Assembly (NCBI GenBank): GCA_947650285.1
Contig: CANTFL010000090.1
Location: 186,001-250,000, forward strand
DNA length: 64,000 nt
Reading direction: 5' to 3'
From: Hyaloperonospora brassicae
Taxonomy: Eukaryota > Oomycota > Peronosporomycetes > Peronosporales > Peronosporaceae
Part shown: in pieces, positions 1-64,000 of the stretch
Layout: each line of letters begins with the position of its first letter
How positions within the stretch are numbered: the first letter of the stretch is position 1
Made by a program: the position numbers and the translations under genes
Notes under the pieces: generated by a model
Databases searched by the model: none
What the model was told of the DNA's origin: nothing
The model's input: only the letters and a program-made list of their open reading frames with translations

Positions 1-900
1 CACTGTCCCCTGTTTGGAACATGGGGCATTAACGAACCTGCGATTTGCCGAGTCCGACAGTCGGCGTGATGGACTCCTGGAGTAGCTCCAGAAAATCGAC
101 ATCGCGTTCGATGACCTACTTTTTCAAATGATAGGGAGACGTTTATACGGCGAAGCTTACTGCTCCGCCATACAACGAATTGGATGTAGATACCCACCCT
201 AACGTCAAGTACCTCATATAGACGTGTATTATTTTCCCACAAACAGCATATTGTCATTCTTGATCAGCTGCGATAATGCGGAAACCTCACGTTCTGATGG
301 GTGGTAATTCTTCTCCTTTTCCATTATCACTCGTCCGCATCTTCGCATCGGATACCGTTTGTGGTTGTGAAGTTGCATCAAGGTGTTGCTTAATGCCTAG
401 TCGGGTACGAAGATTATCACGTGATAGTCCAACTTCTAATTAGAATGACGGGGAATAGGCGCTATGACGATCGACTGTTTAGCAGCTTAATTAATTTGCG
501 AGCTGTCACCATATCCAGTGACCCCAGCAAATCCTCCTCCTTCAATTAGAAGAGAACTGTCCCAAGGATAGCAATATTATGAATGAATCATCTATAGTAA
601 TTTATAGCTATTAAGAATGCTTGCATTACTTTCTTCGAAGTCGGAAAAGAGAATCGAGAAATAGCTGCCAACTTATATGGGTCAGCTGCGATCCTCTGCG
701 TGTATACTTTATGAGAGAGTAAGTCATCTCGCGGTTAGACATATATGCTCTTAGTAAAACACACGCTTATTCGACACTCTGCGAATAGTTCTAACAATTG
801 ATTAAGTTTTTATAGGCAATCCTCTAACCTCTATTCCCCGAAACAAGTATTATAGACGAATGATCGACGCTTGCACAATAGAGGCTTTGTCGATTCATCG
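1..900. other. AT-rich non-coding, no gene recognised
   Basis: No open reading frame or RNA gene can be supported here. The stretch lies on the downstream side of a minus-strand gypsy RT relic, where RNase H and integrase would be expected, but I see no recognisable motif of either. Confidence 0.4.
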
Positions 901-911
901 GGCTCATTTAA

Positions 912-1700
912 TTAAATACATGTCATTTCAGGATCGTTGACCATTCGTTGTATTACGTTAGGGTCCGTCTTGATGCAGCAGTCCGCGTCAAACGAAGTAA
1001 CAGGGTGTGTGAGTCGGACGCGCAGTATCGACCCCGATGAGAACTTTGATTGTCTGCTTGATGCTTCTTTCTCCGCATTCAACACCTTCTCTCTATATGT
1101 CCAATCCTCCATTCTTTAGGTTGAAAGCATCCCTAACAAGCATTGTCAATAAATTGCTGATAGCTCATCGGGCCTTCTTTAATCTGTGGCATCCGCAACC
1201 GTTCAAAGTACCCCAAATAGATCACGAAAGCCGAAATGTGGCTTGCTCTCTCTGTCATCATTATCTCCCAACACCCACTAGTAGCATTCAGAGAGAAAAA
1301 CCATTTATAGCTTTTCAGTTCCGTAAGTGGATCGGCCAACAAAGGCATCGCATATTCCATGCCCACCGTCACAGCGTTGACCATATTGAAGTCAATACAC
1401 AAACGTATGTCCACGCCATTCTTATTTGTAAAGATTACAATAGGTGAGGCCCACGGACTCTATGAGACAGAAATGAGCCCTGTCGTCATCAATCCCTTCA
1501 GTAGTTCGTCCAGTTTTGTCAGGTGTCGGAGAGGCGCTCGTCGAGCCCGTTGCTGAATAGGATCCTGATCGTTTACATCGATGTCGTAAATTACTACGTA
1601 CACTGGAGGTGGTAGTGCATTACCACTCGAAATCATTAACTGCTCATGTTTCGTCAATACGGCAATTATCTTGGCTTGCTATGTTTCATCATGACTTAAT
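912..1700 (-). pseudogene. Decayed Ty3/gypsy reverse transcriptase
   Basis: Minus-strand fragments at 1460-1657 and 1133-1414 read like the N-terminal half of a gypsy reverse transcriptase. The visible blocks are a linker ending in LLKGLMTTGLISVS, the pre-catalytic block IRLCIDFNMVNAVTV, a block resembling LTELKSYKWFFSLNATSGCWEIMM (the usual D of the SLD motif is N here), and a degenerate LRMPQIKEGPMSYQQFIDNA. A further minus fragment at 912-1112 ends in KTDPNVIQRMVNDP. Frames change and stops intervene, so it is dead. The family differs from elements A, B and C of this window: the sequence does not align with their RT and lacks their dense hairpins. Confidence 0.75.
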
Positions 1701-4700
1701 AATATCACATTCTCTCCGCCGTAGTCCAACTTTTTTGTTGCCAATTTAGGGAGTTCCGGCAGAAAGGAGAATTCTTGGACGTAATCAATAACTGTGTCTT
1801 TGCTGGATTAATAATCATAAGTCGGATGTTTCACTTCCGCAGTCGACGACCCCTTATCCAGTGGGTCCACGCTCGACTCTTTTAGAATGCACAAGAACCA
1901 TTTTGGATCTCGTCGACGAGGTTACTCTATCTATGAAGTGACGGTATATATGCTGCAAATAAATTTGACAACTCTACTTCGTTTTTCACCTTGCTCTCTC
2001 TTTTCATCCAATGACCAATGGATTGACGCCTTGAGCAATGGCGAATCATCGCCTACCTTTTTGCACGATATCGATGTTGACGCCAAATGACTCGACATCT
2101 TGCTGATGTCTCCGTTTTCATCCTTGACAAGAGCGGTCGGTTTCGAAAGATAATCAGCGAAATGACCTACCACCACTATCAAGTTGTCTTCTTGTCAGCT
2201 TCGTAAGATCATTTTAATCTTGCTGTCTCTGAAAAATTGTCTTCATAACCCGGTTACGCTCTTTTATGTTGATCGGAGATTTTTACTCACTGTCGCTTTG
2301 TCTCGACGAAGGATGTCCCGCGGTAGTGTGTAAATAGGTCGTTTGACCGCCGGTTGTCGTCGAGACATTCATTTCGCATACACATATTTCTTCATGTTGC
2401 AATTCTGTGTTAAAGACATTTTGAATGCAGTACTTGCCAATATCTGTACTTCGACGAATTCATGCGTGCATATCCCTCATGTCGTGGGATCATTTCGTGT
2501 GGCATTCACATAAGTATTGGGAAATGTGCTGGGCAGATCTTTACTCGTGGTGCAAAATTTGTCAATCTTACCGTCGTCTATTTTCCTCTCCTGTTGAACA
2601 TGACAGTAGGTAGTAGTACGGGTAATCGACGAACCCACAGTTGGTGCGTTGATCCAGCTGGTTATGGGTGCTGCATCTGGAACACCTCAGACCCTCGTTG
2701 ATTGATCCCAGGGTATCTCTGGGTCCCCCTGTTACCTTTCTTCCCCATTTCTGTTCATCGACCTCTTTGGTGGACTTAAGTAGCAATACAACCCGTTCGT
2801 CGGGTAACTTCGCCGTTGGATTTAAAAGAATTAGACGGACCCCGGCTGATTATAGAAATCTGTTCCGAGGGTTAGGTCCACCCCGCGGTATGCGGTACGA
2901 TTCATACTTTCAATTCACAGACCACCTCCCACCCAAGGGTTATCTTGACTGTAATTCTTTGTGGCGTACCACCTTTGACTTCCAGATTCCTTAAACGCAA
3001 TTCTTCTTGTATGTGCTTGATAGACCCTTTAGCTCAAGTTTTCATATTAAAGACTAATTGATCGCCGAGATGTTATTCCGGTGTCAATCAGTATCTTGGT
3101 TCCTTATTTTTCACTGCTCCCATTACAAAAGCTCTCATTCTCACTCTCCGATAAAACTTCCTGGATAAACACCATCCTAGACTCTCCCCTTGTAACAACC
3201 TTAGTGACTTCTTCGATTCCATCCGTCGCCTAGAGTTCGGTGATGCGTCAACACGAGCCATCGCTTTTTCTTATTAACCTGTTTGTTTGTAATGGACGAA
3301 TTCGGTTGGTCCTTCATTCCATTTCTACTTTCATACACTTCATCGCCGGGCCGTCTTGTGCCTCCAAAGAAATCGAACACGTACTTCGCGTCGACGGCGA
3401 TTCCACTGACTTTGGCAGCCCGTTGTTTCCCTACCCAGTCAAAGTCAGCGAGCCTCCTAGTTTATATTGCTAGGCGAATATATGTGTTAGAGTTCTTCTT
3501 AAATAGTTTTTCGATCAACCGATGACTTGACAAACTTCTTAAGTCTTTAAACTTAGTGAAAATTCTCATTGGCCTGCCTCAAGCACGTTTCTGAAGAACT
3601 TGCAACGGCGTCTGAAAAAAATCGCGTCGTGGCCTGCTGCACCACACGCACCGCGGAAACCATATGTTCGGCGTTCGCTCGAGTGGTCTTGTCGATGAAT
3701 CTGGTTTTAGTGATTCCTTTGAGTAGCCCGTCCACTATATTCAGCTGGTAAGTCCTTTTAACTGCCAGAGTTGGGACTATGTCTTACTGGCTCACCGCGT
3801 TCTGTAGATAACATCGCCCTGTTCACCTCTCTACCCACTTCCATATAATCGGTATCAGGGTCCTATTTGTAGTCGTTCGAGTGGTCATAGTCGCTTTCTG
3901 TGTCTGGCGACACGCACTGGTCGGAGTGTTGTCTAAATCTTAATTTCTCAGTTGACGCCCGTAAATCTTCTGTGGCCTCTGACGCGAGGGTAATACGGCG
4001 ACCATTATCACCCTTGTATTTCCCTTTCCGTCCTTAGCGCTGTGGCTATCTGTATCTCCTGACGAATCGGCGTTTGTCACGTATTTCCCGATTACCAAAT
4101 CGGAGATTGTCACGTTATCCTCGATAATTCATACGGTGATCATCGATTCTGTCACCACGTTGGCTCTTCGACCGACCAAAAATGTCATTTTGACTGTCTC
4201 TGCGGCGATTGACTCGAGACTCGTATCTGTTGAAAGTGGACAGTCGAATGTTGCTCATTCGATCCAAATACTTCTTACGATTCTTTCATAGCAGTCGGTG
4301 ACTAATGATCTGCTCCAGACGATGTATATGTCTTAGACCGTGCGGATAGATGAAATTTATCAAATAATCTTCTACACACTTGACAAAGAAATGTTTCACA
4401 CGACCTTAAGATTCTGCGCCACCCTTCTCTCATTGCATCTGCGCTGCTCGTGCGAATCCATTTTGGCGGATGAGGAAGTCGCACACATATTCGGATCATT
4501 GACATTTCGCCGTTTAGTATTCGAATCATCCCGACTGATCGTACTGTGAACAGCAGTACTCCAAAAACGCCTTGCTGAGAAATTTATATGTACGTTGCGT
4601 TTCCTTCGACAACTGTCGATAATAACATTTGTTCGCCTTCCCCAGAGCAACGATAATGGCTCACACCAGTAATTATGGGGTTCCACGTTCCTTTCATCTC

Positions 4701-4893
4701 GTTAGTATACGACTTGGTTCACTCGAAAGTCTCGACAGACCGGTATTTTCTTCCTTAAAGCTTGGAGATCTTTTTATAGGGGGCATGTGTTCGTATCTTG
4801 AGTACTTACCTCCTTCACTTAAGAATCCGTCAAATCTGAAAAGACGATTGCAGTTGTTCGTCGAAGTGATTTCCTATTGCTGTCGAGTCTAAA

Positions 4894-4934
<41 letters not shown>

Positions 4935-6300
4935 CCATCTATTACTTGTCTATTTTCTCTTCTTAATAATTAGTTCTGCCTTCTCGTCGAAGGGTATTCC
5001 TTTGGTGTCTCCACATCGACTTCCTCATGTAAGGCAGTCTCTCCACTTGGGAAAATACTCCCTGTTTGATTTCATCCTTCTTACCCCTGCGAGAATATGT
5101 CCACGCCTTAGTCTCTCTATCCCTTGCTTTCGATTTATAACGCGATGGTATCGGCGCCTTCTATTCCGTCGGAAAGACGTCCCTGTGAAGCTGTGGCATC
5201 GTCTGATTCATGCTTGGGATCGCATTGTTTCCAAAAACGTCCATGAGCTAGGCTCTTTATTCCTTAGTATATCTGTCAATCACCCGGGGATTTAAGATTG
5301 CCTCAGACAGCTTGATGTCCTTTGGCGTCTTGCACTCGTATTTCATCGCGCGCAAGCGATAGACACTATATGCCTAAAGTACACCAATGCTTAGAACGGT
5401 GCAAGTCAATTTCAGCATGGTGCTGAGTTCCGACCATGTCGCTTTGGTAGAACGTTATATGTCGAACTGCTTGATCCACTTGCGCTTCTTCATCGATTCA
5501 GCAATTCGTTTGCCTGGGGGTGGGGTGGGGTGGAAATCGTCTTCGGGATTCGAAGAAGGCCGATTGAAGCTCTTCGAAGCCCATCCCCATTTCATCGTCA
5601 TCTCTTTTTCCTTGCTCATCTTTCACGAAGTCTCTCACCGCTTGCGCGTGTTTCTTCTTAATTGCCTTTACGTGGCTCACACGCCCCGCGTGTAACGCAC
5701 TTTTTTCTTCATCTGCCTCGAATACTTCTCCGACGTTGCACTCGTCTCTTTCATCTCGCTCTCCTCCCCATGGTCATCCCATTTTGACTCAACAATTTCA
5801 GGTTCTCGGTTTACTTCCACCCTTTCCTCGGTGTCGTTTGTTCTCGCCTGGTTCAACACAGCGCGCGCCGATCTCTAAGCAGTCGCTGAGATCCCGACAC
5901 TTACTAGTTTCAATTAGGTGATCATTTCGCTCGTAGTTCGTTGCTTGGTAACTACCAAACATTCTCACGCCCAGAATACCCGGGTCGCTGCACCAGTTAT
6001 AGGTCAATGGTTAGTCAAATCTGTTCACGAACATTCAAACATACAAACACAACAATTGCCGACCTTAGTCGGCGCACTGGTTGGTACGTGAGGGTAACCC
6101 CCCCCGCAGTTCGCCCCTTCGGGGTTCAGTCGTCGATCTTGCTCAAAGGATTCCTTGCAAACAATTCCTTCGAAAGTCATCTTAAGCTCAGCAGCTTCAA
6201 ACCCTTTCACTCCATGTACCTTCACACCAAAGGATGGAAGCCGACGCTCACGCGTTTTTTCAGGTCACCAGGCGCAGTGTCCGCCCGAATAGAAGAATTG
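1700..6300 (-). mobile_element. Probable upstream part (gag and linker) of the same decayed gypsy element
   Basis: Upstream of the RT relic on the minus strand are broken, charged reading frames: a Lys/Glu-rich stretch at 5498-5859, and at 5798-6225 fragments suggesting a gag-like protein. No frame is continuous for more than about 100 codons and no zinc knuckle or protease motif is certain. The assignment rests on orientation, position and composition. The long plus-strand frame at 5941-6552 has no recognisable motif and I treat it as a shadow. Confidence 0.35.
4893..4936. repeat. (CGTCAT)n microsatellite
   Basis: About seven tandem copies of a 6-bp unit, CGTCAT / CGTCGT variants. On the minus strand one frame encodes a run of Asp, consistent with an acidic stretch in the decayed gypsy gag/linker. 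Confidence 0.9.
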
Positions 6301-6737
6301 CAGTGCCCTCGGCTGAGACCCACCGGCATGTCGCTCAACGAGGCTTTCAACGATTCCGTCTATTGGTTCATTGGCTTTTACCTTGACAAGACTTACAGCG
6401 GTCATTTTACTGAGGTTTACCGGCTCGTCGACGACGAGACTCTATATTTCGCTAGTATATATCGCTGCCCAACCCAGGCTTTACTCAAATCTTGGCGCTA
6501 CCAGTCGATACCTATACAAGCTATGCCTCTCAAGATTCGACGGCAGGCATAATCTAGCTCACGCAGCGACTTGTCTTAAGTGTACGCGTGTCTTGGACTT
6601 CGAACATTCTGCACTGTATTGGTTTATCTCGTTTGCTATCTCGCAGCGCCAGTTTAAATGTCTCTCTGTCCTTCCCTATTTCGTATACAAAAAAAGAAAC
6701 GAATCTGTCGCTCGATATTCTCGCATTCTGCACTACA

Positions 6738-6975
6738 CTTGAGTCTCCTACACTTTAGTCGCCAACACTTGAGTCGCTTACACATGAGTCGCTTACACCC
6801 GAGTCGCCGACAACCAAGTCGTCGATACTCGATTTTCCGACACTCGTCGCTGTGACTCGATCCACTGACATTTAAGTCGCCGGCACCCGAGTCACCGCCA
6901 CCCGAGTCGCCGACACTTGACTCGCCGACCCACGGTCGCCAGCTCTTGAGTCGCCGGCTCTTGATTTTCTAGACC
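6738..6975. repeat. Degenerate 15-bp tandem repeat (GAGTCGCcgacacc)
   Basis: Roughly fifteen imperfect copies of a unit like CACYYGAGTCGCCGA follow each other, with decay towards both ends. No ORF of note; the period of 15 is a multiple of three but the frame contains stops. Confidence 0.8.
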
Positions 6976-7117
6976 CCGCACTAATATCACGAATTAAATA
7001 TTCTTTACACCACGTACGTCGGCGTTTTCACTCTTTTACATTACTGGGAGCAATGTACACTCCCCCCCCGAAGGACTTACGGTTCTTTTGGTCAAATTTT
7101 TAACGGATCCCGAGCGA

Positions 7118-7353
7118 CGAGGCTGAAAGAGGTGACGTATACTGATTCACCGACTCGCTGGGGGACGAGACCTAAAGCGGAATGTCTATCGGTGACCGGC
7201 TCGCCGTGAAACGAGGCTTAAAGCGGTGAAGTCTACTGGGCATTTACTCGCCGTGCGACAAGACATAAAGAGGTATCGTCCATTGGGTTACGGGCTTGCC
7301 ATGCGGCAAGGCTTAATTTGTGTCGTCTAATGGGTCACCGTCTTGCCGTGCGA
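7118..7353. repeat. 47-bp tandem repeat, five copies
   Basis: Five units of 46-48 bp each begin near CGAGGCTTAAAGCGG and end near ACTCGCCGTGCGA. Units are about 65-75 percent alike by eye, so the array is old. The unit ends share the ACTCGCC/GAGTCGCC core seen in the 15-bp array 150 bp upstream, suggesting the two arrays have a common origin. Confidence 0.8.
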
Positions 7354-7539
7354 CGAAACTTGGCTTTCTCTATAAGCGAGAGATTACTATTCCGGGCCAA
7401 ACGTAATCATGACGCTTTTAATCAAGACCTCTACAATATATTCTCCTCGAGACGCGACAGCAGGCATAATCTGGCCCACCCAGGGACTCACCTCAAAAGT
7501 GTAGACGTTTGTTGGACTTAAAAAATTTCTCTGTATTGA

Positions 7540-8790
7540 TTATCTCTCGATCTCTTCTGATTTTAATAGGACCCGTGAGTGGTTGTCCGCCATACCCCCC
7601 GTCATCCTATACTTATACCTAGTAGGAGATACCATATATCATCTCTTGGCTCGCCGAGTCTTGGTAAGTCGAATCTTGACTCGTCGAGGCTTCTCTTGTC
7701 GGGTCCACGACTCCTATAATTTAGACAATGGTAGGAAATCGACATTTGCAATTCTTTACACCACAGTGCTAACATATACAAAAGCATGGAAGAATAAGCG
7801 GATGATTGTTTGCGACCGATGATTTAATTGAAATATGAAGCTTTAGTAACCTTGAAAAAAAATTGTACTGCGTTCCCCTCCTAGTTTCCTGGTATTCACA
7901 CATACGCGGGCGGCGAGAATTGCGATGCTGGAAAACCTTGAAGCGTATTTGGAAGAAAATGTTCTTTGCGATAGTACACCCGTACGTTTAAATTGTTTAA
8001 CATATTGCGATGAAGACAATTAATCTCCGATAATTCGAACGACGCGAGGGACAGGCGGCGGAAGACCTTTTTCGTAACCTCTTCAAGAGTGCTACCCACG
8101 TACGTGCTACGATTACATAACTCGTCGCACTACCTTTTGTGCTCTTGGATCCAGAGGCGACATCTAGATCGCATTTAAAGGTATCAGATATCGTTAGCCA
8201 AGCTTCGGCGATTTTATGCCCGGCCATTATGGAGCACAAAAATATTCATTCTGACACCACTACAGATCGACCGCATAGTTGCGGATTTGAGCAGAATTTA
8301 TTACGTTTTTTCGCCAACGGCGTGTCAGCCGGGTCAGTCCAGAACATTATCGCGTCAAGTGTGACCTGCGCGGTAACCTCGTTTAACCGCGGCATACCCA
8401 GCGCGACAGACGCTTATGATTCTAATAACTTCGTGGACTTCTTCGACACTGCCACTTGTCCGGATCAACTGAAGCTAGTGACGCTCCTTTCTGCAATTTG
8501 TGCGTCGCACTTCGTACACCATCATCGAAGGTTCCAGAGATTTCCATGCTTTACCCGCCACTCCCCTTTCATTCGAGCGCAAGGTTCGCCTACCGTTTAG
8601 GTGGTCGCCTAGTAGATTACCACAGAAGAGGACACACGGCAAACCCACGCATCCACCCTTTTGCCGAAATTGACCTTCACCCACCTCGATGTGGCGGGCC
8701 GTCTGAAGCATGTCATCAATTCGACATATTGCCCAGCAGCTTTTGAATACCAAGTTGCAAGTGTAAGCGCGTAAATCACCCCTGCCGAGT
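7540..8790. other. No gene recognised
   Basis: A 153-codon plus-strand frame at 8139-8600 is the longest here. It shows no family motif, signal peptide or repeat, and its neighbours are debris, so I do not call it a gene. Confidence 0.4.
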
Positions 8791-8799
8791 AGTTACAAC

Positions 8800-10646
8800 A
8801 GTCGCCACTTCCGGAATCGGATCGGATTAAGACGAGAGCCTATGCGACTGAATGCCAGGCACAGAACCGAACACGACGGTAACCTTTCCCAGGGTCTTGC
8901 AGCTGGTGACTGGTTCGACCCATGTGGCAATAACAAAACACGAAACCAGCAAAAAGTTAACAAAGTCCTGGGACAGGCCACAGACATGATTTAAAAAACA
9001 GGACCATCTTGCACAAGTGCAGAAGTCACCTACGAGTAGCTCTCGTATTCCTCCAGTAGTGACAGCTTCAATCCTCCCGGCAAAGACTAACCCCAGGTCA
9101 GGGGACTAAGCTTGTTTCTACCCAGGCCACTTCAACGGCGAGGACCCAAAGAGCTAAGCCCAAGGTCGCGTTAAACAGCCTCCTAATATTACTTCGACAC
9201 CAGTCAGCCGCAAAGCGACGGCGCTAGCTAAATTTATCCAGCTTCTCATTGAAGAGGAAATAATTCTAAAGCTGACCACCACCGCTAGAACCGTTTCCTT
9301 CGGTGGGGTCGAAAATAGCTCCCCAGCTGCTATAGCCCGATCAGCCGCATAAAATATAGTGGGTCAAGCAAAGTTGCGCGTAATCGCGTTGCAGGAGGCT
9401 GCAGATGAAGAAATTAGAACTGAATTGTGAACAAGGCGAAGTACTTCGAGGCTCATTGGAGGGTGTTTGAATCGACATTTGCACAAGAACAATAATCGCT
9501 GGAGAATGTCCAGCGGCTGACCGGACGGTAACGCGCTACCCGACTTGGAATACAACTATCGGATTACTACCGCCACAGCTTCGCGAGCAGAGGTAGTGGT
9601 TTCAGCCGCAAAGAGCGATCTGAAAACCTTGGAACGGAAACTTGCAAAGATAGTTCCAGTCAAGTCGACACCTCCTGTCGTCGCAATTTTATCGCCGGAG
9701 GAGACTCCAGCGGATAAGGCGGCAAACAGATGAGAATACATCCGCGCTTCAATCCACCGACATTTGTCGTCGTATGCCCGATACAGGAGGAACGGAGGAT
9801 AACATGAAGCGGTACCGTCCCCATCGGCAGTAACAAGAGCTTCCACGCCTCCTGCACACGTTAATTGACCTGCGGAGACCGAGACAAAGCCGAAACAGGA
9901 TTCCTTTATCTTGAATAACATGAACGTACCCATGATGGGAAGTGGTGTCACTTTTGGATACACGATGCGTCTTGATGACTTGATGGGGATATGTCAATAC
10001 TTCACAACGTGCATCTAGTGTAAGTATTTCTGCAGCTCTTGCCCAGGCTATCGCTGAAATTATTGAGATGTCGAGAAGTGATATAACGACACCTCTCACA
10101 GTAAATTTGTAAAACGCCATACACACCGACTTCACTCGTGGTGTCCAACTGGTCTCCCTTCTAGAGGTCCACTCGACACAAGGGCATATACGGGCCGCAG
10201 ACAACCCTGCACAAACGCTCAGAGCCACGCGGAACAGAAAACTTTCTGGAACTGCCTCGGACGCGGTAATTGCAGCAGCAGTCTCGAAGTGCGCAAAACA
10301 GATTCACGCGAGCGTGACCAAGATAAATCATAGGTAGCCGCCGCCCGTAGATTGGTAGCGATGCTGCCTGCTTGATCACCGCAAAAATCCCGTCAGTTCA
10401 GAGCGGTTTAATTACCCACATTTTCTCCAAGCTCGCGACCCTGGTGACCTCACTCTTCATTCCGGCTGTGTTGCTCGTCAACATGACCGGTGAATTGCTC
10501 CGGAATTTTGTTTATGCCACCAACATCAAATATCAGTTTGCGGTCATTGGACAACATGCAAATCACCACAATGAGCGCCTTCATGAACTATTCACGGGGG
10601 GTCTGCGACGGCGGACGGTGAGAATGGGAAAATTCGATGGCGAACT
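8800..10646 (+). pseudogene. Probable LINE ORF1 relic, left part, interrupted by the copia insertion
   Basis: Broken plus-strand frames (for example 9545-9733) lie directly upstream of the copia element. Read across the 5-bp target duplication, the frame ending at 10646 continues after the element at 15446 into a Cys/His-rich stretch, so the insertion split an older reading frame. The order ORF1-like, zinc-knuckle-like, endonuclease, RT then fits one LINE running from here to about 18.3 kb. Homology of this left part itself is not certain. Confidence 0.35.
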
Positions 10647-10895
10647 TGTTATGTCGAAGGAAAATTGGAAAGTGTATTAGTTTTCCTATGAACTTACTCG
10701 TCGTGTTATCTTCTTCTACCTTGTAGCTTTCCCTGATCTTGATGGATTCTAGTACATACACTCAAGGTAGTTCTAGAATCATCAGACTGCACGTGAACCG
10801 TTTACACCCTGTCGTATCATCGCTGTCTTGTCACTTGTGTGTAGCAAATCACAGTTGGCTTTGTTGACCGTGCATTGACAGTGCACACATCAACA
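10647..10895 (-). repeat. Copia 3' LTR
   Basis: 249 bp, starts TGTTATGTCG and ends CACATCAACA as written on the plus strand. It is identical to the LTR at 15192-15440 except at position 10753. Confidence 0.97.
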
Positions 10896-10906
10896 CTCCC
10901 ACTCAC
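10896..10906 (-). other. Copia polypurine tract
   Basis: On the minus strand the bases next to the 3' LTR read GTGAGTGGGAG, a purine-rich plus-strand primer site. It touches the pol stop codon (10903-10905). Confidence 0.7.
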
Positions 10907-13900
10907 TGTTGATGCTCGGGTCCATCACGTACCTTGATGTCCATTTCGGCACGGAGGTACTGGAATCGCTTGGTGCCGAGTGCCTTCGTTAGTATGTCGG
11001 CAAGTTGATGTTCCGTCTCCTTGTAGATCACCTTTATATCACCGGCCAGAACTTTCTCTCGGACAAAGTGGTGACGTATGTCTACGTGTTTAGTCCGCGC
11101 ATGGTATCCTGGGTTTGTTGCGAGAGCAATGGCTCCTTGATTATCCTCGTAGATGACAGTAGGATTCTTCTGCTCGAATCCGAGGTCAGCCATTAACATC
11201 CTCGCCCATAGTATGTCTTGAGTGCACATGCTTAGCGCCATGTATTCAGCCTCAGAAGTACTCAATGCAACGGTGCGTTGGTACTTAGACTTAAATATAA
11301 CAGGGCCTCCATTAAGCACCAGCAAAACACCAGATACCGATCGACGGTCGTCCAAGCTGTTTCCCCAATCGGCGTCACTATACGCTGTTAGTTGTTGCTG
11401 TAGTTTGTCAACACTGTAGTGTAATCCAAAACCACTCGTCGAGCGGAGGTATCTTAGCACTTTGATCAGTGCCTTCCAGTGTTGTGAGCCAGGGTTTTCT
11501 GCAAATCGTCCAAGTTGGCTCACAGGAAATGCTGCGTCTGGTCTGGTCGTTGTCACTATAAACAGCAGTCGTCCCAGCAATTGGCGGGACGGTGTACGAC
11601 TCATGGCTTGTCTTTCGACATCGGACTTTGGACTGTTTGCGCTGGACAGTTTCATGCTCTGATCACATGGGTTACCAGTTGGTCGGGCTTGAGTCTGTCC
11701 AAACATGTCTGCAGTCTCCTCGATGTATCTTTGTTGCGAAATAAACATCTCACGCTTCTTTCGGTCGTACATAACTTCCATTCCAAGCAAGTGCTTCACT
11801 GGACCAAGGTCTTTGGTTTGAAACCGCTGAGAGATTTGTTCTTTCACCTTGCGTACCGTGGTTGCTTCTTTTGCAGCCACAATCATATCATCAACGTATA
11901 AGCACACGTACGCCCAGCCTTCACCATCCTTTATCTTGTATATGCATCGATCAGCACCGCACGCGACAAATCCCATCTCCAGTAATGCATTGTGAATCGT
12001 CTTATTCCAGGCATTTGCAGCCTGCTTAAGTCCGTAAAGCGCGCGATTCAATTTAAGTACAAACTCGCTGCCAATTTTCATCCCTTTGGGTGGTAACAAG
12101 TATACTTCTTCTTGTAGGTCGGCATTCAGGTAGGCCGTATCAACATCAAGCTGGTCGATCACATATCCTGCTGCGCAGCAAATCGACAATAGCATCCTGA
12201 TGGAGTTCATACTGGCGACAGCCGCGTACGTCTCGAAAAAGTTGATACCATATTGTTGCAGGAATCCGAGCGCCACAAGTCGTGCTTTGTATCTACCATC
12301 ACTCTTTTTAGCCCATACCCACTTCGATCCAATTGGTTTCATTCCAGGCTTGCGTACAATTGGTGTCCACGTCTTATTACGCTCATGAGCCGCAAATTCA
12401 TTCTCAATAGCTTTAATCCATTGGTATCTGTCAGGTCCATTCACTGCCTCCGCATAAGAGCCAGGTAAATCACGAGCTATCATGGCAACTTCTGCTATCA
12501 ATGCCACATCGCTGTTTATTCGCGATCGCTTGGAAGGAGGTTCGTCATCTTCACTCCCACTGGCTTCATGGTTTTCATTGTATGGCACAATGCTGTTTTC
12601 TGTTGTGGTACTAGTGTTATTGTCTTCCAACAAGAGCTGAACAGGTTGCTCAATTGGTAGCATTTCATCAACACCTCCTCGTGGTCCGGATTCACTTCTC
12701 CCACTGGCATCGTCGGTAAGAACACGATACTGATGCTCGCGACCGGAACGACGCTTAAGTTGTGGACGGAACACCATCGCTCCAGAGTCGTGCGGATTGT
12801 GTAATTCGAGTTCTTGGTGACGAGGTCCTTGTTGAATTACTTGGGAAGTGTGTTGATGTTGTTCGTTGTTCATATTTCTTGCAAGATAATGATTGCTTGT
12901 CTCACTCGAAGGTGTGTTACTGATGTCATTGTCAGAACTCGGTACTTCCATCTCCACATCTTCGACAATTTCGTGCTCTTCCATTTCAACATCTTCATCA
13001 CCATCTTGTTGCAAGTTACTTGGTTGATCTCCATCATCGTCATCTTGTCGTATTATTATCATCTTCGGGTGTGGTACAACCGGATTGTCTTCGTAAATGT
13101 TACTAACTTCACGTTCATCTAACGCGATCGAACGACTGATCTTGATCGTACCAGTCTCCAGATCAAGCACCCTGTAACCCTTGGTGTGTCTTGCATATCC
13201 TAACAGCATGCAGCGAAACCCTTTCGCGTCGAATTTCGTGCGCTTTGAGTCATCGATATGTGCGTATCCAAGTGAACCAAATACACGTAGGTGAGAAATT
13301 TCGGGCTTCGTCTTAAAGCACAGTTCAAAAGGAGTCTTCTCCTCGTGATTGCAGTTCGTGGTTCTGTTAAGTAAATACACCGCCGTATTCACAGCTTCGG
13401 CCCACCACTTCTTTGCCACCCGCTTGTAATGCATCATGCTTCTGGCCGTCTCAACAATCGTACGGTTCATCCGTTCAGCAACACCGTTTTGTTGAGGACT
13501 GTAGGGTACTGTCTTCTGATGGATGATGCCGTGTTTCTTGCAGCACGAAGCAAACCTCTTGTTTTTGTATTCACCGCCATTGTCAGTACGTATGGCCTTA
13601 ATACGAAATCCACACTGCTGCTCCATCTCGGTCCGAAATTTAATGAACTTCGACAGTACTTCACTCTTGGACTTCAGAAAATATACAGTCACTAATCTTG
13701 AAAAATCGTCCACGAGAGACAATACGTATCGTGACCCACCAGGAGTTGGGTTCTTCATAGGGCCCATGACGTCAGAGTGAATAAGCTGCAGTGGCTGCGT
13801 TGTCTTTGTCTTCGACTCTTGTGGAAAACTCGCGACACACAGTTTCCCTTGTAGACACCCTCCACACAAATTCTTGTTCGTGTCAGGTACTACATTCGGT

Positions 13901-14364
13901 AGTCCTTCCGTAGCCTCCTTTGTCTTTTTAAACTTGTTGTGGCTAATGTGACCCATTCGTGCATGCCACAGCTCCCACTTGTTACCAGCGTCTTCATGTT
14001 CTACCAACATCGCGTGCTCATACTCCACATCAAGAGTGTACACGCTTCTCATGCGCTTCGCAGAAATCATCAACACATTATCCTTGTAGATACCGCAGTA
14101 TTTTTCACCGAATCGAACGTTGTACCCACGCTGGACGATCTTGGGCACCGCTAGTAGTCGTCTGTCCAGCGTTGGAATGTGCAATACTTCATTCACAGTC
14201 ACTGCTGTACCATTCGTACAGCGAAATCGAATGCTTCCTCGTCCAATTGCATTCATGACCGCACCATCGGCAACGCGAACTTGAATGGCTTCTCTCAATT
14301 TCTCGTACTCAAAGAAATCTTCTTCGGCTGGGGTCATATGTGACGAGGCGCCGCTGTCCAACAA
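10903..14364 (-). CDS. pol: Copia Pol polyprotein (protease, integrase, RT, RNase H)
   Basis: A 1,153-codon open frame. From the N-terminus: aspartic protease DSGAS at residues 3-7; GAG-pre-integrase zinc site H134/H139/C167/C170; integrase DDE residues near D198, D261 (TDNGGEY) and E297 (NGVAERMNR); an acidic, Asn/Gln-rich linker at about 430-620; RT from about 660 with YVDD at 823-826; RNase H near 994-1140 with SDADWGNS and STSEAEY. All catalytic motifs look intact. The frame opens just downstream of an A8 run (minus-strand sense) at which gag leaves its own frame, so gag and pol are offset by one base. In copia elements they are usually one frame, so this is either a recent indel, a sequence error, or a slippage site. 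The true start lies within gag; the codon at 14364 is TTG, not a real initiator. Confidence 0.93.
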   Translation of the reverse strand: MLDSGASSHMTPAEEDFFEYEKLREAIQVRVADGAVMNAIGRGSIRFRCTNGTAVTVNEVLHIPTLDRRLLAVPKIVQRGYNVRFGEKYCGIYKDNVLMISAKRMRSVYTLDVEYEHAMLVEHEDAGNKWELWHARMGHISHNKFKKTKEATEGLPNVVPDTNKNLCGGCLQGKLCVASFPQESKTKTTQPLQLIHSDVMGPMKNPTPGGSRYVLSLVDDFSRLVTVYFLKSKSEVLSKFIKFRTEMEQQCGFRIKAIRTDNGGEYKNKRFASCCKKHGIIHQKTVPYSPQQNGVAERMNRTIVETARSMMHYKRVAKKWWAEAVNTAVYLLNRTTNCNHEEKTPFELCFKTKPEISHLRVFGSLGYAHIDDSKRTKFDAKGFRCMLLGYARHTKGYRVLDLETGTIKISRSIALDEREVSNIYEDNPVVPHPKMIIIRQDDDDGDQPSNLQQDGDEDVEMEEHEIVEDVEMEVPSSDNDISNTPSSETSNHYLARNMNNEQHQHTSQVIQQGPRHQELELHNPHDSGAMVFRPQLKRRSGREHQYRVLTDDASGRSESGPRGGVDEMLPIEQPVQLLLEDNNTSTTTENSIVPYNENHEASGSEDDEPPSKRSRINSDVALIAEVAMIARDLPGSYAEAVNGPDRYQWIKAIENEFAAHERNKTWTPIVRKPGMKPIGSKWVWAKKSDGRYKARLVALGFLQQYGINFFETYAAVASMNSIRMLLSICCAAGYVIDQLDVDTAYLNADLQEEVYLLPPKGMKIGSEFVLKLNRALYGLKQAANAWNKTIHNALLEMGFVACGADRCIYKIKDGEGWAYVCLYVDDMIVAAKEATTVRKVKEQISQRFQTKDLGPVKHLLGMEVMYDRKKREMFISQQRYIEETADMFGQTQARPTGNPCDQSMKLSSANSPKSDVERQAMSRTPSRQLLGRLLFIVTTTRPDAAFPVSQLGRFAENPGSQHWKALIKVLRYLRSTSGFGLHYSVDKLQQQLTAYSDADWGNSLDDRRSVSGVLLVLNGGPVIFKSKYQRTVALSTSEAEYMALSMCTQDILWARMLMADLGFEQKNPTVIYEDNQGAIALATNPGYHARTKHVDIRHHFVREKVLAGDIKVIYKETEHQLADILTKALGTKRFQYLRAEMDIKVRDGPEHQQ

Positions 14365-15145
14365 CCATCCTTTTTTTTAATCCGTTTGTGGCCGTGAATG
14401 CCATTTCATTTCCATCATTCTTGGTGGCAGATCGGCACTCAAACTGCTTGTGTCCGATCTTGTTACAGCGGTGACACTTCCCACGAAACGGCTGTTTCTT
14501 CTTCCAGCTCTCTTCTGCACCACGTTGTTTGCGTATTCCACGACCACGATCCTGTTTATGGCCTCCACGACCAACGCGGAAAGCTCCTTCGGAGACCTCT
14601 TGCTGCTGCTTCTTCTTGTGTTCCTTCAACAGCTTTTCTTTCACATCCACCATCGTCACACCCATGGAATTCTCAATGATGGACACAATCATCTCGTACT
14701 CTGCCGGTAAGCTACTCAGCAGAACTGTCATCTGGCGTGCGTCGTCCATGGTATCGCCCACCGCCTCCATACTCAAAACAAGTTCATCGAAACGGTCGAG
14801 GTGGCTCACCATGTCGCCTCCCTCATCCATACGAAATTCGTGCAATCGACGTGTCAGTGCCACTCGATTCTGAAGGTTTGTCTTGTTTTAGTAGTCGCGT
14901 AGTGTTTCCCATGCTTCCTTCGCAGTGCGAGCATGTCGGATCTTCGTCTGATGCTTTACTTCGATCCCTTGAGCAATAATAGCAAACGCCTTCATGTCCT
15001 TGACCTTCCAATCCTCCGTCATCTCCTGCTCCGACTTCACTTCCAAGATGTGCTCTAGCAGGCCCTTCCTCGCAAGTGTCATCTTCATATTGAATTCCCA
15101 ATGGAAGTAGTTGTCTGTTCCAAGCAGGTCATCGGGTTTCTTCAT
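14309..15145 (-). pseudogene. gag: Copia Gag (one in-frame stop, shifted against pol)
   Basis: The ATG at 15145 lies 47 nt downstream of the 5' LTR. The N-terminal 85 codons run to a single TAA at 14888-14890, and the same frame resumes at once and continues to 14309. The C-terminal part holds a basic linker and a CCHC zinc knuckle (CHRCNKIGHKQFEC). Past an A8 run at 14371-14378 the gag frame ends in unrelated residues while the protease continues in another frame. With LTRs one base apart, both lesions must be recent or artefactual, or the element moved with proteins supplied by other copies. Confidence 0.9.
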
Positions 15146-15179
15146 CGTACTGGCTTCTGGCAGAGGTCCTTAAGCTCTT

Positions 15180-15191
15180 GGGCTCATAACC
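15180..15191 (-). other. Copia primer binding site matching the initiator tRNA-Met anticodon arm
   Basis: The 12 bases next to the 5' LTR read GGTTATGAGCCC in element sense. This is the complement of the initiator tRNA-Met anticodon stem-loop (GGGCTCATAACC, anticodon CAT) and not of a tRNA 3' end. Drosophila copia and yeast Ty5 use such half-tRNA priming. Confidence 0.8.
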
Positions 15192-15440
15192 TGTTATGTC
15201 GAAGGAAAATTGGAAAGTGTATTAGTTTTCCTATGAACTTACTCGTCGTGTTATCTTCTTCTACCTTGTAGCTTTCCCTGATCTTGATGGATTCTAGAAC
15301 ATACACTCAAGGTAGTTCTAGAATCATCAGACTGCACGTGAACCGTTTACACCCTGTCGTATCATCGCTGTCTTGTCACTTGTGTGTAGCAAATCACAGT
15401 TGGCTTTGTTGACCGTGCATTGACAGTGCACACATCAACA
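15192..15440 (-). repeat. Copia 5' LTR
   Basis: 249 bp, the 5' LTR in the direction of transcription. It is identical to 10647-10895 except for A at 15298. Confidence 0.97.
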
Positions 15441-15870
15441 GAACTACCGATTCGATACAAAGATGGCGTCGCGTCTATTTGATACATTCAGATCTGGTGT
15501 GTGCAACTGTGGTCAAATCAGTTAGGGGCATCGATCACTGAAGAGTCTTAAATGTTATAATTATAGTACTTCCGAGTTTGATGCTGCCCGTGCGCAAGAT
15601 ATCTGTAGTGATGCCGCAGACAAACGCAACAGTCAAATGTACCCCTACTGCTACACAAACTGCCGTTGTTGGGGTGCTCGCTAAACCATAAATTCGGAGA
15701 CTGGCGATCGATCTCATTGCTCATTAGGATCGACCGTCGGCTCTTCAATACTAAGGGTTTCAACTGTAGATCAGATTTATGCGGTGCATTTAGGGGCGGA
15801 ATCCTTTCCTCTGCTAGGAGGGGGTCAAAAGACGACCCCACGCGCACGCTTTGTAACTCTTTTCGATGCG
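15441..15870 (+). pseudogene. LINE ORF1 relic, right part, with knuckle-like Cys/His motif
   Basis: The frame that joins across the copia target site continues to a stretch reading CNCGQ then GH, interrupted by a stop, resembling a damaged CCHC knuckle. It precedes the endonuclease relic by about 400 bp, the place of ORF1's C-terminus in many LINEs. Confidence 0.4.
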
Positions 15871-15934
15871 ATATCTAAGAAACGCCACCGCTCCCATGAG
15901 AAGGGTCGAACACGACCATAAGAAAATACGATTG

Positions 15935-16440
15935 TTCTTTATTCACAGAACGTTGCTGGGATTCATAAAAAGTTGGATAGGTGTGCAAAGTGGTTTGGCC
16001 ATTTCCGACAGAAAGAAGACCGAAGAGCCTTTGACTTAAATCTACTGCAGGAAACACATGTCGGTGTTGGAATAGCAGATACTATGTACAAGCTAGACCA
16101 CCTAACATGGGGTTTTGCGCAGGAACATGGGCGCACGATCTGGAAAGAAACGGCAAGACCCCGGGGCGGTTTCGTGATTATGCTTTATCCATACTGCTCA
16201 ATACGTTCAAGGAGCCTTGACAGGATGACTTATGGACTCGCCATTGGATGGCGGTTCGCATCACCCATCAAGAGGAGTCATCCTAGTCATCAATGTATAC
16301 ACACCAACATTCGAAAGTGATCGTGAGGACAAATTTGAGTTTCTTCGACAAAAGGTTACGGAGCATGGTAATCCGGTGTTGATAAGTGGCGATTTTACTG
16401 CACCTTTCACTCACAAATCGACCGGTCATATGTGACCCAG
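15935..16440 (+). pseudogene. LINE AP-endonuclease relic
   Basis: Blocks of the L1-type endonuclease are visible: an N-terminal SQNVAGI.KKLD..., then FDLNLLQETHVG (catalytic Glu in QET), then after a frame change a block reading VILVINVYTPTFES, followed by NPVLISGDF, the family's GDF motif, whose following Asn is lost. Stops and at least one frameshift separate these blocks. This nicking enzyme would start target-primed reverse transcription. Confidence 0.75.
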
Positions 16441-18290
16441 GCAGAACGCGTTATGTTTCCTCATCTCTGCGCCTACTCCTCACGCGAGCACAGATTAGCG
16501 ATGCACTTGAGGATACGATCGAGCGGGCAGTGATGAGAGTTCGATGCCTATATCCACCTCTAGCGCACATGTACTTTTATATTCTTTTTAAAAGGGTAGC
16601 CGCCATTTCCCGTCTGGAACGGTGTTATGTTAGCTTTCGCCATGCCAACTGGGTACGAGATGTTTCACAGTCTGTTCCAGGGACTGCTTTTAACCATGAT
16701 GGTGTCATAACCGTCTAGGAGCTCCACACTGTACCTTCCGTTATCGACGACCGCGTCATGTCTACCCCGTACCAGAGAGTGCTAAGGCAGACGTGAAGCA
16801 GGTCATTCTCACTGCACTGGATTAAACGCGGCACGAGGTTAAAGGTGCACACATCAATGATCTTGTGGATGTCGCAACAGATCGCCACCTTGTAGACTGA
16901 TGGGACCGCCGGAAGACGCGTCTTTCAATCTCGCTTATGTCTGCAGCAAAAGCTGCGAGACATTGTTAGACGCTAAGCTACAAGCAGAGGCTCCGGCGAC
17001 TGTATGAGAGGCTTGACGACGCTCTTCTTGCAGAGCCAGAGAAGCTCGCCAAACGTGCGTATCATTGAGCCGTACAACTAGAATGCTGCGGTTATTCACC
17101 CGGCAAATTCACCGACAGGTTGCAGAGCGGCCAATAATGTGGCAGCGAGAGAAGCGCGGTCGTCTTCTAACTCAGCACACGTACTTCCTAGGCAAGATCT
17201 CCCTCCGTTTCTTCACCAGGTTAGCGAAAAAGTTTCAAGACAACACGATAGTGGCACTAATATTTCAAGCTTCATACAAGCCTACGCGTTCTCAAGAACT
17301 CGCGATCAAAATGACAGACGGGTGTGGACCTATACTGGTTCGATACCTCACTTACCCAACAGCCACGGCTTCCTGTCTGGCGCATGCCTCTCCACCAACA
17401 GGTCATGACGACTTTGAAGTCACGATGGCTACCTCCATAAAAGACACCTGTACTGCTTAAAAAACGAGGAGAAGTGGAAGGGCTTGTAGTACTGAACAAC
17501 GCTTTTTACATGAAGTACGCTAATAAAATCGCGCCCATTATCGCAACTCTTTACAGCAGGCGGCTAGGGTGTAGCTTTCCCCCCAAACATTTGGAAAAGC
17601 AAACATTCAGTGTTTACCGAAATCGGCTATATTTTTTCTTCCGCTAATTCATTGACCCATCGCCCTGCTAAACAGTAATTACAAAATATTCACCGATATT
17701 GTTTCTTTTCACGTCCGGCCTGTTCTTGCTCAGACTTTCCACCCCGCCTAAGTAGGCTTTTTCCCTCAGCAATCGATACACACGGTCCTCGCCATTTTAT
17801 CTGCGGCCAACAAAGCAGCTGCAAAAGACCCAAGCAAGAACGGAACGATAGCTCTACTTCTCGCATTTGCAAAATACTACGACATATTTTATCGCCCGTT
17901 CTTACTATCTGTGCTGAAGTTGCTCGGCTTTTCCCACCATTTTGGCTTGGTGGTGGCTGCTTATCAGTACAATACGTCTTGTAAGTTCATCTTTAACGGC
18001 TACAAATCAAGGAAAAGGGATGTTCGCTGCGGTATCCGTGAAGAGTGTCCTTCAGCTCCGCTTTCTTTTTACTTTTGCTTCTGATATCGTGTACGGAATT
18101 ATACAGGCTCACCTAGAAATAAGCGGCGTGATGATCCGATCTGGTGACAGGGCCAACGTGGTAAATGTGTCTGGGTATGCTGACGACACGGCCGTGTGTA
18201 TCTGCGAACGTCGGGCGGTTACACATGTGGTATCGACATGTGTCTTAGGACTTCACACAAACCGATCTATGTGTGGAGAGAGAAAGTGAG
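16441..18290 (+). pseudogene. LINE reverse transcriptase relic
   Basis: Most of the segment is eroded. Near its end, the block before the active site reads GIREECPSAP (family form G.RQGCPLSP). After a frame change an intact YADDT active-site motif lies at 18176-18190, preceded by LEISGVMIRSGDRANVVNV. This is the non-LTR RT palm. Continuity with the endonuclease upstream suggests one element. Confidence 0.75.
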
Positions 18291-18659
18291 GTATTTGGGT
18301 ACGCGTACGATCTACGATATCCTGTCACCGGCAACGAGGTGACCACGGTGACCACTACATTATATACTAGGTGGCACTAAGTCTCGGACAGCAGCGCGCC
18401 TGCGCGCTACCTTGTGTCTCAAGAAGATCAGGATCCTCGTTGTACGGACGGGGTTTTTTGTTACGTGTTATATAGCTTTAGGGGTCTCCAACTAATAATT
18501 TACCTTATGATCAAGTAAGGTAGTCGCCTCCTGGGCTAGACCGGTATTAAAAGTAGCGTGCGCTTGGACCGAAGCTCATGTGTCCATAGCGATATACGCC
18601 AGTCGATCCGCTATTTTGTTGTAGGTGCGATACTGATGTCCCCAGAGGGATACAATGAT

Positions 18660-19660
18660 TTCATTAGCGATGGCGCTTGTCTCTACGAATAACCTTACCA
18701 ATTGCTTTTTGCGTGGGAGAGCCGTGTTCGGAGCTGCAAAAGCACAACCGCACTGTCCCTAACGACATGCAGGTATAAGTAACCGTTGTTCTTTGTTCAC
18801 CGAAGACCGCGTACGAGACCCCAGTATTCGTCGACATTCTTAGTAGTATCAGCAGAGGCATTGACCACGATCGATACCTACAAGATGCATGCGGCGTGCG
18901 TCGAGACGTGGTGTCGGACAACAACGAATCCAGCTCCTCCTGGAACCGGATTATCGCGGGATCCGCCATCGAAAAAGAGGAGGTATAGCACGCCTGCGCA
19001 CGGTTTAATAGGCCATACTTGCAACGAAGGAGGTTCGTCGGAGCAAATGAGAGTATCATTCAATGTTGACCGTAAATGCAAATACAGGTGCCCGTCTTCC
19101 CCCATGTCAGGCAGGTAGTTTGAGCAACGAAACCTTCGCACCGACCGGCGAAGGATAGACTTGGCACTGGCGATGTGTGAACATCCTGCGATAGAGATGA
19201 GTCTTTCATGCGGCGAAGACGCTCGCCTCCTACGGCATGAAGTGTCGTTGATACGACAAAACGCCACAGCTCTCGAGCTGCCGAGAATACAGCATCCTGA
19301 TCTTTCAGTAAATCGGCCCCAGATTCCATAGATTGCTTTACAGTACCCCATGCATAGGTCGAAATTCCAGGGAGGTCCAGTCCAAAAACCAAGACTTTCA
19401 ATTCGTCTTCCTGGACAGTATTAAGCCATAGCCACCGATCAAGGAGATATTACCAGTGTCGACGCGTGTTAGGGCACGTCCAAAAGGTATGGCTTGCAGA
19501 ACTGGACCCTCATCGGCACAATCAGTGACGGGGAACGACAGATCTTGCTTTACTTAATTTCAGAGCGGTAAACTGTAACTCTTCAGGCGATATAGCGTCT
19601 GATAGTTGGTCGGAAAGGACGCACGTATTCGTCGAATATCTCTCTTCGTGATCACTGGTG
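18660..19660 (-). pseudogene. Inverted LINE 3' end: zf-RVT, linker, RNase H
   Basis: On the minus strand: QTLYRLK at the start of a zf-RVT-like block (about 19600), a conserved linker ARELWRFVVSTTLHAVGGERL (about 19200-19300), and an RNase H N-terminus LFFDGGSRDNPVPGGAGFVV (about 18930-18995) with its first catalytic Asp present. The same three blocks occur in this order on the plus strand at 23.2-24.0 kb, so this is a second copy in inverted orientation. Frameshifts separate the blocks. Confidence 0.7.
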
Positions 19661-20580
19661 AACCTGCTGATATCATGTGAAAGTCTGTCTTTACAACCCG
19701 TTGAGCAAGAAGTCGAGTTTCTTCAATATAGAGCCGCCAGTATTTTCCTTCGTTGTGGCCGCCGACGGCGACAACCGGCCTACAGGTGGACAACCCGCGT
19801 GACTACCGGATGCGCCCTAAGATGTACAGTAGTCCCAATGGCTGAGGACGCGGCTATATCGCACGACACCATCGAAGAGACTGGTTTAACCCCACAATCC
19901 ATGCATGTATTAAAGTGCTGTAGCGATGTGCTTTTACTTGTAAGAAACCAGTCATGATATTGGTGAACCTTCATTAAATACGATATTAAGTAACCAGGTT
20001 ACAGCGCTCGATAGACCAGGGACAGGAACGTTGAAAGAAGGGCGAGACAGACAGACCCGACGTGACTTCTCATTTCCATAGTGTGGGTCGCCATGTCACG
20101 CGTGGTTGAAAACAGGAAAATGCCAGTCTGCAGGGTCGTCCAAGACATTGTTTCGCCAAGGTAATTCAAACTCAAGTTAAAGTCCGTTCCTTTCAATGTG
20201 GATGCCATACCCCGTCGAACTCGCAGCCACATCATATTTTTAACGTGGCGTGAATAAGCCACTGGTAATCAAATCGCCCCGATGTCGCTACTTCAGCACT
20301 CATTCCGGCGCGCAGTCGGTCATCAAGCACCCGCCTTACATCAATTGTGACACTACCGTCGCCGAATTGATCGACGGCGGGTCTGGATGTACAAAATGAG
20401 CTATGTCGATGGTGATCGAACTTAAATCTCAAGGTTTCGACGTGCTCCTAGACGCACAAAGCCATATCCTTCTTGCGCCGAGATACTCCTGCCAGTAGCT
20501 TGGAGTGATGGTCGGGCAGCAAGAAGCTACAGCTGAGAACTAACAAAAATGTATCCGATCTATCTGGTTTCGGCTCGTCT
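19661..20580. other. No gene recognised
   Basis: Short frames on both strands without recognisable motifs. The stretch lies between two oppositely oriented LINE remnants and is probably their eroded sequence. Confidence 0.4.
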
Positions 20581-20589
20581 TTGCTCGAG

Positions 20590-21110
20590 CGAATACGCAC
20601 AATGTTGAGCAGAGGTCTCGCCTGGCTAGCGCGGTCGCGGTCCCTAAGATATCTTTTTGGTACGTCATTGTTGGCCGCCAAAACAACGAGTCACACAGCT
20701 TCACGGAATATTTCTGGACTTTATCTGGGGGTCGAAGGAAGTAAAACGTCCCAGAAGTTATTTTCCAAAAAAGTGATATCGCTTCCTATTCAGCAGGGTG
20801 AGCTGGCAATACAATGTATCATGACGAAATTGATGACAATGGCTGCAACGGCGGTCGGCCAATGGGCGGCTGCTGTCTCGCAGCAGGAAATCCAGATGGG
20901 AGAAATCCTCTAGGGGTCAGAGGATGGGACAACGTACACCACCATGCTGGACAGCGGAATTGCGACTCAAATTCACGCCTCCCTCTGGGAGATCGGAGCT
21001 TCAGCGGTAGGTCTGTCGGCTGCATATCACATTTGTCATGGAGACGTACAAACTGTTCGACGCCAAGCTTCCTGTTTTTCTTCCACCGCCAGTACGGTCC
21101 ACAACAATGA
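20590..21110 (+). pseudogene. LINE RT C-terminal (thumb) relic
   Basis: The frame at 20581-20913 resembles the conserved region after the palm in L1-type elements: SLRYLFGTSLLAAK, then a block like ISGLYLGVEGSK (usually F.WGG..), LPIQQGELAIQ (usually LP...GGLG) and a helix ending AVGQWAAAVSQQ. The frame runs on past a single stop near 20911. It is the 5'-most part of a plus-strand LINE remnant extending to about 25.8 kb. Confidence 0.6.
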
Positions 21111-22470
21111 TGGTGGTGTCACCATCGACTTTCGTTTAGCGATAACCGACGAAGTGCAAAACGGTTTTTAGACCGATGTCGCCTAAACGTGTCGCTTCGA
21201 TAATCGATGGTTTGAGCATGTGACGATTTAGATAATGACATGGCTCCGGAATCGTTGAGGCGTCCCGTACAAGCTGCACGGAGCCGGGTTTCCTCGCGGC
21301 TCACGCACAATCGGCGAGGTGCTGCCATGGCCTTCATGCAGCTTGGAGTGACTCGATTCTCGATTGTACCGATATGGCAATAGAATCGAAAGCGAAGCGG
21401 CGAAACTTTGAATCTTTCCGTCTCGCTCTCGCTTACAACTATCCCTCAATTATGTATCGAGCGCTTCGCAAGGAGCCCTGGTCTCGTACTCGGCGAAGGT
21501 GCGTCAGCATCACGAATGTATACTGGACAACAGTGTTGCTTCCCTTTTACATATGACACAGGTATACGATGTGGCACAACGATAGTCGACTCTATGCTGG
21601 GGCTGTGGTCGAGCAGCAATTCGAGGCAACCAGACCCCATTACATTTTGGGGCTCATCGGCGCTTTCACGGGTTGTGCATCTATGGGCTGGTTCAAGACA
21701 GTGGAGACCACAGAGAGATAAGCCTACGATGCTCATCGACAACTGTCGCTTGCGAATGGTATGACACCAGCGTGACTCAATAAATAATGTAACATGGCTT
21801 TAATCATTTCAGCTGGCACCGGTATGGTAGGATGGCGTGATAACCGCCAGATCCGAGCGACATTTTCGACAGAAGCACAAACGCTGTATTGACTTAAGAG
21901 TAGCAGCTTTCCGTTATGAAACTGGTCTGCGCAAGACCTCTCATGTCCATAAACCGATTGCGACGGGTATAATCTTGCACCAACAAGTCATGACTTCTGG
22001 AGCCGCACCAGCGCAAAACGTCATTAAGCAGATCTGCGGTCGTTGTGGTGCTATCTAAGAGCTTTTGATGAGGCCGACATGCACTTCTGGGTATTCGACA
22101 TGGATTTCCTTGGGCAACGGACAGTACCTTGAACGGCGGTGCAGCGATCTCGCTCAATAAGCGTTTATTGGTACAAAGCAAAGTCAGCAGTCTTCCACGC
22201 GGTATATGAACTGTGGCAATCCGTTGTTTTGTCGTCGCCACATTTCGATATGGATTGAGTGCCAGAATCGGATGCGAGATCCCACCCTGATAGAAGAAGC
22301 GCACATTGCCAGGGCTACATCACCTGAGTCGTGCGCTGACACGATTTTGAAGCTCTTCATACCACCCAGAAGGCGGAGAGGATGGTCAGATACTAGCACA
22401 GGTGCTGTCGGCACAGGCCGACTCGCTACTACTACACGACGAACCAGTTCCACTGCGATCACTACGGTTG
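21111..22470. other. No gene recognised, probably LINE debris
   Basis: Several 60-140-codon frames on both strands; none shows a family motif. The stretch lies between RT-thumb and RNase H relics of the same orientation. Confidence 0.4.
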
Positions 22471-22479
22471 GTAGACCAT

Positions 22480-22980
22480 CCAAGTGTATTTCGTCGATTC
22501 AACTGGGGATCTCGAGGGGATTATGTGCCGGGCGGATCTGGCTTCGTCATTGTCAATATTCACGGACCCACTCACACAGCCTGCATCGTGTGGGTGGCCA
22601 GCATGGCATATGGCAATCCAAGTACAACTAACAATTTTGCTAAATATCAAGGTCTGGTGCACGGCCTCCGCCGAGTTAAAGAAGGCAAGTTTTCGCCTCT
22701 ACATGTTGAAAGGGTCAGTGCTTTAATACTCTCGTAACTAAGGACCTATCGATCACCGCGTAAACCCCCATTGGCGCAATTATACGACGTGGCGAAAATC
22801 TGACCGACGATGTAGCTGTGTTTAGCTGGGGTCATCACTACCGCGACCACTACCAAATGGCTGACTGCGCGGCGAACACAGCCATGGACACGTGCAGCTC
22901 CGCCAATGTAAGAATCCCATCCGGCCGAAGAGTCGTTAAGGAGTGGCAGCACACATCGACAACTACATAAGATACTAGAT
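22480..22980 (+). pseudogene. RNase H relic 1 (LINE)
   Basis: A block reading WGSRGDYVPGGSGFVIV followed by THTACIVWVASMAYGN, then TTNNFAKYQGLVHGL, matches the type I RNase H core; the second catalytic Glu, usually in AEY, reads Lys. The first catalytic Asp, usually in FDGGSRGN, reads Asn. After a frame change the C-terminal block GHHYRDHYQMADCAANTAMDT follows at about 22840-22890. Damaged and probably inactive. Confidence 0.75.
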
Positions 22981-23119
22981 CGAGACTTTTACAAAGAAGC
23001 TCATAGATTCAAGTGGACTCTCTTACACAGAAAACGACCGAATTCTCTTACGAAAACACCTCGCGCTGCGCGGAGGCGTGGTTCGTGGAACAATAATAGC
23101 CTAAGATTATAACTTTGAT

Positions 23120-23690
23120 GTATGTGTGGTGTTTTTGATCATCACCATATTGGATATAGCGGGTCGCTAGCGTACCTGAATATACATCACCTTCTCACTC
23201 ACTCTCAGACACTATACCGTCTTAAGTGCAACCGTTTCCCACTCTGGAACCGATTGGCAAAAAACCTGTCATGTCCGAATCCCGTCTGCTGCCCACGTGA
23301 CTTTGCCCCTGTCAGGCATGTTTTCTGGTCTTGTTCACTAGCCCAGTGACAGTGTCGGACCCTTATCAGCGTTTGGAGTAGGCTTGGTCAATTTCCTGAC
23401 GTCGACCTATCGCACAGCGTGATCTCACTAAACCTTATTAAGACCCCTGACCGTGCTTATAAACATATCACTCACTGCTCTACAGCCAAGTGATAACACC
23501 GTCGAGGCTCAAGAGGTTGCCTTTGAAGCAGCCAACGATTTTTATCGCTTTATTGTATCGATTACAACCCACGCCATTTGGCTAGAGCGGCTACGACTGA
23601 TGGATGACTCAACGATGTCTGATGAGAGCCATACCGCTATTGCACGAGCCATTTTGCGAAGAGCAATCACCTTATTTTGAGGCTCGACGT
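23120..23690 (+). pseudogene. zf-RVT and linker relic (LINE)
   Basis: LYRLKCNRFPLWNRL, then CPNPVC, then HVFWSCSLAQ (23215-23350) matches the zinc-binding domain found after RT in plant and oomycete LINEs. A linker with FEAANDFYRFIVSITTHAIW follows at 23520-23590. The same linker occurs on the minus strand near 19.2 kb. Confidence 0.7.
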
Positions 23691-23814
23691 AACAACCCGG
23701 TGGCGATACCCGGGCTTCTGGCTCGAGTCCACTCAGCGCTGGCTGACGCAATTTTGCTCAACTTCGCGTCGTCTCCGCTCTACTTCCTGACCTTGCAACA
23801 CCTTTCACCCGACC

Positions 23815-24880
23815 ATCTTCTGATTTTCTTCGGTGGTCTGTCTCAAGTTAAACCTGGTCCCGGAGACGCTGGCTTTGTCCTATTGCGATTACAGGCACAC
23901 AAACATACCGCCCGGATCGTCTGGATTGCGAGCATGTCTCTCGTGTAGTCGACAACGTCGGATAACATGGCTGCATACTACGGCCTCGTCCACGGTTTTT
24001 AGCAATCATAAGCCAGCGGCTTTACTCGTCTGCATGCTTCGGAGATAGTTCCATGGTCAACACTCAACTTCGACTGTCCCGCTCGCCGCACCAGCCACAT
24101 TTCGCCGCACATTGCTGAAAGGCGCAGGGTCTTGCTAATGAAGTCACGGTCGCAAGCAGGTCTCACCATTACCGAGAACACAAGATGATTGCAGACCTTA
24201 CAGAAGACATTGCGATGGATACCAAGCAATCGCGACAAGTTCACGCTTCGTGTAACGGGGCACCGACGACTACGTACTGGTCAACCAGTACGGAGTTTAC
24301 TATCACCGACTGAAGTGATGGTCATTGCCCAGCTAGGTGTAGAACTACACAGAGGAAGGTAGAACGACTAAGGTGAAAGACTCTAGTCGTGGGAGAAGTT
24401 GATATGTTATTAATATAATTAAGTCCTATAACTATTGTACATCTGTTTGTCCTGGCTTAATTATACTAATGTAATTAAATGTATGATGACGTCTACTCAC
24501 CACCCATTGCGCGCGTCTAGCAGCGATTGGTGGGTTGATACCATCACGATATCAACCAATGAGTAGACCCTTCGGTCATCTTCAACAATATCTTCATGCT
24601 CTGTGATATTGTTGAAAGAATATTCAACGTAATATTCTTTATTGTCATTTTAACCCTTATGACAATGTCATGTAACGGGCTACCCCGTTACACTCCGACT
24701 GACCGCTCCATTGCTCGAACGCTGCACGATCACGTTCATCACGATGTCAACTATTGGCTCGAGATATCACTCTCTGTCGAAGTCGGACAGAACTCCTGCC
24801 GTTCGCGGACGGACCTCAGCGGATCATCCAATCATAGCCTGACGGCATGCCGCTCGTGCGGTCGCATTGTCGGATGCTGG
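23815..24880 (+). pseudogene. RNase H relic 2, split by a solo LTR
   Basis: The block LIFFGGLSQVKPGPGDAGFVLL (Asp lost) is followed by HTARIVWIASMS, MAAYYGLVHG and the C-terminal SHHYREHKMIADL. The gypsy solo LTR at 24251-24692 interrupts it, and a tail resembling that of RNase H copy 3 resumes at 24693. This dates the LTR insertion as later than the LINE. Confidence 0.7.
24251..24692 (-). repeat. Solo gypsy LTR of the A/B family
   Basis: 442 bp starting TGTAACGGGG and ending CCCCGTTACA, minus orientation judged from the TGTAACGGG/CCCGTTACA hairpin at its right end. Flanks are CTTCG and CTCCG, a target duplication with one mismatch. Central blocks (Inr-like CTCATTGGTTGATAT, GACGCGCGCAATG, GAATATT) match the LTRs of A and B, with about 25-30 percent divergence by eye. 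Several perfect stems persist, for example CAACAATATC/GATATTGTTG. Confidence 0.92.
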
Positions 24881-25029
24881 AGGTCGTGACACAAGATAAT
24901 TAAATCCATCTGGACAGGGTATTGCTGGTCGCTAATCATTCCTCAATATACCTCAATCTCAACAACAAAACAATCTACTACTTTACGATGAATCGAGCCA
25001 GCTTTACCCGACAAACGTGCTGGTGTATT

Positions 25030-25800
25030 CTACCTTCTTTTCTTCAAAGGTGGTTCCTGGGCAAATACCGTACCCGGCGGAACTGGATCCGTCATTGTCA
25101 AGGTTCATACTCAGACGAACGCAGCGTGCATCAAGTGGGTGGCGAGCGTGGCCTACGGTCACGCATTTGCTACCAACAACATAGCCGAATATCAAGGTCA
25201 GGTCAATGGTTTAAGGTCAGGTCAATGGTCCACGCCAGTCGCTAAATAGCGGGCATCACCATTGATAATGTTGAGTACAGAGCACATGTGGTCTTCCAGC
25301 TCAGAACCTATCGGTCCCACGCACGAAACATTTGGCGTTGCTGTTTCGAGAAGCTCGAGAATTGGCTGACTATATCGCGTCGCCAGCTGGGGTCATCACT
25401 ACCGTGATAATAACCAGATGGCAGATCGCGTGGCCACCAACGCAATCAACACTTCCGCATTTGTTCAAGGGCAGACTCCGTCGGGTCGACGTATCGCCAA
25501 AGAGGCTGCGTCATTCCTCGCTAACGACGTCAATCATTGTTTAAAGATCCCAATGACCAGACACGCAGATCTGTGTGGACCTGCAATGACCGCAACAGAA
25601 CGAGCAATCTCTAGCCGGCACATCGCTCAGCGTGGATCAGCTGTCCGAGGCCTGCTACTTCCTTTGGAAGATTATGTAGATGTCTATACGGTATTTAAAT
25701 TGCCGGTTAGACAGGAGGATATAACGGGTCGCTCGCGTACCTGAATATGCCTCACCTCATACCCACTCACGACATGTACGTCTCGTTAGAACATGGAGAA
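25030..25800 (+). pseudogene. RNase H relic 3 (LINE)
   Basis: Blocks TNAACIKWVASVAYGHAFAT and NNIAEYQGQVNGL (catalytic Glu in AEY kept) are followed after frame changes by MADRVATNAINTS and a tail. This is the third plus-strand RNase H copy within 3.3 kb. Only 130-150 bp separate it from the tail of copy 2, with no zf-RVT between them. Confidence 0.7.
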
Positions 25801-26196
25801 TAATTGCAATACAAAGCTCTTTACAAGTCGCATCTGTCGATGTCTAGTCTGAACAGCGTAGATCACCTAATTGTCGATAGATCGGTCATTTCGTATTGAC
25901 ATCGTTCGAATGACATGGTCTAGGAAACCCCACTTTATTGCAGAACAAAGGCATGCCACGGAATCGAAACGCAGGTCCTTCGTTAAACTCGAGGTGTACA
26001 GGCGGCTGCATCATATACAGCGACAAGTTGCATGAAATGTACTCGCCTGTACACCACGATAGTGGCTCGTGCGCGCTGTACTCAGCACTACTCCTTTTAC
26101 AATAGTTTTGTGTACCAGACACCAACACCCGCCTACGCGCTGTAAAAACCGTTATCTCTGTGCACATCGCACCAGGCGCTGCCACTCGAAGCCCCA
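25801..26196. other. Intergenic, upstream of the J-domain gene
   Basis: No gene. I found no convincing oomycete initiator within 150 bp upstream of the ATG at 26197. Confidence 0.5.
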
Positions 26197-27075
26197 ATGG
26201 CGGAGACGTCGCGCATCTTGAGGTGCAGGACGCACTACAGTGTGCTCAACCTCGATCGAGCTGACTATGAGCCCGTTTTTGCTGACGCTCAACAAGTGCG
26301 CAGACGCTACAAAGAGCTGGCGATTCTTGTGCATCCGGACAAAAATCGTGCTACTGGTACTGACTGATAGACAGGTGGTTTATGCTTGAACTACTGCGGG
26401 AGACGATTAATTATGCGCTGATGTGTAGATGCTGAGGCGGCATTCAAGCGACTGGGGGAGGCGTATGAGTGTCTAGTGGATGAAAACCTGCAGCGTCACT
26501 ATTTGCGACAATTGCAAAGCCGTGCACTACGAAGTGGGTCGACTTCAAACCCGCAGAAGAATCGTGCAAAGTGGAAGAGAAGGTCCAAAGCAAGACCAGA
26601 GAATGAAACTAGCGACGCAGTGCCACGAAGACAGCGGACACCCGAAGAGATTTGGCAGGTGTTCCAGCGTGAAGAGGAAGAAATGGCACGACGACAGTTC
26701 CTGGTTGAGGGGTTCGATAGGGTGTATCCGTCGTCGTCGACGCATACTAATGATTTAGCTAGCTCTGTTACATCGTTGGAGGAGCAACATCACATTCTAG
26801 AGTCCAATCTGGATGCCAGGGCGGCGAAATGGGCGGTATGGAGCAATCCAACCTCGAAACGGATACGGCTGACGACGGTCCCAGAATTGGCACATGAGAC
26901 TGACGTAAATTTGACAGCTGAGACTGTTAGAAACGTTGCGGCACAAGTAATATGTTGCACGCTATGCCGCCGGAAATTCGCGACCAATGAGGCGCTAAGG
27001 AGACATGAAGCTCTTTCCAAGTTGCATCAGGCTAATGTTCAGTCCGAGCATCAAAGGTTACGTGATAGTCCATAG
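26197..27075 (+). CDS. J-domain (Hsp40-type) protein with C2H2 zinc finger, one intron
   Basis: Exon 1 is 26197-26356, intron 26357-26428 (72 bp, GTACTG...GTGTAG, phase 1), exon 2 26429-27075; the spliced product is 268 residues. The J domain spans about residues 12-72, with the HPD motif at 46-48 and helix IV-like AFKRLGEAYECLV. A basic linker and a Glu-rich stretch around EEIWQVFQREEEEMARRQF follow. A C2H2 finger near the C-terminus has C230, C233, H246 and H253 (RRHEALSKLH), resembling the finger of RBM5/RBM10-like RNA-binding proteins. The J domain would stimulate an Hsp70; the finger suggests an RNA- or spliceosome-linked client. Splicing joins the J domain exactly in frame, supporting a live gene. 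It sits between LINE debris and gypsy element A, with no visible partner gene. Confidence 0.85.
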
Positions 27076-27662
27076 ATTGGTCACTTCGTATGGATATCCT
27101 TCAAATGGCATCGTCTTAAAAACTCACTTGCAAAGTGAAGCTTGGCTGCGTGCGTCCGCAGCACGCAAGGGCGTCGCAAACTTCGGTTGTTCTCGAGATG
27201 TGGTATGCGTGTCAAATCCAATACGGGGACTGTCGGATACAAAAGGAAGAGTAGTGTACTGTACAAGCGGTGTTGCAAATGAAGTATGACCGTGCCTAAC
27301 GTCATCCGGGTCGGGCATAGCAGCCCAAGAACATTGAAGATAAATGCGGTGCTTGGTTTCGGATGTCCGTTCGTTGTAGCGATTGTGCAGAACGACCCGT
27401 CGTCTCTTTGTCTCAGCACTGATGACAATTCTAAGATACCTGAGTGATAATAAGTCTCTTCTACTATGACCATGTCGTTCTTCTCCTCGCTGGCTCATTC
27501 TGCTGGTTCGAGACATCGGGCTTTAGTGGAGCAGTCCGATAATAGTAGGTGTGACCGCAAATAACGGCCAGCATGCATCCTGCATACATTGCTTCGGGAC
27601 TAGTTAGCGGCCACACTTTTTCGGAACACGTCTGACGTGGAGATCATTTACCATTTTAGACT
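27076..27662. other. 3' flank of the J-domain gene, no gene recognised
   Basis: Two overlapping minus-strand frames of 130 codons (27081-27516) have no recognisable motif. The stretch ends in GTCTC, the left target duplication of element A. Confidence 0.5.
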
Positions 27663-27667
27663 GTCTC

Positions 27668-28079
27668 TGTAACGGGGCAGCCCGTTACATAGAAATTGTC
27701 ATTTAGAAGATAAGGAGAATAAAGAATATTATGTTGAATATTCTTTCAACAATATCACCAATAGTGGTGATCTTGATGGGTCGACCAAAGAGTCTGCTCA
27801 TTGGTTGATATCTTGATGATATCAACCCACCAACAGCCGCAAGACGCGCGCAATGAGTGGTGAGTAGACGTCGTCATACATTCAGTTAGATTAGTATAAT
27901 TAAGTCAAGTCAAACAGAGAGACAGTGGTTAAAGACTTGATTATATTAATATAACAGTTCTACATTTCCCTAAGACAGTGTTGCCTCTGTCTTATCTACC
28001 GCTTCCTCGGTCGCTTCGTGTACGCTTGTCGGTGCACGATAGCTTGCAGTAAGTTCACGCAAGGCTGTGCCCCGTTACA
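27668..28079 (+). repeat. Element A 5' LTR
   Basis: 412 bp, starts TGTAACGGGG and ends CCCCGTTACA, a 10-bp terminal inverted repeat. The first 22 bases themselves form a hairpin (TGTAACGGG, loop GCAG, CCCGTTACA). It differs from B's 5' LTR at roughly a dozen places only. Confidence 0.97.
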
Positions 28080-28081
28080 CC

Positions 28082-28093
28082 TGGTAGCACTTT
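28082..28093 (+). other. Element A primer binding site
   Basis: TGGTAGCACTTT starts two bases after the LTR. TGG is the complement of a tRNA CCA end, so a tRNA whose 3' end reads AAAGTGCTACCA is implied. I cannot name the tRNA. The site is identical in element B. Confidence 0.75.
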
Positions 28094-28129
28094 GTAGTCC
28101 TCCCAGCGACCACCTCCACATCATCCACC

Positions 28130-29283
28130 ATGAACATGGTGGATGATGAGGAGACCTTTCACGCCACGCGTGAGGGGTTTAACCATTTTAGTGACATCGA
28201 ATGGAGTGCGGTAGAACGCATGAGCTCTACCGTAGGACAGCTCGCCATTAGCGCCATGTTGAAGTCTCTCAACAGAGACAAACAACATGCCGCTATAGCC
28301 AAGTTCATTCAAAATGGACTTGCCATCGAGAGGGATAAAGTAGCCTTGCTTCACCAGCAAGGCTCTCAACAGGCCGAGCAGTTGAGAGAACTCGGTGCTC
28401 AACAGACAGAGCTGTTGAGACAGCAGCAATTCCATGCTGCTGTGGGCGGGACGACACATATACGTCGTCCCGAGGTCATGAAGGTTGACATCTCAAAGTA
28501 CAGTGGAGTCCCGGAGGACTCCCTGTTATTGTGGTTCGTCGAACTCGACAGAGCCTTGAAGGCACGTCGTGTCGACGATGAGGAAATGAAACTCACATTT
28601 GCTCAGACCCACTTGGCAGGACGTGCCAAAACTTGGGCCTTAGAGCTCGAGAGTAGCGACCCAAATGTGTTTAGGTCGCTAGATGACTTCAAGTCTCGAC
28701 TCAAAGAAACGTTTGAGCCGCCACGCGCTGAGTTCAGAGCTCGTTCAGAGCTACTGAAACTCAAGCAGGGTAAGCGTGATGTTCACGCTTACGCCCAACA
28801 TATACGACTCCTCGCAAGTAGTATAACTGCCAACCCGGTCCATGAACACACGTTGATTACGGTGTTCATGCAAGGGCTCGCAGAAGGGCCCGTCAGGAGC
28901 CACCTGTTCCGCCTTGAGCTGAATACTTTAAAAGATGCGATATCTGTCGCGGAACAGGAAGACTTTAGCATGAGACAGGCTCATGCTAGCTCAAACTCTT
29001 ACCGTCCGCCAAGACGACAAGAGATCGGAGGTCCAGAACCAATGGACCTCTGCTATGTTGAGAGCGAGAGACCTCGCTCTTCAAACAACAAGCGATTGCA
29101 GAGGTGCAGTCGCTGTTAGAAGTTAAGGCACCACGCATACGAGTGTAGTGCTACACGCCCAGTACCAAACAGTACTGAGCGAAATGGTCGTCCATTTGCC
29201 AAGAAGGCCAATGGGCGTGGGTCCAGCGCTGTTGCGAAGCCGCAACAGCGAAACGGACCATCAAAAAATGGACGGGGTCAGTA
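28130..29283 (+). pseudogene. gag: Element A Gag (one stop in the zinc knuckle)
   Basis: The ATG at 28130 lies inside a 14-bp stem (28119-28132 with 28135-28148). The N-terminus is Gln-rich and helical, followed by a retrotransposon-gag capsid core with LLLWFVELDRAL and LAGRAKTWALEL (residues about 120-175) and a basic tail. The nucleocapsid knuckle begins CSRC, but the next codon is TAG (29117-29119); the frame continues after it to 29283 with YECSATRP and a basic, Gly/Asn-rich end. Element B has Gln at this stop but carries other lesions, so neither copy encodes an intact Gag. Confidence 0.9.
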
Positions 29284-29334
29284 GGGGCGGAGCGCCCTAC
29301 TGATCCAGCAACCTCAAGAGAATTTGCAAATCTC

Positions 29335-29592
29335 TTGACGAAAGTTGCTCCAGATACACAATCATTGTGTGTCTCTGCACCTAGTGATGACGTTTCGCTC
29401 ATCACCTTGAAGTTGGAAGCGAAAAATGATTTGTCGCTTCGTGCCCTAGTAGACTGTGGGGCGTCGAACAACTTTGTTCGTCGCCAGTCACTAGAGGGTC
29501 GTAGGCTCAAGTTCGTTGAGCGCGACATTCCCCTCACGAGGATGACGGTGCGCCTTGCAACAGGCGCATCGATAACCGTTGGATACGTGTAG
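29335..29592 (+). pseudogene. Element A aspartic protease
   Basis: LVDCGASNNFVRR is the retroviral-type protease active site (D-C/S-G-A). The frame ends at a double TAG (29590-29595), while the protein-like sequence continues at once in the -1 frame (HYTFEG..., FIVLDLDDKYGVILGLPWL). Element B shows exactly the same shift and the same TAG TAG. The site lies within a perfect hairpin, CGTGTAGT/ACTACACG. Its conservation means an inherited lesion or a recoding site. Confidence 0.85.
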
Positions 29593-29711
29593 TAGGAATC
29601 CACTACACGTTTGAGGGTGAACAGTACGATAATGACTTCATCGTACTGGATCTGGATGACAAATATGGTGTCATCCTGGGATTACCTTGGCTCAGAAGGT
29701 ACGAGCCAAGG

Positions 29712-30286
29712 GTGAGCTGGAAGCATCGATCCGTGAAGATGCCTGCCGCTGGTTCCTCAGGTGACGACCTGAAGAATATCTTGGAGCGCCCACATTTACG
29801 TAAGTGTACTTCGAGTGAGTGCGATGGCCTCACTTGCGGTACGGTCGCTAGCACGACTGCACAAGATCACAGTGTAGTTGATCACTACACTGTGGAGCAA
29901 GCTCCCGGCGGCTGTACAGAAGTACAGGCGGCGCCGAAGGTCTACCACTCGAAGAAGTCGAGTGGACCGGGACATGGATGCATGCCTAGCGGGCAGCATC
30001 TTAGAAGTAAGAAACCCGTTGCCTTTAAAGGGCAACATGGAAATCCTAGTGCGACTGGAGGGTCGACCGTAGAGGATCGGTGCCTGACCGTGGTTGCACA
30101 GCCACAGTCAGAAGACGTCGAGGGAGTAAGTCCCCACGTACTTGAGGAAATAATTATCAAGAGTCACTTGCTGAAGGATCAGGCCCTCAGCAACCTGTGC
30201 AAGCAAGTTCCCAGGAAGAAACCGAGACGTTGAACGTCTTGGTTAATGACGGATAAAGCGTAGGCGCTTATACGCTCGATCTGATT
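29712..30286 (+). pseudogene. Element A protease-RT linker, frameshifted
   Basis: Ser/Gly/Gln-rich linker. Compared with B, A has a small change near 30149-30156 that shifts the frame and a TAA near 30255 where B reads on. It holds dense hairpins such as ACAGTGTAGT/ACTACACTGT (29870-29894). Confidence 0.8.
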
Positions 30287-31483
30287 GTGCCTCCAAAGTT
30301 AACTTCGGAGATAACTCAGTTGCCAACGCTAGAACCGAAACGGTTCTTGCGTGATCTGCGTAGTGGCAAAGTCAAGCAGATCTGCATACTCGTCACAGAG
30401 GACGAGTATGTGACCGACATTCGGTGGGCAACAGTATTTGCTGAGAACGAACTGGTTCTCAGCAGCTCATCGATGGACGAAAGTGTCCTCGATGAGAAGA
30501 CTCGGATTGAGCGATACACGTCTCAATCCTGGGAGTCACTTCAGGCAAATCCTTTGTACAAGGATTTGATCGAATTCAGGGATGTGTTCCCTGAATCCGT
30601 ACCTTGCGAGTTGCCTAAGGACAAAGGCACTCGACACGAGATCGAGCTCAGACCGGGCTCGAAGTACTGTGTCATGAAGCAGTGGCCACTGCCTCGTGAA
30701 CAAGTACTAGCGATCGACAAGTTCTTTGCCGATCGCTTAGCAGCGGGCCATGTGAGGGAATCGACATCCCCTCACAGCTCTCCGAACTTCTATGTGCGAA
30801 AGGCCACAGGAGGGTGGCGGATAGTGCACGCATTCAACAAGTTGAATGCTGCAACGGTACCGGCTCAGACGCCGATACCGAGGAAGGACGTAATCATAGA
30901 TGGTATGTCAAAGAGTACCATCTTTTCGTCCATGGATCTGATAGATGGGTTCTATCAGATCCTCATGCGTGAACGGGACATCCCGTACACAGCAGTGAGC
31001 ACCCCCAGCGGTATGCTGTGGGAGTGGCTAGTTATGCCACAGGGTCTGAGCAATGCCCCTGCAACATTCAACAGATGTGTTACAAATCTGTTGAGACAGA
31101 TGCGAGACTTCACACCGAATTACTTCGACGATGTATTCGTCCATAGTCGGGCTATGGACGGAAAGACGGATGTTGACGTTCATATAATTCACGTTCGTCA
31201 GGTTCTTCAACTTATGCGCAAGCACAAGTTGTACGTCAACCTCAAGAAGTGCATATTCGCGGCTAGCGAAATACCACTTCTTAGGTGCCTCGTGGGCAAA
31301 CACGGCGTCCGCCCTGATCCCGAGAAGATCAAGGCGATCACCGACTGGCCAGTGCCAGTCGATGTCAAGGGACTAAAGAAGTTCCTTGGCCTAGCGGCGT
31401 ACTTGCACAAGTACTCGCGCAACTACGCCAAAATGACGGTACATCTTTCTTGTTTACTCAAGAAAAATGTCAAGTGGTCATAG
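30287..31483 (+). pseudogene. Element A reverse transcriptase
   Basis: A 398-codon open frame. LRPGSKYCVMKQWPLPREQ leads into the fingers; GGWRIVHAFNKLN and SSMDLIDGFYQILM form the pre-catalytic motifs, MPQGLSNAPATFNR the central block, and YFDDVFVH is the active site (Phe where most gypsy elements have Ile or Val). The KHKLYVNLKKC thumb and FLGLAAYLHKYSRNYA follow. The frame ends at a TAG after KWS (31481-31483), a stop that element B has at the same codon. Confidence 0.92.
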
Positions 31484-31525
31484 AACGCTAAGTGCCAGCG
31501 TTCCTTTGAGGGTATCAAGCAAAGC

Positions 31526-33022
31526 TTGATGCAGTCGCCGATATTGGCGATTGTAGATCAGGACAGACCATTTCATGTGGTCTGTGACGCCAGAGATTTT
31601 GCAATCGGCTGTGCGTTGATGCAGTTCGACGCAGATGGCGCGGACCGTATCATCTGTTATCAGTCGCTTCAGCTGCAACCAGCTGAGCGTAATTACCCAG
31701 TGCATGACAAGGAACTCCTTGCCATGAAATATACACTGGCTAAGTTGCGCGTCTATCTCTTGGGAGATAGACCGTTCATTGTCTATACGGACCATGCGTC
31801 ACTACGCACGGCCGTAAACAGCCCACACCTCTCGCAAAGGATGGCGAGGTGGCTGTCCTTCTTCGCGGAGTATAACTTCTCCGTGGAGTATAAACCAGGA
31901 CGACTAAACGTCGTCGCTGATGCTCTTTCGCGCCGGCCCGATTTCGAGCGGGATGCACAAATCAACAGTGAGGATAAGCCCACTGTTGCGATACTGTCAG
32001 TCAGTGTCCCGTCGTCAAGTTTACTTGACGACGTACGAAAGGCATACGCGGAAGATAAGGATCTTCTGCGATTAATGGATCATCTGGTGAATCCATCCAG
32101 TAAATCCATGAGGGAGTTACCAGCTTTGTACCGATCCTCATCTGATCGGTACACAACGCGTAACGGACTGTTATATTATACAGCTGTTCCCGACGGCAAG
32201 CCTCGTGTCGTCGTCCCCGCTCATAATGATTTGCGATTACGCATCATGTATGAGTGTCACGATGCACCAACAGGCGGCCATCGTGGGAGAGAAAAGACTT
32301 ACCTCACGGTAAGTCGTGACTTTTACTGGCCACGCCAGTATCAGTTTGTCCGCAAGTACGTACGTGCTTGCGAGATTTGTCAACAGGTGAATCCTAGTCC
32401 TTCGTCCCGTGCACCATTACAGCCTCTACCGGTCCCGGTAGAGGACTGGCAGTCCGTTTCAATGGACTTCGTCTTGGGTTTTCCCGAAGACGCTCACAAG
32501 AATAATGGTATTCTTGTGTTTGTTGACCGATTCAGCAAGATGGTGCATCTTGGTGCTGTCCCTGAGTCGATCAAGGCTCAAGGTTGTGCTCGTGTCTTTC
32601 TAGACACGGTCTTTCGACTCCACGGGTTACCCCGTGAACTCGTATCCGACCGTGACCCTCGGTTCACGGAGGCATTTTGGCAAACCGTGTTCCGTTCTCT
32701 TGAAACACGATTGAAGATGTCTACTTCTGACCATCCCGAAACAGATGGTCAGACGGAACGTGCCAACCGTGTCCTCGAAGAGATCCTTCGAGGATATGTC
32801 CACTCGTTTTCGAGTTGGAGCGAATTCCTACCGATGGTGGAATTCGCCATCAATAATTCGGTGCTTGCCTCGACACAGCACACAACGTTTTACGTGAATG
32901 GTTTACTCCATCCACGTGTGCCCGCCCTTCTAGAGTGTGACTCTTGGATAAGGGGGGAGGGACTCGCTCGAGCAAAAACCGTTTTGGCTCTTGATTATCA
33001 CGTGTCGACGCTAACGTCGTAA
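31526..33022 (+). pseudogene. Element A RNase H and integrase
   Basis: A 498-codon open frame. RNase H is marked by VVCDARDFAIGCALMQ, DKELLAMKY and VYTDHASLRT. The integrase zinc site (H-H-C-C) runs from YECHDAPTGGHRGREK to CEICQQ; the DDE core has Asp in SMDFVLGFPED, Asp in LVSDRDPRFT and Glu in DGQTERANRVLEEIL. The catalytic residues look intact. The frame ends at TAA (33020-33022) after STLTS while a DDD-rich, protein-like frame continues in another phase; B has the same lesion. Confidence 0.92.
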
Positions 33023-34180
33023 CGTATGATGACGATGTCGATCAGGTCGACATCGATGAAGAAGATCACCTCAATAATAGCGGCGACGCTATTATTGACT
33101 CGGATGATGATGACGATGCTGGGATATTCAGTATAGTCAACGATTATGCCAGCGAGGAAGAAGACAACCTCGCTGAAGAAGAGAACAGTCTCTTAGCAGT
33201 GCGCACGAAGCGCACTGAAAGACAAAACAAAGAGTCAGCAGAGAACTTCCTGCTGACTCGAGAAGCGATAGTCCGCTTCGTTCAAGACTCCATCGCAAAT
33301 GCGGTGGATCGTCAGGAACGAAACGCAGACAAGAATGGAAGAGCGAATGTTCTTTCATTTTAAGTTAACGACCTAGTACTACTGTCTACAGTAAATTTAC
33401 CTAGACATGCTGTCACTAGTGTCGGCAGTAGTAAACTACTGCCGAAGTACATTGGGCCATTTCGTAGGTTGCACCGCAAAGGAGCTGCATACACACTCGA
33501 ATTGCCACGTAAGATGCGCACGCATCCTACGTTTTACGTGGGGAGGCTCAGGCCGTACTGTCAGTACGAGCCTTCTTCTTCCGATGAAGATAGCCCCCAC
33601 GTTCAAGGACCTCCATCAGGTTCTTGCGTTCGCGCTCCAGACGGTCCGTCTGGTCGCGCAAATGATGATACCTCAGAACTCAACCGAGATATCTCTCCGC
33701 GAGCTGTCGCCAGCTCGCCGAACGAGGAAGCGGACATCCCGCTCGACCTGAATCTGCGAGCGGCATAATCGGCGCGATGCCTCGCATCGCTCCGTCTCGT
33801 GATCCTTGCGGTTCTTCCGCACGGTATCAGTCAAAGCTGTAACGCCTGTTGCGCTCGTGCGTCAAATCATCGCGCAATTCATCGATTGCGCGATCCATCT
33901 CGTAAGGGTCGAGATGGTGAGCCGAATCATCTGGAGGAGGTCTTTCCTCCTCCACCACATTCTTCGGTGGACTCGTCACGGTGGTCAACGCTTTCTAGTG
34001 GAGCGTATCTTGAACCACCGTGACGATTCAGGATCAAGGACGAGCTACCTCGTCCAGTGGCGGGGGTATCCACCCTCTTGGAACAGCTGGGAGCCCCGCT
34101 CCCAGATGATGATGGATGTGCCTGGTTTCTTCCACCAGTATGACGAGACTCATCCGATTGGTCCTGGGGCCCATCGGTAA
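33023..34180 (+). pseudogene. Element A integrase C-terminus: GPY/F-like module and chromodomain
   Basis: After an acidic linker and a stop (33361-33363, shared with B) comes VNDLVLLSTVNLPRHA and YIGPFRRLHRKGAAYTLELP, the GPY/F-type module. The chromodomain reads FLVERILNHRDDSGS, then YLVQWRGYPPSWNSWEP, and ends at 34180. One extra T near 33975, relative to B, shifts the frame between linker and chromodomain. The chromodomain would guide integration to marked chromatin. The linker between the two modules has low-complexity sense sequence and is open on the opposite strand. Confidence 0.88.
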
Positions 34181-35159
34181 ACACGCGCTTTTGGCGCTTG
34201 TAGACGGATTGCAAGTTTGCAATCGCGTCATGCATCTCCTCCGAGATGTGTGACCTTCCCCAGGGCGAACTTAGGGAATACACGTCCCTATGTGCACGCT
34301 GCGAGTTGTCAACACAACTCGCACAAGGGTCTCCCCATGTGAGGCAAGGAATGTCTGCCTCACTTGACAAACAGTGCAACCGGTACCTGGCACCGGTTGG
34401 CGTTCGCTTTTCGAACCTGAGGCGTGTCGCCTCAAGTGTCTTGAGCCACCCTTCTCGTCCAAAATTCTTTACGTTTTGGAAGAACGCGTTCCACGCAGCC
34501 AAAAGCGAGGCCTTGTCACGCTTTTTATTGCTGTTGTACCATCGATGTCTAAGGAAGACATCGAGATAAAAATCTTCTTCAGCGCGAAAGGTACTCGCGC
34601 TGGGACTCAAGCCGTGAAGCTCAGTCGCATCGAAAAAGGGTATTTGATGGTGTTGGCTTGTCTCGTGAGACAAGCTATTGATGAGCCGTTCGGGCAAACG
34701 CCACGGCTTCAGCTCATCACGCTTCAAAGTGGTACCCTTGTCGGTACCACGGTTGTCAGTATGACGATGGCTTGCACCATCGTCAAGTCGCTCGTGCGAA
34801 GGAGCACGAGCTGATCGCGGTGATGAGCAATCATACTCATCATCAGATTCGTCATCACTGCCGAACAGACTGTGTTGAAACTCACGAGTCCGTTAATTGG
34901 GCAGTGGCCTTGGTGAACACTGAGGAGTCGCCGGTGATCGAGACGCCTCTGCAGCATTGCCCGAGTCAGACACGTCTGACTCGCCAGAGTAGATGACCTC
35001 AATATCGAGGTCATCATGCGCACGCGGTGCTGATACCGCGTGCACCTGCAGTACCTCTTGCTGCAGGCGAAGAGTGAGCAGCAGATATCGATTTGTCTGC
35101 CGCAGAAGCACAGGCACAGGCACAGACTCTGTGTGCCTTGAGTCACTCCGCATAGACAT
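33927..35159 (-). pseudogene. Antisense ORF in the 3' region of element A (one stop, 3' frame change)
   Basis: Reads against the retrotransposon. ATG at 35159 (MSMRSDSRH), an acidic segment PRAHDDLDIEVIYSGESDVSD, one TAA at 34893-34895, then the same frame open for about 320 codons to 33927. The core reads KRDELKPWRLPERLINSL, FRAEEDFYLDVFLRHRWYN, KKRDKASLLAAWNAFF. In B the same core is open and the acidic N-terminus continuous, but B has stops where A is open. I do not recognise the family. Capture of a gene or an element-encoded antisense protein are both possible; codon-level tests are needed to tell it from a shadow. Confidence 0.6.
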
Positions 35160-35280
35160 GTTAACTATGCGAGGTCAGGTTGAGTTATGAACGGAACTCA
35201 CCCAACAAGTGCTCCCTGTCCCAATGGTGTCCAGAGGGTGGCCGCCATAATTTTCGATAGTCACACGGTGACTATCAGTT

Positions 35281-35292
35281 AAGGGAGGGTGA
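35281..35292 (+). other. Element A polypurine tract
   Basis: AAGGGAGGGTGA adjoins the 3' LTR; it follows a 9-bp perfect stem GATAGTCAC/GTGACTATC. Both are kept in B. Confidence 0.8.
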
Positions 35293-35687
35293 TGTAACGG
35301 GGCAGCCCGTTACATGGAAATTGTCATTTGAGAGATAAGGACAATAAAGAATATTATGTTGAATATTCTTTGAACAATATCACCGATAATGGTGCAATTG
35401 GTGAAGCGACCAAAGGGTCTACTCATTGGTTGATATCGTGGTGATATCAACCCACCAATCGCCGCAGGACGCGCGCAATGAGTGGTGACGAGACGTCACC
35501 ATACATTTAGTTATATTAACATAATTAAGTTAGGTCAAACAGAGAGACAGTAGCAAAAAGACTTGATTATATTAATGCAACAGTTTTACTTTTACCTTAC
35601 CCTACGCTTCCTCGTTCGCCTCGTGTACGTCTGTCGGGGCACCTAAAACCCTTGCGTTAAGTTCACGCAAGGGTGTGCCCCGTTACA
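35293..35687 (+). repeat. Element A 3' LTR, of a different subtype from its 5' LTR
   Basis: 395 bp with the same ends. The first 300 bp align with the 5' LTR with many changes; the part after GTTTTACTT lacks the segment with ACAGTGTTGCCTCTGT that the 5' LTR has, and reads CTAAAACCCTTGCG near the end. Confidence 0.95.
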
Positions 35688-35692
35688 GTCTC

Positions 35693-36629
35693 GATGGGTC
35701 ATCTTGACCCATTTCTGTCATGGGCATCGGGTACATAATTACCCAGACAAACCTCCTGAGCGGAATTCCATTGTGGTGTCGAGAATTGGGCTCGGATAAC
35801 GCGCATGCAACTTGGAGGAAGATGTAGAAGAGCAGTAAAGTATTGGTGCCTAGGTGCAGCGCGCCCGATGATCAGCGGACATATCCCACATCGTGTAACG
35901 TCGTGCTTATTGCTGTTCTTTCGGGTCAAACACTGCGCTGTCTTCCGTGGCGCAAGCAGCCAAAAGAAAGTTTTTTCTCTGTTTTTACCTCAACTTTGGC
36001 ACGACAGACGCTTGGCGGAAGAATGGGAGTGACTTGTTGGAGGTTTGCCTCGATACGTTTGCGTAGTCGACTGTCAAGCGAGATGCGATCGGTAAGATAC
36101 GTGGAAAGTGTCCTAAAGTTTACTTATCATTTCGTCCTACCGACTCCTTGCAACTATTTTTTGGCGTGCTTACAGGATTTGCTGTACGCGCCGCGGACAA
36201 CCTTGACTTCGCCCAGATAGCCGCGTAACGTGCTCGTTTTGCTGCACGACACGTAACACTATGAAGTCCGGCAGATACGCCCAGGTGTTGGTTTGTGTGA
36301 GGGGGTTGTTGACCGCGGTATAAAGCTGATCAGGACATTCCTTTGCGAGGTCAGCAGACACTCATCATTCCTACGTATTGACGACGTAGCTGATGCAGCG
36401 ACCAATAATTACAATCTGAATGTTTCGACAATGTACGTGAAAGCGCTCGAGCGTTGTGGCCGCGCTGCCGGCAGTGCGCAGGCACCATGTGTAGATACAA
36501 AGTCATATTACGACAGCGACAAATATGGACAAGGCGCAATGTCAGCGCCCTTTTCAGCTTTAAGCGCTACTGAGAATATGAAAGAGTAAGCAACAGATCT
36601 TCCCAAACAGAGGGTCTAGCCAAGCAAAC
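35693..36629. other. Intergenic, no gene recognised
   Basis: Downstream flank of the minus-strand oxidoreductase gene. Frames of up to 125 codons have no motif. Confidence 0.5.
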
Positions 36630-38198
36630 CTACTCGGTCGTCTTCTTCAACGCGCGGATAGCCTGAGGGTCCGTGTTGAACATATCGTTTGGGTCGTACT
36701 CGGTCTTGATCTTCTGCAGCTTGGCATAGTTGCCACCGCCGTACAAGTACTCGGCCATCTCCGCCGTCGTCCATTTCTCATCGCGGTACGTCGTGAACCC
36801 GCCTGGCACACCGCCCGAAGCCTTGTAAGAGTCCACGAACTTGTAAAAGTTCGTGCGCATGGTGTTCAAGGAGCTTTCTGCAAATGACACTTTGTAGTCG
36901 GGGGTGCGCATGTCCCAACGAATCAAGAGAAGAATGTCGTCGTGTTTCCAGGCAGAGTCGTCTGGACGAACGGTCTTGGTGAACTTGCCACCCCAAACGT
37001 CCACATAGCCCCCGAGAGCAGCATCAGGTATCTTGGGAGTAAAGACGGTGTTCGTAAACAGGTCCCACGCGGTGGAGTTAGTGAGAGGGGCCTTGCCTGG
37101 AATCGTCACCGATGTGACGTAGAAGAAACGGCGAGACGATTCCGTCTGCTTCACGAGACCAGGAGTCGACCAATCCTCCGACGTCCAGAAGTCACTTTCG
37201 GTCGTGGTCAGCTTCATTGCACTTGGCAGATTCTTCATGAGCGACGCGAAGACTTTCTTCGCCTCCTCACTAGTGCCGTAGAAGAAGCCTTTCAACTCGA
37301 TATTCTTCATGAGTCCAAATCGGATGGACAACCGGTCGTCATTTTCTTTGCTCAAGGCCCACGTTTGCGTGCCAATCAAGGCATCCACGGAATCTTGCTG
37401 CGTAGGCTTGTATTCTTTGTCAAAAACGATCGTGTAGTTCGTCGCGCTCTTCGAGGGAGGCGCAATGGTCTTGACCTTAAAATCGAGAACCACACCCAAC
37501 GAGCTGGCAGCACCACGGATGCCCCAAAACAGCTGCGAGTTCTGCTTGGCGTCAGCGTCGACGATGGAGCTGTTCGCGAGAGCCACTCGCACGGACACGA
37601 GGTTGTCCAGTACCGTGCCTTCGACACGCGACTTGGCTCCAAAACCCGATGCAGCGACACCGGTCATGCCGACTTCCGGGCAACGACCATGGACAATGCT
37701 GCGCTTATGCTTGTTCCACAAGAAGTTGACAGCGTCCGAGATCGTGACGGGGCCACCGTACGATAGCAGCTGGGTCGACGCATCGTATTTCGTGTGCCTC
37801 AAGTGCTTCAGATTCATGATCAGAGCACCGTCATTGCGACCAAAGCCCATGCTCGAGAACGACCGGTTGCCGCCAAGCGTAGTCACCTTGACGCCGCAGG
37901 AAGCAGCACACTTCAGGGCAGCCGACACCTCCTCCTCCGTCTTCGGAAAAGCGACGGCTGAAGGTACAGGGCTCACCCGTGAGTTCCACGCCTCCGTGTC
38001 CACCGTCCACGTTGAAGTGGTGGGCGTCGAGTATTCAATGCCCGCTTTGTTCAGGCAAGCGCTGACGTCAGCTAGGGATGGTCCAGAAGTTGCGAGGCTA
38101 CTCTTGGCACTTTGAGCAGCAACCATGCCACCCTGGGCAACAATGAAGGAGCAGAGAGCAAAGGTCAGGCGACCGGCGTCCAAGACCGTAGCGACCAT
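36630..38198 (-). CDS. Secreted FAD-linked oxidoreductase, berberine-bridge-enzyme type
   Basis: 522 residues, no intron. A signal peptide is likely (hydrophobic LTFALCSFIVAQ, cleavage near residue 28). The FAD_binding_4 domain spans about 75-230 and holds the loop TTLGGNRSFSSMGFG (107-120) and HGRCPEVGMTG (170-180). In bicovalent carbohydrate oxidases of this family FAD is held by a His in the first loop (GGH-S) and the Cys in the second; here the Cys is kept (C173) but the first loop reads GGNRS with no His. The C-terminal BBE motif is present (YGGGNYAKLQKIKTEYDPNDMF). The family oxidises sugars, oligosaccharides or alkaloid-like substrates with O2; the substrate here is unknown. The start is supported by an oomycete initiator 57 nt upstream. 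The gene is intact and lies alone between two gypsy elements in opposite orientation. Confidence 0.92.
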   Translation of the reverse strand: MVATVLDAGRLTFALCSFIVAQGGMVAAQSAKSSLATSGPSLADVSACLNKAGIEYSTPTTSTWTVDTEAWNSRVSPVPSAVAFPKTEEEVSAALKCAASCGVKVTTLGGNRSFSSMGFGRNDGALIMNLKHLRHTKYDASTQLLSYGGPVTISDAVNFLWNKHKRSIVHGRCPEVGMTGVAASGFGAKSRVEGTVLDNLVSVRVALANSSIVDADAKQNSQLFWGIRGAASSLGVVLDFKVKTIAPPSKSATNYTIVFDKEYKPTQQDSVDALIGTQTWALSKENDDRLSIRFGLMKNIELKGFFYGTSEEAKKVFASLMKNLPSAMKLTTTESDFWTSEDWSTPGLVKQTESSRRFFYVTSVTIPGKAPLTNSTAWDLFTNTVFTPKIPDAALGGYVDVWGGKFTKTVRPDDSAWKHDDILLLIRWDMRTPDYKVSFAESSLNTMRTNFYKFVDSYKASGGVPGGFTTYRDEKWTTAEMAEYLYGGGNYAKLQKIKTEYDPNDMFNTDPQAIRALKKTTE

Positions 38199-38254
38199 GG
38201 GCAGCTTTGTTTGCTGTGTACTCGAGCTGGTTGGACGCTTGAGTGCCTGAGGGC

Positions 38255-38270
38255 AAATTGGGAAATGAAC
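38255..38270 (-). promoter_or_regulatory. Oomycete initiator (Inr) of the oxidoreductase gene
   Basis: On the minus strand GTTCATTTCCCAATTT matches the oomycete core promoter consensus GCTCATTYYNCAWTTT at 15 of 16 positions. It lies 57 nt upstream of the ATG at 38198, the usual distance. Confidence 0.85.
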
Positions 38271-38329
38271 ACTGCTCCAGACAAGACGCTGTCGTGACTG
38301 GGCTGTTGTCTTTCGACTCTTTCACGCAG

Positions 38330-40918
38330 AAGCGTTCGGCCGTGTCATCCAGCTCTTTATAGCATTAGTACATGGGACACCGCGTGTGGCGAACGTCGTG
38401 CACTTGCGGCAATGTCGACGGTCAGATCGAACGACCAGCGAGCGCTACAACGGAAGCGTTCAGGATCGTGAGTGGCTTGTTTGTCTCCTACGAGAAGATG
38501 GCGGGAAGCGAGAGATTCGCTTGAGACGTCGTAATCACCAGTAGACGACGTCTCTTGGCGTTTAATCTCCGCTTGCACTACCGCTTCTACTTCCCATCGT
38601 AGAGCGGTCTCTTGAATGTTTGGCTAGAAGGCTGTGTGCTGCCGCGTAGTGCCACATCGCTACCGCAACGACAGTAGTAGCCACAACAACGCCGAGACTG
38701 GCGATAGTTCGACAGTCCCGGCTTCATTCGAGCCTGTACAGAGCCGATCGATTGCGATTCACGGAAGAAGGCTCCATAGAAAACAGCAATGCTCTCTGTG
38801 TATTCATCACAGTCGGCACTTTGTTGCCAAAAGCTCCGACTCGAAGCGAGAAGAGGCTTTGACCGACGAACCACAATGTACCGGTTCGACTACCGGTACG
38901 ATCGACGAGAGCAGCTGGCTTGGTCCAACTGAATGATGGATAACCTAGACCAAGGCGTCGCTCACGAATCGCTCACTTCAAACGACACGCAAGCCAGCAG
39001 TACGAGCAGTTGACCGCACAAAGTAGTATATGCTCCTTCTACTGCGCGCCTTAGTCGAAACTGCGATCACAGAAATGATTGATCCTGTAGTCGGGCACTT
39101 TAGTGCTTGAACAGGCGTCAAACGATCAGAGCGTGACGTTTGTTTATGCGAAGAGTACGCACAGGATATCAGGGCGAGCGTGACGTTTGTTTATGCGAAG
39201 AGTACGCACAGGATATCAGGGCGAGCATGAAAGGTATGTTCGCTTTTGCGTAAGCGTGAAACCGATTTTGGTGGGAGCTAATCTCGTTGGCAGCATAAAG
39301 CCCTGTCAATGCTCCATTGAGGTGCCTAAAAAAGGAGCGTGAGCGTTCGATCGTCCGGAAAGCCTGGACAAGCAGGAAACAGTTGCCCATTCGAGTAAGC
39401 ACGATATCGACGTCAATAGTGGCCTATCCCACACGCATTACAACGACATGTCGATCATCTCCCAGTCCCGAATCGGATTTAGAAACGACCGGCAAGACGA
39501 CACTCACTTTTGTACCATCGCAAAAAGATGCAGTAAGCAGATATAGGATGGGGACACGCAGCAGCTACTTCTTGCGGATAGATAGACGCTCTATCCATCA
39601 CGTCTGTGAGGAGAAGTATGCGTTGCAATTTGAGAAAAGAAGGAGGCGGCTCAATCGTGTGCCACACATGTTCTACTATTTCGTTTGAGCTGCGTGCGAT
39701 GACGGAAACAAAGGAGTGGGCGAAACGGACGACAACAGTGATGTCGACGATCAAAGTGACGTGCACAAGCAGTTATCGTCAATCGAGGTGTCACATCTGT
39801 GCATTACCGACCCTACGGCAATGGGGATGACTACACAATCAGATGCGATAGTGAATGTAGGGCAGTCCAGCCCACGATGGTTCTTTGTACTGCTCCTCGA
39901 CATGGCGACGTCAATGTACGACTGAGTCGGCAGTAACTGGATAGACGAACCGAATGATGTCGCAAGATTTGACCCAACGAGAACGTGGTGGAACGCGATT
40001 GCAGTTAGTAACTGCTACCTGAATGGCCGACATCGATACGTACAGACTCCACATTCCTCAAACGGACGCTCCAAGTGTGGTGAGGCTGCGCATGAAGAAC
40101 ATCATCGAGTCAATACCAACTAATCACGAGTCCGCCGGAAGGTAGAATTGCAATACAAACACTAAGCTCATGTAAGTTTCGCAAAAACTTATTCGCGTTG
40201 GTCGTAGCCGACGATTCAAGACGCGCACGTACGAACCCGATACTTAGTAGCAGACATTGATATTGCTTCCATGAGGCGTTCACATCGCGATGGTGTCGCA
40301 TGGTCTTGGCTGATCGCGCTGCCCAAATGCCTTTCGTGCAAATATTACAGCCCACGACGTGAGAGCTTGTGAGTTGGCCGTCTGCTGCAAGTGTCTAACA
40401 AAAGCTGACACTCCTTATGCTTCCATTGCTTTTCAAGCCTGACCGCCGACGCATCACACACTGGTATCCGGAATACCACAGTGCAACAGCACACCAAACG
40501 CGTCAAATCGAGTGAGTCGGAAACGAAAGATGTTCACGCACCTGCGCAGCGCCACTATGCCTCGGCAGTTGTGGTCCGAAGAATCATAATTGCTGAGATG
40601 TCATGGCCGAAGGCCAATGTGTAGCCTTATGGCAATGTAAGTGACAGATGAAAGCGGTAGATAAGCCGCAATAGAGGTGATATTGAAGTTCTGCACCAAC
40701 GCTTGCTACACTAAAAGTAGCAAGTTTACAGACGATGCGAATAAGAAAGTAAAGAAGCCGCTGCATGGTACATTGGCGAATAATTGTGAAACAGCGTCAT
40801 ATCTAGTTACAGTCCAGCAACCATTCATCGTGATAGTTCATTAGATACGAGCTATTAACCATGTTGCATCAGCGTAGACGTCGTGAGAAAGCAAAAAGCG
40901 CGGATCTGATATCGACAA
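38330..40918. other. Intergenic, no gene recognised
   Basis: Upstream of the oxidoreductase. Frames are at most 123 codons with no motif. It holds one 47-bp tandem duplication (39129-39226). Confidence 0.5.
39129..39226. repeat. 47-bp tandem duplication
   Basis: The unit starting GAGCGTGACGTTTG occurs twice head to tail with no difference visible, ending in a partial third copy GAGC. It is a recent duplication. Confidence 0.95.
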
Positions 40919-41697
40919 TGTAACGGGGTAGCCCGTTACATAAAAATACCATAATGAGAAATGGTAACAAAGAACAATGTGTTGAATATTGTTGGTAATA
41001 TTATCACAAAATACAGTGGTATTGTTGAGATAACCCAAGGGTCTACTCATTTTTTTGCTCTGTAGGTACATACTGTACATTTAATTCTCCTAACGGCATG
41101 CAACTGCCCTCTTCGGGAGGGTCTTCACATTCCCACCCGGTCGTGGTTGCGTCCCACGTTCCGAGCACTGCTTACTTGCTGCTCTGGGTGCCTACTATAG
41201 GTTGATGGGGTTTATGCTTCTTCGAGATGTCTTACTAGCTGGTATCGGGTCCCGGGGTGTTACCAGTGCTACAGTGTGTCACGCACATTTTAAAAACCTC
41301 TGGCTGGTCTGACGGGGAATCGAACCCGCGCCACTTACTTGTCACGAGCGGTGCTTATCGAGGGCACCTCGGTAGAGCCCCGAGGATCTACTCATTAGGG
41401 AGACATTCTCCATAAATCAACCGATTAATCGCTGCTAGACGCGCGCAATGGGTGGCGGGTAGACGTGGTCACACGTTTAGTTCTGTTAATATATCCGAGT
41501 TGGGACAAATCAGACACAAACGATAGTAGGATTAATCATATTCAATAACAATTTTACTACGACCAAAGTCTTTGCCTTGGTCGTTCTTCTTCCTTTGTAT
41601 AGTGTATAGAGGTAGCAGGGCACTGACCTTCACTTTCGCCAGTGATAATTGGCTTCGTACTGGTAGTCCAGTACGTAGCGATCGGTGCCCCGTTACA
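40919..41697 (+). repeat. Solo gypsy LTR (A/B family) carrying a SINE
   Basis: Starts TGTAACGGGG and ends CCCCGTTACA, flanked by GACAA and GACAT (4 of 5). Without the 335-bp SINE and its 10-bp duplication it is 434 bp. Perfect stems are kept, for example CGTACTGG/CCAGTACG and ACGACCAA/TTGGTCGT. Confidence 0.93.
41052..41386 (-). mobile_element. tRNA-derived SINE inserted in the solo LTR
   Basis: 335 bp bounded by a 10-bp target duplication TCTACTCATT (41042-41051 and 41387-41396). On the minus strand it has a tRNA-like head with a clear RNA polymerase III B box GGTTCGATTCC (41316-41326) in the context CGCGGGTTCGATTCCCCGTC, and an A-box-like stretch about 40 bp before it (TACCGAGGTG). It ends in a short A tail (plus-strand T run at 41052). 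No coding capacity. The tail region, with GAGGGCAGTTGCATGCC, gives no recognised LINE partner in this window. Confidence 0.85.
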
Positions 41698-41718
41698 GAC
41701 ATTGTCGCGTAATGTGAC

Positions 41719-42183
41719 TGAAATGGGGTGAGCCCGTTACATGTTATTGATGTTTACATATGTTGATGTGAATATTGTCTCAGTTAATAATGTTCATCAA
41801 TATTACCTAGTTAAGGAATTAATTATGACGGAACATTACCATGGTTATATTAAGGCCGCCCCACTCATTTGCTGATATAAACCATGATATCAAACTAGTA
41901 GAGCCACCAATCGCAGCTGAACGCGAGCAATAGGTGGTGCGCGGAAACCCACATAGAAGACTGTAGTTTATTTTAGCTAAAGTAAGACAAAGAAAGTTTA
42001 TTAATAGATCAATAGCTATACTGTATACCGTTCTATTTTCCCTACACTGGGCTTCTTTAGCTCAGCTCTCTCTGTCTCGCGCTTCCTTAACGCTAACGTG
42101 TACGTGAAGTACGGAAGCACTCACTCTTGTGTTGCGAGATATGCAAGAGTTACCAGTAATTGGTAAGTGCGTGCCCCGTTTCA
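41719..42183 (+). repeat. Older solo LTR, diverged subfamily
   Basis: 465 bp with worn ends (TGAAATGGGG and CCCCGTTTCA) and a perfect GTGAC duplication (41714-41718, 42184-42188). It shares the GTTGATATAAACC, ACGCGAGCAATAGGTGG and terminal blocks with the A/B family but is much diverged. It lies only 21 bp from the previous solo LTR. Confidence 0.88.
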
Positions 42184-42188
42184 GTGAC

Positions 42189-43550
42189 GTTCATTACTTC
42201 GCATAGCTAAAAAGAATCACACATGTAAAATACTACGTGTGCGCTGCAATCTATCTGTTTTGCTTTTTCCACTACATCGTAGCATCACACCGTGACTTCT
42301 TGATTAACGTTTTATTCTTGTTTGAAGTAGCAATATTTCAAGGAAGTAGTGCTAGAAACTGTAATGAAGTCGATCTCATAAAATTGCTGATGTGAGGCGC
42401 GATCTTCCACTTGCTCATACTTGCTTAATCACGTAGGGGGTGCTCCGATCCGTTCCTAGATGTGTATTCCTGGGCTCGACTTGTTTGATTGTCGCTTGAT
42501 CTGTCTGTAGCTCTTCGTAATGGCCTCGGAAGATGACAATGTTGCTCTTGTGCTTAAAATCAACGGTTGATTTCTATGCGGGGATCCCTTCACACAGAGT
42601 TCAAGTATTCTTGCGTTGTGGTCACCTCGCGCGGTACAGTCCTTCAACCTCTTGCTTCAATCATCGAAGCACTTGAGCCGTCTTGCGACCTTGCTCGACA
42701 GGTCTTACCCTTGTTTGCTTCGTTCAACCGCGGTTGGGTCTTTACAGCATTTTGCGCGAGCCGGGTCCAAACTTTCGGGATCGGTTTTCTCCATCTTGGC
42801 CTAACGACCCAAGATCGAACTTATGCTTCTGAAACACGAGTGATTTTAGTCGTCGGGATGCTGAATGATATTATCATGGAGAGGAAGAGCGCTGCCGTGA
42901 TCAAAAGAAAAAGAGTTTAGGTCTATCTACTAAACAAGCAATTTAATAGCCCAACTAACATCTTACCTATCCAAACCGCAGGATATCCTCCGAACTGATA
43001 TCACTCCTACGCTAGCATATCCCATTGACCACGTGCTAAAATGATTGGCCGGGATCCCAACAAATACGTGAGAAATCACATATTGTATTCTCCACGCAAC
43101 ATATTGCTATATTCCTCGCATATCATGAGTACATCTCGAATGGTGGAATAAGTACAATATTGAACATATTAGGGGTATACCCAGATATTGCGCCAAATGG
43201 GCTTAAATTGACTTTGTGGCATCAGTTTAGACCCTTTTCACCAGGTCATATGGTCTGAGCGTTTGGAGTTGTTTCATACATCCGTCTCCGACTTTCTCCA
43301 TCATTTCCCACTTCCAAATGTTACTAGATGTCCTTCTAATAACTTCGTAGCCCGATTTCAACTGCCTTTTGTTGGTATATAGATTGATGGGTGTTGACAC
43401 ACTCCCGATCCATCTCCAATTATTTCACACACCCATCCCACGTGTCATATATAGATATATCCAGTTGTCTTGATTCCCTATGGCAAATTTATCCGGGGAT
43501 GATGTCCGATCGGCTAAGATGATGTCCGATCGGCTGGGATACGGTAGCTC
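42189..43550. other. Intergenic, no gene recognised
   Basis: A 117-codon plus-strand frame at 42567-42920 has no motif. A 20-bp unit containing GATGTCCGATCGGCT is duplicated at 43498-43537. The stretch ends with ACTGA, the target duplication of element B. Confidence 0.5.
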
Positions 43551-43555
43551 ACTGA

Positions 43556-43967
43556 TGTAACGGGGCACACCCTTGCGTGAACTTACTGCAAGATATCGTG
43601 CACCGACAAGCGTACACGAAGCGACCGAGGAAGCGGTAGATAAGACAGAGGCAACACTGTCTTAGGGAAATGTAAAACTGTTATATTAATATAATCAAGT
43701 CTTTAACCACTGTCTCTCTGTTTGACTTGACTTAATTATACTAATCTAACTGAATTTATGACGACGTCTACTCACCACTCATTGCGCGCGTCTTGCGGCG
43801 ATTGGTGGGTTGATATCGTCAAGATATCGACCAATGAGCAGACTCTTTGGTCGACCCATCAATATCACCACTATTGGTGATATTGTTAAAAGAATATTCA
43901 ACATGATATTATTTATTGTCATTATCTCTCAAATGACAATTTCCATGTAACGGGCTGCCCCGTTACA
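43556..43967 (-). repeat. Element B 3' LTR
   Basis: 412 bp, TGTAACGGGG to CCCCGTTACA. The polypurine tract (minus sense AAGGGAGGGGTGA, 43968-43980) adjoins its inner end. Confidence 0.97.
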
Positions 43968-44100
43968 TCACCCCTCCCTTAAGTGATAGTCACCGTGTGA
44001 CTATCGAAAATTATGGCGGCCACCCGTTGGGCGCCATTGGGACAGGGGGCACTTGTTGGGTCCGTTCCATTCACTTTTCGCTAGACTTCGCATAGTTAAC

Positions 44101-45702
44101 ATGTCTATGCGGGATGACTCAAGACACGTACAGCCTGCTGCTGTGCCAGCCTCTGCGGCAGACGATTCGTCGTCTGCTGCTCGTTCTCCACCTGCAGCAA
44201 CAGGTGCTGCAGGTGCACGCGGTATCACACCGCGTGCGCATGATGACCCTGACATAGAGGTCGTCTATTCTGGCGAGTCAGACGTGTCTGACTCGGAAAA
44301 GCCTTTGGAGGCATCGCGTTCACCTGCGGTGCCTCATTCATCCACGACACTGCCGGACGTACGGACTCGTGACATGCGTCACAGTCTGTTCGGCAGTGAT
44401 GATGAGTCTGATGATGAGTGTGATTGCTCATCACCGCGATCAACCCGTGCTCTTTCGCACGAGCGACATGACGATGTTAAAAGCCATCGTCATACTGACA
44501 ACCGTGGTACCGACAAGGGTACAACTTTGAAGCGTGATGAGCTGAAGCCGTGGCGTTTGCCTGAACGGCTCATCAATAGCTTGTCTCACGAGACAAGCCA
44601 ACACCATCAAATACCCTTTTTCGATGCGACTGAGCTTCACGGCTTGAGTCCCAGCGCGAGTACCTTTCGCGCTGAAGAAGATTTTTATCTCGATGTCTTC
44701 CTTATACATCGATGGTACAACAGCAATAAAAAGCGTGACAAAGCCTCGATTTTGGCTGCGTGGAACGCGTTCGTCCAAAACGCAAAGAACTTTGGACGAG
44801 AAGGGTGGCTTCAGACACTTGAGGCGACACGCTTCAGGTTCGAAAAGCGAACGCCAACCGGTGCCAGGTACCGGTTGCACTGTTTGTCAAGTGAGGCAGA
44901 CATTCCTTGCCTCACATGAGGAGACCCTTGTGCGAGTTGTGTTGACAACTCGCAGCGTGCACATAGGGACGTGTATCCCATAGATTCGCCCTGGGGAAGG
45001 TCACACATCTCGGAGGAGATGCATGACGCGAATGTAAACTTGCAATCCGTCTACATGCGCCAAAAGCGCGTGTTTACCGATGGGCCCTAGGATCGATCGG
45101 ATGAGTCTCGTCATACTGGTGGATGAAACCAGGCACGTCCATCATCATCTGGGAGCGGGGCTCCCAGCTGTTCCAAGAGGATGGATACCCCCGCCACTGG
45201 ACGAGGTAGCTCGTCCTTGATCCTGAATCGTCACGGTGGTTCAAGATACGCTCCACTAGAAAGCGTTGACCACCGTGCGAGTCCACCGAAGAATGTGGTG
45301 GAGGAGGAAAGATCTCCTCCAGATGATTCGGCTCACCATCTCGACCCTTACGAGATGGATCGCGCAATCGATGAATTGCGCGAAAATTTGACGCACGAGA
45401 GAAACAGGCGTTACAACCAGTCTGATTCTTTGCGTAAGTACCGCAAGAAACACGAGACGGAGCATGCGAAGCACCGCGCTGAGTATGCGGTCTCGCAGAT
45501 GCAGGTCGAGCGTCACGTCCGCTTCCTCGTTGGCGAGCTGGCGACAGCTCGCGGAGAGATCTCTCGTTTGAGTTCTGAGGTCTCTCATTTACGCGACCAG
45601 ACGGACCGTCTGGAGCGCGAACGCAAAAACCTGATGGAGGTCCTTGAACGTGGGGGCTATCTTCATCGGAAGAAGAAGGCTCGTACTGACAGTACGGCCT
45701 GA
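44101..45702 (+). pseudogene. Antisense ORF in the 3' region of element B
   Basis: Reads against the retrotransposon. 44101-44919 is open for 272 codons from ATG (MSMRDDSRH): an Ala/Pro/Ser-rich and acidic N-terminus with YSGESDVSDSE, then GTTLKRDELKPWRLPERLI and the conserved core also open in A. After stops at about 44919 and 45090-45130 the protein-like sequence resumes at 45181-45702 with MDRAIDELRENLTHERNRRY and a heptad-rich helix LSSEVSHLRDQTDRLERE, ending KKARTDSTA. The coiled-coil half overprints the sense linker between GPY/F module and chromodomain. Together with A, an ancestral antisense gene of about 530 codons is implied. Family unknown to me. Confidence 0.6.
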
Positions 45703-46227
45703 GCCTCCCCACGTAAAACGTAGGATGCGTGCGCATCTTACGTGGCAATTCGAGTGTGTATGCAGCTCCTTTGCGGTGCAACCTACGAAATGGCCCAATG
45801 TACTTCGGCAGTAGTTTACTACTGCCGACACTAGTGACAGCATGTCTAGGTAAATTTACTGTAGACAGTAGTACTAGGTCGTTAACTTAAAATGAAAGAA
45901 CATTCGCTCTTCCATTCTTGTCTGCGTTTCGTTCCTGACGATCCACCGCATTTGCGATGGAGTCTTGAACGAAGCGGACTATCGCTTCTCGAGTCAGCAG
46001 GAAGTTCTCTGCTGACTCTTTGTTTTGTCTTTCAGTGCGCTTCGTGCGCACTGCTAAGAGACTGTTCTCTTCTTCAGCGAGGTTGTCTTCTTCCTCGCTG
46101 GCATAATCGTTGACTATACTGAATATCCCAGCATCGTCATCATCATCCGGGTCAATAATAGCGTCGCCGCTATTATTGAGGTGATCTTCTTCATCGATGT
46201 CGACCTGATCGACATCGTCATCATACG
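45074..46227 (-). pseudogene. Element B integrase C-terminus: GPY/F-like module and chromodomain
   Basis: The frame 45074-45781 is open: HRKGAAYTLELPRKM, a long Arg/Ser/Pro-rich linker, and the chromodomain FLVERILNHRDDSGS, YLVQWRGYPSSWNSWEP. The chromodomain is joined in frame here, unlike in A. Upstream lie an acidic linker and the stop after LSF shared with A. Confidence 0.88.
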
Positions 46228-46863
46228 TTACGACGTTAGCGTCGACACGTGATAATCAAGAGCCAAAACGGTTTTTGCTCGAGCGAGTCCCTCCCCCCTT
46301 ATCCAAGAGTCACACTCTAGAAGGGCGGGCACACGTGGATGGAGTAAACCATTCACGTAAAACGTTGTGTGCTGTGTCGAGGCATGAACCGAATTATTGA
46401 TGGCGAATTCCACCATGGGTAGGAGTTCGCTCCATCTAGGGAACGAGTGGACATATCCTCGAAGGATCTCTTCGAGGACACGGTTCGCACGTTCCGTCTG
46501 ACCATCTGTTTCGGGATGGTCAGAAGTAGACATCTTCAATCGTGTTTCAAGAGAACGGAACACGGTTTGCCAAAATGCCTCCGTGAACCGAGGGTCACGG
46601 TCGGATACGAGTTCACGGGGTAACCCGTGGAGTCGAAAGACCGTGTCTAGAAAGACACGAGCACAACCTTGAGCCTTGATCGACTCAGGGACAACAGCAA
46701 GATGCACCATCTTGCTGAATCGGTCAACAAACACAAGAATACCATTATTCTTGTGAGCGTCTTCGGGAAAACCGAAGACGAAGTCCATTGAAACGGACTG
46801 CCAGCACTCTGTCGGAACAGGTAGAGGCTGCAATGGCGCACGGGACGAAGGACTAGGATTCAC
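46228..46863 (-). pseudogene. Element B integrase core
   Basis: 211 open codons holding the DDE core (SMDFVFGFPED, LVSDRDPRFT, DGQTERANRVLEE). It ends after STLTS at the same place as in A. A TAG at 46912-46914 separates it from the zinc-binding part, where A has Gln. Confidence 0.9.
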
Positions 46864-46911
46864 CTGTTGACAAATCTCGCAAGCACGTACGTACTTGCGG
46901 ACAAACTGATA

Positions 46912-47724
46912 CTAGCGGGGCCAGTAAAAGTCACGACTTACCGTGAGGTAAGTCTTTTCTCTCCCACGATGGCCGCCTGTTGGTGCATCGTGACACTCAT
47001 ACATGATGCGTAAACGCAAATCATGATGAGCGGGTACGACGACACGAGGCTTGCCGTCGGGAACAGCTGTATAATATAACAGTCCGTTACGCGTTGTGTA
47101 CCGATCAGATGAGGATCGGTACAAAGCTGGTAACTCCTTCATGGATTTACTGGATGGATTCACCAGATGATCCATTAATCGCAGAAGATCCTTATCTTCC
47201 GCGTATGCCTTTCGTACGTCGTCAAGTAAACTTGACGACGGGACACTGACTGACAGTATCGCAACAGTGGGCTTATCCTCACTGTTGATTTGTGCATCCG
47301 GCTCGAAATCGGGCCGGCGCGAAAGCGCATCAGCGACGACGTTTAGTCGTCCTGGTTTATACTCCACGGAGAAGTTATACTCCGCGAAGAAGGACAGCCA
47401 CCTCGCCATCCTTTGCGAGAGGTGTGGGCTGTTTACGGCCGTGCGTAATGACGCATGGTCCGTATAGACAACAAACGGTCTATCTCCCAGGAGATAGACG
47501 CGAAACTTAGCCAGTGCGTATTTCATGGCAAGCAGTTCCTTGCCATGCACTGGGTAATTACGCTCAGCTGCTTGCAGCTGACGCGACTGATAACAGATGA
47601 CGCGGTCCGCGCCATCTGCGTCGAACTGCATTAACGCACCACCGATTTCAAAATCGCTGGCGTCACAGACCACATGAAATGGTCTGTCCTGATCTGCAAT
47701 CGCCAATATCGGCGACTGCATCAA
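46912..47724 (-). pseudogene. Element B RNase H and integrase zinc domain
   Basis: 270 open codons: VVCDASDFEIGGALMQ, GKELLAMKY, VYTDHASLRT, then the spacer LLDDVRKAYAEDKDLL and the start of the integrase zinc domain (ECHDAPTGGHRG). Confidence 0.9.
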
Positions 47725-47922
47725 GCTTTGCTTGATACCTTCGAAGGAACGCTGGCACTCAGCGTTCTATGACCACTTGACATTTTTATTGAGAAAGCAA
47801 GAAAGATGTACCGTCACTTTGGCGTAGTTGCGCGAGTACTTGTGCAAGTACGCCGCTAGCCCAAGAGACTTCCTTAGTTTCTTGACATTGACTGGCACTG
47901 GCCAGTCAGGGATCGCCTTGAT

Positions 47923-49539
47923 CTAATCGGGATCAGGGCGTACCTTGTGTTTACCCACGATGCACCTAAGAAGTGGTATTTCGCTAGCCGCGAATATGCA
48001 CTTCTTGAGGTTGACGTACAACTTGTGCTTGCGCATAAGTTGAAGAACCTGACGAACGTGAATTATATGAACATCAACGTCCGTCTTTCCGTCCATAGCC
48101 CGACTATGGACGAGCACATCGTCGAAGTAACTGGGTGCGAAATCACGCACCGGTCTCAACAGATTTGTAACACATCTGTTGAATGTTGCAGGGGCATTGC
48201 TCAGACCCTGTGGCATCACTAGCCACCTCCACAGCATACCGCTGGGGGTGCTCACTGCTGTGTACGGGATGTCCCGTTCACGCATGAGGATCTGATAGAA
48301 CCCATCCATCAGATCCATGGATGAAAAGATGGTACTCTTTGACATACCATCTATGATTACGTCCTTCCTCGGTATCGGCGTCTGAGCCGGTACCGTTGCA
48401 GCATTCAATTTGTTGAATGCGTGCACTATCCGCCATCCTCCTGTGGCCTTTCGCACACAGAAGGTCGGAGAGCTGTGAGGGGATGTCGATTCCCTCACAT
48501 GGCCCGCTGCTAAGCGATCGGCAAAGAACTTGTCGATCGCTAGTACTTGTTCACGAGGCAGTGGCCACTGCTTCATGACACAGTACTTCGAGCCCGTTTT
48601 GAGCTCGATCTCGTGTCGAGTGCCTTTTTCCTTAGGCAACTCGCAAGGTACGGATTCAGGGAACACATCCCTGAATTCGATCAAATCCTTGTACAAAGGA
48701 TTTGCCTGAAGTGACTCCCAGGATTGAGACGCGTATCGCTCAATCCGAGTCTTCTCATCGAGGACACTTTCGTCCATCGATGAGCTGCTGAGAACCAGTT
48801 CGTTCTCAGCAAATACTGTTGCCGACCGAATGTCGGTCACATACTCGTCCTCTGTGACGAGTATGCATATCTGCTTGACTTTGCCACTACGCAGATCACG
48901 CAAGAACCGTTTCGGTTCTAGCGTTGGCAACTGAGTTATCTCCGAAGTTAACTTTGGAGGCACAATCAGATCAAGCGTATAAGCGCCTACGCTTGATCCG
49001 TCATTAACCAAGACGTTCAACGTCTCGGTTTCTTCCTGGGAACTTGCTTGCACAGGTTGCTGAGGGCCTGATCCTTCAGCAAGTGACTCTTGAGGAATTT
49101 CTTCCTCAAGTACGTGGGGACTTACTCCCTCGACGTCTTCTGACTGTGGCTGTGCAACCACGGTCAGGCACCGATCCTCTACGGTCGACCCTCCAGTCGC
49201 ACTAGGATGTCCATGTTGCCCTTTAAAGGCAACAGGTTTATTACTTCCAAGATGCTGCCCGCTAGGCATGCATCCATGTCCCGGTCCACTCGACTTATTC
49301 GAGTGGTAGACCTTCGGCGCCGCCTGTACTTCTGTACAGCCGCCGGGAGCTTGCTCCACAGTGTAGTGATCAACTACACTGTGACCTTGTGCAGTCGTGC
49401 TAACGACCGTACCGCAAGTGAGGCCATCGCACTCACTCGCAGTACATCCACACGCTTGTGGACGCTCCAAGATGTTCATCAGATGGCCATCTGATGAACA
49501 AGCGGCAGGCATCTTCACGGATCGATGCTTCCAGCTCAC
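47923..49539 (-). pseudogene. Element B linker and reverse transcriptase
   Basis: 538 open codons from the protease-RT linker to a TAG (47923-47925) after VRPDPD, where A reads on. RT motifs as in A: GGWRIVHAFNKLN, SSMDLMDGFYQILM, active site YFDDVLVH. A second stop after KWS, near 47770, is shared with A. The linker contains a perfect 28-bp palindrome (49473-49500). Confidence 0.92.
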
Positions 49540-49657
49540 TCTTGGCTCGTACTTTCTGAGTCAAGGTAATCCCAGGATGTCATCAAATTTGTCGTCCAGA
49601 TCCAGTACGATGAAGTCATCATCGTACTGTTGCCCTCTAACGTGTAGTGGATTCCTA

Positions 49658-49915
49658 CTACACGTATCCAACGGTTATCGATGCGCCTGTTGCAAGGCGC
49701 ACCGTCATCCTCGTGAGGGGAATGTTGCGCTCAACGAACTTGAGCCTACGAACCTCTAATGACTGGCGACGAACAAAGTTGTTCGACACCCCACAGTCTA
49801 CTAGGGCACGAAGCGACAAATCATTTGTCGCTTCCAACTTCAAGGTGATGAGCGAAACGTCATCACCAGGTGCAGAGACACACAATGATTGTGTATCTGG
49901 AGCAACTTTCGTCAA
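49658..49915 (-). pseudogene. Element B aspartic protease
   Basis: LVDCGVSNNFVRR carries Val in place of the active-site Ala (DCGA in A), which probably weakens or abolishes activity. The frame ends at the same TAG TAG as in A, and a further single-base loss follows in B. Confidence 0.85.
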
Positions 49916-49965
49916 GAGGTTTGCAAATTCTCTTGAGGTTGCTGGATCAGTAGGGCGCTCCGCCC

Positions 49966-51119
49966 CTACTGACCCCGTCCATTTTTTGATGGTCCGTTTC
50001 GCTGTTGCGGCTTCGCAACAGCGCTGGACCCACGCCCATTGGCCTTCTTGGCAAATGGACGACCATTTCGCTCAGTACTGTTTGGTACTGGGCGTGTAGC
50101 ACTACACTCGTATGCGTAGTGCCCTAACTTCTGACAGCGACTGCACCTCTGCAATCGCTTGTCGTTTGAAGAGCGAGGTCTCTCGCTCTCAACATAACAG
50201 AGGTCCATTGGTTCTGGACCTCCGGTCTCTTGTCGTCTAGGTGGACGATAAGAGTTTGAGCTGGCATTAGCCTGTCTCATGCTAGAGTCTTCCTGTTCCG
50301 CGACAGATATCGCATCTTTTAAAGTATTCAGCTCAAGGCGAAACAGATGGCTCCTGACGGGCCCTTCTGCGAGCCCTTGCATGAACACCGTAATCAACGT
50401 GTGTTCATGAACTGGTTTAGCAGTTATACTACTCGCAAGGAGTCGTATATGTTGGGCGTAAGCGTGAACATCACGCTTACCCTGCTTGAGTTTCAGTAGC
50501 TCTGAACGAGCTCTGAACTCAGCGCGTGGCGGCTCAAACGTTTGTCTGAGCCGGGACTTGAAATCATCTAGCGACCTAAACACATTTGGGTCGCTACTCT
50601 CGAGCTCTAAGGCCCAATTTTTGGCACGTCCTGCCAAGTGGGTCTGAGCAAATGTGAGTTTCATTTCCTCATCGTCGACACGACGTGCCTTCAAGGCTCT
50701 GTCGAGTTCGACAAACCACAATAACAGGGAGTCCTCCGGGACTCCACTGTACTTTGAGATGTCAACCTTCATGACCTCGGGACGACGTGAATGTGTCGTC
50801 CCGCCCACAGCAGCATGGAATTGCTGCTGTCTCAACAGCTCTGTCTGTTGAGCACCGAGTTCTCTCAACTACTCGGCCTGTTGAGAGCCTTGCTGGTGAA
50901 GCAAGGCTACTTTATCCCTCTCGATGACAAGTTCATTTTGAATGAACTTGGCTATAGCGGCATGTTGTTGGTCTCTGTTGAGAGACTCCAACATGGCGCT
51001 AATGGCGAGCTGTCCTACGGTAGAGCTCATGCGTTCTACCGCACTCCATTCGATGTCACTAAAATGGTAAAACCTTCACGCGTGGCGTGAAAGGTCTCTT
51101 CATTATCCAACATGTTCAT
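49966..51119 (-). pseudogene. gag: Element B Gag (frameshift and stop near the N-terminus)
   Basis: ATG at 51119. Relative to A one base is missing near 51066, and a TAG at about 50870 replaces a Gln codon; from 50868 to 49966 the frame is open for 300 codons. The capsid core and an intact CCHC knuckle (CSRCQKLGHYAYEC) are present, followed by a basic tail. Confidence 0.9.
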
Positions 51120-51155
51120 GGTGGATGATGTGGAGGTGGTCGCTGGGAGGACTAC

Positions 51156-51167
51156 AAAGTGCTACCA
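51156..51167 (-). other. Element B primer binding site
   Basis: TGGTAGCACTTT in element sense, two bases from the 5' LTR, as in A. Confidence 0.75.
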
Positions 51168-51169
51168 GG

Positions 51170-51580
51170 TGTAACGGGGCACACCCTTGCGTGAACTTAC
51201 TGCAAGCTATCGTGCACCGACAAGCGTACACGAAGCGACCGAGGAAGCGGTAGATAAGACAGAGGCAACACTGTCTTAGGGAAATGTAGAACTGTTATAT
51301 TAATATAATCAAGTCTTTAACCACTGTCTCTCTGTTTGACTTGACTTAATTATACTAATCTAACTGAATTTATGACGACGTCTACTCACCACTCATTGCG
51401 CGCGTCTTGCGGCGATTGGTGGGTTGATATCGTCAAGATATCAACCAATGAGCAGACTCTTTGGTCGACCCATCAAGATCACCACTATTGGTGATATTGT
51501 TAAAAGAATATTCAACATAATTTAATTTATGTCATTATCTTCTAAATGACAATTTCTATGTAACGGGCTGCCCCGTTACA
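51170..51580 (-). repeat. Element B 5' LTR
   Basis: 411 bp, TGTAACGGGG to CCCCGTTACA. It is closer to A's 5' LTR than A's own 3' LTR is. Confidence 0.97.
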
Positions 51581-51585
51581 ACTGA

Positions 51586-52768
51586 CCTCGTCATTCGGTG
51601 CATTGCTCCTACCGTCAGGTGCCCCGTCCCGCAAGAGACAAGCATCCTCAATTCCATTTCATCATATCCAGTGTTTCGTTTGCCATATACCTTGACCTGA
51701 GTTCACGCTCTATACCAGTAACATCCGATCCCAGATCGAGATCGTTCCACTTGATCATCCATCGATCTTGGGGGAAATAAACCAGCTGAACTTTCCGGTG
51801 ATGTCTTGTCAGGAATTGGACTCTATTCCACTTTGAGATGATAGAATCGGCAACGCTAATTCCCTGAGTGACTTTGCCACAGGACCATGTTTGCTGGCTA
51901 AGATACTGCCAGAGTCCAAGGCATCAAGAAACCATCGGTGTCCAGGAACGTTTTTCGTTTTGTACATTTGGATCTGCAAGCGACAGAATAGACGGAAGAT
52001 GAGCAAACCTCGTGCTAACGTCGTGCGGGAGCAAGGGGCGGCTGCAGATTGGGTACTGATAGATAAGCAATAGATAACGCTGGTAGTAGATTCACTCTTC
52101 GAACACGCATACTTGAATACTTCTTTAGACTTGATTACCATTATTTTCTTACAGACTGTACGATACATACGTACACTTATAGTGTCGGCCGCCTTCTGCA
52201 GCGACCGCTGTATTTTAACTTTGCGTATTGTTTGTGCGACAAAAGAATAATGCGTTCATATGATGTGCTACGTCAATGTTTTGTGCTACGGACAATAAAA
52301 GTCTACCTCCAAAATTACACTTGTCCAGATGACATCCGTCCTGTATTCGGTATATTTGCCAAACTCGAGGTCGATCTAGTATCAGGTGTCTTTCTATAGG
52401 GCTCATGGGTCTTTCTGTCCAAGTTTGCAAACATTACATTTTAACAAACGATTTGCATTGAGCAATACTCGGCCCAAAATGACTAAAAGCCAACCTCAAA
52501 TTAAAGCGCCACGATTCCTTCTTCGCGATAGCCGCAGTGCGGAAAGGTCGAAGTAGGCCTTGTGAGCAGGATCGCCGTTTTTGCACAGGCAGTATAGCTA
52601 CGGCTTCTTTGCTGCAGCCCACACAGAGTGAGTGGTTCATCGGCACGACCGAGAAAGCTCTTTCCCCGTTCACGTTGGCTGCCGTGCGCCATGGGGTAAG
52701 GTGCCCCTCAATGCAAAACATTGCACATAGACGCCCTCCAATACAGTAGAACGCAATTCATTAATCGT
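51586..52768. other. Intergenic, no gene recognised
   Basis: Downstream flank of the minus-strand oxygenase-like gene. Frames of 60-119 codons on both strands without motifs. Confidence 0.5.
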
Positions 52769-54112
52769 TTACCGCACACACGCCTTGCCCATCACCGCAC
52801 ACTTCTGCTTATTGCTTTGGCAAACCAGGTCTTTCACACACGTGTGCCAGCAGATCGTTGCATGAGAAGCAGGATCAGGAGTACATGTGCAACTCTCTGC
52901 ACAAACCTCCGCTTTAAAATGTTCGCTGTTGCAGACAACGGCACAACCTGGTTGGGGCTCATTGACGCCTTGTCTCGGCTTGCATGACTTGTAGTTGCAT
53001 ACGCCTCCATCCACAGACGCGACCAGGCGGCGACCCGGAGAGCAGCCCACCACGGGATGGTCGGACTGGTGCCCGCTTTGCACGTACTGCGCAGTCACAT
53101 TCGCGTGCATGTCAAAGTCCATCGATGCCTTCAGCATGCGATGATACGACGGTAACAACGTCATCTTGCCAAACCACGCGCGTAGCACTCGCTGCGTCGA
53201 CGTCGATTCGACCTCAGGCATGCGCACGGCGTGCATCACAGCTGGGAGCTGGTGCGACGCTTGAACCCACAGGTTGTAGCCCGTGCCCAGCATGAGCGTC
53301 ACCTGGTCTGGCTTCAGCACGGGCCGCACGCGCTGCCCGTCGTGCGTCTGGATGATCAGACCCGACTCGGAGTCGTCCTCGCCACTGGCCGACACGGTCT
53401 CGAACGTCCGTCTCGTGCCGTTGTTGCTCACCTTGTAGAAAGCAGGAGTCGCGAACACGATGAACATACCGTTGTCTTCATGCAGCTCGACCGTGTAGTC
53501 GTCGTCCTTGGACGAAGAGGTGGCGGAAGTCGTGCTCAGACGTCTTCTCTCACTTTGCGATGTCGCTTGATAGGCGTGGAAGTGGTCGAGACGGACGGCG
53601 TCTGTCACGAGTTTGCGGGTCGAGATGGTTTGGCCGTACCCGTCTTTCGTGGTGAAGTCGGTGGCGTCCAGCGTTGTCGCGACGTGAAGTACCACCAGCT
53701 CGAGCAGCGACGAAAACGCATTGTAGACGTGCTGGTACCCTGGACACACCGCATCGGTCCTGGTAGATGCGGTATTGGCATCTTGACCAGACGCCGTGCT
53801 GATGGTGTAGCGCTTCGTGCCATCTTTCAGCGTGTTGTGCAGCAGGAACTCGGCGTTGACCTCTTCAGCGGACACGGCGCACGCGGCGGCCACTTCGAGG
53901 TAGGAGCGGCGCACTTGGGCGTAGGACGGGACATTGTCGATACTGATGATGCCGTCCTTCTTGAGGGCGTCGAGGACGTCGTGGGGTGTGTTTCCTAGTG
54001 GAAGAGTTTCGTAGTCAAACGTCGGGACGTCAAATGCCGGGACTCGGTCGGCGAGATTTACGGGCATGGCACTGGCCATTAGCAGGACGCCCAAGGTAAG
54101 AACCGGGACCAT
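52769..54112 (-). CDS. Secreted 2-oxoglutarate/Fe(II) oxygenase-like protein with Cys-rich tail
   Basis: 447 residues from the ATG at 54112. The frame stays open upstream to 54337, but the ATG at 54112 begins a signal peptide (VLTLGVLLMASAMP) and lies about 40 nt below an initiator match, so I prefer it. An N-terminal block FDYETLPLG to GIISIDNVPSYAQVRRSYLE resembles the DIOX_N region of isopenicillin-N-synthase-like enzymes. The double-stranded beta-helix core is suggested by VELHEDNGMF (H211, D213), GLIIQTHDGQRVRPV, LPAVMHAVRMP (H294) and QRVLRAWF (R308 as 2OG ligand): the H-x-D...H...R set is complete. The last 90 residues hold 13 Cys, probably disulphide-bonded outside the cell. Substrate unknown. 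The oxygenase assignment is by motif order only. Confidence 0.8.
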   Translation of the reverse strand: MVPVLTLGVLLMASAMPVNLADRVPAFDVPTFDYETLPLGNTPHDVLDALKKDGIISIDNVPSYAQVRRSYLEVAAACAVSAEEVNAEFLLHNTLKDGTKRYTISTASGQDANTASTRTDAVCPGYQHVYNAFSSLLELVVLHVATTLDATDFTTKDGYGQTISTRKLVTDAVRLDHFHAYQATSQSERRRLSTTSATSSSKDDDYTVELHEDNGMFIVFATPAFYKVSNNGTRRTFETVSASGEDDSESGLIIQTHDGQRVRPVLKPDQVTLMLGTGYNLWVQASHQLPAVMHAVRMPEVESTSTQRVLRAWFGKMTLLPSYHRMLKASMDFDMHANVTAQYVQSGHQSDHPVVGCSPGRRLVASVDGGVCNYKSCKPRQGVNEPQPGCAVVCNSEHFKAEVCAESCTCTPDPASHATICWHTCVKDLVCQSNKQKCAVMGKACVR

Positions 54113-54152
54113 CGTGTAGGTGGGGGGGGCAACGGCACTGGGGCACCCCTGG

Positions 54153-54168
54153 AGAATGTAAAAATGAG
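54153..54168 (-). promoter_or_regulatory. Oomycete initiator-like sequence of the oxygenase-like gene
   Basis: On the minus strand CTCATTTTTACATTCT resembles the oomycete Inr (GCTCATTYYNCAWTTT), with one extra base between the pyrimidines and CA. Its position, about 40-55 nt above the ATG at 54112, supports the shorter start. Confidence 0.6.
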
Positions 54169-54339
54169 GAGGTGATAGATCGCCGCAGATTCTAATGGAC
54201 GACTGACTACTGCTTTGTGTCAGTAAGAAGAGCGTGAGTGGATGTTCACCGCACTGTTTGTTGAGACAGAAGAGAACGAGCGAGGTGTACCCATCACCGA
54301 ATGGGTGGACGAGGGAGGGTCGAGCTGGCGGGGTCATGG

Positions 54340-56000
54340 TCGATGAGTGACGGCACGCGTCATGATTCGTCTTGACTGCTTCAAGTCCTCCCTCGTATCC
54401 TTGCTTTGTCCCGTCGTATAGTGGTCGTCAAGATCAGGTGTTGCGGTACGCAAGAAAATGGTCTGTATCAGCATCAGATGTGTGTATCTGTGCCGCTCGT
54501 GCACAAGTGCAAGTCTGACGAGCAGGATACACCTGAGCATTCGAGCGTCGGACTGTTCACATTTGACGTGCAGTCGTAGATGTGAGCTTTGCGTCGCCGG
54601 CGCGTGAAGCCGGATTTGTGTATGGGGCCGTAGCTCATATCCGCTTGCTAGAAAAAACACGTTTCAAAGATGCCACACGCATTGAAACAGGCTGCCTCAA
54701 ATCCGTCAGTTTCTCCTGCTTCGGATTGAACAACTATCCGGATGTTTCTCGGTCTGAGAAGAGCAGAATCAAGCCATGACCGGCCTTCAAGGTTTTTAAT
54801 GGCCTGTTATTGTTGAATAGGCCTGTCAAAAGCTGGATAGAACGAAGAACATCGTTCTCAGTCTGCATACTGTCAACATCGTGCGTTAACGAGAAAACGA
54901 ATGCGGGTAGAACGCTGACGTCGGATCGAGCAAAAATACCTGACGTTGTCTTGACAGCCGCCTGATTTAGCACCGACAATCATGCCGAGTCGCGATACTG
55001 TACAACTGTCCGCAGGATGTACGAACGAAGCGCCGTCGACGCTGCTGCAAGAAATGTAGGGTTATCTGGCAACATCTCCGGCTAAGAGCATCAACTAATC
55101 GACGAATGCCAAACTATAACCTTGCACATTTCATGGAGTGTGAAGCCCTGGGTTCATGGCTACCACAACGTGCAACGGGCGTGCAGAACTGGTCCAGCTT
55201 TGTGGTGGAAGCGGCAGCGCTCGTACTTTACACATGCACCCAGACAAAAGTGTCAACTGTCAACTTGTATTGAGCAAACGCGTCGCAATACTGGCTACAA
55301 AAGATTGCACGTATGATGAGGATCTTCGTCTTCAACTGTAGGCCGAACTACTCTGGACCGCGGCTATCTACTGCCATGGCGCTGATGTACGAGCGCGTTG
55401 ACCTCGTTGTTGAATATCAGACTGCCTGCGCTGCATGTATCATCATGATGCGACACAAGCTCGATGTCACTAGCACCGTCTGGGATATTATTGAAAGCTT
55501 GGTCTCTTGGAAACCAGTCGTCGACTATCATACATATCTGTCTTCTGTTTCTACCGTCGCAGATGCAGTACAAGCTTGGTCTTCTCTCCAGCACCCACTC
55601 AACGACTATTTCACTGTTTGGGAAACGCGGAGCACCTAAGGCGGTCCACGATTCGTGCGTGCGGCATGGACCAGATTTTCTCATCCCGTTCATGATCGAT
55701 TGCAAGTAGTCTGGTAGAAGCGTACCGTCGGACTTGTACTCAAGCACTCACAGTATCACTGAACACATCCTGTCGATCGTGGTACGACAAGTGTGCTTGT
55801 GTACTTGGCATATACAAAGTGGTATCGTGTGCATGCCATCGACAGCTTCGACACTAGACTAAGCTTTTGACACGAAACATCTCTCTCTTGGTGCACATCG
55901 AATGGTTTGTATTTGTACAGCGAAGTATACGAAAGTCTGCACTCCGATTTCGTGACTAAAGGAGTGTCGTGGTGTCGCGTAGACGTTCACAAGTTCATGT
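54340..56000. other. Intergenic, no gene recognised
   Basis: Opposed frames of 108 (+) and 127 (-) codons at 55313-55747 overlap and show no family motif. Nothing else can be supported. Confidence 0.45.
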
Positions 56001-56001
56001 G

Positions 56002-56446
56002 TGCTACTGGTTTGGCCAATTACACGTCATTGACATCAAAACTGGATCAATGGGATTGCTCGATTGTCAGTATTCTACACTATTTACCTTGCTAAGTATA
56101 TAATGAGGGAGTTTTTCTCTTCGAAGGTGACATTCGGCACTGCTCCACGCATTGGTTGATATAGACCATTTATGAACCAACAAAATCACCAGTACCTGCT
56201 AGACGAGCACAGTAAGTGGAGGGCGAGTTGCCAAATTACGCATTCGTAGGTCACCATAGTCAAAGTGAGATCAGAAAGATCGTATCACAAAGCTATGAGT
56301 ACAGATTCAATACAGTTCTATTTCTCCTTCTACTTATCGCGTTCGTTTGGTGCACATACCTTCCCCTGCAAGCACATTGTGCCTGGAGTTTCGAGCACAT
56401 ACCTACCTTGTCCTATTTCATTACAAAGTAGAGGGTGCCCTTGTAT
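56002..56446 (+). repeat. Element C 5' LTR (worn)
   Basis: Aligns with the LTR at about 60402-60823: CATTGACA, TATTCTxCACT, GCTCCACxxATTGGTTGAT and AGTGGxGxGCGAG blocks occur at matching distances. The ends are degenerate (TGCTACTGG, GTGCCCTTGTATA). Confidence 0.65.
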
Positions 56447-56479
56447 ACCTGATTGCCATTTCTGCCCCGTCCAACGACC

Positions 56480-57480
56480 ATGGACATTCCATCGAGCATA
56501 TACGTGTTGAGTGAGGAAGAGTGTAACTTTCAAGTCACGCGCGAAGGCTTCGCTTATCTTAGTGACATCGAGGGAGCTGTGATCAGGGGTATCGATATTC
56601 GATCGTAGATCCGGGCCTGTAACAAGCGCCATGCTACACGCTCTGAAAAGATACGAGCAACATTTAGAAACATGTAAGTTGATCTAGCAGAAACTCGACG
56701 AGAGCGCAGGACAAAGTAACCTTTCTCCACCATCAAGGTTCCCATCAGTGAGAGCGCAGGACAAAGTAACCTTTCTCCACCATCAAGGTTCCCATCAGTG
56801 AGAGCACTTTATAGAAAACATTACTCACCAATTCGAGCTTTTTGATGTCGCACAAAGCATAAGCTGCTGCTTCCGAGCCGATGAACGCACGTCGACCCGA
56901 GATCTTAGAGCTAAACACCTCCAAACACATCGAAGTCGAGAAAGGCCCCCTGCTAAGATGGTTTCATTGCGTTGTATAACGACATAGGAGCATCTTGCAT
57001 CGTCGATGAGAAAAAAGTCGCATATGTCTAGCCTAACTGGATTGGACGTGTCCATATTTAGGCCTAAAGGCACAAGCTACACGACCGATACGCGTTTAGG
57101 TCGTCAGGATCCTCAATAACCAGCCCATACAAAATTTTGAGCCGCCAAAGGCTGAGTCGAGGGCTCGATCAGAAATCGTACATCTCGACCAGGGTAATTG
57201 TGACGTGCACGCATTCTCTCAACACAAATGTCACATTTCAATTTGCATCACTGCAAACTCAATTCATGACACACATTGATTACGGTGTTTATGCAGGGTC
57301 TCGTAGATGGTCCCGCCTGGACCCATCTGCTCCGCCTGGAAATGAATGCGCTAGAGCAAGTATAATAATGGCGAAGTAGGATGTTTTGCTTAAGACAGGA
57401 TCACGACAACCCGGATTCCTATCGTCCTCTGAGACGACAAAGAAATGGAAGTTGAGAACTGATGGACCTCTGCTGCGTGA
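56480..57480 (+). pseudogene. Element C gag relic
   Basis: DNA matches A's gag start (GAGGAAGAGTGTAACTTTCA, then CTTAGTGACATCGAG), middle (GAGCCGCCAAAGGCTGAGTC) and the stretch ending GATTACGGTGTTTATGCAGG. Frames are lost. A recent 50-bp tandem duplication lies inside. Confidence 0.8.
56701..56806. repeat. 50-bp perfect tandem duplication
   Basis: The unit GAGAGCGCAGGACAAAGTAA... of 50 bp occurs twice without a difference, plus GAGAGC of a third. Confidence 0.97.
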
Positions 57481-57769
57481 AAAGCAAAAGAAAGTGCTAA
57501 AAACGACAATTCATTGTTGAAATAGAATTGACAATTATTGCAAATATATGACACTAGCACACACGTAATGATCCGAATCCATTGGCACGCACAACAGTAC
57601 GTAACGATCATGAGTCAGCCTGAAAAGACCTGAGACGCAGCTACGGTGCTGTTACAAATTTTCAATAGTGCAACGGATCGCCAACAAACAGTATGATGAG
57701 AAGGGTCTAAACGCCTTGCTGGTCCAGCAGCTTAAAGATACTTTTAGGCCTACTGACAAAAGCCGCTCC

Positions 57770-58350
57770 CAGTACACGTCCTCGGTGCGTCACCTTCACT
57801 GGTGATGGGCAAAATCTCATCACAAGATAGATCGAGGTGACATAACACATGTCACTTCACTCTCTAGCCTATTTCGGGGCGTCGACTAACTTTGTTCGAA
57901 TTCCATACCTCCATGATCGCAGGCTCCAGTTTGATGTAAGTAAGATCTAGTCAACGAGATGCGGGTTTTCGTGCAACAAGTGCATCAGTCGTAGTGTAAA
58001 TGTGCATGTAAAATCACGACACGTAGAAGAGGAATAGTTCAAAAATTAATTTATCGATCTGGACTTGGATGACAAATTTGACATTATCCTGATCTACCAT
58101 GTCATAGAGCACACGGGCCATCAAACCGCTAGTAACACCGCTTTGATAGAAATTCACCAAATGTTCAGCTAATGACTTTCTGGTGGCCGTCTTCTCTTGC
58201 TTCCAAGCGTCGAATGGACCAATTAAGTGCTATGGCCAAACGTGTGGTTCGGTCGCACGACTGCACAAGACCTCAATGTTATTGCTCACGACACAAGATT
58301 AAAATCGCACAGCGGCTGTGTCAGAACACAGCCACACAAAGAAACACTAT
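57770..58350 (+). pseudogene. Element C protease and linker relic
   Basis: GGGGCGTCGACTAACTTTGT (57875-57895) matches the protease active-site region of A, followed by CTGGACTTGGATGACAAAT and CGCACGACTGCACAAGA, which match A at 29,650 and 29,850. Confidence 0.8.
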
Positions 58351-58399
58351 TACAAACATGAAATAGAATACGTTCGATACATAAACATGAATGACTTTG

Positions 58400-59110
58400 T
58401 TATACTATCACAGGCAAAAGTGCCTAGACATAGAAGGACCACTACCGCGGGCAGCAGTTATTACTGCTGCCCTTGCACACCGGCCAAATTATTCTTCTGT
58501 ATCGAGAAGGCAACGCATACACGATTGGTCTGTCACAAATGACGGGCGCGCATTCTACCAATAAGTAGGACGTCTCCTCCCGTACGTTCAGCACAAACCC
58601 TCTCTCGACAGTGACGAACACAACCACGATCCCTAATGTTTACGAGATTTTCATGGGATCACGTATCAGTCTCTCAATCTAGTCGTGCAATGAAGAGACC
58701 TGCATACGCAGATGTGAGATCTCCTGCTTTACCACCGCCGTATTGTCGCCAGAGATTGGACAGTTCTTTTAGCAATAAATATGAAACCATAAGCCTGCAA
58801 AGTCTTTTCGCGATCAAGATGATGCCTCTGCCCATTGTTGGCCAGAATGACTAATAGCTCATGTTCAAGATCGTCGCTAGACAAAGAATAAGACCAATTG
58901 ACTCTTTAAGATTAATATAGTCCGATTTTTGATCCGGTCTTCTTGCATCGCCACATTGGTTGGTGAACTCGCGCGGTGGTCAGCGCTTTCTTGTTGATTG
59001 CGTTTTGAATTGTCGCAATATAAAGGGATTTAGAACGAGTTACCTCGCCCGGTGGCGCGAGTATCCACCTTTGTGGTATGGACGGAACACTTCATATTAA
59101 CTACTAAGCC
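58400..59110 (+). pseudogene. Element C GPY/F and chromodomain relic
   Basis: 58415-58540 matches A at 33,400-33,530 (CCTAGACAT, a 10-bp stem, GGCCAAATTATTC, GCATACAC). 58950-59110 matches the chromodomain (GCGGTGGTCAGCGCTTTCTT, GAGTTACCTCGCCCGGTGGC). Confidence 0.8.
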
Positions 59111-60395
59111 ACGTACTCGTACTCATACATCATCACTACGATACCCACTCTGTGTGTAATAAAAGCCATTCTAACGCGTTTCCAAGAAGTATTTAAACTG
59201 CAAAGTCAGAATTGTTTCTGCGTCTCGGAGAAGATGTGCACCCTTCAACAAGGCTTATAAAAAGGGAAGTCTCATAGGGGCACGATTATATTTGTGAACA
59301 CAATTTCGACACGGGTGGCGATATCAGAGACAGGCCAAGTCTGCCTCTGTAGGCAACTGGTACAATTAGTATCGCGCACCGGACAGCGTGCATTCTCAAA
59401 ATTACTGCAAGCAGCATCTATTATGTCAAGGCAGGCTTCACAGCATATATAATGTTTTGGATGAATGCATTCCACGTTTGACCTTACGCATGACCGTCAC
59501 GGTAACCAATGACGTTTTAGCCTTTATCTCTAAAGAATATATCAATGCAACAGTTGTTCTCCGTGCGATGGTCTCTCACGCCAAATATATGACTAAAACG
59601 TGATGAATCCAAGAAAGAGATTCAATCCGCTTGGTGGCCGTCGAGACCCCTATCCATGTCCCGCTGTGATGATAAATCACCTGTGGTGTTCTCAGGAGCG
59701 AGACAAATAATATGGTATTCCCTATATAACTTTGTGATGCCAATCGAAGTAACGACATCACAATCGTGCCGACCACCCGGATCGCTTTGACTTTAACGAC
59801 ACCGAATCGATTTACCGCCAGCATCACGAGTGACACCTTTGCCGTGTCTAACACCCATGTCGCGCTGGTGTGAGGGTGATCGATTTGATTTGGAATTCGA
59901 GCCGTCTGACTCGTTAGACAACCCGAAATGTTTCATACACTTAAACTCGCTGAGACAGTCACCACAGCCAGGCCTCTAAGTTAACGCTTACTCAACAGAA
60001 CTAACGATTGTATTGAGTTAGATGCCACGTCTGCCTCGGCAGATTTTGTGAACGCAAGCTTGGGATCATCGTTGGTATTAGGGCTTGCACACGCGACAGA
60101 TTCAGCGCGTGTGTACCTGCAACGGTTGACGTTGCAGGTGGTGGTAAGTAGCCGCATGAGAATTACCATTCCATCCTCCGTGTTCAATTGCCCGTTCAGA
60201 GATTTCCCACATTCGTGCAGCCGCGATTCTCAGCATATTCGGCTGCATACCGCCTATACCTGTTATTATTAGGATGAAAATCGGAAAAGAGTTGGAATAT
60301 TAACAAGTACATCCTATAATCACAGTCGTCAACCGCTGTCGCCATGTAATCAATCAGGTTTCCATCAGAAAATATAGTAAGTGATCAAAAAGGGG
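59111..60395. other. Element C 3' region, no gene recognised
   Basis: It corresponds in position to the region holding the antisense ORF in A and B, but I cannot align the antisense core here. A 92-codon minus frame at 59576-59854 has no motif. A purine run AAAAAGGGGGGATA at 60388-60401 is the likely worn polypurine tract. Confidence 0.4.
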
Positions 60396-60401
60396 GGATA
60401 T

Positions 60402-60823
60402 TAAACGGGTTAAGGCCGCTACATGCCATTGACACATACGTAGATATTATCGTAATTAATGATATTCTGCACTTTTTATCTTGCAAAGTAAACATAAAGA
60501 ACATCACCTTTAAAGGTGATATCCAGCACCGCTCCACTTATTGGTTGATGCAGGTCTGTATTCCAAGCAAATATGCCACCAATCGCTATCTGGACATGCG
60601 CAATAAGTGGTGAGCGAGTAGCTACACACGATCAGATGTATTATAGAAGAAAAGTATTGAATATGATCAAATACATCTTCGTTTTTGCCACTTTTGCTAA
60701 CGTGCCATTGCTACATAGGTATTTCTGCTTCCAAATGTACGTGTGCGGGAGGGTTTGAGGCACCTACTTATATTGTGGGTAGTGAATTTGATCTATCCTG
60801 TGCTAGTTCAAACGTTTTGTACA
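60402..60823 (+). repeat. Element C 3' LTR (worn)
   Basis: Begins TTAAACGGGTTAAGG just after the purine run; its central blocks match the 5' LTR and the solo LTRs. The right end is uncertain; AACGTTTTGTACA is the best candidate. Confidence 0.55.
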
Positions 60824-61987
60824 CCGTTTCTATCCCCAGTCAGTGAAGACCAGAATAATCGTTTCATTGGAAGAAAGATTGCTTCGATATTTTACTGCTC
60901 TAATAAATTCACGAGATCGTACTAAAAGCACAGATTAGGTTAGACTAGTGACATGTGGACTGTACGTCAGCTTGACCTTGAATGCATCTGAATAACTAGA
61001 ACAAAGCATTGAAAGATGTTGCATGGGCCATAGGACATGCAGCACAACAGAACAGTATCATAGCGCAACTTCATGACCAAGTTGTCAGGTTTCGTTTCAT
61101 TGCAGCGCACGCGTAAATAAACATCATGGATATCGTAAGACGTACTATTATGTAAACACTATTTTACACCCTAATTCCTTTCATGTTGGAGAAGCGTAGC
61201 GTAGGCGGTTTTACAGAACCTGTTTTGCATATTGATAGGCCTGAAATGTGAGTGCATGACTTGCTGTACTTAAACGGTCAGTTTGGGCGTCTTTGTTCAC
61301 ACGCGAAAGAGAAACGGTTTCTGGCTCGCCATCGACACGAATTGTACTTAGTATAATCTGCATCAGCGGCGTCTCCGCAGCACTCACCTTATTGTATAGC
61401 TAACTACATACATAAGTGCAAATAAGATGCAGGGTCTATAACGGTTGTAGCAAGACGCTGATTGATTCTTAAGATTAGTGATGACTATTTCTTGCAATGC
61501 GCGTTGTGACAGATACGTTTATTCTGCAGTGTCTTCCTCGGGAAGGATGTGTATAAAATTAACGAGTCACATCGTCGGGACGCCATCTCACAAGATTAAG
61601 GAATCAAAATGCATGAAGCCTAGGAAAGTAGAAATTAGAGGTGTTATCTACTCGAAATTCAAGGTGAGGTGTACTGTCACCGAAAAAGGACCGCGAAAGG
61701 ATTATAACGCTGGTAAGGCAGGTGCTGTATGTTGTATATGTGACAAAGCGAACACGAGATCTAACCGTTGAGTAGTACTTGGGGGAGCGCAAATCGCCAG
61801 CGCCAGATAATTCGAAAAGGATTGTGGTTGAATAATACGAGCTGGGACGAGTGGCTCACGATCGTGTACCCAAACGTGCCAGATAGCGAGATCGGTGGTG
61901 GCAAGGATGCGATATGCAGTTTACTCTAGGAAGGTTACGTAATCAAAATCGAATTTCACCGGAGATCTCGAGATTGACGATATTTTG
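60824..61987. other. Intergenic, no gene recognised
   Basis: A 97-codon plus frame at 61478-61771 shows no motif. Confidence 0.4.
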
Positions 61988-62215
61988 CGGGATCTCTCAG
62001 AGATCAAGAGATCACCCATTGATCACGGGATCACCCGAAAATCGCAAGATCACCCATAGATCACGGGATCACTCATACACTACGGGATCACTCAGATATC
62101 GCGATATCAACCAGAGATCAAGAGCTCATCTATACATCGCGAGATTACTCAGAGATCACGAGATCATCCAAAAATCACGAGATCACCAAGAAATCGCGAG
62201 ATTAACTAGAGATTG
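61988..62215. repeat. Minisatellite, twelve 19-bp units
   Basis: 228 bp, exactly 12 units of 19 bp with consensus near CGGGATCACTCATAGATCA. Units vary at 2-7 positions but none changes length. Each unit contains two GATC-like cores about 9-10 bp apart. One plus-strand frame stays open across it, reading variants of RSRDH. There are no spacers, so it is not a CRISPR array. Confidence 0.95.
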
Positions 62216-64000
62216 AACATGAAATCAGCTGCGTAAAAGTCGGCTGTGAACCACGCCAAGGTTTCAGATAGAGCGTACTTAATGTAATTCACTTATGTAC
62301 GAAGGCACGATCTTCTGGAGAGGGAGATGCGTGGCTCCGGATGTTCGTATAACATGTAGGCCTAGAGATGTGTTAGTTTGTGGGTTGATTGGTTATCATC
62401 AAACAGAGTTCAGTTTACACGTGTTGACTTCTTCGGGTTGGATTACTGGCCACGCGACGCAAGGAAAAGCTTCATGCTTACATCAAGTGGAATCCTTGAG
62501 CTGTTTAGCCACGGTCCAAGGACTCTCAAACAAAACATCAATTGCTATTGGACGTATCAACGAAGTCTAGAAGAAGGGTGCAAGATCGCGAGACGTCTCA
62601 AGTGGTCAGAAGGCTCGCAAATCAAGTATCTGCTTTGGACAAGGCGATCTCGTAGAGATCAAGGTGACTCATTTTGACCAACTTACAAGCCCATCCGCAT
62701 TCGTGTGAGGTTTCCACGCGACAGCCCAATCTCAATCACGGTCATGTTCGGCATTTACTCGAGTCCACGAGGAAGAGCGCAACCCGCTTCAGCGACGGGT
62801 ACACAAGGTGAGCAAAAGTTACAGCACGGAATCGGAATACAACCTCCGTTAGGCGGCTTTCCAAGCGCCAGTGGAGAGCTGGGGTCGACTCTTCAAACGA
62901 GCGATCGCCACTCCACCATATATACCGCACTAAAACATTCGCGGAAAAAAAGACGGAATGGCTTCAGGTTCGTGCATCAAGGCTCAAGATAGTTCTGGAG
63001 ACACCTTCACTACACTCACTCGATGTCCCGATGGCAGTTAAGGTCAAGATAATTAGTGCCGAATACGATTAATGGCGCTAGAGACCCGTGTGTACTGGAT
63101 CTTTTCGAAGGATGATAATGACAACTCGTGGCTGTTTGCATGAGATTATGTACAATTGCTAGAGAATGCAAAATTTGCGTACGAAAATACGTTATGTGTA
63201 AATTACTTGCGCTGCGCAGATATTTGGGAGAGTCAACGGTGATTCTGCGCGAACCAAAGGTATGATGTCGTGGAACTCCTTCATTACAATGACGTCACGC
63301 ATGTCTGCCGAATAATGCCAAATTGCATGCTTTTCTCGCATTCAGTGCACTTGGTACGAATGGATACGTACTACACACCTCGAAAGCATAGTAATTATAT
63401 GTGTGAACTTACGATGCAACAAGTGAGTGTGACAAGTAAATGTTGAAGACGCTTCCATGGGTGAAGAAGCTGTCGCAATTGTGACAGGTTCTTTATCCGA
63501 AGTCATAATGAAGCACATGTAACAAGTTACTGCAGCAGAATTAAACAATGTCTAAGGCTCATCTTCTCATCTCACAATCTCTCCAAACATCTGCTAACCT
63601 GTAGAGAGCGCTTACCCAGTTCAAATCCACCAACGACCTTTTGCTTTCGCACAGCAAATTGTTCTCCTTGCCGTGCAGCCCCGCTCCTTCTGAGTAGATC
63701 ATGTGACGTGAGTGCTATGCGCTGCTTGTTCAGTCTTCATGTCGTGGTATGGGTTTCTGCATATCGCGGCCACGCCCTCGTAGTCATGGATGAAGTTTGC
63801 TGCCTCTTAAGAAAATTTGGCCCCCGATGTGTAGACTGCGGCAACATGCTGCACAGGACGTGATTATCGTGTGCAACGATTGAGTAGTTACAGTGGCCAA
63901 TACGGAAAACCATGGATGTACGAGCATCGAAAAAAAAGAATTGCCGAAAGATAGATGTGCGAGGCCCTAGTTCCTTATGCAATGTAGACTGGAACAGAGA
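62216..64000. other. No gene recognised
   Basis: Short frames on both strands up to 99 codons, none with motifs. Nothing further is supported up to the window end. Confidence 0.4.

Follow-up and report, generated by a model that had tools for sequence, protein, structure and literature searches.

Why would a retrotransposon carry short perfect inverted repeats one after another, through LTR and coding sequence alike? The question was raised by a sequence-only reading of a 64 000 nt stretch of the Hyaloperonospora brassicae genome (the window), which described a gypsy family built almost entirely of consecutive perfect stem-loops and named selection on RNA structure, or templated correction by strand switching, as possible causes.

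Two decayed elements and their stems

The window holds two elements of the family, A and B, together with older relics (table 1). The LTRs start with TG and end with CA, short target duplications flank A, B and the recent copy described below, and A has the gene order gag, RT, RNase H, integrase (Pfam: Retrotrans_gag, Ty3_capsid, RVT_1, RT_RNaseH, Integrase_H2C2 and rve); by these features the family belongs to Ty3/gypsy (Metaviridae). A TGG-containing stretch follows the 5′ LTR and a G-rich tract precedes the 3′ LTR, candidates for the primer binding site (PBS) and polypurine tract (PPT), respectively. No tRNA gene to match the putative PBS was found within the 64-kb window. The putative PBS has no stem of at least 8 bp in A and none of at least 7 bp in the recent copy, and both it and the PPT are predicted at the sequence level to lie between hairpins.

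Table 1. Coordinates of the hairpin family in the window (numbered from its first base).
Feature	Position	Strand	Basis and remarks
Element A, Ty3/gypsy LTR retrotransposon, decayed copy	27668..35687	+	stem scan and Pfam
A target site duplication GTCTC	27663..27667 (left), 35688-35692 (right)		read from sequence
A 5′ LTR	27668..28079	+	terminal palindrome TGTAACGGG/CCCGTTACA; self-comparison and LTR alignment
A putative PBS	28080..28100	+	adjoins 5′ LTR directly; contains TGG
A longest stem, 14 bp, loop 2	28119..28148	+	exhaustive stem scan
A gag ORF	28130..29119	+	Retrotrans_gag and Ty3_capsid (Pfam); 11 stems (codon shuffles: mean 0.48, max 3)
A reverse transcriptase ORF	30287..31483	+	RVT_1 (Pfam); 12 stems (codon shuffles: mean 0.33, max 2)
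A 12-bp stem within conserved RT stretch	30934..30962	+	scan, translation and conserved alignment columns
A RNase H and integrase ORF	31526..33022	+	Pfam; 11 stems (codon shuffles: mean 0.37, max 2)
A 3′ non-coding part	34177..35292	+	bounds by approximate homology to recent copy
A 3′ LTR	35293..35687	+	only 81% identity to A 5′ LTR
Element B, same family as A	43556..51580	-	LTRs 43556-43967 and 51170-51580
B target duplication ACTGA	43551-43555 and 51581-51585
Family LTR relic	24409..24692	-	five stems of 8-12 bp; 82-83% identity
Older family LTR relic	40918..41514	+	70-77% identity, fragmented
Family gag-region relic	57000..57474	+	68% identity

Stems were defined as perfect inverted repeats with arms of at least 8 bp and a loop of at most 12 nt. 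Element A holds 79 of them in 8020 bases and B 79 in 7914 bases (43547-51460 counted); elsewhere in the window the copia element has one in 4798 bases, positions 1-10000 none and positions 16000-24000 one. Dinucleotide-preserving shuffles (15 per region) gave a mean of 2.0 and a maximum of 5 for A, and 1.1 and 3 for B, while each of the three ORFs of A exceeded the maximum of 60 synonymous-codon shuffles (table 1). Copia pol is at background (no stems versus 0.58 in codon shuffles), and two host ORFs have one stem each versus 0.43 and 0.30. Stem density thus exceeds both kinds of shuffle, and the observation that the copia element lacks the trait was borne out. The excess is confined to inverted repeats: counted as positions with arms of 8 and a gap of at most 12, pieces of the recent copy gave 255 inverted, 2 mirror, 3 direct and 10 complement repeats.

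The individual stems fared well. All 11 listed for 28119-29250 exist, although an exhaustive scan of this interval gives 13, adding 28654-28681 and 29028-29050, and two called as 8 bp (28420-28443 and 28447-28472) are each 9 bp. Of two examples further on, the one placed at 30945-30955/30961-30971 with 11 bp lies at 30934-30945/30951-30962 and has 12 bp, and that at 33423-33432/33435-33444 with 10 bp is really 33422-33432/33435-33445, with 11 bp. ‘Almost entirely’ is an overstatement of what is nonetheless a dense chain: in three copies, 28-31% of bases are paired in stems of at least 7 bp, and 37-39% lie within the hairpins.

A rival reading takes the chain for an artefact or coincidence, due to composition, the use of codons, a faulty assembly or repeat-rich sequence. 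We found nothing in its support and give it practically no credence, as it is ruled out by the shuffles, which yield far fewer stems; mirror and direct repeats are few, and the trait is present in all 38 family loci examined (8.3-13.5 stems/kb, some loci being the same insertion).

A recently active family and a sister with smaller hairpins

In H. brassicae this Ty3/gypsy family is abundant and has been active recently: at least 135 copies in the genome were scored, they differ in age, and A and B are decayed members. Stem density is 12.4-13.5 per kb in 26 of the 27 loci L012-L038 (10.6 in L016) and 8.3-8.7 in A's own loci. The recent copy (C79) has identical LTRs (391/391) and a target duplication GTGGC; it carries approximately 14 stems/kb across LTR, coding and non-coding parts, with 20 stems in the 1114 bases of its 3′ non-coding part (counts cover 7859 bases, approximately 160 bases between two pieces being excluded). 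Within the family stem positions are kept, 47 of 66 sites having a stem in at least 25 of 30 copies.

Elsewhere in the genome, a sister gypsy family has no 8-bp stems but is strongly enriched in stems of 5-6 bp, a short-stem version of the trait that is new here and invisible at the 8-bp threshold. The view that other elements lack the trait thus holds for copia and for the 0-2 kb region, which has no 8-bp stem, but not for this family. Because the sister family has the trait with smaller hairpins, hairpin size is a family property; positions are not conserved between families, stem centres coinciding in 6 of 45 cases versus 1-6 at shifted registers. Stem length and loop length trade off in both families (r −0.25 to −0.42, permutation p 0.0014 or less), only partially, which weakens the idea of a strictly fixed hairpin span; a first-order pairing correlation was too weak to reveal the span.

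Queries from Phytophthora cinnamomi and Peronosclerospora, used to look for intermediate families, recovered apparently only the hairpin family among the 97 and 93 scored places listed. Nothing encoding a relative was found in IMG/VR or prokaryote genomes, Rfam gave no match at gathering score on 27600-35800, and a search of titles and abstract openings in the literature found no description of such a retroelement.

Folding is strong on both strands

Folding energy lies below that of shuffled controls, as in genome-scale ordered RNA structure. Over codon shuffles, main-family pol has an excess of 44.5% on the sense and 48.6% on the antisense strand, the sister family 16.9 and 20.7%, copia −0.5 and −1.5%, a host gene −0.7 and 0.9%, and MS2 replicase 28.3 and 24.2%. 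Dinucleotide shuffles gave 46.6-57.7% for the main family, depending on the part, and neither of its strands folds more strongly than the other.

Structure acting in genomic RNA is expected to tolerate G.U pairs. No such tolerance over A.C was found: G.U:A.C was 16:19 or 16:13 in the recent copy, 20:19 at flanked pairs, and 41:34 in shared versus 64:65 in private losses, with too few informative pairs in the MS2 and rRNA positive controls to calibrate the test. Since ordinary selection on sense RNA predicts this tolerance, RNA structure is a candidate rather than an established level of selection. In the recent copy, A outnumbers T in sense-strand loops (214:147, p=0.0005; versus outside, p=0.008), unlike in the sister family (83:99).

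Equal G.U and A.C frequencies and equally strong folding on the two strands would also fit selection on DNA or on both strands, through cDNA hairpins or cruciforms (minus-strand folding in reverse transcription, chromatin or recombination), with RNA folding as a by-product; A-rich sense loops are T-rich loops in minus-strand cDNA. We consider this quite improbable: the G.U test that favours it had no usable positive control, and we know of no DNA function that needs hairpins across a whole retroelement, which counts against it.

Paired changes are too rare for template switching as the main force

The stems are Watson–Crick-perfect and strand-symmetric, as would be expected if the element's reverse transcriptase often jumped to the strand it was synthesizing wherever an inverted repeat was imperfect, and rewrote one arm from the other, leaving palindromes as a mutational signature rather than a function. 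Each family's own hairpin size, with shorter stems bearing longer loops, is what the reach of a particular polymerase would give, and the young 14-bp palindrome departs from older copies in both arms together, at several sites. By eye, one copy (L037) has a hairpin whose loop is inverted, an event that also removed an arm mismatch. Inverted loops and perfect inverted repeats of this kind are what quasipalindrome template-switch mutagenesis (a process treated in PMC7202029) would yield; that process is described for mutational hotspots at single imperfect palindromes, whereas here the whole element is affected.

If arm-to-arm copying were neutral, paired changes should be about as frequent as changes outside stems. 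In the 3′ non-coding part only 2 of 179 pairs had changed on both sides, against an outside difference of 12.7% (p=1e-8; at half the rate, p=0.0007). Single-copy changes create stems no more often than random substitutions do, and an automatic test for local reverse-complement copying found none in 36, 46 and 118 clusters of private changes (all 30 sister loci being taken in), although the same rule missed the L037 event. Compensatory pairs exist, e.g. AGAGCGAG/CTCGCTCT to AGGGCGAG/CTCGCCCT. One stem improved a single base at a time, from three mismatches to two, one and none across lineages, which speaks against templated correction. The neutral model is therefore rejected, the paired changes being too rare. 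Strand switching as proposed from the sequence is seen once, in L037; as the main force, or quasipalindrome mutagenesis as the sole one, we judge it unlikely.

Single-copy changes mostly break stems, shared changes less so

In the main family, gains and losses of stems stand at 3:38 among single-copy changes (n=119, young copies) and 7:9 among shared or fixed changes (n=60; p=0.003). The sister family gave 23:119 (n=409) and 45:63 (n=416; p=1e-5), with L060 and L066 excluded from its gain/loss, arm-position and G.U counts and L066 serving as outgroup for gain/loss and G.U. From L011, which looks recombinant and was otherwise excluded from main-family counts or used as outgroup, to L022, differences fall at 6/222 arm, 19/92 loop and 96/462 outside positions. 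The 3′ non-coding part compared with A has 17/358, 18/120 and 79/623, so in both comparisons the arms diverge the slowest. LTR arms are not slower (16/116 versus 30/253 outside in the 5′ LTR of A, 9/94 versus 38/278 in B), and young stems read across to decayed A show a small contrast (54/1161 versus 156/2362). Amino-acid identity to seven relatives is similar for stem codons and other codons.

In 29 main-family copies, arms take much the same share of shared (22.6%) as of single-copy (23.6%) changes (p=0.83), each being less than the expected 31%. The loci L001-L008 and L009-L038 are partly the same insertions (L001/L009, L007/L012), so that the two main-family alignments underlying the arm-position, shared/private G.U and automatic cluster counts are not independent. 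Private changes by themselves fall in arms in 24% of cases versus 31% expected. Arms as mutation cold spots were rejected as a full explanation, since single-copy changes break stems in 32% of cases versus 36% for random changes.

On balance, and only just, we favour the reading that selection on the replicating lineage maintains short perfect hairpins in a chain along the entire element, synonymous codon sites included. Such selection would keep hairpins through LTR, coding and non-coding parts, and insertions that no longer replicate would lose them through ordinary mutation, so that A and B carry fewer than recent copies. Hairpins are packed far more densely here than in the viral and ribosomal RNAs used for comparison, which suggests that the element depends on folding as such. 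Of selection on RNA structure, as first proposed, selection-like maintenance is supported (the gain/loss contrast in two families, and outside the LTR slow arms and some compensatory pairs); the RNA level stays a candidate, there being no G.U preference. Against selection stand the equality of G.U and A.C, the equally strong folding of the two strands, LTR arms that are not slower, the small contrast with decayed A, the like share of shared and single-copy changes in arms, and sister-family loops that are not A-rich. Moreover, shared changes have passed reverse transcription and single-copy changes perhaps largely have not, so a bias in reverse transcription could mimic selection.

Strand and level are inferences, as is function, perhaps a shield from RNA silencing. 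Many small local folds would compact the nucleic acid and hinder pairing with silencing RNAs and antisense transcripts, each stem would be too short for dicing, and the PBS and PPT would stay unpaired, allowing reverse transcription to begin; stems that pair only approximately 30% of bases are a weak shield. It is possible, if rather doubtful, that gypsy hairpins in downy mildews are gauged in size (one family at approximately 13-14 nt, another at 23-26 nt) by a molecular ruler that the element uses in replicating, in packaging or in evading silencing, with selection on genomic RNA and cDNA. If so, size-gauged hairpins would form an information layer beside the protein code in a retrotransposon genome. 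Copies of differing age, a sister family and a hairpin-free copia element together make a natural experiment on how structure is built, maintained and decays, which could also separate selection from template switching. As a fixed stem-length threshold hides the short-stem architecture, it may be overlooked in other transposons.

Comparison with known systems

Genome-scale RNA structure has been linked to the persistence of RNA viruses, and its cause is debated. Yeast Ty3 is likewise a Ty3/gypsy element with a folded genomic RNA, for which a SHAPE-MaP map (PMC11381356) gives a well-folded core of almost 20% of the sequence and a base-paired PPT, whereas in the present family the chain extends from one LTR to the other, with the PPT predicted to lie between hairpins. 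MS2 phage also has a densely folded RNA genome, with an excess of 29% over dinucleotide shuffles (whole genome) and 28% over codon shuffles (replicase). It has 0.84 perfect stems of at least 8 bp per kb versus approximately 14 here and, unlike the hairpin family, favours sense over antisense (z −5.3 versus −3.9).

There is also a close likeness to genome-scale ordered RNA structure (GORS) in RNA viruses, as described in PMC7642675: local stem-loops following one another in their hundreds, coding sequence included, energies well below composition-matched shuffles, positions poorly conserved among relatives and stems shorter than dsRNA sensors require. The highest excess reported there for a vertebrate RNA virus is 23.4%, approximately half the 44.5% of main-family pol, by somewhat different shuffling methods. 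Unlike those viruses as described there, the family consists of LTR retrotransposons, which pass through DNA, and its perfect stems are strand-symmetric, show no G.U preference and have a size specific to the family. If the gauge is real, this architecture would be distinct from GORS in being size-gauged, Watson–Crick-perfect and strand-symmetric.

A hairpin-dense gypsy family and its copies

Elements A and B belong to an abundant family: the 100.56-Mb genome that contains the window carries at least 135 reverse transcriptase (RT) matches to it (92–100% identity, scored among 5700 candidates). Both elements are decayed copies, 94.7% identical across 8044 columns, and the domain order of A (gag, RT, RNase H, integrase) is that of Ty3/gypsy. 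The nearest named relatives elsewhere are proteins of Peronospora matthiolae, at up to 86%, and of Phytophthora, at about 70%. Despite a perfect target duplication around element A, its LTRs share only 81% identity, while the 5′ LTR is 95.6% identical to one LTR of B; the 3′ LTR looks as if it was replaced through conversion or recombination. The 3′ part of A also holds an antisense open frame, probably a by-product. Another family locus, L011, looks like a recombinant from its sequence: roughly 1.07 kb from a diverged subfamily, 82% identical to A, adjoins a deletion of approximately 290 b, and its 3′ sequence matches a young copy at about 91% identity.

Features in the window and at two other loci
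Feature	Position	Strand	Details
Window, first stretch	1-6000		5–6 bp stems mildly over (z 2.7–3.2, range with 16000-22000 and L072); dense 8-bp stems absent
Copia element	10643-15440		LTRs 99% identical over 253 b; hairpins not in excess
Window, second stretch	16000-22000		As for 1-6000
Element A	27668-35687	+	LTRs start TGTAACGG, end CGTTACA; target duplication GTCTC
LTRs of A	27668-28079, 35293-35687
Hairpin inverted in L037	~29275-29306		Interior inverted, arm mismatch gone
Antisense open frame in A	33927-34727	-	266 aa; no Pfam match
Host ORF	36630-38198	-	Berberine-bridge-like FAD oxidase; two H. brassicae proteins match (94% and 78% identity)
Element B	43556-51580	-	Same family as A; target duplication ACTGA
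L011 (main family)	G000:C458:256695-260558
L067 (sister family)	alignment column ~998		Private 120-nt insertion duplicating adjacent sequence

Stem density in elements, controls and recent copies

Stems were scored as perfect pairing of at least 8 bp with a loop of 12 or less. A and B each contain 79, compared with a mean of 2.0 (maximum 5) in 15 dinucleotide shuffles of A, and three open frames of A hold 11–12 each against 0.33–0.48 under synonymous-codon shuffling. The stems listed in the sequence-only reading were correct apart from small corrections, and the copia element, which it had described as free of dense stems, has one; this element makes a good internal control. Elsewhere, a 10-kb stretch had none and an 8-kb stretch had 1.

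Stems are sparser in old copies: loci belonging to A have 8.3–8.7 per kb, against 12.4–13.5 in 26 of the 27 loci L012–L038 (10.6 in the other, L016). A recent insertion on contig C79, with identical LTRs (391/391) and a GTGGC target duplication, carries them along its whole length: 7 in 425 b of LTR and leader, 15 in 1033 b of the gag part, 51 in 3700 b of pol, 14 in 1196 b of 3′ coding and 20 in 1114 b of 3′ non-coding sequence, and 7 in the 391 b of the 3′ LTR.

A sister family with smaller hairpins

A sister gypsy family (loci L039–L068; 52.8% identical in amino-acid sequence across 1133 aligned residues) has only 0–0.5 stems of at least 8 bp per kb, and its hairpins are smaller. One copy, L042, has 82 5-bp stems (31.7 in shuffles, z 11.6), 42 6-bp stems (7.1, z 14.9) and only 5 7-bp stems (2.1); short stems (at least 5 bp, loop up to 6) number 114 against a mean of 28.4 and maximum of 40 in 40 codon shuffles. 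In the short-stem scan neither the copia element nor one host gene nor random stretches L070 and L071 had a clear excess. A mild excess at one stem length (z 2.3–3.2) appeared in window 1–6 kb and 16–22 kb, stretch L072 and a second host gene; in the first three it may reflect decayed gypsy sequence or chance.

Hairpin span centres on 13–14 nt in the sister family and 23–26 nt in the main family. Loop length rises as stem length falls in both families (permutation test, p ≤ 0.0014), but this compensation is only partial, so span is a tendency and is not strictly fixed. Between the families, stem centres coincide in 6 of 45 cases, and shifted registers give 1–6: the trait is common to both families, the individual hairpins differ and their placement is free. 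The hairpins are fitted by synonymous choice, since amino-acid identity to seven relatives is similar in stem codons and other codons and, of three ways in which codons face each other across stems, the most constrained occurs least often in the main family (7 of 52), although not in the sister family (35 of 114).

Maintenance of stems and template switching

Among single-copy substitutions in young main-family copies (n = 119), 38 break and 3 make stems, similar to random substitutions (36% and 6%), whereas of 60 shared or fixed substitutions 9 break and 7 make stems (p = 0.003). In the sister family, single-copy substitutions (n = 409) break 119 stems and make 23, and shared or fixed ones (n = 416) break 63 and make 45 (p = 1e-5). 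Mutation, as sampled by single-copy changes, thus does not favour stems, and it is the replicating lineage that retains and acquires them in a selection-like manner. A cruder by-position count gave no difference for the main family (arms hold 22.6% of shared versus 23.6% of single-copy changes, both below the expected 31%) but gave one for the sister family (26.9% versus 39.4%; p = 1e-4).

Arms also diverge slowly in places. The 5′ part of L011 is 82–84% identical to A and L022, and L011 and L022 differ at 6/222 arm, 19/92 loop and 96/462 remaining sites, a contrast inflated by up to an estimated twofold because stems were required to be perfect in one sequence. Against A, arms in the 3′ non-coding part differ at 17/358 sites and the rest at 79/623; compensatory pairs number 6 of 133 between A and L011. 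The palindrome CGTGAACGGGAC/GTCCCGTTCACG has three mismatches in A, B, L010 and L011, two in L016, one in L012 and none in L022. LTR arms, however, are no slower than the rest (16/116 versus 30/253 sites), which counts against selection.

The sequence-only reading had offered two causes, strand switching during reverse transcription and selection on RNA structure. Strand switching, rewriting one arm from the other, does occur, as attested by the single inverted hairpin in L037, where inversion of the interior and loss of the arm mismatch make up one event. As the driver of the pattern it predicts joint arm changes at the neutral rate in the non-coding part, yet only 2 of 179 pairs changed jointly there against an outside divergence of 12.7%. 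Under this simple neutral model template switching is not the main force, although mutual coding constraint could mask it in coding parts, and we consider it an unlikely origin of the hairpins. A whole-length hairpin chain maintained by selection on the replicating lineage is the explanation we favour, by a slight balance of probability; the LTR arms and the sister family's loops slightly lower its odds and slightly raise those of strand switching. Such hairpins would keep silencing RNAs or antisense strands from pairing with the nucleic acid of the element, and stem length may be held below what dicing needs. Phytophthora small RNAs of 25–26 nt (PMC5411455) come close to the main family's hairpin span but not to the sister family's, a likeness that is suggestive only.

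Strand, level and comparison with known structures

On the sense strand, loops of the recent copy contain 34% A and 17% C (24.5% and 26% outside), and the presumed PBS and PPT lie clear of hairpins; these features suggest a strand-specific role. Sister-family loops show no A excess (83 A, 99 T). G.U mismatches are not commoner than A.C (16:19 or 16:13; 20:19) and shared stem losses are not enriched in G.U (41:34 versus 64:65, data partly overlapping), in a test whose positive controls are too small for calibration. Selection may thus act on genomic RNA or on cDNA.

A literature search covering mainly open-access papers found no such retroelement, in line with the earlier reading. By the same stem count, phage MS2 has only 3 in 3569 b and E. 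coli 16S and 23S rRNA 1 in 4446 nt. Folding energy (RNAfold, 300-nt windows, against codon-preserving shuffles) exceeds expectation in main-family pol by 44.5% sense and 48.6% antisense, compared with −0.5 and −1.5% for copia, −0.7 and 0.9% for a host gene, and 28.3 and 24.2% for MS2 replicase. Values from PMC7642675, obtained by a somewhat different shuffling procedure, are 15% for SARS-CoV-2, 7.5–10.7% for HCV and 23.4% for the highest vertebrate RNA virus. Given the G.U result, and a structure predicted from sequence, we place the element beside, and not as a proven member of, its nearest known kind, genome-scale ordered RNA structure.
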